The notes below the pieces were generated by a model, which searched no databases, was not told where the DNA came from, and saw only the letters and a list, made by a program, of their open reading frames with translations. Position numbers and translations under genes: made by a program. A stretch of 47,543 nt of DNA, from positions 1 to 47,543 of the IMG/VR virus record IMGVR_UViG_3300023243_000530. One strand, 5' to 3'. This document shows, piece after piece, positions 1 to 47,543 of the stretch; within the stretch, counting starts at the first letter, position 1; each line of letters starts with the position of its first letter. The stretch is from a virus.

Positions 1-298
1 CAAAGTCCCCCTTCGAGACCCCGAGTCTCTCGATCTTTTGCTTGCCTCTGCGGACGCTTCCGGTGAGTTGGCCATCTCACTAAAGGACTATTCAGAGTAT
101 AATTCTGTAGAAGAAACAATCATCGCTTTAACAGAGGCTTCGGGTATGGGATACGACGCAGAATTTGCCATTAAGGCGGCTTGGATGCGTGCAGTTAGAA
201 ACGGAGAAGACCCGTTTGAGCGGGCAAAGCAGCTTGCGCTAAACCCCGCTGGTAGCCTTGATGTACACCTTCTTCCTGCAGACTGGGAGGACAGGTAG
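1..298 (+). CDS. C-terminal end of an unknown protein (5' partial)
   Basis: The frame is open from base 2 to the TAG at 296-298, so the true start lies left of the window; 98 residues are visible. They are acidic and probably helical, with an Ala-rich stretch around GMGYDAEFAIKAAWMRAV, and I recognise no catalytic motif. The stop overlaps the GTG start of the giant gene by one base (TAGTG), which suggests translational coupling within one operon. In comparable phages a portal or other head gene often sits here, but nothing in this fragment proves that. A TTG at 38 would give an 86-residue protein, but the open frame upstream argues for truncation instead. Confidence 0.6.
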   Translation, partial: KVPLRDPESLDLLLASADASGELAISLKDYSEYNSVEETIIALTEASGMGYDAEFAIKAAWMRAVRNGEDPFERAKQLALNPAGSLDVHLLPADWEDR

Positions 299-3200
299 TG
301 TCTGATAATATTCCCGTCTCCCCCCTTAACTATCACGGTTCCTTCGAGGACGAGAATAATCAAATTATTGACGCGGCTCTGGAGTTTGCACATGATGCCA
401 ACCAGGGCTATACGGGCACCCGGGTTGCCACAGACGGAGTAGTTCTCGACGTTGCCAGGCGGACTCTCCGGGAACTAGACAACCATCCTTTCTCTGTTCG
501 TAAACATCTTACTTTGACAGATGTTTCTCACTTTATTGTTTTGCTTCAGAAAGACAAGGCTGTTACCGCCTCGGTCCAGCACACCGATCTTCTCCCCGTT
601 GCCCACCCTCGGTCTTCCGCAGAGCACGAGCTGAGTAACCAAGATCTGTTCGCCGCCAAAGCCCGCTGGATTGCCGACGACCCGTCTATTAAAGACGAGG
701 AAACTCGTGCCATGGTTGCCTCGATGCTTACGGCTCCTGAGGGCTCTGCTGAGCGCGAATATTACGCAACCAGGCTTGAGAACAGCCCCCAGGGGGCTAT
801 TCCTGTAAGAGCCTTGATTGCGGCGTTTACCGGCGGCCTAGGCGCTAACAAGGGTTACTGGATGCGCCAGCGTCGTGACCGTAAGGGTCGCTTTGCTTTC
901 GAGGGCGGTGGCCTTAGTGTATTGGTCAAGGGCAGCACAGGTGCTGTTCGCAGGCTGACTGGTCGTACTGTTGGTCCGGGTGTTGGTGAAAAAAATGACT
1001 ATTTTGATATGGAAGTTTCTCCCGGAAGCCTTGTCCGTGTTCCAGCATCTGCAACCGAGTCTTCTAAAGCGTACTTGCCTAGCCCAAACGCCCCGGACGG
1101 ATACAGCCCTCAAAAGGCTCGGGTCCAAGCTGGCGACCCCGTCATCGACGAAAAAGACTTAATTCGTCCTGATGCTCCCAGTGGCTTTAATAAAGTTGCC
1201 GACGGAGCTGATGTCGACTCTCCCGAGGAAAAAGAGTACTATGGCGAAGACGCCGACTTTGGTACAGTGTACGAAGACGAAAATTATACTGTCCGGCAGT
1301 TTGACTCAGGGTCTTCCCCCGTTGCCCGAGACAATTTTAACTTGGCTCAGGAAGCCGAGCAGTCTTGTGGGCTCACCGCAGCCGGTGAGGGCGATAACTG
1401 TCCGATTAAAACTAGTGGCGCTGGTGAAAACGGAAGCTTTGACCCAGAGAAGCCGGTTTTGTTTGTCAGCCGTACAGACGACGCGAGCAATCCTGACATC
1501 TTTGCGGCCTCCCAGAGCTGGGCGGACACCCTAGACTACATTCGTCAGGATGAGCCTCGGTACGAAGCCGAAGATAGACCAGCCCCTTACATCAAACTTG
1601 GTGACCCGAGTAGGCGGGATAACCTTGACCCCACTAGGCGCGAAGAGGGCCCACGCGGCCCCGATAATAGAAGAGTCGATCCACACGGCTTTATTATTCC
1701 GGATAAACCCGGCCTTATTGATGGCACTGGGCGGCCGGACATCTCTCCGATGCGCATCCCCCTCCCGGGCCCCTGGAACCCCCGCATTCCCGGCACTGGG
1801 CGAAGGCCCCGCCCCGGAGGAGGCCGCGCTCCTGGCGGAGGCGGACGCTCTCCCGGAACAGGACGCCGCTGGGGCTCCAACGGCCCTAACGAGGGCCACG
1901 CTCCCTACCCAATCCCTGGGCGTCGTGTCTACCCCGGCGAAATTGCGGACATGCGCGTTGGATCAGAGATGGAGCAATATCTCGGAGGATTCCTTTCGAC
2001 TCTCTTTGGAACAGCAAAAAAGCGACAGCTACGAAAAACTGGTGCTGACGAGTGGGTTGACCTGGAGACCGGAGAGACTTACACTAACGATCAAGTCTCA
2101 GAGATGGCCGCAACTAGTGGTAAAGATAGTTCTCCTTTTACGGGACTTGCGACAGGACCCGAGGTACGCCCCGGAACATTTACTAAAATGATGTCAGGCT
2201 CGCTTTTTAGCGAGCTTCCCATCGGCAGTGAGCTTAATGATCACCTAAGACTTTTTAACGTTATGACCCAGTTCCGCAAGGTTGGGTATAACCAGTGGCG
2301 TCGGTGGGACGGCAAAATCTTTACAGATGCTGAGGTGCAAAAAAAGAGCGGCACTATGCAGATTGACCGAGTTGGAGAATTTGGTCCTGGTAGACCCCCC
2401 GGTGGGGAAGTATCAGGAGAATCCTCTAAACCAAGACTCCCCAGAGGTCCACTGACCCCCGAAGAGCTGGCCGAGCTTCGCCCCGGATCCCTTATTTCTA
2501 TACCTGGAGAAGACGATCAACCTCCTCGCTTCTTTGTAAAAGTAGGCGAAAACGACTGGCGCGAGATTGACCCAGAGAATTTTACGTCAGACCCTGCAGT
2601 TTCTTTCACTGATGAAGACATTCTCAACATGGGTAAGGACATTACTCTAGAGAAAGAGCCAGAGGCCTACGAACAGGGGCAACTAGGCATGCGTCCATCA
2701 GATCTTTCTCCTGAGGCCCTGGAAAACCTCCCCGAGGGCACAGTTGTAGGGACTTCAGATGAAGAAATTGATAACCTCAACATTCCCCGGCAGCCCTATG
2801 CGACTGAAGAGGCGTACCAAGCAGCCCTAGAAGAAGCCAAAGAGTTTTACCGCCGCAATAGGTGGCGTAAGCGTGGTCCCAACGAGTGGGTAAATGACTT
2901 TGGTGAGTTTGCTACAGACGCAGATATTGCAGACGGAAAGAAAACTCCTGGACTTATTATCTCTCTCGGCGATGAGGTTAGCACCCCCGAAGGCTACTAC
3001 GATTTAAATCGAGAAGAGCTTTACACGCCTACAGGCGGCGCAGAAGGGCAAACCTCACCTGACTTCACCGATGACCCCGCAGAGCTGGCTCAACGTTTCT
3101 CAGAGGAAGAGCTGCAGGCAGCCCTTAAAGAAGCCCTCGAGAACCCCAACGGTTTTGGCTATCTAGAGTTTGCAGAAGGCGACGAGCCGGTGCCTGCAGA

Positions 3201-6200
3201 AGCACTGTACTATGCCTTGGTTCGTAAGCTCGGTGTCGATGTAGCAGATAAATTTGTCAGCGTCGTTTATGGTGAAGGGCGAGCCTTTGACGCAGAGACT
3301 GAGCTTGCCCGAGAATTCCCCGACATTCTTAGTGATGACCCAGGCAAGCGCCAGGCTGCTCTTATCGAGGCTTGGAACACCCAATGGGGGCGCTCCAAGT
3401 TTGCACTAGATAGAGACGGAAACTTCACTGTTACCGGTAAAGACAATGACAGCATTGCCACTCAGTATCTGCTCGACAAAATCAGGGCAGAAGAGTGGGG
3501 GCAAGAGTTTCTTAACGACTTCCAAGAGGAGTATGGCGAGGTTCTTAATGACCGCACTAAGGCGGCAATTAAAGATCTTTTCAAGGCTTATCCAGGACTA
3601 GAGAGCTCCGACCCCAAAGAGCGTGAAGCCGCAGTACTCAGGGCTCTAGACGATTTAATTAGTGACGACGAATATGTTGCTGATGAAGACGGAAACATCG
3701 TTGAGGTGAGCCCCAAGACTGCGCTTACTAAACTTTTGTGGGACATGGCTCAAGAGTTTATTGGTGGAACATCCGCCCCTACTGGTAGAAAAGAAGAAGG
3801 AAATCTTCCTTCCGTGATCGAGGGGGCTTCCGAAGAGGAGAAAGCTGAGTTCGATAAAACAGGTGACCCCACTCCTTTCCTCCCTAAAGACAACCCCGAG
3901 TCCTTTGAAAACGTGTGGAACAACTACTACAACCCACTTCCCGAGCCTTATGACCCCAAAGACGGTCCTGACCAGATCAATCCGGTAAATCTTGCTCGTA
4001 AATTCACCCCTGATCAGCTGAAAGAGCAGCTTCGCGAGGCCATTCTTGATGGGAGTGGTTACGGTGTCGTTGCTTTCGAGGGCCCCTCCGGCGAGCCCAT
4101 TGAGTTCCGAGTCCCAGCCGAAGCGCTGAGGGATGCACTGCAGCTTCAGGGCGAGGATGCAAACGCCTTTATTCAAGATATTTTTAACGAAAACCTTTCA
4201 CCAGCCAAGCAGGTTCAAAAACTTATTGACGAAATTGCTGACCTTAAAGCTAGGCGTGATGCGGAGACAAACTCCACGGAGAAGGGCAAACTTACTCGAC
4301 AGATTAACAAGAAGACCGCTGAGATCGGGATGCGCTATAAGGCTATTGTGGCTCTTAAAAAGCGCGAGGCCCAGCTAGACCGTCTATCCAAGCAGAGCAG
4401 CTTGTCTGACGAAGAGCGCCAGCAGGTTCTGGACAAACTTGAGCAGGTTCGAGCACGTCGGGAGCAAGAAGAAGGCATCTTCAATGGAGACCTAGAGCAG
4501 GGCGAAAGCATGACCCCGTTCGAGGAAAATGTAGATGCTGAGCTTGAGAAGTTTGACTTTGAGCAGGCCTCTACTCGTACGCCAGTCGAGCCCCCTGCAG
4601 CTGAATCTCCTGAAACGGTAGAAAAGGATAAGCCTAAGCCCGTTGTCTCCTACAAGAGGGTAGGCAACAAAGTATTCATCAGACAGCGGACTGGTCGCGT
4701 TATCACCAACAACCCTGAGTTTAAAGAGTTTATTAAGGAAAACGGTTTTGTCTACGACTCTAAAGTAGACAAGGTGTTTGAAATTTCTGAAATGGATGAC
4801 ACTGAATTTAACGAATTTATGCGTACCGTTCGTGACCGGTTCGGTATTAGTCTTGAGCCCGAGAAGGGTCAAGAAGCCATTGACTTTGATGCCTCGCCTT
4901 CACCTACTCCTCGCCCCGTGCCCAGCCCAGCTGAGTTTGGAAAGTCCCCCAATAGTGCGTCTATTATCGAGTCTCTTCAGCGCCGAATTGCGGATATTCA
5001 AGAATTTGTTAGAAAAAAAGTTGTCCCACTTCTGCGCTCCGATAAAAGTGACGAGAGCCGGCAGGGACAGCAGCTTAATCGCAGAGCAGAGAACATTACT
5101 CGTAAGCTTAAGAATCGGATTAGTCGTCATCAAGATGAGGCACCAGTCGGCAAGGATGCTCGTGACCCCCGTGTCCTCAACATCCGCCCTACGGACTACC
5201 AAGTAGGGGATGTCTTTGTAGACGATTTGTTCACTGTTGATCGAATTGAAGTATCAGAGCCCATCACAGACCGGCAAAGTCCCTACTTTGGTGAGCGCGA
5301 AATTGTCTACTTCGGGCACTACCCGGGTGGCGTGGAGCAAATGAAAAAGCGCCCGGAGAACTTCAGAACCGATGGAGTTTACCGAGGCTTAGGGTCACCT
5401 GCTGGGGGGGACCTGCCCGCCCTGAATTCTCCCAAGGGTGAGGAGTATCTCCCCGAGGCAGCTCGTAATCAGCCTAGAGGAAATCTGGAGCAGATTGAGC
5501 GAGAGCCTCTTGACGGCCGCGAGAGACGGAATCTTTATGGTCCTAAGCAAAGAGACTTCCCCGAAGAACACGACAAATTCCTTAGAGACTATGAAAAGTA
5601 CGAAGCTGACCTAGCGGAAAGAAGGGCTAGCTGGTCTCCCCCGGCTCCTTCTGGTGAAACACGACCCACCACTACATCAGAAGGCCAAGGAGCTCCAACT
5701 CCTGGTCCTCGCCCCAAGATTGTAACCGGGTCTGACGAAGCTCAAAACTTGAAGCCCGGGGATATTACATACAGGGAAAACCCAGACGGCTCTCTTGAGT
5801 TTTTTGTTGTCCAAACTGTTGAAAACCGTAAGGTAAAGACCGGGACTAAGACTGTTACGCAGGAGGCCCCCGAAGCCCCTCAGGTCGTAGACACTGAGAC
5901 GGCCCAATCGGCTCTTGACGAGGCCGTCAGGCGCTACCCCGAGCTGGGGGAGGATGATCCGGCTAGACGGAAACGTGCGTACGCCAAACTTATCGGAGAG
6001 TTTTACGCAGAGGCCCAGCAGGCTGGAGAAGCCCGTAAAGAAGGTAAAGACTATGTTCCACTGGAGGGCCCTTTAGGAGAGCGCTTTGGTTGGCTGCTTA
6101 GTCAGCGAGAACGAGTTGTCGCAGGTGAGCCCCTTAGTGTAGAAGAAGTGGTTCCAGGCGAGCCTCGAGAAATTGAAGAAGATGTTTTCGAAGAAAAAAC

Positions 6201-9200
6201 ATTTGTAACTGGTTACCACCCAGGGCACGAAATTCAAGAAAAGTCTTGGAGCCCCCAGACTACTATTAATTACGTCAGAGGTGAGACTGGTCTTCCCCCG
6301 GCTGGGGATAAGCCAGCTGTTCCCGGAAAAACAGATATCTACGCTTCTACTTCCAACAAAGCGGAGCGTGCGAGGCTCCTAGCAGAGAGAGAATCCACCC
6401 TTTCTGAGTCATCAAAGCTCTACGCTCTTGACTCTGCTGCTAAAGTCAACGCTGTCCCGAGTAAAGTTAAAAACCCCAATAGTTTTGTGATGATTGGAAA
6501 GTTTGTTCCGGCTTTCTTTGGGAAAAAGATTTTGGACCTTGTCCGTGGTAAGACTGGCAAGGAAATTAAAGAAGAGCTGAAGAGCAAGAGGGTTGTGTTC
6601 CTTGACTTTGAAAGTGTTGGTAAGGGATTTGATAGACGAAACCCAGATGCCCCAATTCAGGTCGCGGCGGTTGTCTACGAAAACGGTCAAGAAACTGGTC
6701 GTAAGGTTCTCTTTATCAACCCCGGTGAGCGCCTTGGCGGGTATTACTACGAGGCCTACCCTAAGAAAGACCAAGATGCTGCTCCTGGTGATGTCACCCC
6801 CGGAAAACTGCCAGACGGCTCACGTGTAGGACAAATTGTTGGCGATGAGCTTATTACCTACACAAGGCAGGGAGCGCGTTGGGTTAATGATGCCAACTCC
6901 GAGGATGTTTTAAACACAACCCAGCTAAAAACCCGCTCTTCTGAAACTCTAAAGCTAAACGAAGAAGGACAGCCCACTCTAAGAGGTAATCGTCTTCGTG
7001 ATTCTGACGGTAATCCCATCACTGATGAGTTTTTGTCCTCGCAAAAGGGACTCGAGGAGTCCTTCCGCGAGCTGATTGACTTTATCGGGGAAGATGCATA
7101 CCTCTCCGCTTTTAACGCCGATTTCGACATTAATTTATTGGATAGTTTTGCGGAGCGTTTAGGGCTTGACTTCCGCAGTGACGGGTTTATCGACCCTCTA
7201 GCCCTGGCCCGGGCCCTCAATCCAGATGACTCTGTCCCCAACAACCTTCCCTCGGTCGCAACCAGATACGGGATTATTAGGGACCCAGATGACTGGCACA
7301 ACGCTGAGATTGACGTTGAGGTTCTTCCAGATCTTCTGGACAAAATGCTTGATGAAGTAACCCCCGACAACTCTGTTCTTGACGCAGACAAAAGAGCAGC
7401 CGAGTATGAGAACGGGATTCGCAGATATTTTGAACAGCTAGACCAGTGGGAGGCCCAAGAGGGGATTACACCTAGGTCGCCCGCGCCGGTAGAAGCCCAA
7501 GAGGAGCCTACACCTACACCTACACCTACACCTGCTCCTGCTCCTGCGCCTCAGGGCGAAGACACCTCTTCAGATCAAGAAATTGATGCTATGGGGATCG
7601 GGGCCAACCCTCGCTCTATATTTGGTGACACAATAAATGAAGAGTGGATTGCAGACGAAGAAAACACTATCGTTGTGGCCAATAGTGCTAGCAATGTCAG
7701 AGACCTGCGGATTGGTGACTTTTTCGGAGATCAAAACGGAGAGTACAACGAGCTTCTTGTAGTAGAGACAGATCCCATCACCGGCAGGGAGACATTTACT
7801 TACCGAAATGTCAACACAGGAGAGATTTTTAGGGCTTTTGGGGCTCCAGGGTCTCAGGCGCGGGTGGGTACAGATCAAATGCCTTTGCGCAGGCGATCCG
7901 AACTAGACGGGCTGAGTAACGCTGAAATTCTAGGTCTTTTAAATAATCGCGCACGTAGAGACTCTCTAAATATGGCCGTCCCTGAGGTTCAATTTGAAGA
8001 CGGGGCAAGTAGGGCTGTTTCTAAAGCTATTGACGACTTTATTAACGAAGGTCGTGGAGACGCCTCCGTCTCGGACGGCTTGCCTGCTCGCGAGACAAGT
8101 GCCATGCACACCGATAAAAACGGATTTGCTCTTGCCGTAGACGACCTTGTCTATAACCCTAAGACAGGTACTACACATAAAGTAACCCAAACTTACCCAA
8201 CGTACTCTAAAAATGAATACGTTAACTACGTTCGAATAAGTTTTATTAATTCCAAAGGCCAGGCCGACTCTAAGCCTATGGCGTCCGACAAACTTGAACT
8301 GATCAATCCCCCTGCTCAGGAAGAGGCCCTTTCGCCTCTGTCAGATGTTTTTGGCGAGCAGGTCGTTATCGGAGGTAAGAAAGAAAAGCCTAGAGATCCA
8401 ATTTTAATTGCTCGCACAATAGAGCGACTTATGGGCTACCTGAACCCCGGGCCAGGATATATTCGTCCGATTGGCAATGCCATTAAGGCGGCTATTAAAG
8501 CCTATAGAAATAATGATTTTGCATCTGCTGAACGCTTTGCGGGGGCGGCAGTAGACTACGCTGACTCCATAGAAGCCCCAAAAATCACTGTTGAAGACAT
8601 CAAAAACCAGGTTGCTGACAGAGCAAGAGGTCTTGCTGGCCTGATTCAGCTGCCTGAGACAGGTCCTGCACCCAGGGAGGCCTTTGCTGAAGCCGTTGGT
8701 CTGTACAACACCGGGAAGTATGCCCAGGCTCGCAGGAAGCTTGACACGGTGGAAGATCTACTCTGGAACGAGGCAGAAGAAGCTCGTCAATCTGCAGGTC
8801 GCTCACCGCAAACTGCTGTTAAAAAGTTTATTGATGGAGTTGGAGAACTAGAATCTGCGATTGATGCTCCCCTAACCAGAGAATATTTTGCTCGGCTACT
8901 CCGAGATGCTCAACGCAAAGACTATGATTTTGAAAATAAAGAGGGGATTATTCAAGAGGCACTTCAAGCCATTAGAGACGGATTTATTATCCCCGGATAT
9001 CAAGTTCTTGAAAGACTTGCTCGCACCAGAGAACGCCAGCTTGATCAAAAAAATCCAAAGCGGAGAAAGCTTGGAGAAGAAAGCTATACTCAGCGGCTCA
9101 CAGCTGAGATTAACTCTGACGTTGCTGAGAAGCCGGGGTCCTCTGCAGATGAATTAGCGGAGACAGGGACACCCGAAGAGGCTGCTCAGGAGCAATTAGA

Positions 9201-12200
9201 CCAAGTTGTCAACACGGAAGGTCGTCGTGGTCTTTTTTACACAGACGCTGCGAGTATTCAAGAAAAAGATATTGTCTTTACAGAAAGCGGTGTTGGGACT
9301 GTCATAAAGAGGCGGGACCTTGAAGACGGGTCCATTGAATTGACTGTTACGTCTTCGCGTGCTGTCCTTGATGCAGATGGTAACGAAGTAGATCTTCTTA
9401 CCTCCTACAATAAACTGTCCTCCCAGCCCGATGATGAAATACTTCTTCTTCAACGACCCGCCAAGGACAATGCCCCTCTCCCCCAGAAAGCTCGCAGTAT
9501 TGGGTCCTCTGAGATTTCTGACTCTGATTATAACGAATTTGAAGGATTCACTGGGCCAGAAATTGTTGATGAAGAGGATAACGAAATTGAGCCTCCCCCC
9601 GTCCTTAACATGGCAGTCCCGGGAACTTCTCCAGCAGAGGACGTAAATGCTACCCCAGAGCAGGCAGCCATTATGGATGCTATCGCAGAGGGAGTTAAAC
9701 GCGTTAAGGTTCTAGCATTTGCTGGAAGCGGTAAGACCACCAGTCTTAAGATGGCTGCTAAGTCAATTCTTAAAAAGAACCCTAAAGCCAAGATTCTTAT
9801 GGTTATGTTTAATGTCTCTTTGAAGGAAGAGACCTCTGCAAAAATGCCAAAAGGCGTCGAGGTTCGTACCTCTGGATCACTTGCTTTCCAGGCCTTAGAC
9901 CCCCAGCTTAAAAACAAACTGAGTAACCAGGCAAATACAGCCAAGTTCCCCGACATGGCCGTTTCCCTCCGGCAGGAAACTAAAAAGCTCGGCATCCAGG
10001 GTCCTCGTAAGCTTACGGTTGATGGCTCAGAAGAAGAATTCAGTGCCACTAGAGTAGCTCGGGAAGTTAAGAGAGCTGCTATTAAATTTTCATACAGCTC
10101 AGATGATAGAGTTACTGCTGAGCACTTTGGTGATAAATTTGATGAGGTTCCAGCCGAGCTGATTAATTTAGCGCAGAATTACTTTGACATGGCTGTATCG
10201 CCAAATGGTGATATTAAGCTAGAGAATCACCACATTGTAAAGCTTTGGTCAATGTCCAACCCCGATCTGACAAAGTTTGGCTCTGGTGTCTGGAACACCG
10301 GAGCTCAGTATCTCTTTTTTGATGAGGCGCAAGACATCAACCCAGCCGTGGAAAAAGTTATCACCAACCAGAAAAACTTTGAGTCTATGGTCTGGGTCGG
10401 GGATAGCCGACAGGCTATTTATCAATTTATGGGTGCTGTAGATGCAATCAAGAGGTTCTCTGCCGACCGTGTGCTGGCACTCACACAGTCGTTCCGCTTC
10501 GGGGAAAAAATTGCTGGGATTGCGAATCGTGTGCTCAGTCTTATCGGTGAGCCAAGACGCATTAAAGGCTCCGGCCCGAGCGGTGAGATTATCGATGGCA
10601 TGTCTGATCCGACCATTGTTATCAGTCGAACTAACCCTGGTGGCTTGGCCAAGTTGGCTCAGTTTATTGAAGAAGGAAAAGCTGTCGCCATAGACGAAGA
10701 CGCACTCATGGAGTACACATCTCTGCTCGACGGTATTGCTTTCCTCAGAGCACGCACTAACAATCCGGGACTAGAGCGCCCCGCCACACTGCACCCGCAA
10801 CTTGTTGCATATGACGACTATAGCCAACTCCTTGAGGAGAAAAAAGAGGGAATGCTTGGCGGAGGTGCTTCTGCAATGCTCAACATTTTGCAGAAGTTCC
10901 AAGAGTCTCCTAACGACATCGGAGCTGTGCGTGATCTCATAAATCAGTTCTCCGTGGTTCGAGACATCCCCACTGCAAAGCGTAGTGAAGACTATAAAGC
11001 TCTTGATTACGACGACATTGAGCCCGGAAGTATTGTCCAGGTCAACGCGGAGTCCGAGCAGGCTCGCAGGGGGAACTCCGCAGCTTACGCCTGGGTGGGA
11101 GACGACGGCACAGTTTTTGCCCGAGCTTTTGGATTCAACCGAGGTCAAGGAGCTGCTCAAGAGCGCAAAGCTATGCATGCTTACTTTAAGTCTCTAGGGT
11201 TTAAATGGGACCCAGAGGCAAGCATCCCCGACTCCTTGCGCCAGATAAAAAACTCTAACGGTAAGTCTATGCAGACTCCGCCCGAGGGGCAGGGTGGAGC
11301 ATATGTTATGCCCGCCGGGTCTCCCACAAATCTGGACGAAAACGGTCGCTGGATGCTCGCCAATCAAATTAAAAAATACGCTAATAACTACTTCCAAACT
11401 CCAGAAACTCCCATCTCGTTTACCACTGCCCACAGGGCAAAAGGCCGTGAGTGGGATCAAGTTCTAATTGCCGGGGACTTCCCAAAGCCAGATATGGACG
11501 AAGAAAGCCTTGAATGGAAGCTTCCCGATGAGGAGGAGCTAAACCTTATTTACGTAGCAGTCACTCGAGCAATTAAAGGCTTAGATCTTGGCTCCCTGAG
11601 TTGGGTGCTGGAGGAGACCACGGACGACGACGCCGCGTATCGTCAGCCAAGTGCTGAAGAGAGCGTCTTGAACATGGCTATTCCTACTAAAAAAGTCAGC
11701 AAAGTTGAATTTGTTGAAATGGTAGATGAAGCCGATCAAGCCTTGGCTGCCCAAACCCAGCGGGTTCTGGATGAGATTAAAACAGCAATTGCGGACGGGG
11801 AAACCCCCCCGTGGGTCGCCCCATGGCAGGCAACAACCAGAAATCAAAATACTACTCCGGGTCGTCTTCCTATAAGTGTTACTACCGGTAACGCCTACTC
11901 GGGAAGCAATCTTCTTTATCTGCAGGCAGTAGCTAAGAACAACGGTTGGTCAGATAACCGCTGGGCCACCCAGGGCGAAATAGATAAGCGCGGGGGCAAA
12001 GTAAAAGCAGGTGAGCTCCCCACTAGGATGACTGCTTGGTTGCCCAACTACACCACAATTTTAGATGACGAAGGCAACGAACTTGAGACCATTTATTCGG
12101 TAAGCCCTCAAGATCACTTTGTATATAACGTTGAGCAAGTAGACGGTCTAAGCAACCTTGGAAATACCCCTAGTGCCGCATCTCTTACCCCTTCAGAAGC

Positions 12201-13839
12201 AGAAAATGCTATGTTGGCTTCCTACGTAGACGCACCCTCTATTGTTAACCAAGAATCCAGCCCCGAAGACGTCGAAAGCGGCCGGGCTGCCGCTAACTAC
12301 CAGCTAACCACGGACACCATCTCTCTGCCTCTCAGGGAAAACTTTCCTTCTAATGAGAAATATTTTGAAGCACTCGCCCATGAACTTATTCACTCAACAG
12401 GCGCGACTCAGCGACTCAATAGGGAAAGTGTTGCCTTCCCCGGAGGGGTGAGTGCCTACTCCGCTGAGCAGTATGACGAAATGAGAGTCGAGGAAGAGTT
12501 TATTGCTCAGATTGGTACAGCTATTCTGGCCTCCCGGTTAGGGGTTAGCCTAGATATTCCAAACTTGGCTTCTTACATGAAAGCCTGGCAAGATGTGTAC
12601 AGTGACGACCCAGACCGCCTTGTGCGAGCAGCCAGAAAAGCTCAGGATGCTGCTGATTACATTCTTCGAGGCGGTGGCGGAGGCTCCGCGTCAGCCCCTG
12701 AGGCCGCCCCGCTAGATGATTTTCTTGTCTCCTCTACTGGCTGGCAGCTAGCCGTTCCCACAGAGCGTTTTAACATGGCTATCCCGTCGGAAGACACAAC
12801 TCCGGAAAAACTAAAGAGTGAAGTTTCCGAAACTAAGACTAAAGCTCAAGAAATTTCTGAAAAAGTGACCAACATGGTTGTACAGGCCATTGAAGATGGA
12901 AAGGAGCTTCCATGGAACAAGCCGTGGACAAGCGACAACATTTTCTCGATGCCCTACAGCGTGACCTCAAATAAGCCCTACCGAGGATCTAACATTGTTT
13001 CCTTGTGGGTAGCGGCGGCAGTAAACGACTGGGAAGATAATCGCTGGATTACTTTCAACGAAGCCAAAAAGCGTGGTGGGTCCGTCAAAAAGGGCTCCAA
13101 AGGCACTCAAATTGTTAACTGGAGCCCAGTCAAGAAGAACGTAGAACAGCCAGACGGAAGCATGAAAGAGGAAGTAGCCTTTATGCGGCCCTCAGTCTAC
13201 ACTGTGTTCAACGTGGAGCAGACAGAGGGTGTGCAAGACCTCCCCGAGCCCGAGTTGATGGAGCCAGTGCCGATTCTAGAGGCAGAAACTGCTGTCCTCG
13301 ATCGGTACAAAGATGCGCCTCCTATTAGCAATAAGCTTCAAGATGCCGCCTTCTGGCGTCCCTCAACAGACGAAATTGTTATGCCGCTTCGGGAACAATT
13401 TAGTGATGTAGGAGAGTACATCGCTACCCTATTTCACGAACTTACCCACAGTACCGGGCACAAGAATCGGCTAGACCGTAGTGACCTTGGCGATAAGTAT
13501 TCAACACACCTTGATGCTCGAGGAGAGGAGGAGCTTGTTGCCGAAATAGGCTCTGCTATTCTTGCCGCCCGCATGGGAATAGAGCTAGACCTCACTCGAA
13601 CAGCTGGTTACGCACAGTCCTGGTTGCGCCCTTTGAAGAATGATCCCGACATGATAACCAAGGCAGCTCAGAAGGCGCAGGCTGCAGTAGACTACATTCT
13701 CGGAGACTCCCCCTACCGGGGAGAATCCGGTCGGACTGGTGAGGAGCGTGCAGCGGACCTAGAGGCCCCTGAAGCAAATGCCGAGCCCACTGCCCCAAAC
13801 CTAGGAGAGCAGGGAGTACCTGGAGATAGCAATGATTGA
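298..13839 (+). CDS. giant polyvalent protein: repeat modules, DnaQ exonuclease, SF1 helicase, two ArdC-metallopeptidase units
   Basis: 4513 residues. GTG start with a GGGAGG ribosome site about 10 bases upstream. Order: N-terminal region with MRQRRDRKGRFA (about 192-203); Pro/Gly/Arg-rich linker (about 445-540); repeated small modules (about 550-1900); coiled coil (about 1300-1420); DEDDh exonuclease with D2103/E2105, D2277 and H2334/D2339; Pro-Thr/Pro-Ala linker (about 2404-2418); SH3-like and helical region (2560-3100); UvrD/Rep-type helicase with Walker A GSGKT (3143-3147), DEAQD (3342-3346) and late VTRA motif (3755-3758); two ArdC-type units, each an ssDNA-binding-like N-domain plus zincin, with HELIH (4028-4032) and HELTH (4380-4384). 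This architecture matches the 'polyvalent proteins' of phages and conjugative elements described by Iyer, Aravind and colleagues, thought to enter the host with the DNA. Its position just before the capsid protease supports packaging. The motif [LF]NMA[VI]P at 2557, 3103, 3791 and 4158 may mark cleavage. Domain calls are by motif reading; packaging and processing are inference. Confidence 0.9.
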   Translation: MSDNIPVSPLNYHGSFEDENNQIIDAALEFAHDANQGYTGTRVATDGVVLDVARRTLRELDNHPFSVRKHLTLTDVSHFIVLLQKDKAVTASVQHTDLLPVAHPRSSAEHELSNQDLFAAKARWIADDPSIKDEETRAMVASMLTAPEGSAEREYYATRLENSPQGAIPVRALIAAFTGGLGANKGYWMRQRRDRKGRFAFEGGGLSVLVKGSTGAVRRLTGRTVGPGVGEKNDYFDMEVSPGSLVRVPASATESSKAYLPSPNAPDGYSPQKARVQAGDPVIDEKDLIRPDAPSGFNKVADGADVDSPEEKEYYGEDADFGTVYEDENYTVRQFDSGSSPVARDNFNLAQEAEQSCGLTAAGEGDNCPIKTSGAGENGSFDPEKPVLFVSRTDDASNPDIFAASQSWADTLDYIRQDEPRYEAEDRPAPYIKLGDPSRRDNLDPTRREEGPRGPDNRRVDPHGFIIPDKPGLIDGTGRPDISPMRIPLPGPWNPRIPGTGRRPRPGGGRAPGGGGRSPGTGRRWGSNGPNEGHAPYPIPGRRVYPGEIADMRVGSEMEQYLGGFLSTLFGTAKKRQLRKTGADEWVDLETGETYTNDQVSEMAATSGKDSSPFTGLATGPEVRPGTFTKMMSGSLFSELPIGSELNDHLRLFNVMTQFRKVGYNQWRRWDGKIFTDAEVQKKSGTMQIDRVGEFGPGRPPGGEVSGESSKPRLPRGPLTPEELAELRPGSLISIPGEDDQPPRFFVKVGENDWREIDPENFTSDPAVSFTDEDILNMGKDITLEKEPEAYEQGQLGMRPSDLSPEALENLPEGTVVGTSDEEIDNLNIPRQPYATEEAYQAALEEAKEFYRRNRWRKRGPNEWVNDFGEFATDADIADGKKTPGLIISLGDEVSTPEGYYDLNREELYTPTGGAEGQTSPDFTDDPAELAQRFSEEELQAALKEALENPNGFGYLEFAEGDEPVPAEALYYALVRKLGVDVADKFVSVVYGEGRAFDAETELAREFPDILSDDPGKRQAALIEAWNTQWGRSKFALDRDGNFTVTGKDNDSIATQYLLDKIRAEEWGQEFLNDFQEEYGEVLNDRTKAAIKDLFKAYPGLESSDPKEREAAVLRALDDLISDDEYVADEDGNIVEVSPKTALTKLLWDMAQEFIGGTSAPTGRKEEGNLPSVIEGASEEEKAEFDKTGDPTPFLPKDNPESFENVWNNYYNPLPEPYDPKDGPDQINPVNLARKFTPDQLKEQLREAILDGSGYGVVAFEGPSGEPIEFRVPAEALRDALQLQGEDANAFIQDIFNENLSPAKQVQKLIDEIADLKARRDAETNSTEKGKLTRQINKKTAEIGMRYKAIVALKKREAQLDRLSKQSSLSDEERQQVLDKLEQVRARREQEEGIFNGDLEQGESMTPFEENVDAELEKFDFEQASTRTPVEPPAAESPETVEKDKPKPVVSYKRVGNKVFIRQRTGRVITNNPEFKEFIKENGFVYDSKVDKVFEISEMDDTEFNEFMRTVRDRFGISLEPEKGQEAIDFDASPSPTPRPVPSPAEFGKSPNSASIIESLQRRIADIQEFVRKKVVPLLRSDKSDESRQGQQLNRRAENITRKLKNRISRHQDEAPVGKDARDPRVLNIRPTDYQVGDVFVDDLFTVDRIEVSEPITDRQSPYFGEREIVYFGHYPGGVEQMKKRPENFRTDGVYRGLGSPAGGDLPALNSPKGEEYLPEAARNQPRGNLEQIEREPLDGRERRNLYGPKQRDFPEEHDKFLRDYEKYEADLAERRASWSPPAPSGETRPTTTSEGQGAPTPGPRPKIVTGSDEAQNLKPGDITYRENPDGSLEFFVVQTVENRKVKTGTKTVTQEAPEAPQVVDTETAQSALDEAVRRYPELGEDDPARRKRAYAKLIGEFYAEAQQAGEARKEGKDYVPLEGPLGERFGWLLSQRERVVAGEPLSVEEVVPGEPREIEEDVFEEKTFVTGYHPGHEIQEKSWSPQTTINYVRGETGLPPAGDKPAVPGKTDIYASTSNKAERARLLAERESTLSESSKLYALDSAAKVNAVPSKVKNPNSFVMIGKFVPAFFGKKILDLVRGKTGKEIKEELKSKRVVFLDFESVGKGFDRRNPDAPIQVAAVVYENGQETGRKVLFINPGERLGGYYYEAYPKKDQDAAPGDVTPGKLPDGSRVGQIVGDELITYTRQGARWVNDANSEDVLNTTQLKTRSSETLKLNEEGQPTLRGNRLRDSDGNPITDEFLSSQKGLEESFRELIDFIGEDAYLSAFNADFDINLLDSFAERLGLDFRSDGFIDPLALARALNPDDSVPNNLPSVATRYGIIRDPDDWHNAEIDVEVLPDLLDKMLDEVTPDNSVLDADKRAAEYENGIRRYFEQLDQWEAQEGITPRSPAPVEAQEEPTPTPTPTPAPAPAPQGEDTSSDQEIDAMGIGANPRSIFGDTINEEWIADEENTIVVANSASNVRDLRIGDFFGDQNGEYNELLVVETDPITGRETFTYRNVNTGEIFRAFGAPGSQARVGTDQMPLRRRSELDGLSNAEILGLLNNRARRDSLNMAVPEVQFEDGASRAVSKAIDDFINEGRGDASVSDGLPARETSAMHTDKNGFALAVDDLVYNPKTGTTHKVTQTYPTYSKNEYVNYVRISFINSKGQADSKPMASDKLELINPPAQEEALSPLSDVFGEQVVIGGKKEKPRDPILIARTIERLMGYLNPGPGYIRPIGNAIKAAIKAYRNNDFASAERFAGAAVDYADSIEAPKITVEDIKNQVADRARGLAGLIQLPETGPAPREAFAEAVGLYNTGKYAQARRKLDTVEDLLWNEAEEARQSAGRSPQTAVKKFIDGVGELESAIDAPLTREYFARLLRDAQRKDYDFENKEGIIQEALQAIRDGFIIPGYQVLERLARTRERQLDQKNPKRRKLGEESYTQRLTAEINSDVAEKPGSSADELAETGTPEEAAQEQLDQVVNTEGRRGLFYTDAASIQEKDIVFTESGVGTVIKRRDLEDGSIELTVTSSRAVLDADGNEVDLLTSYNKLSSQPDDEILLLQRPAKDNAPLPQKARSIGSSEISDSDYNEFEGFTGPEIVDEEDNEIEPPPVLNMAVPGTSPAEDVNATPEQAAIMDAIAEGVKRVKVLAFAGSGKTTSLKMAAKSILKKNPKAKILMVMFNVSLKEETSAKMPKGVEVRTSGSLAFQALDPQLKNKLSNQANTAKFPDMAVSLRQETKKLGIQGPRKLTVDGSEEEFSATRVAREVKRAAIKFSYSSDDRVTAEHFGDKFDEVPAELINLAQNYFDMAVSPNGDIKLENHHIVKLWSMSNPDLTKFGSGVWNTGAQYLFFDEAQDINPAVEKVITNQKNFESMVWVGDSRQAIYQFMGAVDAIKRFSADRVLALTQSFRFGEKIAGIANRVLSLIGEPRRIKGSGPSGEIIDGMSDPTIVISRTNPGGLAKLAQFIEEGKAVAIDEDALMEYTSLLDGIAFLRARTNNPGLERPATLHPQLVAYDDYSQLLEEKKEGMLGGGASAMLNILQKFQESPNDIGAVRDLINQFSVVRDIPTAKRSEDYKALDYDDIEPGSIVQVNAESEQARRGNSAAYAWVGDDGTVFARAFGFNRGQGAAQERKAMHAYFKSLGFKWDPEASIPDSLRQIKNSNGKSMQTPPEGQGGAYVMPAGSPTNLDENGRWMLANQIKKYANNYFQTPETPISFTTAHRAKGREWDQVLIAGDFPKPDMDEESLEWKLPDEEELNLIYVAVTRAIKGLDLGSLSWVLEETTDDDAAYRQPSAEESVLNMAIPTKKVSKVEFVEMVDEADQALAAQTQRVLDEIKTAIADGETPPWVAPWQATTRNQNTTPGRLPISVTTGNAYSGSNLLYLQAVAKNNGWSDNRWATQGEIDKRGGKVKAGELPTRMTAWLPNYTTILDDEGNELETIYSVSPQDHFVYNVEQVDGLSNLGNTPSAASLTPSEAENAMLASYVDAPSIVNQESSPEDVESGRAAANYQLTTDTISLPLRENFPSNEKYFEALAHELIHSTGATQRLNRESVAFPGGVSAYSAEQYDEMRVEEEFIAQIGTAILASRLGVSLDIPNLASYMKAWQDVYSDDPDRLVRAARKAQDAADYILRGGGGGSASAPEAAPLDDFLVSSTGWQLAVPTERFNMAIPSEDTTPEKLKSEVSETKTKAQEISEKVTNMVVQAIEDGKELPWNKPWTSDNIFSMPYSVTSNKPYRGSNIVSLWVAAAVNDWEDNRWITFNEAKKRGGSVKKGSKGTQIVNWSPVKKNVEQPDGSMKEEVAFMRPSVYTVFNVEQTEGVQDLPEPELMEPVPILEAETAVLDRYKDAPPISNKLQDAAFWRPSTDEIVMPLREQFSDVGEYIATLFHELTHSTGHKNRLDRSDLGDKYSTHLDARGEEELVAEIGSAILAARMGIELDLTRTAGYAQSWLRPLKNDPDMITKAAQKAQAAVDYILGDSPYRGESGRTGEERAADLEAPEANAEPTAPNLGEQGVPGDSND
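7507..7551 (+). repeat. CCTACA-type hexanucleotide repeat encoding a Pro-Thr/Pro-Ala linker
   Basis: Four exact CCTACA units (7507-7530) are followed by two CCTGCT units, one CCTGCG and a final CCT. In frame they encode alternating Pro-Thr and then Pro-Ala, a stiff unstructured linker directly after the DnaQ-like exonuclease domain of the giant protein. Such repeats change length easily by slippage in whole Pro-X steps without breaking the frame. Confidence 0.8.
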
Positions 13840-13978
13840 AAACTTTCTAGACAAAAAATCGGTTGAAGACTACTATTATATTGTGGACAGTGCTTTCTAT
13901 GACGGAACTGCTGCAGAAGACGTAGAGTCCGATAAAAAGTACGCTGAAGAGAATCCCGAAAAGGCGGAGGATTTATAA
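13832..13978 (+). CDS. small acidic hypothetical protein (48 aa)
   Basis: ATG at 13832 overlaps the last codons of the giant gene by 8 bases, with GGAGA about 6 bases upstream. The frame runs to TAA at 13976-13978. The product is rich in Asp, Glu, Lys and Tyr (MIENFLDKKSVEDYYYIVDS at the start) and has no membrane segment or recognisable domain. Its stop overlaps the next start in the form TAATG, so the small genes 13832-14413 look translationally coupled. Function unknown. Its place between the polyvalent gene and the capsid protease suggests a head-operon accessory role, which is inference only. Confidence 0.6.
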   Translation: MIENFLDKKSVEDYYYIVDSAFYDGTAAEDVESDKKYAEENPEKAEDL

Positions 13979-14136
13979 TGGATAAAGATAAAACACCCAC
14001 AATGTGGACTGAAGAGATCCTTGAAAAGTATCTCCGAGTAATCGAGCTAGCCGAAGTAGACCCAAATGTTCTTCAAGAAAGAGCAGATGCTGTTGTACCC
14101 ATAGAGTTGCCAGAAGGAGAGAAGCCCCGTGAGTGA
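13978..14136 (+). CDS. small hypothetical protein (52 aa)
   Basis: ATG at 13978 sits in a TAATG overlap with the preceding stop; the frame ends at TGA 14134-14136. The product begins MDKDKTPTMWTEEILEKYLR and is acidic and probably helical, with no recognised motif. The next gene starts inside it at GTG 14129, 8 bases before its end, and the GGAGAGAAG near its 3' end (about 14116) serves as that gene's ribosome site. Tight nesting on both sides supports a real gene. Function unknown. Confidence 0.6.
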   Translation: MDKDKTPTMWTEEILEKYLRVIELAEVDPNVLQERADAVVPIELPEGEKPRE

Positions 14137-14413
14137 TTCTCCTGAAGAAAAATTAACAGATCATATGTACATTATTTATGACGCTCCCACGGGTCAAGTC
14201 ACCCAGGTTAAGTACGAAACAGCTGCGCACGGGCTGTGGACCAGAATTCAAGGGGAGTGGCGGGAATTAGCTTTAGAAGATGAGAGCGAAGATTTTATGG
14301 AGCGCAGAGAAATTGCTGGAAAAAACTACCTAGAAACTCGTGACTATTTTGACGACCAAACCGAGCAAAAGATACTTACCTACGAGCCAGAGTACAGGAT
14401 GTGGTTTGCTTAA
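14129..14413 (+). CDS. hypothetical protein in head operon (94 aa)
   Basis: GTG start 7 bases after a GGAGAG ribosome site. It is an acidic protein containing YIIYDAPTGQVTQVKY and a later WTRIQGEWREL, a pattern suggesting a small beta-rich fold, but I do not recognise the family. The stop TAA at 14411-14413 overlaps the ATG at 14413 of the capsid protease gene (TAATG), so the two are probably translated together. No signal peptide or membrane segment is visible. Confidence 0.65.
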   Translation: MSDSPEEKLTDHMYIIYDAPTGQVTQVKYETAAHGLWTRIQGEWRELALEDESEDFMERREIAGKNYLETRDYFDDQTEQKILTYEPEYRMWFA

Positions 14414-17400
14414 TGATTGAGCTCTTAGGGCATAGAGGCAATAGAGTCTTATTCGACGATGACGGATATGGCGTCATTATCGACGCCCAAGAAAACACTG
14501 TAGTCGAGTACGGAGAGACCGACTCTTTGGTTGCCTCGGCAGACTGGAGCTCCTCTACGGAGTCAGGGAATTATGCACTTGCAGAAGAGCTGGCTTCTGC
14601 CGCGCTTACTGATTTAGATATAAATGTACTCTCAGCCAATGACCGTATGTACACCATCCCCGCCGGTGTGAAAGAAGAGGCAAAAAGAGGACTTAAGTGG
14701 CGCAAAGAGGAAAGCCGTGGAGGCACTAGCGTTGGCCTGAATACCGCCCGGACTTTGGCAAAAGGTGGCCAAATTGGGATTAAAAAAGTTAGGCACATTG
14801 CTAAATATTTTCCACGGCATGAGGTTGATAAAAAAGGTAAAGGCTACAAGCCCAAAGAAGACGGGTACCCCAGCAATGGTCGTATTGCATGGGCACTTTG
14901 GGGAGGCGACTCCGGTAAGAGCTGGGCCTCAAGGATTGTAGAAAGCGAAGACAAAAAAAATAAAAAAGGTGTCTCCGCCGGGGGGTATGACCAGAGCCCT
15001 AGGGTAGATTTCTCTGCTTTTACAGAAAAAACAGATTTTTATGTACGAATTAGATTAGATGGAACCGGCATTGACAGGCTTTATCGCGTTCTGACAGACG
15101 GCATGTGCCAAGTTTGGGACGACGGCTGCTGGGACGATATGGGCGATATTTCGTTTGACTTTATCACCTATGACAAAGCCCTGGACGACCCCTACGACTC
15201 CTGTAAAAAAATTCATGTTCCCGTAGACCTTAAAACAGCTGTAGCCGTTTCTGCTTTGTTTGACAGTGACCCCTACAGAGCTGTGAAAATAGTAGAAATT
15301 GAGCCAGAGGAAACAACCCTATTTGAAAAATCCATGGCTGAGCTTGACTGGGATGTTTTTGACCAGCTAAGTGATGACCAGCTTGAGGTAGACGACTACT
15401 GGGACGACGGTCTTACAGCTTCAGGAACAGCTACTTTTGCAGAAGAAGCTGACAGTACCCCGGGTGTCTACACCGAAGAGGAGCGCTCCGAGAACGCCTC
15501 GACTCAGGTTAGAGACCGTCTTGGTCGCTTTGCCGAGGTGGGCCAGCGAGTTGTTATTGGTGGGAACTACAACTACCAGGGAAACATTACAGCACTAGAC
15601 GGAGCCACAAAGCAGATTAGTGTCGAACTAGACAACGGCACGTCTGTTGATGTGCCGGGGGACTCTGTGCAGGATGTCTCCACTTTTGAACCAATCCCAG
15701 TGTCTAGTCCTACTGCCACTCCTTTGGATTACACAGGAATCCTCGGAGAGCCCAGAGTTCCCATCGACCAGCCCAATGCCATGCTGCCTGGACGCCTCCC
15801 CCCTCTCACCGCAACTGACACAAATCTTCTGGTAAACGACTGGGATTCCTGGGTTGCGGGGCAGCGGCTAGCCCCTGAATACTCAGGCGACCCCCTCCCT
15901 CCTTTTGTTCCCAAAGAGGTTCCTGATATTAATACGGCTATGGGGCGCTACTACGAGGGAGCATTTAATCCTGACGGATCCACCAAACCTGGTTGGAACC
16001 CCGCAGTGGCGCAGAACGTATTTAACGAACCGCTTCTACGCGACTGGCTAGATGAGCGGTACGCCAACAATTCTGGGGAAATCGGGTACCACAACCGTGG
16101 TTGGTATACGCCTCCTGTAACGCCAAGGTCCACGCCTGTTGAGCAAAAAAAGACTCGTAGTGAGGTATACGACCCCACCAACGTGGCCTACTGGAATGAT
16201 AGATTTAATCCAGTTAACTTCTCTATTACCGCTGCTGCTGACGATAAGCCCCTAACTCCCGAAACAAGTGATGTTCCGGTCATGTACCTGGCTATTGTAG
16301 CTGACGACGACCCCCAGGCGGTTATGGAGCTTGTAGCGTTGGTGCCTGCGTCAAAAACAAGCAACGCTCCTTTCGCGTACAAGCGTGAGCCCGGCAAGTG
16401 GGTTGCTGATAACCAGATTATCTCTGATCTTAGAAGTGCAACACCACCCCCCGTAATTGTCCTTGACAACGAAATGCTTTCAGAAGTCACTGAGCAGATT
16501 GATAGTATACAAGCCTCTGTGAAGCTTCCCTACTTTATTGCCCACACAGACAACAAGATTATTCGGGCATTAGTAGCCGCCGGTGGAGCTGACCGCAACC
16601 GTGGCAACGCTGAAAAGCTTCGCAGGTACTGGACTGTTGGCAAAGGCGGATTGAAAATTCGCTGGAACACTCCTGGTGATTGGACTCGGTGTAACCGCCA
16701 ACTTAAGAAGTACATGGGTCCCCGTGCAAAAGGCTACTGCGCTCTCCGCCACAAAGAGATGACAGGTGTCTGGCCTGGAGATAAGAAAAATATTGGTAAG
16801 AAAACCAAGAAAGCACTGAAAGCATCTGCTGAACTAGAAACACTTAAATCTGAAGACCAGATTATTTCTGAATTTACTTTAAGAGCTAAGGCCGAGTCCG
16901 CCAGGTCACGAGTTGCTGGGAGGCACGGAGTTTCTCCAACTCTGCACGGCCTTGAGTTTGTAATCCCCCTCGTCATCCCTGAAAACGTAGAAACGGGGGA
17001 TGGACGTATATTTAAAAAAGGATCGATCACCCTAAGAAGTCTTCCTCTGCCTCTTCTATGGCAGATTAAAACAGGGGACGGCCATGACGGGTCCGTTGTG
17101 GTTGGTCAAATTATTTATATGGAAAGAACTAATGAAGGCATAGGAAATGCCTATGGAGTTTTTGATACAGGACCCTTCGCTAAAGAAGCAGAGCGTTTAG
17201 TTCGTCATGGGTTTATTCGTGGGGTTTCTGCGGACATGGATAAATTTGAAACTGTAGACGAAATTCTCCCTGAAGACGAAGCCGGAGAGAAGTCAGATGA
17301 TGACAACGCCGGTAAAATAAATATAAAGAGCGCCCGTGTGATGGCTGTAACTATTGTCCCTAAACCAGCTTTCCAAGAGTGCTACATTCAAATTGTTGAT

Positions 17401-19203
17401 AACTCCAAATCGAGTTATCAGGAGGAAGATATGATCCCCGACGGCATTTACATTGATGAAGTGGACCCCCTGGGTGCGTCTGCTCTTGTAGCTAGTGGCC
17501 TCATAGCCGGAGCAGTCCCTCTAGAGCCCCCCACAGAGTGGTTCAATGACCCACGGCTGCGGCAGGCTACCCCTCTTACAATTGATGACGATGGAAGAGT
17601 TTTTGGGCACGTTGCCGCTTGGAATGTTGACCACATTGGAATGACGTCTGGGACTCGTCCTCCCCGTAGCCGCTCCAAGTACGCTTATTTCCACACGGGA
17701 GCCCTCAGGACAGCCGAAGGAGCAAACGTCCCCGTGGGGCAGCTTACCCTGGCTGGTGGACATGCGGGTCTAGAAGCTTCGGCGCAGGAAGCTGTTCGTC
17801 ATTATGATGACACCGCTTCCGCGTTTGCAGACGTTCACGCTGGCGAAGATTCTTTCGGCATCTGGGTCGCCGGCTCTTTGCGACCCGGCATTACCCCAGA
17901 ACAGGTTCGTGCAGCCCGTGCGTCAGCTCCCTCTGGTGACTGGCGTCCGATTAACGGTCGCCTAGAGCTGGTAGCAGTGTGTCAAGTAAATGTCCCCGGA
18001 TTTCCCATTGCGCGGGCTCGTGTTGCCTCCGGTCAGGTTATGGCTTTAGTCGCAGCAGGTGCGAACGTTCTTGCTCACATGAAGCACGACCCACTCGCAG
18101 AGTTGAATCAAAAAGTTGATGAGGTTCTCCGGCAACAAAATCAGCCCTACTTTGAAAAAGCAGAGGAGCTAAAATCTCGCTTTAGCTCACTGACTTCTGA
18201 TATTTACACGGAAAAAGCATCTGAGCTTTCCGCCCGTGTGAGTAAGGCTAAGAAGGAAGACGAAGAAAGCTCTGACTACATGATCCAGATGATGGATGAT
18301 GATCCCGAATCAGAAATGGCCGTTGTCCCTCGTAGAGTCCGCCAGCGTCTTGCAAAAGAGGGTAAGGCAATGCCAGATGGCTCCTTCCCCATCCGCAACC
18401 CCCAGGACTTGAAAAATGCCATTCGCGCTTATGGCCGGGCAAAGCCAGGAAGTAAGGGTGCGGTTCGTAAGCACATTATGCGACGAGCTAAGGGCTTAAA
18501 GCTGACAGACCTGATTCCACCCAAATGGAGTACCGCGTATTCAGAGGACGGAGAAGAGCTGTCGCTAAGGCAGAGAGCCGAGGCCGCCGCCTCTTTTTTA
18601 AAAAGTGAGGCAGTTTTTGCACAAGCCGTAGAGCTGGACCCGGACGAAATCAATGTCATTAAGCAGCTTCCGGGGCGGGATGAAGATGGCAGGATTAAGT
18701 ACACACCTGAGACACAGCCTCGTGATGCCGAGGGGAAGTTTCGCAGGGTCTTGGCTCGTCTAAAGAATGATCTGGGCACTTCAGGTCTTCAAGATGTTGT
18801 CGAAAAGGTCGAAGAGGCAGAGGGTATGGCATTTGCCGGAAACTACGCTCAAGCCGCTGAGTCCGCCGCTGCTCTTATCGATATTTTAGAGCGCCTAGAC
18901 ACTAACGCCCTTAATTCGGATGCGCTGGAGAATATTAAATCCAGTACTGCAGAGCTAGGCAAGGTAATTGCCAATCTTCCTCTTGCCTTCGGTGAAGATG
19001 CAGAGAAAATTCGCTTCAGTGATGTCCCTCCGGCGCTGCAAAGATTGATGGAAGAAATGATTGAGCGAGTCGAGGAAAAGATTGGTCAAGAAGACGCCGA
19101 CATCGCTACGCAGGGGCTGAAGTCCTTTATGTCCGGGTCAGACCTGTACAGCCAGTCAGAGATATCCAGCGAAATGTCTACGCTTTTGAGGCTCCTCACC
19201 TAA
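14413..19203 (+). CDS. multidomain capsid maturation (prohead) protease, 1596 aa
   Basis: I prefer ATG 14413, coupled to the previous stop, over GTG 14401. Prohead proteases trim scaffold and capsid N-termini during head maturation. The protease core lies at about residues 840-1000: GDGHDGSVVVGQI carries a candidate catalytic His891 and RGVSADMD a candidate Ser939. The 48-residue spacing fits the HK97 gp4-type S78 fold. Typical members have about 200 residues; this one is a mosaic. Other parts recall segments I know from actinophage head proteins: a positively charged block ending in GYPSNGRIAWALWGGDSGKS (about 80-180), a block with ADRNRGNAEKLRRYW (about 722-793), a block from GHVAAWNVDHIGM to VNVPGFPIARAR (about 1066-1205), MPDGSFPIRNPQDLKNAIRA (about 1320), and a helical C-terminus after RDAEGKF (about 1434). 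RDRLGRFA near residue 365 repeats a motif of the giant protein. The product probably sits inside the procapsid. Protease call strong; roles of the extra modules unknown. Confidence 0.82.
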   Translation: MIELLGHRGNRVLFDDDGYGVIIDAQENTVVEYGETDSLVASADWSSSTESGNYALAEELASAALTDLDINVLSANDRMYTIPAGVKEEAKRGLKWRKEESRGGTSVGLNTARTLAKGGQIGIKKVRHIAKYFPRHEVDKKGKGYKPKEDGYPSNGRIAWALWGGDSGKSWASRIVESEDKKNKKGVSAGGYDQSPRVDFSAFTEKTDFYVRIRLDGTGIDRLYRVLTDGMCQVWDDGCWDDMGDISFDFITYDKALDDPYDSCKKIHVPVDLKTAVAVSALFDSDPYRAVKIVEIEPEETTLFEKSMAELDWDVFDQLSDDQLEVDDYWDDGLTASGTATFAEEADSTPGVYTEEERSENASTQVRDRLGRFAEVGQRVVIGGNYNYQGNITALDGATKQISVELDNGTSVDVPGDSVQDVSTFEPIPVSSPTATPLDYTGILGEPRVPIDQPNAMLPGRLPPLTATDTNLLVNDWDSWVAGQRLAPEYSGDPLPPFVPKEVPDINTAMGRYYEGAFNPDGSTKPGWNPAVAQNVFNEPLLRDWLDERYANNSGEIGYHNRGWYTPPVTPRSTPVEQKKTRSEVYDPTNVAYWNDRFNPVNFSITAAADDKPLTPETSDVPVMYLAIVADDDPQAVMELVALVPASKTSNAPFAYKREPGKWVADNQIISDLRSATPPPVIVLDNEMLSEVTEQIDSIQASVKLPYFIAHTDNKIIRALVAAGGADRNRGNAEKLRRYWTVGKGGLKIRWNTPGDWTRCNRQLKKYMGPRAKGYCALRHKEMTGVWPGDKKNIGKKTKKALKASAELETLKSEDQIISEFTLRAKAESARSRVAGRHGVSPTLHGLEFVIPLVIPENVETGDGRIFKKGSITLRSLPLPLLWQIKTGDGHDGSVVVGQIIYMERTNEGIGNAYGVFDTGPFAKEAERLVRHGFIRGVSADMDKFETVDEILPEDEAGEKSDDDNAGKINIKSARVMAVTIVPKPAFQECYIQIVDNSKSSYQEEDMIPDGIYIDEVDPLGASALVASGLIAGAVPLEPPTEWFNDPRLRQATPLTIDDDGRVFGHVAAWNVDHIGMTSGTRPPRSRSKYAYFHTGALRTAEGANVPVGQLTLAGGHAGLEASAQEAVRHYDDTASAFADVHAGEDSFGIWVAGSLRPGITPEQVRAARASAPSGDWRPINGRLELVAVCQVNVPGFPIARARVASGQVMALVAAGANVLAHMKHDPLAELNQKVDEVLRQQNQPYFEKAEELKSRFSSLTSDIYTEKASELSARVSKAKKEDEESSDYMIQMMDDDPESEMAVVPRRVRQRLAKEGKAMPDGSFPIRNPQDLKNAIRAYGRAKPGSKGAVRKHIMRRAKGLKLTDLIPPKWSTAYSEDGEELSLRQRAEAAASFLKSEAVFAQAVELDPDEINVIKQLPGRDEDGRIKYTPETQPRDAEGKFRRVLARLKNDLGTSGLQDVVEKVEEAEGMAFAGNYAQAAESAAALIDILERLDTNALNSDALENIKSSTAELGKVIANLPLAFGEDAEKIRFSDVPPALQRLMEEMIERVEEKIGQEDADIATQGLKSFMSGSDLYSQSEISSEMSTLLRLLT

Positions 19204-19366
19204 GTGACCGAAAAGGGTTAAAAATCGTCCAATCACCTTTTTTAAACCCTAGTAACATTATTACTAGGTGGAGTGCCTCTACACGCACTGCGGTTGGAAG
19301 TCCCTCGGCCTCGACTAACAAGCAATAGAACAACCCCGTTCTATCTGACTGCCCTAAGGAGGGACA
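19204..19366 (+). promoter_or_regulatory. structured leader before the major capsid gene
   Basis: This is the longest gene-free stretch of the window. It holds three inverted repeats. Hairpin 1 pairs 19214-19224 with 19239-19250 (11 pairs, one bulged A). Hairpin 2 is perfect: CCTAGTAA at 19248-19255, five-base loop, TTACTAGG at 19261-19268. It shares bases 19248-19250 with hairpin 1, so the two cannot fully form together. Hairpin 3 is perfect: ATAGAAC at 19325-19331, six-base loop, GTTCTAT at 19338-19344. A strong AAGGAGGGA ribosome site follows at about 19356-19364, just before GTG 19367. The region could end or attenuate read-through from the protease gene, protect the capsid mRNA 5' end, or tune translation. 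No convincing -35/-10 pair was found. Confidence 0.55.
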
Positions 19367-21412
19367 GTGGACCAAATCAAAGAAATGCTGAATCAGCTTT
19401 CTGAGTTGGCCGACGATCAAGTCGGCGAACTTCAAAGCCAGATTGTCGGCGAATTTGAAGCGGTCGAGAAAGAAGACCCTTCTCCGCAGACAGTTGACGC
19501 TATGACGTCTCTTGCCGATATGCTCGACTCGGTTCGCACCGAGATGAAGCAGCGCGAGGCCGCAGCCCAGGAGCTTGCCCAGCGAGCCGCCGAGGCCGCT
19601 TCTCGTGTATATGGCGAAGGCGACTCAGCCGAAGAAGAAATGATGGCCGACTCAGAGACCCCGATGGAAGAGGGTACTGAAGAGGCTGGCATGGACCCTG
19701 AGGCTGAAGAAATGGATAAAGAAATGGCTATGGAAAAAGAAGGAATCGTGGACACCGAGGACGGCCCTATGGAGGTCGAAATTGAGCCCGCAGATTCTGA
19801 CGACATTGCTGAGGCTGAAGGCGAAATGCCTGATGACGAAGAAGAAAAAGCCATGATGTCCGAAGCGTCAATTGACGAAGAGAAGACTACCGAACTCTCG
19901 ACCGAAGAAACAACTACTTCTGAAGCACCTGCTGAAGAAGCACCTGAGGATGAAGAGACCGACTCTTCTGAATCTGACGAATCAGCCGATGAAGATGCTG
20001 AAGGAACCGACGAAGCCGAGGCTTCCGTTGAGTCCGATGCAACTACAGAAGCTTCCGTCGAAACTCAAGAAACCCCAACTGAGCTTTCCGCTCAAGAAAC
20101 TATGGAGGCACCCGTGACCGCCGCTGCACAAAACGCAGAAAACCTCGAGATTGAGGTACCAGCGGACCGCCGCCCTGTTGCTCAGGTATCAGCAGCTCCC
20201 GTGGCTATCACGGCAGGTGCTGACATCCCAGGCTACACAGCTGGTAGTACGCTAGAAAGCATGGACACCGTCGCAGAGGCGATGTCCAAACGAATTCACT
20301 CGCTTCGCCGCGTGAATGGTGGAGATGGAGAGCAGCACATTGTTGCTTCTGTTACCACCTCCTTCCCCGAAGAGCGTACGCTCTCAACCGATGCAGAAGC
20401 GAACTGGAACAAAATTCAGGACGTCGTTGGCCCCGAGGCCCTCGTCGCTGCTGGTGGACACCAGGCTCCCTTTGAAGTTCGTTATGACATCTTTGGATTC
20501 GGTTCAACAAACCGTCCCGTCCGAGAGGCCCTTCCGAGCTTTCAAGCAGATCGTGGTGGAATTCGCTTCATTACTCCGCCAATTCTCTCTGACTACCCCG
20601 ACGCAATAGGCGTGTGGACAGCTGCTAATGACGCAGCTGAAACCCCCAGCCCTAGCACCAAGAACAGTCTGACTGTTGCTGCCGCTCAGGAGAACACCGT
20701 TGCTACTGACGCTGTGACCCTTCAGCTGCAGTTCGGCAACCTGGCAACTCGCGCGTACCCTGAACTGATTGCTCGTCACAACGAGCTCGGTCTTGTTCAG
20801 CACGCACGCGAGGCAGAGCAGAACCTGCTCAGCAAGATTGCTGCTGGTTCGACAGCCGTAACCTCCACCAGCCTCATTGGTGTTGGTCGCGACTTCCTCG
20901 TCCAGCTTGGTCGCGCTGCTACAGGCTACCGTGCCCGGCACCGTCTTGAGCCAGATGCTCCATTGCGCATTATCCTCCCCGTGTGGGTTAAGGATGCAAT
21001 GGTAGCTGACCTGGCTCTGTCGATGCCTGGTGACAGCCTGCTCAACGCATACAGCGAGATTGACGGCCTGATGGCCTCTCGTGGCATCAACGCTAGCTAC
21101 ACCCTGGACAGTGGCATGGCCACCGCTCAAGGCGCTAACGCGATAAACGAGTTCGCTGATACCTTCGTTTGGTACATCTTCGCTGAAGGAACATTCTTGT
21201 TCCTTGATGGCGGAACACTGGACCTGGGTATCATCCGAGACAGCTCGCTCGCTGGAACCAACGACTACAAGATGTTCGTTGAAACCTTCGAAGGTGTTGC
21301 AAAGGTCGGTGTCGAGAGCCTTGCGGTTACTTCCACTATCCAGGTGAATGGTGCGGCTGCTGCCCTCCGTGACACCCTTGGTGGGGTTGCCTCAGCGGTA
21401 ATCGAGTACTAA
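19367..21412 (+). CDS. major capsid protein with acidic scaffold-like N-terminal region (681 aa)
   Basis: GTG start directly after AAGGAGGGA, the strongest ribosome site in the window, as expected for the most abundant virion protein. Residues 1-90 are predicted helical (MDQIKEMLNQLSELADDQ). About 90-245 is extremely rich in Glu, Asp, Ser and Thr with AEEEMM-like runs, resembling a fused scaffold (delta) domain. The coat domain occupies about 280-681, starting near ADIPGYTAGSTLESM and containing PVREALPSFQADRGGIRF, a central helical stretch and a beta-rich end. The preceding protease would be expected to remove the acidic part during maturation; the likely junction is between residues 247 and 285 (MEAPVTAAAQ to ITAGADIPGY). 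The position protease-then-coat is the classic HK97-type order. Alternative: this and the next gene share the shell as hexamer and pentamer proteins. Confidence 0.82.
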   Translation: MDQIKEMLNQLSELADDQVGELQSQIVGEFEAVEKEDPSPQTVDAMTSLADMLDSVRTEMKQREAAAQELAQRAAEAASRVYGEGDSAEEEMMADSETPMEEGTEEAGMDPEAEEMDKEMAMEKEGIVDTEDGPMEVEIEPADSDDIAEAEGEMPDDEEEKAMMSEASIDEEKTTELSTEETTTSEAPAEEAPEDEETDSSESDESADEDAEGTDEAEASVESDATTEASVETQETPTELSAQETMEAPVTAAAQNAENLEIEVPADRRPVAQVSAAPVAITAGADIPGYTAGSTLESMDTVAEAMSKRIHSLRRVNGGDGEQHIVASVTTSFPEERTLSTDAEANWNKIQDVVGPEALVAAGGHQAPFEVRYDIFGFGSTNRPVREALPSFQADRGGIRFITPPILSDYPDAIGVWTAANDAAETPSPSTKNSLTVAAAQENTVATDAVTLQLQFGNLATRAYPELIARHNELGLVQHAREAEQNLLSKIAAGSTAVTSTSLIGVGRDFLVQLGRAATGYRARHRLEPDAPLRIILPVWVKDAMVADLALSMPGDSLLNAYSEIDGLMASRGINASYTLDSGMATAQGANAINEFADTFVWYIFAEGTFLFLDGGTLDLGIIRDSSLAGTNDYKMFVETFEGVAKVGVESLAVTSTIQVNGAAAALRDTLGGVASAVIEY

Positions 21413-21459
21413 TCCCCTAATCATCTACACGAGCAACGCTTACAGTCTAAGGAGTAAAA

Positions 21460-22347
21460 ATGGCAACATTTCAAGGAGTATTTGAAGCTCACAAGCTTAC
21501 TCCCGCTCCCGCCGGACTGCTAAGCGTTGCTCGTGTGATGACACACACCGCTCGTGCCTATGACGAGCGCTGGGTTAGAGAGTTCTCTCAGGAGTATGAC
21601 TCACTTCCCACATCAGTTCAACTATTAACAGTTAATGATGCGACCGTCGCAGACGGTGTTATTTCGACTGATTCTGGATCTAGTTACCTAGACTATGTTC
21701 CTTTTTACATTGATGTTGAGGATTTCGCCTCAACTTTTGGTCTTCTCGGAGAAGATCGGTTTAAGCGTGTTATCACAGAACTTGAGTCAGTTACTCAAAA
21801 GGTGATAGAGCGTGAGTTCTGGGAGGGTAAAGCCGCTCAGGCAGAGACTACTGCCAATTCAAACATGTATTTGACCAAGTCTGGCTTAGCCACTATTCCC
21901 GTTGCGGGGGCCTTTAAGCCCGAAAACGCTTTGATGCACCTGGAACAGGCTATCTCTTCCTCCCCCGTAGGTGAGACCGGTGTTATTCACGTGACGCGCG
22001 ACGTCGCCTCCATCCTGGGATCCCGGTTGGTTTACCTTAAAGCAAAAGACGACAACCCCGCTCAGGTGATGACTCGCCTTGGAACCCCCGTAGTCATCGG
22101 CTCGGGGTACACAGGGAAGGGCCCCATCGGGGACACAAACGCAGCGGCTTCGGCCACAAACAAATGGATTTTTGCCACAGGGAGCGTAGACGTTCACCTA
22201 GGCAAGATAGAGGTTGTAAACGACACCTTGGCTCAAGGTGCCGATGTTACAATTAATAATATGAGAATCAAAGCGTATCGCCCAGCGGCGGTGCTCTCTG
22301 ACCCAGCAATGCATTTTGCAATGCGAGTGACACTTCCCAGCGATTAA
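21460..22347 (+). CDS. second capsid-like protein (HK97-fold type, 295 aa)
   Basis: ATG start with TAAGGAGTAAAA before it. The sequence has the flow of an HK97-type coat protein without scaffold: an N-terminal arm, an EREFWEGKAAQAE helix, HVTRDVASILG in the P-domain-like middle, GTPVVIGSGYTGKGP, KWIFATGSVDVHLG, and a C-terminal VLSDPAMHFAMRVTLPSD strand. It follows the 681-residue major capsid gene closely and has its own good ribosome site, so it should be well expressed. Two coat-type genes in a row could mean separate hexamer and pentamer (vertex) subunits, or one could be a minor shell protein. The fold call is from sequence feel and location, not alignment. Confidence 0.6.
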   Translation: MATFQGVFEAHKLTPAPAGLLSVARVMTHTARAYDERWVREFSQEYDSLPTSVQLLTVNDATVADGVISTDSGSSYLDYVPFYIDVEDFASTFGLLGEDRFKRVITELESVTQKVIEREFWEGKAAQAETTANSNMYLTKSGLATIPVAGAFKPENALMHLEQAISSSPVGETGVIHVTRDVASILGSRLVYLKAKDDNPAQVMTRLGTPVVIGSGYTGKGPIGDTNAAASATNKWIFATGSVDVHLGKIEVVNDTLAQGADVTINNMRIKAYRPAAVLSDPAMHFAMRVTLPSD

Positions 22348-22381
22348 CCCACAAACAAGAAAGAAATAGGAGCACACTGGT

Positions 22382-23431
22382 ATGGCTACACAGGACTACG
22401 CGGCCAGCGTCCAAGGTGTGGCGATCCGAGTCACTCGACTGGACGCCGCAGGCAATCTGCTTAATGGACCCGGAGATTCCTACGCCACTTCGGCGTTTCT
22501 CCGAGCATCATTTACACCCGAATACGAAGAAGGCGACGAAATCACCGAGAAGGCTGCTGACGGCACAATTTGTGTTTCGTACAAAGCACCTGACACCCTC
22601 AAGCGAATCACCATGGAAATTGCGATCTGTGAGCCCGACCCCGAGCTTACAGCGTTGATGTCCGGTGGATTGCTTCTTCGCAAGAACTACGGAAGCTTTG
22701 CTTCACCTGACAACAAGAGCATTGGTTGGGCCGCACCTGGTGTGGGCGACGACCCCGCTGGAAACGGTGTTTCCATCGAGGTTTGGTCCTTTGCTATTAA
22801 AGACGGCAAGCGTGACGCTGCTCTTCCCTACTTCTACTGGGTTTTCCCCTACGCCAAGTTGCGTCAGAGTGGTGACCGCGTTATCGAGAACGGCCTTCTC
22901 GCTAACACTTTTGAAGGACACGGACTGGGTAATGCGCTCTTCTCGACAGGTCTTGACGACCGCTGGGAGTTCCCCATCGCCACAGAGCGTCCCTACAGCT
23001 ACGCACGTGGCACATGGGCACCTGAAGGCCTTAAGGGCTTCTACCGTTGGTTTGGTCTTAGCGCAAACACAGCTACGAACAAGTCCATCACCTCTGAGGT
23101 TGGGACCATCACAACTGGTACCGCCCACGGCTTTGAGGTTGGGCAGTCAGTAACCATTGCTGGCGTTGATTCTAGCTTCAATGGTACCCACCTTATTACG
23201 GCAGCTCCGACTACCACAACCTTTAGGGTTTTGCTGACAGGTGCTTCAGATGTTGCAAGCACCCCGGTATCTCCCGCTGGTGAGGTTGTCCGCAATCGTG
23301 GCTACCTCGCAGTAACTGACTTTGCCAGCCAGGGCTCTACTTCAGAGTACAACGTACCTGGTGGTGAGGACTTCAACCCAGACCTCCCGATCGACTTCAT
23401 TATCGCATCGAGCGAGGACCCCACCCCTTAA
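22382..23431 (+). CDS. major tail (tube) protein with C-terminal FCCH-like domain (349 aa)
   Basis: ATG 22382 follows AGGAGCACACTGGT. The first 225 residues look like an actinophage tail tube protein: MATQDYAASVQGVAIRVTRL, a long central beta region, and WEFPIATERPYSYARGTW. Residues about 235-305 add a decorative domain with the pattern TTGTAHGFEVGQSVTIAGVD followed by FNGTHLITAAPTTTTFRV; the same domain recurs in the two large tail proteins downstream. The tube would carry it on its outside surface, perhaps to stabilise the tail or touch host polymers. It sits before the connector genes rather than after them, an order I believe some actinophages use. Alternative: a capsid decoration protein; the tube call is favoured by the PYSYARG-type end. 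Confidence 0.65.
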   Translation: MATQDYAASVQGVAIRVTRLDAAGNLLNGPGDSYATSAFLRASFTPEYEEGDEITEKAADGTICVSYKAPDTLKRITMEIAICEPDPELTALMSGGLLLRKNYGSFASPDNKSIGWAAPGVGDDPAGNGVSIEVWSFAIKDGKRDAALPYFYWVFPYAKLRQSGDRVIENGLLANTFEGHGLGNALFSTGLDDRWEFPIATERPYSYARGTWAPEGLKGFYRWFGLSANTATNKSITSEVGTITTGTAHGFEVGQSVTIAGVDSSFNGTHLITAAPTTTTFRVLLTGASDVASTPVSPAGEVVRNRGYLAVTDFASQGSTSEYNVPGGEDFNPDLPIDFIIASSEDPTP

Positions 23432-23443
23432 GAGATTAGTCAG

Positions 23444-23483
23444 AGCGGGCAGTTAGCGATGGGAGTCCCGTCGGCTGCCCGCT
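23444..23483 (+). terminator. strong intergenic hairpin after the major tail gene
   Basis: The arm AGCGGGCAG (23444-23452) pairs perfectly with CTGCCCGCT (23475-23483). Inside it, CGATGGG (23457-23463) pairs with CCCGTCG (23467-23473) with one G-T pair around an AGT loop. There is no clean T-run after it; TTACTAATAAGGAGA leads straight into the ribosome site of the next gene. It could partly terminate or mark an RNA-processing end that separates abundant head/tube mRNA from the less needed connector genes. Confidence 0.6.
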
Positions 23484-23502
23484 TTACTAATAAGGAGACA
23501 AA

Positions 23503-24642
23503 ATGAGCAACCTCTGGGTAGATGTCGAAGAGCTAGGACAATACGCTAATTCAGACTATGCTTATGAAGCAGTTAAAAATGCTTCGTATCTCTTGTGGGG
23601 AATGTCCGGAAGAAAGTTTTCCGGAGTTACCACTGTAACCGAAAGATATGTCTCAGCCTATGACCCGTATCTTAGGTCCGGAGGCTCGAGATTTAATTTT
23701 TATCCTATTCTTATCGGGGGTCAAGTCGAGAATATTCCTGTTGGTTCTGTCGACCGAAACTCTCACCACGACTTTAATGGCGACGGGACATCTTCTTATT
23801 CAAGACTTAGGCTGAGAGGCCGTAAGGTTGTTAAGATACACAATCTTAGGGATCAAAAAGGGGAGATAATTGATTCCAGCACCTACTATCTTTCAGACCA
23901 CTCCACTATTTATGGGACTCCTAATGCCAAGTGGAGCCCTTCAAACGTAGAGGTCACCTACACTTACGGGTCACCTCCCCCGCAGGCGGGTAAGACAGCG
24001 GCAAGACTTCTGGCGACCGAGTTGGTTAAACTTTATGAGGGTGACGACACATGTGCGCTTCCTCAAAGAGTTTCTACTGCCTCACGGCAGGGTGTTAGCT
24101 ACACCATCCTAGACAACCAATCCTTTATTGATGAGCTTAAAACGGGCGTCTACGCTGTAGACCTTTTTCTTAAGACCGCTAATCCTGATAAGGCCAGGGC
24201 TCGTTCTAGAGTGTTTTCTCCTGATGTCCCGAGGGCTCGTAGAATAACCGGGGAGTCTCCCGCTTTTGAGCTTAGTGCGTATGACCTTTATTTCAACGCA
24301 GAGGGCGGAAGCAACATTTACTACCTTAACGAGTTCGGAGGAGACTTCCTCACTGACGACAGCTCGTGGACAACGTACGCTGTGGTTTCAAACAACAAAA
24401 ACACAATTAACGAAACTTTGAGTAGCTCTGCTACCCTCGACCCAATTGAGGGAACTATTCGACTTAGTGCCAGTTACTCCGAACTTCTTGCTATACTTGG
24501 CCCAAGAGATCCGGGAACTCTGGACCTCTATGCCAGCAGACCAAGCCTAGGAAACCCTGAGGTAGATGAGGTTATTAATTTGCTAACCTCTAATGTAATC
24601 TATCAACTGGGTGATCGAGCTAGGCCTATTTTAATACCCTAA
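23503..24642 (+). CDS. head-to-tail adaptor (connector) protein (379 aa)
   Basis: ATG start after TAAGGAGACAAA. The N-terminal about 230 residues have the pattern of gp6/gp15-type adaptors that bind below the portal: an early helix pair with DYAYEAVKNASYLLWGMSGR, a beta stretch, then GKTAARLLATELVKLYEGDD and FLKTANPDKARARSRVFSPD. An extra C-terminal beta-rich part (about 250-379) has no match I recognise. The next two small genes fit the neck set (terminator and gp10-like), so the region 23503-25546 probably builds the head-tail joint. Typical adaptors have 100-200 residues, so this one carries an extension of unknown role. Confidence 0.65.
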   Translation: MSNLWVDVEELGQYANSDYAYEAVKNASYLLWGMSGRKFSGVTTVTERYVSAYDPYLRSGGSRFNFYPILIGGQVENIPVGSVDRNSHHDFNGDGTSSYSRLRLRGRKVVKIHNLRDQKGEIIDSSTYYLSDHSTIYGTPNAKWSPSNVEVTYTYGSPPPQAGKTAARLLATELVKLYEGDDTCALPQRVSTASRQGVSYTILDNQSFIDELKTGVYAVDLFLKTANPDKARARSRVFSPDVPRARRITGESPAFELSAYDLYFNAEGGSNIYYLNEFGGDFLTDDSSWTTYAVVSNNKNTINETLSSSATLDPIEGTIRLSASYSELLAILGPRDPGTLDLYASRPSLGNPEVDEVINLLTSNVIYQLGDRARPILIP

Positions 24643-24650
24643 GGACACCT

Positions 24651-25154
24651 ATGCCAGTCAACGTCACTGATGTATCAGATGATGCAAAAAATATTGACAC
24701 TTTTATGAACGAAGTTCTTACTCGTCTAGAAGCCGTCTATGAAAGTTTTAGTATGCCTCTACCGACAAGACGGTACTACACCTTTGGATCCCCTGTAGTT
24801 GACTGTGAGCAAGCAGTTGTTTCTCTAGCTCAGATTTATCTAGGAGCGCCAGGAGACGAGGTCTCGGAGCCCCGTCGTTGCAATGACCCGAGGACAGCTA
24901 CTTTAAATATCTCTATTTCCAGGGAAGTACCCATTGCTCAGCCAAACGGGAATCCTCCAACCCCGGAAGCAATGACGGCGGCCAACAGGGTTGCTGCATA
25001 TGACTCTTGGGTTCTTATGGAGAGTATTAATGAGCTTGATGCCTGGGCCAGCCCCGGGGGTTTTGGCCTGGGGGTAATTGCAACTTTAGACTACGAACCA
25101 CCTCAGGGCGGTTTTCATACTACAGTTTTGACTCTTACAATGGCTGTCCCATAA
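24651..25154 (+). CDS. probable tail terminator protein (167 aa)
   Basis: ATG starts 8 bases after the previous stop with AAGGACACCT as ribosome site. The sequence contains LPTRRYYTFGSPVVDCEQAV and a late DYEPPQGGFHTTVLTLTMAV strand. This layout (early LP-RRY, CEQ, then Pro-rich middle, W-rich helix and PQGG end) resembles actinophage proteins annotated as tail terminators, which cap the growing tail and join it to the neck. The gene lies between the adaptor and a gp10-like gene, as expected. A head-closure role is the main alternative. The stop overlaps the next ATG (TAATG). Confidence 0.55.
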   Translation: MPVNVTDVSDDAKNIDTFMNEVLTRLEAVYESFSMPLPTRRYYTFGSPVVDCEQAVVSLAQIYLGAPGDEVSEPRRCNDPRTATLNISISREVPIAQPNGNPPTPEAMTAANRVAAYDSWVLMESINELDAWASPGGFGLGVIATLDYEPPQGGFHTTVLTLTMAVP

Positions 25155-25546
25155 TGTTGAATGATATTAGATGGAGAGAGACAAGCGTGGAGAGAGTTCT
25201 AAACTCTGAGGGTGGCTTAGTCGGGAGACACTTGTCCGCGCAGGGGAGGGAAATAGTTTCCCTGGCTAAGGCTCAGGCGGGTAAAAAAACCGGCGCGTTA
25301 CGGGCCTCTATTCACGCTACAAAAAGGGGGCGCAATCTTGGAGGGCAGTATGTCCAAGTAGGCTCTTACCTTCCTTATGCTCTCATGCACCACCAGGGCA
25401 CCCGTCCTCGAGTCATTGTTCCTCGAAAAAGAAGAGTTTTAAGATTTTATGTTAAAGGTACTCTTGTTTTTACCAAAATAGTTCTGCACCCGGGGACACG
25501 GCCGAATCGTTACCTCACTGACTCCATGCGTAAGGTGATAAACTAG
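25154..25546 (+). CDS. HK97 gp10-like neck/tail-completion protein (130 aa)
   Basis: ATG in a TAATG overlap with the preceding stop. It is a small basic protein with the recognisable flow of the gp10 family: a helical start, AKAQAGKKTGALRASIHATK, then QYVQVGSYLPYALMHHQGTR and a strand-rich RKRRVLRFYVKG, ending in PGTRPNRYLTDSMRKVI. The KTGALR and Y(A)-x-HHQGT segments are the usual signature. Such proteins sit at the head-tail joint. Size is normal for the family. A 37-base gap with a weak AAAAGGAAAAA ribosome site separates it from the chaperone gene. Confidence 0.7.
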   Translation: MLNDIRWRETSVERVLNSEGGLVGRHLSAQGREIVSLAKAQAGKKTGALRASIHATKRGRNLGGQYVQVGSYLPYALMHHQGTRPRVIVPRKRRVLRFYVKGTLVFTKIVLHPGTRPNRYLTDSMRKVIN

Positions 25547-25583
25547 AATCTCCAACGACACAGAATAAAAGGAAAAATAGACA

Positions 25584-25922
25584 ATGGCAACAAAATTTAA
25601 AGACTTTGGGTCTACAAAAACTGAAGAGTTTGACGAAATTAAATTTAAACTGTACGGAGAAGAATTTAATTGCTTCAGAGCAATTCAAGGAAAAGTTCTC
25701 CTTGAAGTTGCAGGAAGTTTTGATGACAACCGCGCGTCTAACGCAAACGACGTCATCGAAAAGTTTTTTAAAGCTGTTCTAGAACCAGAAAGCTATGAAA
25801 GATTTGACGCTCTTATCCATGATCCAGATAAAATTGTTCCCGTCGAAGACCTCGGCGAAATTACAGGTTGGTTGGTAGAACAGTACAGCGCCCGCCCTAC
25901 TCAGGAGTCTTCGGGCTCCTAG
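25584..25922 (+). CDS. tail assembly chaperone, upstream frame (G-like, 112 aa)
   Basis: ATG after AAAAGGAAAAATAGACA. It is a small acidic protein, MATKFKDFGSTKTEEFDEIK..., of the size and place (just before the tape measure gene) expected of lambda-G-like chaperones that coat the tape measure during tail assembly. It ends at TAG 25920-25922. A second frame, offset by -1, is open from 25832 and continues to 26302, overlapping by 91 bases; in most siphophages the two are joined by a programmed -1 frameshift to give a longer G-T product. I could not find a canonical X-XXY-YYZ slippery heptamer in the overlap (see findings). Confidence 0.7.
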   Translation: MATKFKDFGSTKTEEFDEIKFKLYGEEFNCFRAIQGKVLLEVAGSFDDNRASNANDVIEKFFKAVLEPESYERFDALIHDPDKIVPVEDLGEITGWLVEQYSARPTQESSGS

Positions 25923-26302
25923 ACTGGGCGGCTGATAACTGGCCTTATGTGAACGGAAAAGTTATACTTTCCGGGATTATGCTACTAGAGCTGGACGCTT
26001 CAGACATGCTTGATGTAATTCACTACCTTTTTGAGGAAGACTTAAGAGTTTCTTCAGCTGAAGAGTCAGAAGCTGTTTCTAAAATACGAGAAACCATGTA
26101 CCCACTGCTCTACGGAAGACCGTACAAATCCGTATTCACCAGCTCAGATACAAAGTATAATATGAGTACGGCTAGCAGTGGTCCTACTCCGGCAAATAGT
26201 ACTCCTCCTGGCTCAGAAAGAAAGCCCTACATTCCGCCAACTCAATTTGACCCAGATAGTGTAGTTCCTTTTGGCGAAAAACTAGACTCCCCTTTGAAAT
26301 AG
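25868..26302 (+). CDS. tail assembly chaperone, downstream frame (T-like part)
   Basis: Read in the -1 frame relative to 25584-25922, this frame is open from 25832 and its first possible start is TTG 25868. It contains LLDWAADNW, GKVILSGIMLLELDASDMLD and VIHYLFEEDLRVSS, then a Ser/Thr/Pro-rich tail ending near FDPDSVVPFGEKLDSPLK. This is the usual look of the T part of G-T chaperones and sits directly upstream of the tape measure. TTG has no good ribosome site, so frameshift fusion to the upstream frame is more likely than free translation; the coordinates given are only the minimal reading. Confidence concerns the gene, not the start. Confidence 0.65.
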   Translation: MVGRTVQRPPYSGVFGLLDWAADNWPYVNGKVILSGIMLLELDASDMLDVIHYLFEEDLRVSSAEESEAVSKIRETMYPLLYGRPYKSVFTSSDTKYNMSTASSGPTPANSTPPGSERKPYIPPTQFDPDSVVPFGEKLDSPLK

Positions 26303-26315
26303 CGACAGGTAAACC

Positions 26316-29300
26316 ATGGCAGTACTCGGATCAGCTGAAATCATTGTTCGGGCTGTAACTAAAGACTTTAAAAGACAAGTAGAAGAAGGCTTTAAGAGCG
26401 CCGCACCTACTGCAGAAAAAGAAGGCGAAAAAACTTCTAAAGCTTTTGGGCGAGGGTTTTCCCGAGGAGCTGGTGATGGGCGGAGTGGTATAGATCGGTT
26501 TATTCCGAGAGATTTTGCGGATAGAGCCGAACGTGCTCGGATTGCATTTAGAAATCTTAACCGAGTATTCACCCTGGCTTTTCCCGCCATTGTGGGGGTG
26601 GGTGGAGCTATCGGAGCCTTGGGAGGTGGACTAGTAGCCCTTGTAGGCCTTGCAGGCAACGCTGCCAGATCTGTTGGAATTGTCCTTGTAGCCGCCTTGG
26701 GGGCTCTAGGGCAGGCGGGACTTGCAGCGGTAATCGCTCTTAAAGGCGTAAGTGAGGCCATTAACGCGCAAAGCGGTGGAGGCAACACAGCGGCAGAGGA
26801 AGCCGCCCTAAAAAGACTGCGTGACGCTAGGATTGCACTTCGTAACATAATTGAAAAAGAAAAACCAGAAGAGCTGGAACAAGCGCGTCAAAGGGCGGCA
26901 GAAGCCGCCGATTCGGCTGCAGATGCCGTGCTCAATGCGGAGCGAGCTGAAAGAGGCTATTTTCAGGCCCAGAAGGACACACTAAACGCTCTGGAGGACC
27001 TCAACGACGCCCGAGAAGAGGCCAAAGAACGGCTGCAACAGCTGCGTTTTGAGGTCGAGGGTGGTGCTATCTCTGAAAAGAGAGCAAGAATTGAATTTGA
27101 AAAGGCTCGAGAAAGCCTACAAAGGGTCCAGGACCTCCCCCCCAACTCGAGGGCCCGTCAAGAAGCCGAGCTTGCCTTTGCTCAAGCCGACTTAAACCTT
27201 CGTAAAGCTATTGACCGCAATGCTGACCTTAAAAAGGAAGAGAACGCAGCTACAAGAGCCGGAGTCGAGGGCTCTGATCTTGTTATTAACGCAAAAGAGC
27301 GGCTTTCTAATGCTCAACAGGCCGAAACAGATGCCGCAATCGAGGCCGCTAGAGCCGTTAGGGATGCCTCAAGGGCTCAGGCGGCTGCTGCTCAGGCGGC
27401 TGCCGACGCCCAAGCGGGGGGACGAGTCGAGCAAGAGCTAGACGCCCGCATTGCCCGAGCTCGAGAAGCCCTCGAGGAGGCCGAAAAAGCCGCAAAGGAT
27501 GCAGCGGGTGGTGGTATAGATAGGTTCGCTGAGGCACTAGCCAAACTTTCTCCTGCGGCCCAAAGATTTGTTTTAACCGTTAGAGACAATAAAAAAGAGT
27601 TTAACGACTTTAAAAAGACAGTTCAAGAACCGTTTTTCCAAGAATTTAACCGATCTTTGTTCCTTCTTTTAGATCGCTTGCCCGCTCTAGGGGGCCTTTT
27701 TGCAAGTACGTCTGGAATTGTTGGCCGACTTGCGTCGGGGTTCGTGGATCTTTTCCTGGGCGCCGAGAACTTTGGCAGGACCGGGCGTATTTTTAAAACC
27801 AATGATCGTCTTGTTGAAAAATTAGGACAAACCTTCCTCAACCTAGTGGACGGACTTTTGCTCCTTTTAGACGCTGCAGAGCCCGTAATTGATGCTTTTG
27901 GAGACTGGGCTCTCCAGAGCAGCTCAGGGTGGTTAAAAAACCTGCAGGGTGACTTTGACGGTGTGCGGGAACGTTTAGAGCAGTCGGCAGAAAAAGCAGC
28001 TCGGCTTGGCGGTATATTCGGTGGTATTCGGACAATATTTAAGATTCTCGGTGGGGAGATTAACGAAGCTGGTGGAGCCGCTGATATACTCCTCGGGTGG
28101 CTGGAAAAAATAACCACCGAAGGTATTGCAAACCTCGAGGAACAGGCAGCTAGCGGCGATCTGAAACAATTCTTCATTGACGTAACAGAAAACGCTATTG
28201 TAGTCCTTGAAATTATTGGAAATATTATTACAGGACTTCTCACTCTGGGTGCGCAGCCGGGGACAAAGCAATTCCTGGCCTCATTGAACAGCAGCACCGA
28301 CGGGCTAAAAGGATTTTCGAAAGAATTTGGCGCAGAAAACGGGCCTCTTGCTTCTATTGGTTCATTTATTGAAAGTTTTTTTGCAAACTTCTCTGCTTTG
28401 CTTCAAAATGAGTCTTTTACGGTGTTTATTGACACTCTTGCAGAAGCACTTGACTGGGTAACCGAATTTTTAAATGAAAATGAAGATTTTTTGAAGGCTA
28501 TTGCTCCTATTCTTGCATACGTCCTGGCCCTTGGCGCAATTGGTTCGGTTATTAGCGGCTTATTTAGGGTTTTTTCCGGATTTGGATTGTTTGTTACTAG
28601 AATATTCCAAGGCGCTGGTGGAATTGTTGGAAAATTTGCCACCGGGTTTAAAACAGGGTTTGCCGGACTTACGACGGGGCCAGCCGTAGGAATGTTGAGA
28701 CTCCTAGGAATAGTAGGAATTGTCATCACAGCTATTATGCTGATGTGGCACAATAGCGAAACTTTTAGGACTGCAATTGCCGGCCTTTTCAGCGCTATCG
28801 GAGAAGCTTTTAGCGGGGTAATGTCAGACTTAAAAACTGTTTTTGGAGAGGGCACCAAGGGAGGAGAGGCAATTGCGGGGGTCTTCGGGTTCCTTGGTGA
28901 TGTTATAGGCATAGCTTTGAGTGGGGTGGCTACGGCTATCGGATTTATTATCGGCATTGTCGGCGGAGCTCTTCAGTTTGTTGGAAGTATTTTTGTTGCT
29001 ATAGGGAACCTTTTTCAGGGTATTAAAGATGTTTTTATGGGTGTCTGGGCACTAATCACTGGAGACACCGAAAAAGCCGGAGAATATTTTAATTCAGCTA
29101 TTGGCAACTTTAAGAAAATTTTCTTGAACTTAGGTATAGGAATTGGAAACTTCTTTATTTCTGTAATTAACGGAATTATTGATGGCTGGAATGGGTTTGT
29201 CTCTAAAATTAAACTCCCAGATTGGCCTATTTTTGGAAACATGGCCGGAAAAAGTGCTGAGTTCCTAAGAATAAATCGTATACCTCCTCTGCAGTTGTTG

Positions 29301-29549
29301 GCGCAGGGTGGCATTGTTAACCCATCAGCGGGTGGAACAATGGCACTTATTGGTGAGGCGGGCCAGGCAGAGCGTGTAGAGCCGCTAGACTCCAGCGGGC
29401 TCTCCAAACGGGACAGAGCAATGATTGCTATGCTTGCGGGTAATGGGCCAGCCATCAATGTCTACCCAGCACCAGGAATGAACGAAACCGAGTTGGCCAG
29501 AAAAATCTCCAGGGAGATGGCGTCTCAAATGCGTAGAGGGAGTCTTTAA
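26316..29549 (+). CDS. tape measure protein (1077 aa)
   Basis: ATG at 26316, 13 bases after the chaperone stop. The largest tail gene; tape measure proteins set tail length and later form a channel for DNA entry. Residues 1-100 are basic with a Gly-rich FSRGAGDGRSGIDRF. About 150-420 is long Ala/Glu/Arg-rich coiled coil (EKEKPEELEQARQRAAEAAD). The middle and later part (about 740-950) has many hydrophobic segments such as IVGIVITAIMLMW and VIGIALSGVATAIGF. The end has the common GGIVNPSAGGTMALIGEAGQ-type stretch followed by KRDRAMIAMLAG. By the usual rule of about 0.15 nm per residue it would predict a tail of about 160 nm (inference). TAATG couples it to the next gene. Confidence 0.9.
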   Translation: MAVLGSAEIIVRAVTKDFKRQVEEGFKSAAPTAEKEGEKTSKAFGRGFSRGAGDGRSGIDRFIPRDFADRAERARIAFRNLNRVFTLAFPAIVGVGGAIGALGGGLVALVGLAGNAARSVGIVLVAALGALGQAGLAAVIALKGVSEAINAQSGGGNTAAEEAALKRLRDARIALRNIIEKEKPEELEQARQRAAEAADSAADAVLNAERAERGYFQAQKDTLNALEDLNDAREEAKERLQQLRFEVEGGAISEKRARIEFEKARESLQRVQDLPPNSRARQEAELAFAQADLNLRKAIDRNADLKKEENAATRAGVEGSDLVINAKERLSNAQQAETDAAIEAARAVRDASRAQAAAAQAAADAQAGGRVEQELDARIARAREALEEAEKAAKDAAGGGIDRFAEALAKLSPAAQRFVLTVRDNKKEFNDFKKTVQEPFFQEFNRSLFLLLDRLPALGGLFASTSGIVGRLASGFVDLFLGAENFGRTGRIFKTNDRLVEKLGQTFLNLVDGLLLLLDAAEPVIDAFGDWALQSSSGWLKNLQGDFDGVRERLEQSAEKAARLGGIFGGIRTIFKILGGEINEAGGAADILLGWLEKITTEGIANLEEQAASGDLKQFFIDVTENAIVVLEIIGNIITGLLTLGAQPGTKQFLASLNSSTDGLKGFSKEFGAENGPLASIGSFIESFFANFSALLQNESFTVFIDTLAEALDWVTEFLNENEDFLKAIAPILAYVLALGAIGSVISGLFRVFSGFGLFVTRIFQGAGGIVGKFATGFKTGFAGLTTGPAVGMLRLLGIVGIVITAIMLMWHNSETFRTAIAGLFSAIGEAFSGVMSDLKTVFGEGTKGGEAIAGVFGFLGDVIGIALSGVATAIGFIIGIVGGALQFVGSIFVAIGNLFQGIKDVFMGVWALITGDTEKAGEYFNSAIGNFKKIFLNLGIGIGNFFISVINGIIDGWNGFVSKIKLPDWPIFGNMAGKSAEFLRINRIPPLQLLAQGGIVNPSAGGTMALIGEAGQAERVEPLDSSGLSKRDRAMIAMLAGNGPAINVYPAPGMNETELARKISREMASQMRRGSL

Positions 29550-32101
29550 TGTCTAATACTTTTACCCAAGCCGAGGAAAACTATTACGTTAATACCGGCC
29601 TCTCCGAGCTTTTCCCTGATGAGATTAAAAAGCTTAAGCTTGAGGGAAACATTGTTCTGGGAGATTTTATTTTTAACACCATCGATGAGGACGGCGTCGT
29701 CTGGGTAATTTCAGAGATTAATGGCTGGTGGCAATCGCCTTCGGCAGACGTCCCAGAAATTGACAGAAGCGCTGGAGACGGTGGCTACGACGTGCCTGGA
29801 CGGTACATGTCTCGATCTATCGAGATTGAAGGATCTTTTCTTGTAACAGACCCCTCGAAAGTAGAAGCAGCCCGAGACAAGCTGATTGAAGCATGTAACT
29901 TGGTCTATCAAGGGGCGTGGTTAAAAACGGGGTCTAGCCCAATACGTGCGTCTTACGTGTACATGGTAGACCAGATTGAGACCCAAGTAGTCAATGCGCG
30001 TGGTAGGACAGAGTTTACAATTCCCCTTCGGGCTTCCGACCCCATCAAGTACTTGTGGAACGACGAAGATCCTGATGGCTACGAAGTATTTGAAATTCCA
30101 GTAAAAAACTCTGCTACAGGGGCAACAGGGGCCAGGACACTAACTAATGTGGGCAATTACTCGGTTCCTTGCTTCTTAGAGATTGTGGGTCCATACGCGG
30201 CTCCTGGCACGATTTTTAACCAAACTACCGAAGGGCTAGTTATTATCACCCAGCCGCTCCGGGGCATAAGCGCCAGGTCCGTGGTAAATAAAGAACTGAC
30301 ATTTAACGTAGACACTCTTATCGACACCGCTACGCTAACAACAACAAGCGAACACTCCTTTAGGGTGGGGGACACGGTCCTCATCAGCAACGTTGGCGCT
30401 GAGTTTGACGGCGAGCAGGTCATCACATCTACCCCCACTAGTACAACTTCTACTTACAACACTGTTGCCGCATCGATTGCTCCCGTAACTTTTAAAACCC
30501 TTCAGAGCGATGAGGCTCAGCTAGAAACCACTGTTGCCCATGGTTACTCCGTAGGGGATTCCGTAGTTGTCCGAGGAGTAGACGCTACGTTCGACGGCAC
30601 TTACACAATAACAGCCACTCCAAGCAGCAGACTGATTAAGTACGCACGTAAAAGAACTCCAACAAAAAACATTGTTTCTACCTCTTTGGCTTCCAATATT
30701 GCAACAATATCTACTAGTGATCCACATGAATTTATTGTGGGCGAAGATGTCACTATTTCTGGCACCGGAATTAACTATGACGGAGAGTATGAAATTCTCT
30801 CCACACCCACTGAGAATTCTTTTACCTGTGCCATTACCCGCACCAACTCCCGAGCTGTCACCAATAAAGCAATGTCTGGCGACACAGTCACCCTAACCAC
30901 AAGCAGTCCTCATGGGTTTGTTGTAGATGAACCAATCAATGTTACTGACGTAGATCTTTCACTTAACGGAGGATACTTCCTTAGCGGAGTGACCTCGAAT
31001 ACTTTTAGCTACCGCCGAGCCCGGTCCACACAGAGGGAAGTCACTATCACGGCTCGTGGAGCCAACCAAGCCACCCTCACTACCTCTACTCCTCATGGGT
31101 TTGCCGAGGGGGAGGAAATTAAAATTGAAGGTGTAGATGAGACGTACAACGGGACCTACACTATCATCAATCTGCCCAGCATAACTACTTTTACATTTAG
31201 CAGCACCGGGGGGGATCTCGTGTCAACCTCTGTAGTCGATGGTCGAGTTAGGGCTTTTAGTCGCAAAATAGATACCATTGCTCGAATTGGAAATTTAGTT
31301 ACCGTCACAACAGACAACATCCACGGTGTGATTTTTGGTGAGCAAGTGACCATTACCGGGTATCCTGCGTTTAACGGTACATATACAGTGAGTGATATCC
31401 CTTTTCTTAATACCTTTGAATTTGAAAGTGTCGGAGCCAACATAGAGGCTTTTACGCCGCTGATTGTCACACAGCGTAAACGCTCCGCGACCACAGCTAC
31501 TTTGACTACGGAGCTTAACCATGGGCTGACAACCGGAGATAAAATTAGAGTCTTTGGGGTTGGGTTTAATTTTGATGGGCTGCACACCATTACAGCCACT
31601 CCAAGCGTTAAACAAATCAGATTTACGCAAGAAGCTGGTCTAGAGGAAATACCCGAAGAAGACTCGGATGGGTTTGTCGGGCTTGACTATGGCTATGTAG
31701 AGCTGCCCGGGAGCATAACTAGTGCAGTCGTCTCCCCGGCGGGGCTTGTAAGAGCTTCCGGTAGCTTGCCTTTCACATCGACCACTGGAGTCTCTACCGT
31801 GTCAGATGCGATAACTCGTCGTCAGGCTGCCGGAAACGCTATTAAAGAAAATAATGTTAAATTCACACCCGGCCTGTCAAGCGCCTCTGCCATCGTAGAT
31901 GCCGATATCCTAGAAATTGACACAAAAAATAAAGAAGTTGCTTTCAATGGAGAAATTAGCGGTGCGCGGGGGAGGGTAGACGTGCTGGCTGATTTTATCC
32001 AGCTTGCGCCAGGAGAAAATATTATTGAGTTTGAAGACACAGGAAACCCGGAGGGGACAGCCACCCTTAAAATTTTTTACAGGTCTGGGTGGTTGTCCTA
32101 G
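29549..32101 (+). CDS. distal tail (Dit-like) protein with seven FCCH-like domains (850 aa)
   Basis: ATG in a TAATG overlap with the tape measure stop. Residues 1-190 resemble a distal tail protein, which closes the tail tube and anchors the tip: DYNVPGRYMSRSIEIEG-like text (read GGYDVPGRYMSRSIEIEGSF) and FTIPLRASDPIKYLWNDEDP. From about 245 to 705 there are seven copies of a 55-70-residue unit with the pattern T-T-x-x-x-H-G-F-x-V-G-D-x-V-x-I-x-G-V then F-N/D-G-x-Y/H-x-I-x-x-x-P-x-x-x-x-F. This matches the E1-FCCH-like repeats that appear in phage tail proteins. The last 140 residues form a further beta domain ending with FEDTGNPEGTATLKIFYRSG. The repeat block probably projects outward as a tip fibre or adhesion arm (inference). 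Confidence 0.75.
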   Translation: MSNTFTQAEENYYVNTGLSELFPDEIKKLKLEGNIVLGDFIFNTIDEDGVVWVISEINGWWQSPSADVPEIDRSAGDGGYDVPGRYMSRSIEIEGSFLVTDPSKVEAARDKLIEACNLVYQGAWLKTGSSPIRASYVYMVDQIETQVVNARGRTEFTIPLRASDPIKYLWNDEDPDGYEVFEIPVKNSATGATGARTLTNVGNYSVPCFLEIVGPYAAPGTIFNQTTEGLVIITQPLRGISARSVVNKELTFNVDTLIDTATLTTTSEHSFRVGDTVLISNVGAEFDGEQVITSTPTSTTSTYNTVAASIAPVTFKTLQSDEAQLETTVAHGYSVGDSVVVRGVDATFDGTYTITATPSSRLIKYARKRTPTKNIVSTSLASNIATISTSDPHEFIVGEDVTISGTGINYDGEYEILSTPTENSFTCAITRTNSRAVTNKAMSGDTVTLTTSSPHGFVVDEPINVTDVDLSLNGGYFLSGVTSNTFSYRRARSTQREVTITARGANQATLTTSTPHGFAEGEEIKIEGVDETYNGTYTIINLPSITTFTFSSTGGDLVSTSVVDGRVRAFSRKIDTIARIGNLVTVTTDNIHGVIFGEQVTITGYPAFNGTYTVSDIPFLNTFEFESVGANIEAFTPLIVTQRKRSATTATLTTELNHGLTTGDKIRVFGVGFNFDGLHTITATPSVKQIRFTQEAGLEEIPEEDSDGFVGLDYGYVELPGSITSAVVSPAGLVRASGSLPFTSTTGVSTVSDAITRRQAAGNAIKENNVKFTPGLSSASAIVDADILEIDTKNKEVAFNGEISGARGRVDVLADFIQLAPGENIIEFEDTGNPEGTATLKIFYRSGWLS

Positions 32102-34089
32102 TGAGTAACCCTATTTATCGATACTTTCTCACAGACCTCCTGAGTAACGAAGTCATTAGTGAAGTTCCCTTCAACGGAGTGTCCTTTGAACGGGCCAACC
32201 GGAGAGCAGGCAGCTTTAGTGGGACAATCCCATTTATTGAGGCAACCAAAGGACTAGATTTATACGAAGCCACCATGCCCGGGCGCACAGGGGTATACGT
32301 TCTTCGCGACAGTGTCTGCGTGTGGGGGGGAATTATCTGGTCAAGGAGCTACAGCGTTTCTGAAAAAGAGCTCTCTGTGTCCGGAGGAGAATTTCTTAGC
32401 TACTTCTACCATCGAAATATCTGGCAAACAATACAGTATGGGTCTGATTTTGTTGGGGTATCTTCGTATGAAGTTTCTGGAGGAGTCGGCACTGTCACCA
32501 CTGAAATTGCGCATGGGTTCCGTGTGGGGGATCAGATTCGAATAACATTCACCAGTCCTTTGGTAGATGGGGTCCAAGAGATACTTCAAGTCCCGTCTGC
32601 CAACAGCTTTCAATTTTCCACGACATCGGCAAACGGCGCTGGCTTTAGTACCAGTGGGGCATGTCGCAGCCTTGTGGATACCTATGATTTTGCACGTAAT
32701 ATTGTGTTCCAAGTTTCAAATGACCTAGGCGGGGTTAATTTTGCTAGTGAAATAATCAAGCCAGCTAGAGAGTTCCAAGAATCTGTTATCGCCAAAGAGC
32801 GCTCTGCGGGCCGAGTAACTATTAGGACCGCCAACGATCACGAAATTATTCCGGGTCAAGAGATAGAGCTTATTGAGGTGGATCCAGAGCTGGACGGTAT
32901 TCATATTGCAACACAGATACCTGATGCGCAGAGTGTGACTTTTGAACTGCAGGGAGGTGACATCCCCCGCACAACGCTACCCGGACTGAGAAATTTAAAT
33001 GTTGTCAGTAAGCAGCTTACGGACAACCTCGCCACTCTTACCGTTGACCGTCCGCACAATGCCCAGCCGGGGGATACAGTTATTGTCGAGGGCGTGGATG
33101 CCTTCTTCACTGGCCTTATTGATACCACATTTAATGGAAGATTTATTGTCATATCTACACCCACTACCACCAGTTTTACCTTTAGCAGTGGCGGTATTCT
33201 TAATGTTCTGGAGGAGCCCGTTGCAGGAGGTCTAGCGACATTTGGTTCTAAAGTAGTTTATGGGGATTTTGGAAGCTTTACGTCTAATGGTGATATTGGA
33301 ATAAACTTTGAAAACAACGCCAAGAGTGGGTTTTACCAGGACAAGCAAGTGTACCGAGGTTTTGAGCAACGAACTGCTGGTGAAATTCTTGAGGAGTATT
33401 CGAACACCACCGACGGCGGTTTTGAGTACCGCATTGACTGCGACTATGACTTTGACACCGCCAGTTTTTCTAGAACTTTTAAAGTGTTCCCTATTGACCT
33501 GGCAGAGCCTCCCCCACCCGGGGATGTTTACCCTGTCACTGCTTTTGGGGCCGACAAGGTTGTTTTTGAGTACCCAGGCAATATCTCTACTTTTGAAATC
33601 GAAGAAGATGCCGAAGACGCTGCTACTAGATTTTTTGTGGTCGGGAGTATTGAAGACCTAGGAGATGAGGCAAGTCAGCCATACGCGGGTGCTTCTGACC
33701 AAGAGCTTTTAGATAATAAATTTGGAAGAAGCTGGCCCCTACTCGATCTTAGCGAAAAATTAGACGAGGTTGCGGACGAATTAAGCCTCCATCAGTACGC
33801 TCAAGACTATCTCTACGAGTCACGCCCACCGGTAGGAACATACACAGTGACTGTCAATGGATCTCTTGATCCTTTAGTGGGTTCTTATTTTCCTGGGGAC
33901 TGGTGTTCTTTGATTGTCGACGACGAGTTTGTCCGTCAGCGCCTAGCAAATGACCAAGAGCCTAGGTCGGATATTCTTATTAGAAAAATTGATTCCTACT
34001 CGGTTGCTGTGCCCGATACTGCAAAGTTCCCCGAAGAGGTCACACTAACGCTAGTGACAGATTGGAAGGTTGATCAACGTGGCAACTAG
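32101..34089 (+). CDS. tail tip/hub-like minor tail protein with three FCCH-like domains (662 aa)
   Basis: I choose GTG 32101, which overlaps the previous stop as TAGTG, over GTG 32089. The start SNPIYRYFLTDLLSNEVISE and VSFERANRRAGSFSGTIP, then VYVLRDSVCVWGGIIWSRSY, match the N-terminus of siphophage hub proteins in actinophages. Three inserted FCCH-like units at about residues 120-190, 230-295 and 298-380 (AHGFRVGDQIRI, DHEIIPGQEIEL, PHNAQPGDTVIV) split the hub sequence, which resumes with DKQVYRGFEQRTAGEILEEY and the C-terminal DWCSLIVDDEFVRQRL. The insertion of the same domain as in the upstream gene suggests they contact each other or the same target. Confidence 0.7.
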   Translation: MSNPIYRYFLTDLLSNEVISEVPFNGVSFERANRRAGSFSGTIPFIEATKGLDLYEATMPGRTGVYVLRDSVCVWGGIIWSRSYSVSEKELSVSGGEFLSYFYHRNIWQTIQYGSDFVGVSSYEVSGGVGTVTTEIAHGFRVGDQIRITFTSPLVDGVQEILQVPSANSFQFSTTSANGAGFSTSGACRSLVDTYDFARNIVFQVSNDLGGVNFASEIIKPAREFQESVIAKERSAGRVTIRTANDHEIIPGQEIELIEVDPELDGIHIATQIPDAQSVTFELQGGDIPRTTLPGLRNLNVVSKQLTDNLATLTVDRPHNAQPGDTVIVEGVDAFFTGLIDTTFNGRFIVISTPTTTSFTFSSGGILNVLEEPVAGGLATFGSKVVYGDFGSFTSNGDIGINFENNAKSGFYQDKQVYRGFEQRTAGEILEEYSNTTDGGFEYRIDCDYDFDTASFSRTFKVFPIDLAEPPPPGDVYPVTAFGADKVVFEYPGNISTFEIEEDAEDAATRFFVVGSIEDLGDEASQPYAGASDQELLDNKFGRSWPLLDLSEKLDEVADELSLHQYAQDYLYESRPPVGTYTVTVNGSLDPLVGSYFPGDWCSLIVDDEFVRQRLANDQEPRSDILIRKIDSYSVAVPDTAKFPEEVTLTLVTDWKVDQRGN

Positions 34090-35299
34090 AAGACGCGCGG
34101 CCAGTAAAACTATGACAGGAGCTGTGTCTGACCTGCAGAGACGAGTTAGGTACCTTCAAGCCTCCACCCCACCCTCCCGGCTAGCTACACAGGTGGTGGC
34201 GAGAACAAACGTCCGGCCTCGGGCAATTAACTCAGATCAGATTGAGCTGGCTGCTGTGACAAATGACCAGATCGCAGCAGATGCTGTAAAACTGTCAAAC
34301 ATGGGCACCAACTCGGTAGGGGAGGGTCAAATTGTAGATGGCTCTGTCAGCAATGGAAAGCTAGCAGAGGACTCTGTGAGCGGCGATAAAATTCAAATTG
34401 ACGCCATTACTACAAGCAAAGTCAACAACTCAGCAATTACTACTGCAAAATTGGCTAACTCTTCTGTTAATGATTCTAAAATAACAAGCAATGCTGTTAC
34501 AGAAGAAAAAATTAGAAACGGAGCGGTAGGAAGAAGTAAGCTACAAAATAATTCAGTAGGAAGAGATCAAATTGATAGCCGCGCCGTGGGTACAGCTCAA
34601 GTTGCTGACAATGCCGTGGGCTCGGGGCAGCTCGGTAATGGGTCTGTTACCAGCTCAAAGATTGGTTCTGGGCAGGTTGGCAGGGCCCAAATTGCAAACG
34701 GGTCTGTTACGGAGGATAAGATTGGCAATAACCAGGTTACTAGTGCTAAAATTAGCAATGATACGAAAAGACTTATTGTAAGCGTCGGTCTTTCTGCTGG
34801 CGCGGGTATAACTAAAAGCGGCTATACCGTCGGGGTTAACTTTGGTGGCGGGAGCACACAGGTGGCACGAGGCAACCACACGCACGGCTACACCAACAGC
34901 TTTTACACTAGAGACTATGCGGGCAGGGGGCTGACAAATATTGTTAATTATAGTACGAGAACAAGTGCACCGTCGACAAGGCGTGTGAAGAAAAATATTG
35001 AGACGCACACACCTAGTAATATTAAAAACTTATTAGACTTAGAACCAAAAAAGTACAAGTACAAAAGGTCAGAAAGAGCCTCTCACGAATCTTTAAATAA
35101 AGAGTGGATGCATGGCTACATTGCAGAAGAACTTATCGATTTGGGGTTCCCTGAGCCAGTAGGCTACGACGCAGAGGGGCGACCAGCAAGTTTAGACTAC
35201 GGTCTTATGTCCATGCTGGTACTTGAGCTAGTAAAAGTACAGCAGGATGAGATAAACTTGCTCAGAGAAGAAGTTTTAATACTTAAGGACAAAAAATGA
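34079..35299 (+). CDS. tail fibre with decapeptide repeats and C-terminal S74 chaperone domain (406 aa)
   Basis: GTG 34079 has GGAAGG 9 bases upstream; TTG 34070 has no room for one. Residues about 50-225 carry many roughly ten-residue units of the type N-[SG]-[SA]-V-[TG]-x-x-[KQ]-[IL] (for example NSVGRDQIDSRAVGTAQV), expected to form a repetitive trimeric beta shaft. After a Gly-rich hinge and HTHGYTNSFYTRDYAGRG, the C-terminal about 105 residues are a Peptidase S74 intramolecular chaperone: RRVKKNIE (301-308), YIAEELIDLGFPEPV, then a coiled coil with VLELVKVQQDEINLLREE. The chaperone folds the trimer and normally cuts itself off at a Ser; here Ser299 precedes Thr300 rather than the usual Asp. 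Probable host-binding fibre. Confidence 0.8.
   Translation: MATRRRAASKTMTGAVSDLQRRVRYLQASTPPSRLATQVVARTNVRPRAINSDQIELAAVTNDQIAADAVKLSNMGTNSVGEGQIVDGSVSNGKLAEDSVSGDKIQIDAITTSKVNNSAITTAKLANSSVNDSKITSNAVTEEKIRNGAVGRSKLQNNSVGRDQIDSRAVGTAQVADNAVGSGQLGNGSVTSSKIGSGQVGRAQIANGSVTEDKIGNNQVTSAKISNDTKRLIVSVGLSAGAGITKSGYTVGVNFGGGSTQVARGNHTHGYTNSFYTRDYAGRGLTNIVNYSTRTSAPSTRRVKKNIETHTPSNIKNLLDLEPKKYKYKRSERASHESLNKEWMHGYIAEELIDLGFPEPVGYDAEGRPASLDYGLMSMLVLELVKVQQDEINLLREEVLILKDKK
34230..34765 (+). repeat. decapeptide repeat array in the tail fibre gene
   Basis: The protein repeats roughly every 30 bases in a pattern S/A-V-x-x-x-K/Q-I/L-x-x-N/G, about 17 times, with diverged codons and therefore little exact DNA identity. 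The regular hydrophobic spacing suggests a beta-helical or beta-roll shaft. Ten-residue period and boundaries were read by eye. Confidence 0.55.
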
Positions 35300-35667
35300 A
35301 CTATTTATTTGAATACGATACTCCTGAAGCAGTAAACGAAAGTGTTTCTGCTTTTAGACCCCGCTGGGTGAAATCTGTTGTTGACTCTGATGGCGTGGAG
35401 CAACGGATTATTTTGGACTTTGCTAACACCCAAGAGCGGGAGTTTTTAACGACAGAGCAGGTCTACGTTCACCTTGACAATCTTGTTCTTTATATTAAGG
35501 ATGTCTCTCAACTTATCACCCCTATTCGTCTCGACGACAGTGTTCCTACTGATGGTTGGCATTTAAATGGCGGTTGGGGCGAAATAGAGTGGGCCAAAGG
35601 AGAAACTCTTCGTTGGTGGGAGTCTGTGTACTATAAAGACGAAGAGGCCGAAGAGGAAATAGCATAG
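35296..35667 (+). CDS. hypothetical protein downstream of the tail fibre (123 aa)
   Basis: ATG overlaps the tail fibre stop (ATGA). The product is acidic with WHLNGGWGEIEWAKGETLRW and a final EEAEEEIA. No recognised domain, signal peptide or membrane segment. Its coupling to the fibre gene suggests a fibre assembly or baseplate-related role, but this is only a guess from position. The stop TAG overlaps the GTG of the next gene as TAGTG. Confidence 0.6.
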   Translation: MNYLFEYDTPEAVNESVSAFRPRWVKSVVDSDGVEQRIILDFANTQEREFLTTEQVYVHLDNLVLYIKDVSQLITPIRLDDSVPTDGWHLNGGWGEIEWAKGETLRWWESVYYKDEEAEEEIA

Positions 35668-36137
35668 TGTATGAAGTCAAGGATGGCTCTCGAACCCTGC
35701 AGTTCAGCGGAAAGCTTTTAGGTGCATCTTCTTCATGGAGGCCCAACGCGGTTCGGTGGATCGAGTTTAAGCTGTACAAAACCGAAAGTGGTTCATATAT
35801 AGTATCTAGGGTCGGAGTTTCTAATGTATATCACGGGGCCGCGTGTAATTTTGTTAGTAAGTATAGGTTAAACGAGGCTTCTCCAAGCTCTTTAAGACCT
35901 GACGCCACCCCTTGCGAGGAGTGCGTTCCTTCAAAAGCCCTGCCCTTTATTTTTCCGGAGAAAGACAGGACTCGTGCCCACGTAGTCGACACGCCCGAAG
36001 ATGTTATCGACATTCTGCATAAAAAATCCCCGAGTGGTAGTTTTTATCTCACTAAAGTAGCCAGGAAACTTTTAGAAGCAGCAACCAATTATGATGAACA
36101 ACTAGATATGGTGTATCGTATAGAGATTATTCCCTGA
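35667..36137 (+). CDS. hypothetical protein with a possible metal site (156 aa)
   Basis: GTG start in a TAGTG overlap. The first half is beta-like and aromatic (RTLQFSGKLLGASSSWRP, WIEFKLYKTESGSYIVSRVG). It continues with VYHGAACNFVSKY and CEECVPSK, so three Cys and one His could bind a metal, though spacing fits no family I know. The second half is helical (LTKVARKLLEAATNYDEQ). It lies between the tail fibre set and the DNA polymerase gene and could be the first gene of the replication group or the last of the tail group. Function unknown. Confidence 0.6.
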   Translation: MYEVKDGSRTLQFSGKLLGASSSWRPNAVRWIEFKLYKTESGSYIVSRVGVSNVYHGAACNFVSKYRLNEASPSSLRPDATPCEECVPSKALPFIFPEKDRTRAHVVDTPEDVIDILHKKSPSGSFYLTKVARKLLEAATNYDEQLDMVYRIEIIP

Positions 36138-36154
36138 CACAGCTTTAGGAAAAA

Positions 36155-37990
36155 ATGACACAAAAGACAACTGGGCCACTATCCCAGACTGAGGCAGAGC
36201 TTATTGAGAGCACTGAAGATGCTCAAAGCTTCATTGAGTGGATTCGCAACAAGAACCCCAACAGCCCTCTCGCTATTGATATTGAAACCGGGCAACTTCC
36301 CGGTCGGATGAAGAAAGATGCTCTGTCCCCCTGGCGTGGTCAGATCAGGCTTGTTCAGGTAGGAGACTCCCACAAAGCGTGGGCTATGGCCTGGCCTCAC
36401 TGGTCTGGTGTGTTCTACGAGGCCATGAATTTATTTCCTGGTCCACTTGTTTTTCACAACATCTCTTTTGAAAATAAGTGGTTTAGGCTTCAAAGCGACT
36501 GGGAGATTCCCTGGCACAGGGCTCATGACACCATGATCCTTGCTTCGGTCCTTTTTCCCAGTGAGCCCAGCGTTGGTCTTAAAAAGCTTGCCGAAAAGTA
36601 TATCGACCCTGCGGCTGGTAGTGGTGAAGATATTTTGCAGAGTGAGATGCGTAAGCACGGATTTGACTGGGGGACTGTTCCGCAAAACTTTCTTCCCTAC
36701 TGGTCGTATGGGGCTCTTGACACCATCATTACGGCTCGGATGTGGGAGCTTCTTTACCCTCAGTGCGGGGAAGGCGGACTCTACGCCAAAGCTTACGAGC
36801 TAGAAATGAATGTCCGTCGCATTGCCGACGAAATGGAATTAAACGGTGCACGCATTGATCTAGGGTACGTCGAGGTCCGGAACAGAGAGATGCGAGGCGA
36901 GGCAGAGCGGGTCAAGCACCAGGTGCAGGAAGAATACGGGGTGCTGATTTCTAGCCCAAGCCAGGTAGGTAAAAAGCTTATGTCACTAGGAGCAGAGCTG
37001 GCGCTGACGGCCAAGAAGAATGTGTCTGTAGACAAACACCAATTAGATGTGGTTTTGCGCTCCGGAATACCTGAGGCAGAGAATCTTGCAAGGCTTGTGA
37101 TTAAACACAGAGACTTAGAAAAAATGTGCGCTGCGTACCTTGAAAATTTTATGGAGCAAAACATTGATGAAGTTTTGCACCCCTCTATTCGGACCATAGG
37201 TGCTCGCACTTCTCGCATGTCTATCCGTGACCCGGCTCTGCAGACACTACCAAGTAATGATGCAGACATACGTAGAGCATTTATTCCCCGGAAGCCTGGT
37301 TGGAAAATTATTACTTCTGACCTGGACCAAGTCGAGTTTAGGATGTTTGCCTCGTACTCCAAAGATCCAGGGCTTATTGAGATGTTTCGCCTTGCGGATG
37401 AGACGGGCTCGGATGCATTTACCCAGATTGGTAGGCAGGTGTATCAAGATGAGAATATGCAAAAATCAGATTCTCGCAGGGGTTTGATTAAGGGAGTCAT
37501 CTACGGACGCCTCTACGGAGCGGGTGTGGCTAAACAAGCAGCAACTGCAGGAGTCCCCATAGAGCAGATGCAGGCTGTTTCCGACTCTCTAGACATGAAT
37601 TACCCCGAGATGGCGGCCTTTCAAAGAACAGTGACTAACATGGGAGAAAAACTAATCAGGGAAGAGGGCGAAGGCTACATTAAGACTTGGACGGGGAGGC
37701 GCATAACGTGCGACAACGATCGGCCATATACCTTAATCAATTATCTCATTCAGGGCGGGGCTGCAGAGGTTTTTAAAAACAACCTTGTTAAACTAGACCA
37801 GGCTAACCTGACGGATTATCTCATTGTCCCGGTGCATGACGAAATTGTCATGAATGTTCCTCCCGAGGATGTGGAGGATATCAAACACGAAGTTCAAGGA
37901 TGTATGACATCGTCGGAATGGGGTGTTCCCCTAACAGCCGGGGTAGACGGTCCATATGATAATTGGGGGCAAAAGTATGCTGGAAAATAG
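36155..37990 (+). CDS. polA: DNA polymerase I-type (family A) with 3'-5' exonuclease (611 aa)
   Basis: ATG after TTAGGA. The main replicative polymerase of the phage, T7-like in size. Exonuclease: D42/E44 in IDIETG, FHNISFENKWF with Glu106 at the usual Asp place, and Y185/D189 in YGALD (DEDDy type). Polymerase: motif A SDLDQVEFRMFA with Asp389, motif B RRGLIKGVIYGRLYG with Lys446, motif C VPVHDEIVMNV with His561-Asp562-Glu563. These residues are consistent with both activities; the Glu for Asp in exonuclease motif II is seen in other phage enzymes as I recall. No 5'-nuclease domain. The 3' end overlaps the resolvase gene, so the two are coupled. Confidence 0.93.
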   Translation: MTQKTTGPLSQTEAELIESTEDAQSFIEWIRNKNPNSPLAIDIETGQLPGRMKKDALSPWRGQIRLVQVGDSHKAWAMAWPHWSGVFYEAMNLFPGPLVFHNISFENKWFRLQSDWEIPWHRAHDTMILASVLFPSEPSVGLKKLAEKYIDPAAGSGEDILQSEMRKHGFDWGTVPQNFLPYWSYGALDTIITARMWELLYPQCGEGGLYAKAYELEMNVRRIADEMELNGARIDLGYVEVRNREMRGEAERVKHQVQEEYGVLISSPSQVGKKLMSLGAELALTAKKNVSVDKHQLDVVLRSGIPEAENLARLVIKHRDLEKMCAAYLENFMEQNIDEVLHPSIRTIGARTSRMSIRDPALQTLPSNDADIRRAFIPRKPGWKIITSDLDQVEFRMFASYSKDPGLIEMFRLADETGSDAFTQIGRQVYQDENMQKSDSRRGLIKGVIYGRLYGAGVAKQAATAGVPIEQMQAVSDSLDMNYPEMAAFQRTVTNMGEKLIREEGEGYIKTWTGRRITCDNDRPYTLINYLIQGGAAEVFKNNLVKLDQANLTDYLIVPVHDEIVMNVPPEDVEDIKHEVQGCMTSSEWGVPLTAGVDGPYDNWGQKYAGK

Positions 37991-38453
37991 TGTAGGAATC
38001 CTTGCGGTGGATCCAGGTAAGATGACGGGAATTGCTTTTCTAGTCTGGTCTGGTGTGCCACGGGAGTCTCCTGAAGCGGTATTGACCACTGAAGCAGACG
38101 AGGTCGAATTTCCAGGGGTTATCAAAAGTGTTTTAGCGCAAAAAAACAACTTTACCGAATTTAAAGTGGTGTGCGAGCAATTTACTATAAATTTACAGAC
38201 TGCAAAAAAATCGCAGGCTCCTTTTAGCCTAGAGCAAATTGGTGTTCTGAAGTATTTATGTCGCGAGGCAGGGATTGACACAATTGCGATGCAGTCGCCC
38301 GCAGATGCAAAAAATATGTTTCCTAACCCAAAGCTAAAAAAACTTGAAATCTGGCACAAGGGGGGAGAAGGACATGCACTAGATGCTTTACGTCATGGAC
38401 TTTTGCTGCTTGTTAAGTCAAGATGGATACCTGCAGCCTTATTTGAAGAATAG
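37977..38453 (+). CDS. RuvC-like Holliday junction resolvase (158 aa)
   Basis: ATG 37977 has a GGGGG ribosome site 9 bases before it and is preferred over the in-frame ATG 37956; it overlaps the polymerase gene by 14 bases. RNase H-fold motifs: LAVDPGKMTGIAF near the N-terminus (first acidic residue), KVVCEQF (second, Glu), and a C-terminal GHALDALRHGLLLLV helix with the final Asp. This is the order of RuvC-type nucleases that cut branched DNA. In phages such enzymes debranch replicating DNA before packaging. Size is normal. A role in general DNA repair is possible, but location between polymerase and helicase favours replication. Confidence 0.8.
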   Translation: MLENSVGILAVDPGKMTGIAFLVWSGVPRESPEAVLTTEADEVEFPGVIKSVLAQKNNFTEFKVVCEQFTINLQTAKKSQAPFSLEQIGVLKYLCREAGIDTIAMQSPADAKNMFPNPKLKKLEIWHKGGEGHALDALRHGLLLLVKSRWIPAALFEE

Positions 38454-38471
38454 AAAAAAATTTGCTATGCT
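38443..38471 (+). promoter_or_regulatory. possible sigma70-type promoter before the SNF2 helicase gene
   Basis: TTGAAG at 38443-38448 and TATGCT at 38466-38471 are separated by exactly 17 bases, each matching 4 of 6 consensus positions. The pair spans the end of the resolvase gene and the short A-rich gap. The downstream gene starts at 38495 after GAAAGGAC. By-eye match only; such matches occur by chance. Confidence 0.35.
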
Positions 38472-38494
38472 TGGCTTAGCATGAAAGGACACTA

Positions 38495-40288
38495 ATGACA
38501 GTCTTGGCGGAAAAAACTCCAGACGATAAACATATTATTATCCACTCTGAGTGGCGCTACAAAGAGCTGTGTAAAAGCCTACCTGGATCTTCGTGGTCTG
38601 CCAGTGATTCCGTTTGGAGGGTGCCTCTGAGCTGGACAAGCTGCCTGGCTTTGCGGTCTACCTTCCGGGATACTCTGGAAATCGGCCCCGAGCTAACAGA
38701 CTGGGCCTCTAAAGAGCGCCAGACCAGGATTGACCCCGCCATGGCCCTGAGGGACCTGGAAGAAGCAGAGGGGGATGAAGATTTATTCCCTCACCAGCGT
38801 GCTGGTGTTGCGTACCTTGCAACAGTCAAGCGTGCCCTGCTTGCTGACGAGCCAGGGCTTGGAAAAACTGCTCAAGCGATCCGAGCTTTAAAGAAGATTC
38901 AAGAAAAGGGAGAAGAGGTTTTTCCTGCGCTGATTGTCTGCCCCAACACACTCAAGGGCACGTGGGAGCGTGAGTTTAAGCTGTGGTGGCCTGAGGTAAA
39001 TGTAAAAGTTGTCCGTGGCACTGCCACGCAGCGGAGGAAGCAGCTAGAAGAGGAAGCCGACGTGTACGTCATCAACTGGGAGTCGCTACGCGGACACTCT
39101 AGGCTCGCTCCATACGGCTCCGTGGCGCTTGCTCGGTGTACTTCATGTGGCGGGCAAAACTCAAAAGTCTCCGAAAATCGTTGTGAGGTCCATCTACGCG
39201 AACTAAACAAAATGGACTTTAAAGCTGTGGTTGCCGACGAAATCCACAGGTCTAAAGAACCTAAGAGTAAGCAAACACGAGCACTGTGGTCTGCCACGGG
39301 CGATGCCGAGATTAGGTTTGCCCTCACCGGAACTCCTATTGCTAATAATGTTTTAGACCTGTGGCCTATTTTGCACTGGCTGAGCCCACGTGATTGGCCT
39401 AGTAAGACGAAGTGGATTGATCGAATGGTCGACACTATGCTCAATGCTTTTGGTCAGCTTATGATTATCGGAATTAAGCCGACTATGTACGAAGAATTTT
39501 ATGCAACGGTAAATCCCTATATGAGGCGGATGCTGAAAGCTCGAGTTTTGCCGTGGCTTCCCGAAGTTATCAAAGAACGCCGAGATGTTGAAATGTCGCC
39601 TAAGCAGAAAAAAGCATACGACGAGATGAAAAATCTAATGATCGCACAGCTTGAGGACGGGGAGATTCTGACAGCACCCAGCGTGCTCACCCAAACTCTT
39701 CGTTTAGTCCAGTTCGCTAACTCGTACGCGTCACTCGAAATGCACCCAACTACGGGAGAGCCCAGGGCTATCCTGGCTGAGCCCTCCTGCAAGGTTGATT
39801 CCCTGATGAGTGACATTAAGAACGGTGACTTTGAGGGCGAGTCTGTTGCCGTGTGTGCGGTGTCTCGCCAGCTTATTTACCTTCTGAGCGCCGAGCTAGA
39901 CAAGGCAAAAATTCCGCATGGGCTGATCACCGGGGCTCAAGACGATATGGAGCGACAAGAAGCTATTGATAACTTCCAGGCCGGGAGGATTAAGTGGATT
40001 CTTTTCACAGCTCAAGCGGGGGGTGTGGGTGTTACGCTTACTGCGGCCCGCAGGCTCATTATGCTGCAGCGTCCGTGGTCTTTAGTAGACTACAAACAAG
40101 CTCTTGACAGAGTACACAGGATTGGCTCAGAAATACATGATTCAATCATAGTCACGGATTACATCACAGAGAAAAGTATAGAATCCCGTATTATCAAAGT
40201 TCTTGCTAAAAAAGCAGATAATTTTGAAGAAGTAGTTCGAGACAAAGAAAAACTTATTAGCCTACTAGAGGACGAGAAAGCATCATGA
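38495..40288 (+). CDS. SNF2-family DNA helicase/translocase (597 aa)
   Basis: ATG with GAAAGGAC upstream. Superfamily 2 ATPase that moves along duplex DNA. Residues 1-80 form a small domain with WSASDSVWRVPLSWTS, resembling HARP-type DNA-binding domains. Then ADEPGLGKTAQAI (Walker A, Lys124), DEIH at 248-251, LTGTPIANNVLDLWPILHWL (motif III), and a second lobe with LFTAQAGGVGVTLTAA and QALDRVHRIGS (motif VI). A CTSCGG...C-x-x-H zinc-finger-like insert sits before DEIH (about residues 213-230). In phages this class probably acts in fork repair or recombination-dependent replication. Its stop overlaps the next start (ATGA). Confidence 0.9.
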   Translation: MTVLAEKTPDDKHIIIHSEWRYKELCKSLPGSSWSASDSVWRVPLSWTSCLALRSTFRDTLEIGPELTDWASKERQTRIDPAMALRDLEEAEGDEDLFPHQRAGVAYLATVKRALLADEPGLGKTAQAIRALKKIQEKGEEVFPALIVCPNTLKGTWEREFKLWWPEVNVKVVRGTATQRRKQLEEEADVYVINWESLRGHSRLAPYGSVALARCTSCGGQNSKVSENRCEVHLRELNKMDFKAVVADEIHRSKEPKSKQTRALWSATGDAEIRFALTGTPIANNVLDLWPILHWLSPRDWPSKTKWIDRMVDTMLNAFGQLMIIGIKPTMYEEFYATVNPYMRRMLKARVLPWLPEVIKERRDVEMSPKQKKAYDEMKNLMIAQLEDGEILTAPSVLTQTLRLVQFANSYASLEMHPTTGEPRAILAEPSCKVDSLMSDIKNGDFEGESVAVCAVSRQLIYLLSAELDKAKIPHGLITGAQDDMERQEAIDNFQAGRIKWILFTAQAGGVGVTLTAARRLIMLQRPWSLVDYKQALDRVHRIGSEIHDSIIVTDYITEKSIESRIIKVLAKKADNFEEVVRDKEKLISLLEDEKAS

Positions 40289-41214
40289 CCCAGCCAGTAA
40301 GACTTTCAAACTCTGAGATTCAAACTTTTAAGGATTGTCGCCGACGTTGGTGGTTTACCTACTACCGCAGGCTCCAGCCTAAAGAGAAGCAGCGCACTGG
40401 CGCACTGGCTCTTGGATCACGCATTCATGAGGCCCTGGATCAGCATTACTCTACGGGTAAGTCTCTTCTTGAGGCCCACAGCGCATTGGTCGAGGAAGAG
40501 AAGAAATCTTTGCTATCGGAGTTTAAGGATGTTGCTTCTCTTGAAAATGAGGCCGAGCTGGGCCACATTATGCTTGAGGGCTACCTGCAGTGGGTAGAGG
40601 AAAACGGCATTGACGTCGAACTAGATATTATCTCCACTGAAGAAATTATCACTGTGCCCTTGTTTAACGGTGAGGTCGAGCTCACAGGTAAACTAGATAT
40701 GCGGGTCCGTCGCAAGATTGACGGTGTCCGGATGTTCAGAGATTTTAAGACCGTAGGGGGCTCTCTCAGCGACTTTGCAAACCTTGCTCCGATGAATGAG
40801 CAGGTTCTCACCTACATGACCTTGGAAATCCTTAAAGAGGGGGAAGAGAACCGCTCTGAGGGTGGCCTCTTTACGCTACTTAAAAAGGTTAAAAGGACCG
40901 CTGCAGCTAAGCCTCCGTTCTACGATCAGATCGAGGTCCGGCACAACGTCTTTACTTTAAGGTCGTTCTGGGATAGACTTCACGGAACAATTGCTGATTT
41001 GATGAGAGTCCGCAAAGCCCTCGATGAAGGAGAAAGTCATGCATACAACGCATACCCAAGTCCTACTCGAGATTGTAAGTGGAAATGCCAGTTCTACAAT
41101 GTGTGTACTTTAGTAGACGACGGAAGCGCCTCAGAAAGCGCAATAGAACAAATGTATGATGTAGCCGACCCCTATGCCTACTATGGCGAGGGTGATAAGA
41201 AAGGAAGCGATTAA
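40285..41214 (+). CDS. PD-(D/E)XK nuclease, Cas4/RecB type with candidate Fe-S cluster (309 aa)
   Basis: ATG overlaps the SNF2 stop. N-terminal LSNSEIQTFKDCRRRWWF carries Cys18. The nuclease core shows GKLDMRV with Asp138 and RDFKT with Asp153 and Lys155. The C-terminus has CKWKCQFYNVC with Cys264, Cys268 and Cys274, which with Cys18 could hold a 4Fe-4S cluster as in Cas4 and AddB; the spacing is C-x3-C rather than the usual C-x2-C. Such phage nucleases resect DNA ends for recombination; here the gene lies next to a Sak4-like ATPase and an SSB-like protein, a familiar recombination set. Confidence 0.87.
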   Translation: MTQPVRLSNSEIQTFKDCRRRWWFTYYRRLQPKEKQRTGALALGSRIHEALDQHYSTGKSLLEAHSALVEEEKKSLLSEFKDVASLENEAELGHIMLEGYLQWVEENGIDVELDIISTEEIITVPLFNGEVELTGKLDMRVRRKIDGVRMFRDFKTVGGSLSDFANLAPMNEQVLTYMTLEILKEGEENRSEGGLFTLLKKVKRTAAAKPPFYDQIEVRHNVFTLRSFWDRLHGTIADLMRVRKALDEGESHAYNAYPSPTRDCKWKCQFYNVCTLVDDGSASESAIEQMYDVADPYAYYGEGDKKGSD

Positions 41215-41975
41215 TGTCCCAAGTACAACGTTCACTGACCGTAATGGTCTACGGAGATTCAAAAGTTGGCAAGTCTACTTTTGCAGTCACTGCCCCGTAC
41301 CCACGTCTGATGCTAGACGTAGAAGGCGGCCACCGCTTTCTTCCTATTGTTGCTAAATACTGGGACCCTATGCGTGAAGAGCCTCCAATGGCTGACGGCA
41401 CGTGGGACACAGTAGTGGTGACAGTCCGAGACTACGACACGGTGCTGAAGGCCTACCAGTGGCTTCAAGCGGGTAAGCACCACTTTAAGAGCTTGATTAT
41501 TGACTCTATCTCGGAGCTTCAGGTGAAGGCAATGGACAGCATTGCCGGAACCGAGCAGATGAAGATGCAGCAGTGGGGCGAGCTTTTGCGCCACATGGGC
41601 TCTCTCTTGCGGGATCTTCGTGACCTGACGATGCACCCTACAAACCCACTAGAGGCAGTTGTCTTGACAGCTATGTCTAGGGTTGGGCAGGACGGGTCAC
41701 ACCGTCCTTACTTGCAGGGCCAGCTTGCTATTCAAGCTCCATATTTTTACGATATTCTGGGAGCCCTCACCATTGAGGAGTTCCAGAACCCGGACCCCAT
41801 GCAGCCTCCATACAAACTGCGTCGCATGTACGTTGAGCGAACAAAGGAGTATGAGGCCGGGGAACGAGTGCAGGGCCGACTAGGCGCAATCGTGGAACAG
41901 GATAAGCTCTCTATTGAGGTTATGCTGGACACCATTTTTGGGCCAAGGCAAGCTACTGCACAGACAACTGAATAA
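41214..41975 (+). CDS. RecA-like ATPase of the Sak4 type (253 aa)
   Basis: ATG in a TAATG overlap. A single RecA-fold domain: Walker A GDSKVGKST (14-22), LMLDVEGGHRF just after it, and Walker B SLIIDSISEL with Asp97. Length fits Sak4-like single-strand annealing/recombination ATPases of phages, which load on DNA coated by an SSB-like partner; the next gene is a probable such partner. Alternative: another AAA ATPase of replication. A Rad52-like or RecT-like partner is not seen. Confidence 0.82.
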   Translation: MSQVQRSLTVMVYGDSKVGKSTFAVTAPYPRLMLDVEGGHRFLPIVAKYWDPMREEPPMADGTWDTVVVTVRDYDTVLKAYQWLQAGKHHFKSLIIDSISELQVKAMDSIAGTEQMKMQQWGELLRHMGSLLRDLRDLTMHPTNPLEAVVLTAMSRVGQDGSHRPYLQGQLAIQAPYFYDILGALTIEEFQNPDPMQPPYKLRRMYVERTKEYEAGERVQGRLGAIVEQDKLSIEVMLDTIFGPRQATAQTTE

Positions 41976-42012
41976 TCCATCAACAATACAGATCGAAGCT
42001 AAGGAAAAAATA

Positions 42013-42540
42013 ATGGGTACTAATGTTAATTTCGGGCACATTCTGGAAAATGTTTCAGATGCACCTGATTACTCTCCGTTGCCAGATGGTGACTACGACC
42101 TGGCGGTGTTGAGCTGCGACGTCGCTACCACGCAAACTGGTAAGTACATGCTCAAGCTGAAGACGCAGGTGGCCTCTGGGTCGCACGAGCGTCGGCTTCT
42201 GTGGGACAACCTTGTGTTCTCCACAGACAACCCTAAGGCTATGGGCATCATTCAGGGAAAGTTGAACGCTCTTGGGCTCACCCCTGACTACCTGAAGCAG
42301 AACAACCCCGACCTGGAGACGATTGCCAACACTCTTGTCAATCGCACCTTCCGGGCCAAGGTTGGTCAGAGCGAGTACCAGGGGAAGATGCGTAACGAGA
42401 TGAAGGCCTACTACCCGGCCACTTCAGCGGCTACGGCACCGGCTCCTGCCCCAGCAGCACCCCCCGCCCCACCCGTAGCAGCCGGAGCGGCAGTACCACC
42501 GCCACCTCCAATTGCCACGCCAGGGCAGCCTCCGTTCTAA
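42013..42540 (+). CDS. ssDNA-binding-like protein (DUF669 type, 175 aa)
   Basis: ATG 42013 follows AAGGAAAAAATA; an in-frame start at 41914 would overlap the ATPase gene and is rejected. The body (about residues 1-135) has PDGDYDLAVLSCDVATTQTG, LKLKTQVASGSHERRLLWDN and LVNRTFRAKVGQSEYQGKMR, resembling the DUF669 group of phage proteins placed next to Sak4 or RecT-like recombinases and thought to coat ssDNA. The end is a Pro-Ala tail (from about 140) finishing PGQPPF, like the C-terminal tails that recruit partners in SSB. Alternative: a general OB-fold replication protein. Confidence 0.7.
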   Translation: MGTNVNFGHILENVSDAPDYSPLPDGDYDLAVLSCDVATTQTGKYMLKLKTQVASGSHERRLLWDNLVFSTDNPKAMGIIQGKLNALGLTPDYLKQNNPDLETIANTLVNRTFRAKVGQSEYQGKMRNEMKAYYPATSAATAPAPAPAAPPAPPVAAGAAVPPPPPIATPGQPPF

Positions 42541-42551
42541 ACACTGTGGCA

Positions 42552-42584
42552 GAGGGGCATCATCCTACCGGGATGGTGCCCCTC
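42552..42584 (+). terminator. 14-bp intergenic hairpin after the SSB-like gene
   Basis: GAGGGGCATCATCC (42552-42565) pairs with GGATGGTGCCCCTC (42571-42584), all 14 positions with one G-T pair, around the loop TACCG. No T-run follows; ACTATAAGGAAAG leads into the next ribosome site. It could be a weak terminator or an RNA-stabilising end, closely resembling the arrangement at 23444-23483. Confidence 0.6.
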
Positions 42585-42607
42585 ACTATAAGGAAAGTAA
42601 AAACATA

Positions 42608-43036
42608 ATGAGTAGCAATCTTGACATGGAGTGGGTAAAGTCCCAGCTCCAGGAAGCTAAAGTTCGAAAAATAATTGGTGACTCTGTTATTAATTTAATT
42701 GAACACCTTGAAACTTTTGACAAACTCAGTGACGAGCATAGGGTGACTGTTGTCGACCTTTTCTCTAAACTAGCCGTTGGACACGCACATATCAAAGTTA
42801 ATGAGGACGAGATGTGGATCCAAGTTACCCCCGGTCAAATTAAAGTAGCTGACCAAATTAGGGTCAGGTCTGACGCCTTCACAGGGCCCCTAGGGGCCGC
42901 CCACAACGGCAGGCGGGGTGTAGTTGTGGCTGTTCGCTACGGGGATGTAATTATTAAATCTAGTGACGGAAGGGAGCCGGTACTAGACGGAGCGCACTAC
43001 GCACCACAAAAGCTAGAAAAATTAATTATTACGTAA
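42608..43036 (+). CDS. hypothetical protein (142 aa)
   Basis: ATG 42608 with AAGGAAAG upstream, just after the intergenic hairpin; an in-frame start at 42512 would run through the hairpin and is rejected. The first 70 residues are helical (MEWVKSQLQEAKVRKIIGDS). The rest contains DQIRVRSDAFTGPLGAAHNG and RGVVVAVRYGDVIIKSSDG, which looks like a small SH3- or KOW-like beta-barrel. Function unknown; it is the last gene before the regulatory group. Confidence 0.6.
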   Translation: MSSNLDMEWVKSQLQEAKVRKIIGDSVINLIEHLETFDKLSDEHRVTVVDLFSKLAVGHAHIKVNEDEMWIQVTPGQIKVADQIRVRSDAFTGPLGAAHNGRRGVVVAVRYGDVIIKSSDGREPVLDGAHYAPQKLEKLIIT

Positions 43037-43064
43037 TTACATAACAACAGAATAGGGAGCTACA

Positions 43065-43346
43065 GTGCGTAAACCGTGGGATTTTGAAGAACCCCTTTGT
43101 GCTGAGGTAGGCGTAGAGCTATTTTTTGCTAGGGACTCTGATGACAAAGAACAGTTGCTCCGTACCACCTCGTATCAAGAAGCAAAAAGTCTTTGCAACA
43201 AATGTGTGCACCAAATGGAGTGTGCCGAGTGGGGTATTAAAAATGAAGAGCACGGAGTGTGGGGCGGTCTCAGCCCCACCGAAAGAACCGCAATAAGAAG
43301 AGTTAATCGCATCCCTATCACACCCAGGCAAAACATAATACGCTAA
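43065..43346 (+). CDS. whiB-like: WhiB-like iron-sulfur transcription regulator (93 aa)
   Basis: GTG with AGGGAG upstream. Four Cys in the WhiB order: Cys12, Cys44, Cys47 and Cys53 (C-x2-C-x5-C for the last three), then GVWGG at 64-68 and a basic end with ERTAIRRVNR. WhiB proteins hold a 4Fe-4S cluster and bind the main sigma factor to change promoter choice; they are known only from Actinobacteria and their phages. Size is typical. It could modify host transcription or act on phage promoters such as the TAAAAT sites just downstream. Confidence 0.9.
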   Translation: MRKPWDFEEPLCAEVGVELFFARDSDDKEQLLRTTSYQEAKSLCNKCVHQMECAEWGIKNEEHGVWGGLSPTERTAIRRVNRIPITPRQNIIR

Positions 43347-43349
43347 AAT
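43344..43349 (+). promoter_or_regulatory. -10-like TAAAAT, 6 bases before ATG 43356 (leaderless start)
   Basis: TAAAAT at 43344-43349 is followed by TATATT and then ATG. There is no ribosome site, and the distance fits transcription starting at or near the A of the start codon, common in Actinobacteria. The same TAAAAT-N6-start geometry occurs at 44008 and, on the minus strand, at 44861. No clear -35. Confidence 0.5.
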
Positions 43350-43355
43350 TATATT

Positions 43356-43646
43356 ATGAATGCAGAACCTGTTAAGTCTCCAGTTCCCGTATGCGAAACA
43401 TGTTGGATTGCAAAAAACTCCACATGGGAGCCCCACAGCATGGATGACAATGGGAGTATCATGATGCGCCTTAAGGACGTTGAGATCCCGATGAAGTACA
43501 ACACAGGGACGGTAGAGATATGTGACTACTGCGGAAAAGTAACTATTGCTGGGATTTATCATTTAATTAGTAGAGACTCTCATTTTGGATTTGGCCTTGC
43601 TGAGCTGGAGTCGGCTTTTTCTGAGACAGATGATGAGGATGAATGA
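43356..43646 (+). CDS. small protein with two CxxC pairs (zinc-binding, 96 aa)
   Basis: ATG with no ribosome site, preceded by a -10-like box 6 bases upstream, so translation is probably leaderless. Cys13-x2-Cys16 (CETC) and Cys56-x2-Cys59 (CDYC) would form a zinc ribbon. The end is acidic (ETDDEDE). No further domain is recognised. It lies between two WhiB-type genes, so a regulatory role is possible. The stop overlaps the ATG of the next gene (ATGA). Confidence 0.65.
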   Translation: MNAEPVKSPVPVCETCWIAKNSTWEPHSMDDNGSIMMRLKDVEIPMKYNTGTVEICDYCGKVTIAGIYHLISRDSHFGFGLAELESAFSETDDEDE

Positions 43647-43960
43647 TCGACAAAAGACTGGGCGACTACCTCTGGGTTGAGTGGCCCGAGGAAGAACATC
43701 TTTACTACACCCCGGAGCATGTTGATATTGACCAGGAGATTGTGAGAAGAGCTCTTGCATCGGCTCTGCAGAGAGACGGCCTTGTGGATAGTCTTTTTGC
43801 GGGCTTTGAAGCTATTGCAGAGGCAACAGTAGAGCAGGGCTGGATGGGAAGTCTGACCGATGATATTGAAATGCTGATATGTGACGAAGAAGGGGAAACA
43901 TTTTACGGAGAAATAGTAGAAAAAGCACTTCCCTGCACCTGGGTAAAAGTCTATATTTAA
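43643..43960 (+). CDS. hypothetical acidic protein (105 aa)
   Basis: ATG overlaps the previous stop. The protein begins MIDKRLGDYLWVEWPEEEHL, is acidic and mixed helical and strand-like, and includes a Gly/Ala-rich middle with LFAGFEAIAEATVEQGWMG. No Cys pairs, no membrane segment, no family I recognise. Its coupling to the zinc-binding gene suggests they act together. A hairpin follows its stop. Confidence 0.6.
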   Translation: MIDKRLGDYLWVEWPEEEHLYYTPEHVDIDQEIVRRALASALQRDGLVDSLFAGFEAIAEATVEQGWMGSLTDDIEMLICDEEGETFYGEIVEKALPCTWVKVYI

Positions 43961-43961
43961 G

Positions 43962-44001
43962 AAACGCCCATATCCTTTTTGCAAGGCTTTTTTGGGTGTT
44001 T
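43962..44001 (+). terminator. imperfect hairpin between gene 43643-43960 and the second WhiB gene
   Basis: AAACGCCCA (43962-43970) pairs with TGGGTGTTT (43993-44001) with one G-T pair; inside, CCTT (43974-43977) pairs with AAGG (43983-43986), followed by CTTTTTT. The inner stem plus T-run looks like a short rho-independent terminator. It ends 7 bases before the -10-like box of the next gene, so it could separate two transcription units. Confidence 0.45.
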
Positions 44002-44007
44002 GTAGTG

Positions 44008-44013
44008 TAAAAT
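44008..44013 (+). promoter_or_regulatory. -10-like TAAAAT, 6 bases before GTG 44020 (leaderless start)
   Basis: TAAAAT at 44008-44013, then AGTATT, then GTG 44020. There is no ribosome site before the GTG, and the spacing equals that of the site at 43344. A -35 cannot be named with confidence; the expected place lies within the preceding hairpin. Confidence 0.5.
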
Positions 44014-44019
44014 AGTATT

Positions 44020-44535
44020 GTGTGGAACCCAGCGGATAACTTAAAATGGCAAAAAGATGCCGAATGTGCTAAACCAGCCAACAAAAAATATGTTGACTGG
44101 TTTTTTTCTAAAAAGCCTGAAGAAAAATATGCTGCCAAAAATCTTTGCTACAGTTGTCCCGTGAGATCTGAGTGCCTTCAGTGGTCACTTGAAAATAAAC
44201 AAATTTGGGGTGTGTGGGGCGGTAAGGATGAGGTGGAGATCCGCAGAACGCTTTCTGTCTCCTATAAAGGAGAGGAAGCGCGTAGACGTAGGTACCCAAA
44301 CTGTCCCTACTGCAACGCAAGGCCTTTTCAGTTAGAGACTCGAATAGAAAACGTTCCCGGCGGGGGTAGGTGGAAAACTGCCAAGGTTGTTGTATGCTCC
44401 GAGTGCAATTTTAGCTGGAGAAGTAGAACAAGCGTTAACGCCATTGAGGCCTACAAGCAGATGCGCTCAGACCGAATTGCCCGTCGTGAAAGAGATAAGA
44501 CTAAAAGACGTCGTACTCGAAAAAAGGCTACTTAG
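44020..44535 (+). CDS. whiB-like: WhiB-like regulator fused to a zinc ribbon and basic tail (171 aa)
   Basis: GTG start, probably leaderless. Residues 1-80 are a complete WhiB unit: Cys16, Cys43, Cys46, Cys52 and GVWGG at 64-68, with nearly the same spacing as the gene at 43065. After it comes a zinc ribbon with CPYC at 95-98 and CSEC at 126-129, then a strongly basic tail (RERDKTKRRRTRKKAT). Typical WhiB proteins end near residue 100, so the C-terminal half is an added nucleic-acid-binding module. It may act as a phage-specific regulator with its own DNA contacts. Its last 8 bases overlap the end of the opposite-strand membrane gene. Confidence 0.85.
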   Translation: MWNPADNLKWQKDAECAKPANKKYVDWFFSKKPEEKYAAKNLCYSCPVRSECLQWSLENKQIWGVWGGKDEVEIRRTLSVSYKGEEARRRRYPNCPYCNARPFQLETRIENVPGGGRWKTAKVVVCSECNFSWRSRTSVNAIEAYKQMRSDRIARRERDKTKRRRTRKKAT

Positions 44536-44854
44536 ACCCCGCTCCGTCAGGGTCGTCTTCGAATTCTAACGCCTCGGAGGGGCTGCTATCGCCCCGGTAG
44601 TGGAAACGATCGTCCATTGTGGCAAACGCTGTGTACGCAGTCAAAATAATGCTAATAAGGCTCACGCCCCCGATGATCATCTGAGAAGCGACCTGAGTAT
44701 CGGTAGAATACACAAAAGCCCCGAAAATAACCATCCCCGCGCCTAGACCATAAGACATATAAATTAGTCTACGACGGTGCTTCCAGGATGGTAGTTTCAT
44801 CCCATTACTAGGAGCTGGATCGGACTCTCGAGGCTGCAGAAGTTTAAAGCGCAT
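44528..44854 (-). CDS. small membrane protein, holin-like (108 aa)
   Basis: ATG at 44854 on the minus strand. Basic N-terminus with KHRRRLIY, then two hydrophobic segments at about residues 30-49 (YMSYGLGAGMVIFGAF) and 57-77 (IIGGVSLISIILTAYTAF), then an acidic tail (EFEDDPDGAGSK). Two transmembrane helices, basic start and small size fit a class II holin, which opens the membrane for the lysis enzyme. No endolysin gene is seen nearby, which weakens the call; any small inner-membrane protein is possible. Starts 4 bases after the glycosyltransferase stop, with a TAAAAT box 6 bases upstream. Confidence 0.6.
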   Translation of the reverse strand: MRFKLLQPRESDPAPSNGMKLPSWKHRRRLIYMSYGLGAGMVIFGAFVYSTDTQVASQMIIGGVSLISIILTAYTAFATMDDRFHYRGDSSPSEALEFEDDPDGAGSK

Positions 44855-44858
44855 ACCT

Positions 44859-45929
44859 CTATTTTACCTCATTTACCAACTTTGCTTTGCAAAGAGCCGC
44901 GTTATTTTTTAGCCGCTCATCGTCTGGACTAAGCTCGTAGGCCTTATCGGCATACTCAGATGCTCTTACATACTGCCCTAAATTATACGCAGCCACCGCA
45001 GCGTAGTCCCAAGGAGAAAATCCCCACGACTCTGCCTCACAAAGGTACTCTAAGGGCTTCTCTACAATGGCCAGGGCCTCTTGTGCGTGCTTTAAGCAGT
45101 TGATCCAGTCTTGGCGGTCATAGTAAAGTTTTACGAGGTCTACGAAGGGCTCACGGCGTCCTGGGGCCTGTGCAATGGCCTTCTGGAACCAGTGCTCCGC
45201 CTCCGCCGGGAGGGATTTACCGATAAAGCGCATGGACGCCGCCCTCTCGGGTGCCCAGTGGGCCGTAGGCAGCTCCAAATGGCGCTTTAGCTCTTCTGCA
45301 GCCTCCATGTACCTGCCATAAAAGTAGAGCTCCCGCCCGTAGTAGAAAGCGTTACGGTCGTTGTGCGGGTCCTCCTGAACAGAAAGAGCCAGGAGTGGGA
45401 GGTACTGCGAGCGACTTTTTGTTGAGTCAGGGCGGTGGTGTGTCTCAATCCCCTCTAGCCATTCTTGCTTCTCCTCGATACCAAAAGCGTAGAGGCACTC
45501 GTGTACTGGGTGACGCCACCGGAACCCTTTACGACCATGAATGTGGTCGTAGCTGAACTCGAGGCCAGGGGTGCCGTCCTCATTGAAGGACCAAATATGT
45601 TTGTACCGTGGACGATTTACCCCCCGCCCCCATGCTTCTGTAAGAATCTCTTTCCATCCCGGGGTGATGACTTCGTCCATGTCCAGGGAAATACACATGT
45701 CAATGTCTTCTGGGAGAGCCGCGAGAGCTGCGTTACGTGCGTCATCAAATCTCCACGGTGACACTCTAATCTCTACAACGTTAATTCCAAGAGCTCTGGC
45801 AGCTTCCACTGTTCCGTCCGTCGAACCTGTATCAGCAATAAGAAGGTAGTCTGCGTCTTTGGCTGACTCATACCATCGGTCAACAAAATCAACCTCGTTG
45901 AGCGCTATGGTGTAGATTGCTGATTTCAT
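44859..45929 (-). CDS. glycosyltransferase family 2 with C-terminal TPR region (356 aa)
   Basis: ATG at 45929 on the minus strand. The N-terminal GT-A domain has DTGSTDGT (33-40) and the metal-binding LDMDEV (Asp83, Asp85). After about residue 165 the sequence is helical with TPR-like units (YFYGRYMEAAEELKRHLELP, HWFQKAIAQAPGRREPFVDL). This combination is common in phages and is thought to transfer sugars onto proteins or surface polymers. Next to a methyltransferase and a glycine-rich adhesin, it could glycosylate virion fibres or alter the host surface. Substrate unknown. Confidence 0.85.
   Translation of the reverse strand: MKSAIYTIALNEVDFVDRWYESAKDADYLLIADTGSTDGTVEAARALGINVVEIRVSPWRFDDARNAALAALPEDIDMCISLDMDEVITPGWKEILTEAWGRGVNRPRYKHIWSFNEDGTPGLEFSYDHIHGRKGFRWRHPVHECLYAFGIEEKQEWLEGIETHHRPDSTKSRSQYLPLLALSVQEDPHNDRNAFYYGRELYFYGRYMEAAEELKRHLELPTAHWAPERAASMRFIGKSLPAEAEHWFQKAIAQAPGRREPFVDLVKLYYDRQDWINCLKHAQEALAIVEKPLEYLCEAESWGFSPWDYAAVAAYNLGQYVRASEYADKAYELSPDDERLKNNAALCKAKLVNEVK
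44861..44866 (-). promoter_or_regulatory. -10-like TAAAAT, 6 bases before ATG 44854 on the minus strand
   Basis: On the minus strand TAAAAT is followed by AGAGGT and then ATG of the holin-like gene, the same geometry as at 43344 and 44008. Here AGAGGT could also be a weak ribosome site, and the TAAAAT overlaps the last codons and stop of the glycosyltransferase gene, so this is the least certain of the three. Confidence 0.4.
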
Positions 45930-45935
45930 TTTCTA

Positions 45936-46127
45936 CTACTCTTCTTCTTGTTTTTTCGATGACTGAAGTTCGGTTTCGTGGGAGAAATTGACAACTCTGT
46001 TGCTCACGTAGCCACCTTCAGTGTCTAGTTTTGAGTCAGCAAGCTCACGGGTGGGCGCAATAACTTGAATAGTCATTACAACCTCGTAGGCGTATACGGA
46101 CGTGGTTTCTTCTATGTCTTTGGTCAT
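45936..46127 (-). CDS. small hypothetical protein (63 aa)
   Basis: Minus strand. I choose ATG 46127, which has GAAAGAGAG upstream, over the ATG 46184 that would overlap the methyltransferase. The product begins MTKDIEETTSVYAYEVVMTI and has a beta-rich middle and an acidic end (SSKKQEEE). No recognised domain. It lies 6 bases before the glycosyltransferase gene and is probably co-translated with it. Function unknown. Confidence 0.55.
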   Translation of the reverse strand: MTKDIEETTSVYAYEVVMTIQVIAPTRELADSKLDTEGGYVSNRVVNFSHETELQSSKKQEEE

Positions 46128-46159
46128 GGTTCTCTCTTTCTTGTCGTGTTGTCGGTAGT

Positions 46160-46738
46160 CTAGCCTGCTTTTGTCACCCAGCACTGGTAGTCCTTGATTA
46201 TGACTTCTATTTTGTTCTTGTAGATTCCAAGAAACGCGTCAATGGCCATCCCTGGGCGGTCCTCGGGTCCATCGCCCCCTGACCACTGGTAGTCATCAAA
46301 AGCCAGGATACCCCAAGGTTTTAGGCACTCGTAGGCATTGACGGCATCTTTGAGAACTCCGTAGGCTGTGTGGTCACCGTCAATGTATATAAAATCGTAT
46401 TTTTCTACGTTGTTGCGAAAAAAACCGTCGCTTGTCCCTTTGTATTTTACTATCTGTCTGTTTGCCCGAGCAGGGCCTGTTTTGGTGTCGTAGAGTGTTT
46501 CAACGCTTGTCCAGTTGAGGCCGTGGTGGACTGGCTCGTCTGAGCCTTCCCAGGTGTCAACGTCTATAAGGATGGAGCCCGTGTGGTTGTACAAAACGTT
46601 GTTGTACAGCCAAACACTGGCGTCTCCCGTGTATGCACCGATTTGTAGCATACGGCTGGGCCGCTCGGCTAGGTGCTTGAGGTGTCCCTCGAAGTTTTTG
46701 AGGCCGTCGTTTTGAAACCAGTTGGGTACGTTGTTCAC
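46160..46738 (-). CDS. SAM-dependent methyltransferase, class I (192 aa)
   Basis: GTG start at 46738. The SAM-binding motif LQIGAYTGDAS (31-41) and the acidic end of the second strand (ILIDVDTWEG) are followed by YDFIYIDGDHTAYGVLKDA and a GGDGPEDRPG loop, a pattern of small phage and nucleotide-sugar-type methyltransferases (Methyltransf_24 group). There is no DNA-methylase DPPY/NPPY motif, so sugar, protein or small-molecule methylation is more likely than DNA modification. It belongs to the minus-strand surface-modification group with the glycosyltransferase. Confidence 0.75.
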   Translation of the reverse strand: MNNVPNWFQNDGLKNFEGHLKHLAERPSRMLQIGAYTGDASVWLYNNVLYNHTGSILIDVDTWEGSDEPVHHGLNWTSVETLYDTKTGPARANRQIVKYKGTSDGFFRNNVEKYDFIYIDGDHTAYGVLKDAVNAYECLKPWGILAFDDYQWSGGDGPEDRPGMAIDAFLGIYKNKIEVIIKDYQCWVTKAG

Positions 46739-46772
46739 CTTTATAGCCTACTACATAGGCGTTCAGTAGAAG

Positions 46773-47144
46773 TTAGACGCGCTCAGCCCACTGGGTGTTC
46801 TCTTCATCCCAATTGTATTCTGCACCGTCCGTGGGGTACGCGACGGGGGCTTCCCAAAGACACGAAGATTCAACTAGGACCCAGCTGGAGTACGGCTTGG
46901 GTGGAATAAAAGCCCCATCAGTTCCCTTGTCAGGGTCGAAGGTGTACCCAGTACCCGCATAGTTGAAGCGCAGGGGTGTCCCCCCAAGCAGATGAACCCC
47001 GCCGTAAGTGTTGTAGGAAGTTTGCCGGTACACATCACCGGTGCGGGCGTTCAGTTCTTCCTCAAGCCCGTCATCTTCCTGCCTGCCCACCGTAACAAAA
47101 GTAACCAGGTTAGTGTCAGGGTCAATCTTTGCGAAGTGGCTCAT
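46773..47144 (-). CDS. small phage protein of the tail-associated 'AHFAK' type (123 aa)
   Basis: Minus strand, ATG overlapping the previous stop (ATGA). It begins MSHFAKIDPDTNLVTFVTVG and ends with PPKPYSSWVLVESSCLWEAP and EYNWDEENTQWAERV. This pattern (HFAK start, GYTFDP, PPKPYxSWVL, CLWEAP, W-D-E-x-x-x-W end) recurs in many tailed phages of aquatic bacteria, often beside tail fibre or adhesin genes, but its role is not known to me. Coupling to the adhesin gene fits that context. Confidence 0.65.
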   Translation of the reverse strand: MSHFAKIDPDTNLVTFVTVGRQEDDGLEEELNARTGDVYRQTSYNTYGGVHLLGGTPLRFNYAGTGYTFDPDKGTDGAFIPPKPYSSWVLVESSCLWEAPVAYPTDGAEYNWDEENTQWAERV

Positions 47145-47543
47145 GCGATTGTCACCGTTTCTGAACCCGTGGAAGTAGCCGTCACCGTGTAAACCGTGTT
47201 TACGCCAACGATTGCTGATGTTTGTGTAACACCGCCAGAGAATGTGACAATCGCCTGAGTTGGAAGCGAGAAGATTACGACACCGGAACCGCCAGCGCCC
47301 GAGTCTTCTCTTGACGCATCGCCACCACCACCGCCAGCGCCCTTGTTAACATCCCCAGCTGTTCCGGCAACGGCTGGTGACCGTGTACCTCCAGTACCGC
47401 CACCGTCAGTTCCAACCCCGTAGCCCGCTGAACTGTTTTGAATGTACGCTCCACCGCCACCGCCGGCACGACCAATAGCAGAACCCGTGATTGAAGAAGT
47501 CACCCCCGCCCCGCCGTCACCACTTTGACCAGAAACCGAAGAG
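47141..47543 (-). CDS. glycine-rich adhesin/tail fibre, C-terminal part (cut by right edge)
   Basis: Minus strand; the frame is open to base 47543, so the gene starts beyond the window. The visible 133 residues begin in a Gly-rich block (GRAGGGGGAYIQ, GAGGGGGDASRED) typical of poly-Gly-II host-binding domains, then GGSGVVIFSLPTQAIVTFSG and a Thr/Val-rich beta end (YTVTATSTGSETVTI). Glycine-rich fibres bind host receptors in many aquatic phages. The neighbouring glycosyltransferase and methyltransferase may modify it. A GTG at 47503 would give a short version, but upstream codons are open and Gly-rich, so truncation is preferred. Confidence 0.75.
   Translation of the reverse strand, partial: SSVSGQSGDGGAGVTSSITGSAIGRAGGGGGAYIQNSSAGYGVGTDGGGTGGTRSPAVAGTAGDVNKGAGGGGGDASREDSGAGGSGVVIFSLPTQAIVTFSGGVTQTSAIVGVNTVYTVTATSTGSETVTIA

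Follow-up and report, generated by a model that had tools for sequence, protein, structure and literature searches.

The window analysed here is a 47,543-nt stretch of viral DNA (IMG/VR record IMGVR_UViG_3300023243_000530) in which exactly two genes match the WhiB profile, one encoding a small stand-alone protein and the other a longer product that continues beyond the WhiB domain (Table 1). In the longer protein, the Pfam WhiB model (PF02467) aligns with residues 10-75 (E 2.4e-16; 60.4 bits against a gathering score of 23.6), and the translation continues into two CxxC knuckles, CPYC (95-98) and CSEC (126-129), which contribute the ribbon cysteines C95/C98 and C126/C129, and into a Lys/Arg-rich end. 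These results bear out the original prediction of a WhiB domain joined to a Cys4 ribbon and a basic extension. The GTG start is backed by most relatives, which share the start position and open with [M/V]W, and by the -10-like box located just before it.

Table 1. Features of the fusion locus. Positions are those of the window, except for the second arrays, which are given in the coordinates of the records named.
Feature	Position	Strand	Remarks
Cas4-like nuclease, RecA-like recombinase, two hypothetical genes	40285..43036	+	Syntenic with relatives
Small stand-alone WhiB, 93 aa	43065..43346	+	Pfam WhiB E 4.6e-14; found in 59/87 loci
96-aa protein with CETC...CDYC pair	43356..43646	+	Syntenic in 40/47 loci; TAAAAT-N6-ATG
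Acidic 105-aa gene immediately upstream of the fusion	43643..43960	+	Syntenic in 40/47 loci
Core promoter-like element TAGTGTAAAATAGT	44003..44016	+	-10-like TAAAAT at 44008-44013, 6 nt before GTG
WhiB-zinc-ribbon fusion gene	44020..44535	+	171 aa, GTG start; start site common to relatives
WhiB (Wbl) domain, residues 10-75	44047..44244	+	Putative Fe-S ligands C16, C43, C46, C52; W10, F28, F29; GVWGG turn, W66
Arg-rich linker, residues 79-92 (SVSYKGEEARRRRY)	44254..44295	+	Sequence conserved; low model confidence
Predicted Cys4 zinc-ribbon domain, residues 93-145	44296..44454	+	CPYC...CSEC; conserved R117, W118, W133, R136, N140; then helix
Basic C-terminal tail, residues 146-171	44455..44532	+	Length and sequence vary, charge kept (median +8), Lys/Arg-rich
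Second TATAGT-type arrays	L181 3300-3850; L182 near 3038; L183 near 3162; L184 near 2694		

The fusion gene comes last in a gene series that runs through the Cas4-like and RecA-like genes, two hypothetical genes, the small whiB gene and the genes for the 96-aa and the acidic 105-aa proteins. This order is conserved, with each neighbour except the small WhiB present in 40-47 of 47 loci, and synteny with the Cas4-like and RecA-like genes spans IMG/VR records and Microbacterium phages; in Arthrobacter phage Atuin the neighbours of the fusion gene differ. The separate small WhiB anticipated about 0.7 kb upstream is indeed encoded there, its stop codon lying 674 bp before the fusion GTG, and a counterpart is found 0.65-0.77 kb upstream of the fusion in 59 of 87 loci. 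The proposal that the two proteins provide two layers of sigma control does not hold as a general scheme, because 28 of the 87 loci, including all named-phage relatives examined, lack the small WhiB, whereas the fusion is always there. Likewise, the fusion is present in all 12 larger records, each of which carries one to three WhiB genes in total. A two-layer WhiB scheme is therefore possible in the window phage, but it is not the rule among its relatives. A phage sigma factor was considered as partner and rejected, with weak region-4 matches detected in 3 of the 12 records.

Several other features of these genomes deserve mention. The 96-aa gene possibly encodes a second small ribbon protein with its own leaderless promoter, and its start is arranged like that of the fusion gene, as TAAAAT-N6-start. 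The acidic 105-aa protein (24 D/E, 7 K/R) is a candidate partner or antagonist of the fusion, and its gene overlaps the fusion start in DSL-LC01 and in Microbacterium phages. On the opposite strand, a convergent 108-aa membrane-like ORF (44528-44854, -) overlaps the fusion stop codon and is present in one of 49 relatives. Elsewhere in the window, a 4513-aa ORF (298-13839, +) resembles a polyvalent phage protein, with helicase-like and other enzyme-like stretches recognised by eye. DSL-LC01 (OQ999401.1) harbors an extra WhiB match at 12815-13018, far from the fusion and within a 178-aa frame, which may be another extended WhiB.

The N-terminal half of the fusion presents the defining features of the Wbl family. 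The four cysteines of the [4Fe-4S] signature, with its C-x2-C-x5-C core (C16, C43, C46 and C52), are invariant in 91 distinct proteins, residues 64-68 (GVWGG) follow the Wbl G[I/V]W[G/A]G turn, and the putative sigma-interface residues W10, F28, F29 and W66 are near-invariant in the 91 homologues. The nearest solved chains by sequence and fold are S. venezuelae WhiB, from the WhiA/WhiB-RNAP complex, and then WhiB1, WhiB7 and WhiB3 on sigma region 4. Residues F31, F32 and W76 of WhiB3 are required for sigma-A binding and have F17, F18 and W60 as their counterparts in WhiB1 (PMC10245118); by sequence correspondence, F28, F29 and W66 occupy these positions in the fusion. In three Microbacterium phage relatives GVWGG is replaced by GTRAG or GTRGG, substituting Arg for the turn Trp, and the ribbon is retained. 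This suggests that some of these proteins may not dock on sigma-A in the canonical way, and that the ribbon seems to function independently of that contact.

Structural modelling predicts that the C-terminal half folds as a beta-ribbon with a helix. The full-length model (mean pLDDT 79, pTM 0.69) has a flexible point at residues 80-84 (pLDDT < 50), and the C-terminal half modelled alone (mean pLDDT 82) forms three strands, predicted at E27-33, E42-48 and E54-60, and a long helix. With its invariant CxxC pairs and predicted strands, this half presents the two CxxC knuckles on beta strands that are characteristic of zinc ribbons. Among the fold neighbours of the isolated ribbon half are the zinc ribbons of ELOF1, RPB9, VdcD and archaeal RNase P Rpp21, all weak and generic (E 0.03 to 0.3); no structure matched the ribbon at E 0.001 or better, and no ribbon family matched the window protein above its curated cut-off. 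Below the cut-offs, the named families that come nearest by profile are VdcD, which matches 51 of 55 members of the fusion family at E <= 1 (best 2e-4), with the window protein scoring 19 against a cut-off of 30, and Lar (TIGR03655), which matches 28 of 55 (best 3e-4), with the window protein at 16.5 against 39.6; its PF14354 score is also below threshold. Comparison with a VdcD fragment, on a shallow profile, returned 78% probability. Lar/RalR was discarded as the source of the ribbon: sub-threshold matches exist, but the E. coli RalR profile comparison yielded 5.7% probability and no meaningful alignment. A search for diverse Lar proteins produced near-identical copies only. As modelled, the C-terminal domain is a predicted zinc ribbon without an assignable named family.

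Scans of viral contigs identified at least 556 relatives, and at least 555 when run with the C-terminal half; the best 80 of each were retained. In the fetched loci, all 179 ribbon-bearing ORFs (duplicates included) also encode a WhiB domain, and no stand-alone ribbon was detected among the loci from the best 80 of the more than 550 matches per scan. The four ribbon cysteines are, like those of the WhiB domain, invariant in the 91 distinct proteins, as are G84, P93, L105, R117, W133, R136 and N140, and the conserved basic positions comprise R88, R89, R91, R117 and R136. Such conservation across 91 unique relatives excludes chance as the origin of the fusion. In a non-redundant set of 60 proteins, pairs share on average 0.64 identity over the WhiB domain, 0.70 over the linker, 0.69 over the ribbon and 0.25 over the tail, and dN/dS, estimated on 22 independent pairs of moderate divergence, is 0.074 for the WhiB domain, 0.041 for linker and ribbon together and 0.225 for the tail. 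By these measures, constraint on the ribbon equals or exceeds that on the WhiB half, with purifying selection stronger on the ribbon by dN/dS, and the tail, with a median charge of +8 in the non-redundant set, is kept as charge alone.

The predicted beta-ribbon plus helix, and a constraint equal to or above that of the WhiB half, match the expectation that the C-terminal half would fold as a ribbon and be conserved. The basic tail envisaged alongside it retains its positive charge, but it is not conserved as sequence (25% pairwise identity) and is nearly absent in Atuin. Since the tail is variable yet almost always basic, the core innovation of these proteins is the ribbon and the Arg-rich linker, rather than the tail.

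Hundreds of phages, mostly from freshwater, encode the fusion, and strong selection maintains it. Named phages harboring it include DSL-LC01, Pumpernickel, A3Wally, Zooman, Big4 and Cece, and the Arthrobacter phages Atuin and Racecar contain more distant relatives. Megablast of window positions 23000-44535 against isolated phages returned no match. The original prediction had called for a search in other phages and prophages; the fusion does occur in other phages (at least 555 viral contigs) but not in the cellular genomes or prophages covered, with no ribbon relatives found in ~85,000 GTDB species genomes. On this distribution, the WhiB-zinc-ribbon protein appears so far to be phage-specific.

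A TAnnnT box is located 5-8 nt before the start in 73 of the 75 genes of the clade with an [M/V]W start, versus 29% at control offsets, and a Shine-Dalgarno-like sequence is present in two of the 75. The proximity of the box to the start and the rarity of Shine-Dalgarno-like sequences indicate a leaderless transcript, and the fusion gene is thus probably expressed as a leaderless mRNA from its own promoter. In the window the box is TAAAAT, within the longer element TAGTGTAAAATAGT; that element occurs once in the window, though 22% of shuffles contain a match with two mismatches allowed. In many relatives, the gap of ~60 bp before the fusion gene is occupied by TATAGT/TTTAGT repeats with 7-10 bp spacing. 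In 48 of 91 loci a cluster of three or more repeats immediately precedes the fusion gene, with only five other clusters detected in 0.79 Mb, and 49 non-redundant upstream regions contain 52 instances of TATAGT, versus 13.8 +/- 3.7 in first-order Markov sequences. Among larger records, 13 of 16 present the array at the fusion promoter (reversed-pattern control, 0), and about five contain a second intergenic TATAGT-type array preceding a conserved small-gene operon; the array is followed in L183 by a TTGACA-17-TAATAA promoter-like sequence. No TATAGT array is present in the window phage or its closest relatives, and the array is hence not needed for the function of the protein. The fusion may regulate its own promoter.

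The WhiB-like regulators of actinobacteria contact DNA weakly by themselves, and their choice of promoters has long been a puzzle. Computation establishes the two domains, their joint conservation, the conserved position of the gene, the sigma-interface residues and the leaderless-type promoter. The interpretation that we favor with moderate confidence is that the fusion is a sigma-A-docking Wbl regulator whose ribbon supplies a contact with promoter DNA or, less likely, with RNA polymerase or RNA. The WhiB domain would carry a [4Fe-4S] cluster and, as its contact residues suggest, dock on the housekeeping sigma factor of the host at region 4, while the ribbon, putatively loaded with zinc, would act with the Arg-rich linker and the basic tail to give the contact missing in ordinary Wbls, binding promoter DNA upstream of or around a weak -35 region. 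Host RNA polymerase would be placed on a set of phage promoters, probably including that of the fusion itself, with activation a likelier outcome than repression, and this action would be timed to the phase of replication and recombination gene expression. We count for this interpretation the matches to solved WhiB chains, the near-invariant sigma-interface residues, the invariant ribbon cysteines, the low dN/dS of the ribbon, the leaderless-type promoter, the clustering of TATAGT arrays at the fusion promoter in relatives, the conserved arginines and basic tail, which fit nucleic-acid contact, and the weak structural neighbours of the ribbon, which are transcription or RNA zinc ribbons (ELOF1, Rpp21, RPB9). 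Against it weigh the sub-threshold family and fold matches of the ribbon, the Arg in the turn of Microbacterium phage relatives and the lack of a TATAGT array in the window phage and its nearest relatives.

The fold neighbours of the ribbon can also be read as pointing to a protein partner. In this rather unlikely alternative, the ribbon would be a protein-protein module on core RNA polymerase or on a second host protein, and the fusion a polymerase appropriation or elongation factor. ELOF1 on RNAP II and RPB9 are among the best, albeit weak, fold matches, the conserved surface includes the aromatics W118 and W133, and the ribbon stays in Microbacterium phages that have lost the sigma-turn Trp; matches of this strength, however, would be expected of any zinc ribbon, and the Arg-rich linker and basic tail suit nucleic acid at least equally. 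A more specific form of promoter contact, which we deem unlikely, is that the ribbon is a sequence-specific reader doing in cis the job that WhiA does for Streptomyces WhiB and that, in one freshwater actinophage clade, it reads the TATAGT arrays of its own promoter and of one or two further phage operons. If true, the fusion would be the first case of a folded DNA-binding domain built into a Wbl, and it would provide a mappable phage regulon.

It is improbable that the fusion acts mainly by repressing or displacing a host WhiB, in the manner of TM4 WhiB and WhiB2, leading to division arrest or superinfection exclusion, with the ribbon adding affinity for host promoters. PMC10202952 cites reports of TM4 WhiB as a transcriptional inhibitor of WhiB2 and of phage WhiB-like proteins preventing superinfection and inhibiting septation, and among solved chains the WhiB half of the fusion comes nearest to Streptomyces WhiB. 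Against this, the gene lies in a cluster for replication and recombination and no searched record of the group lacks it, and of the two WhiB copies the small one would resemble TM4 WhiB more. Very improbable is a direct tie of the ribbon to DNA recombination, for instance as a single-strand DNA or accessory factor with the WhiB part as a redox or cluster sensor, which would agree with the strong synteny with Cas4-like nuclease and RecA-like genes in IMG/VR and Microbacterium phages but sits poorly with the gene's own leaderless-type promoter in the main clade, with conserved sigma-contact residues that argue for transcription and with the different neighbours in Atuin.

Phage whiB is a marker gene in use for freshwater actinophages. 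A Wbl regulator with a folded and strongly conserved second domain, as proposed in the favored interpretation, would offer a natural test case for promoter choice by Wbls and, if the ribbon binds DNA, a route to mapping the regulons of abundant phages that are uncultured. That phages carry whiB genes, often several, is well established (PMC8612146, PMC10914622, PMC6802176 and PMC10202952). No description of the WhiB-zinc-ribbon architecture was found in the openly accessible literature on WhiB with zinc ribbons, zinc fingers or freshwater actinophages. Judging from sequence, the 44020-44535 product is best described as an actinobacterial phage WhiB-zinc-ribbon fusion, a variant of the Wbl family apparently undescribed as such. 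Microbacterium phages Pumpernickel, Zooman, Cece, Big4 and A3Wally, together with DSL-LC01, encode the same fusion in a similar position, annotated as 'WhiB family transcription factor'; these annotations omit the ribbon, and the Microbacterium members examined have Arg in place of the GVWGG Trp.

The zinc-ribbon subunit VdcD/ShdD (7ae4/7ae7) and Lar-like ribbons (TIGR03655) present, as the fusion does, a Cys4 ribbon followed by a helix, but all matches to them fall below curated cut-offs and their biochemical roles are unrelated. WhiB7 is, according to a review of the Wbl family (PMC6282962), the sole Wbl with a recognised DNA-binding motif, an AT-hook, and the WhiB7-type RGRP AT-hook was not found after the GVWGG turn in the window protein or the relatives listed. 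With the Wbl family at large (PF02467; S. venezuelae WhiB, 8dy9/8dy7; WhiB7, 7kif; WhiB1, 6ono), the fusion shares the four Fe-S cysteines, the G[V/I]WGG turn, the aromatic sigma-contact residues and a basic segment after the turn, but the chain of cellular Wbls stops after a short basic or AT-hook tail, whereas the fusion adds a linker and a second complete Cys4 domain. A precedent for such an arrangement is WblP, in which a Wbl domain is joined to a second transcription module (PMC6282962); the partner in WblP is a sigma factor and its gene is plasmid-borne, whereas in the window fusion the partner is a ribbon and the gene is carried by a phage.
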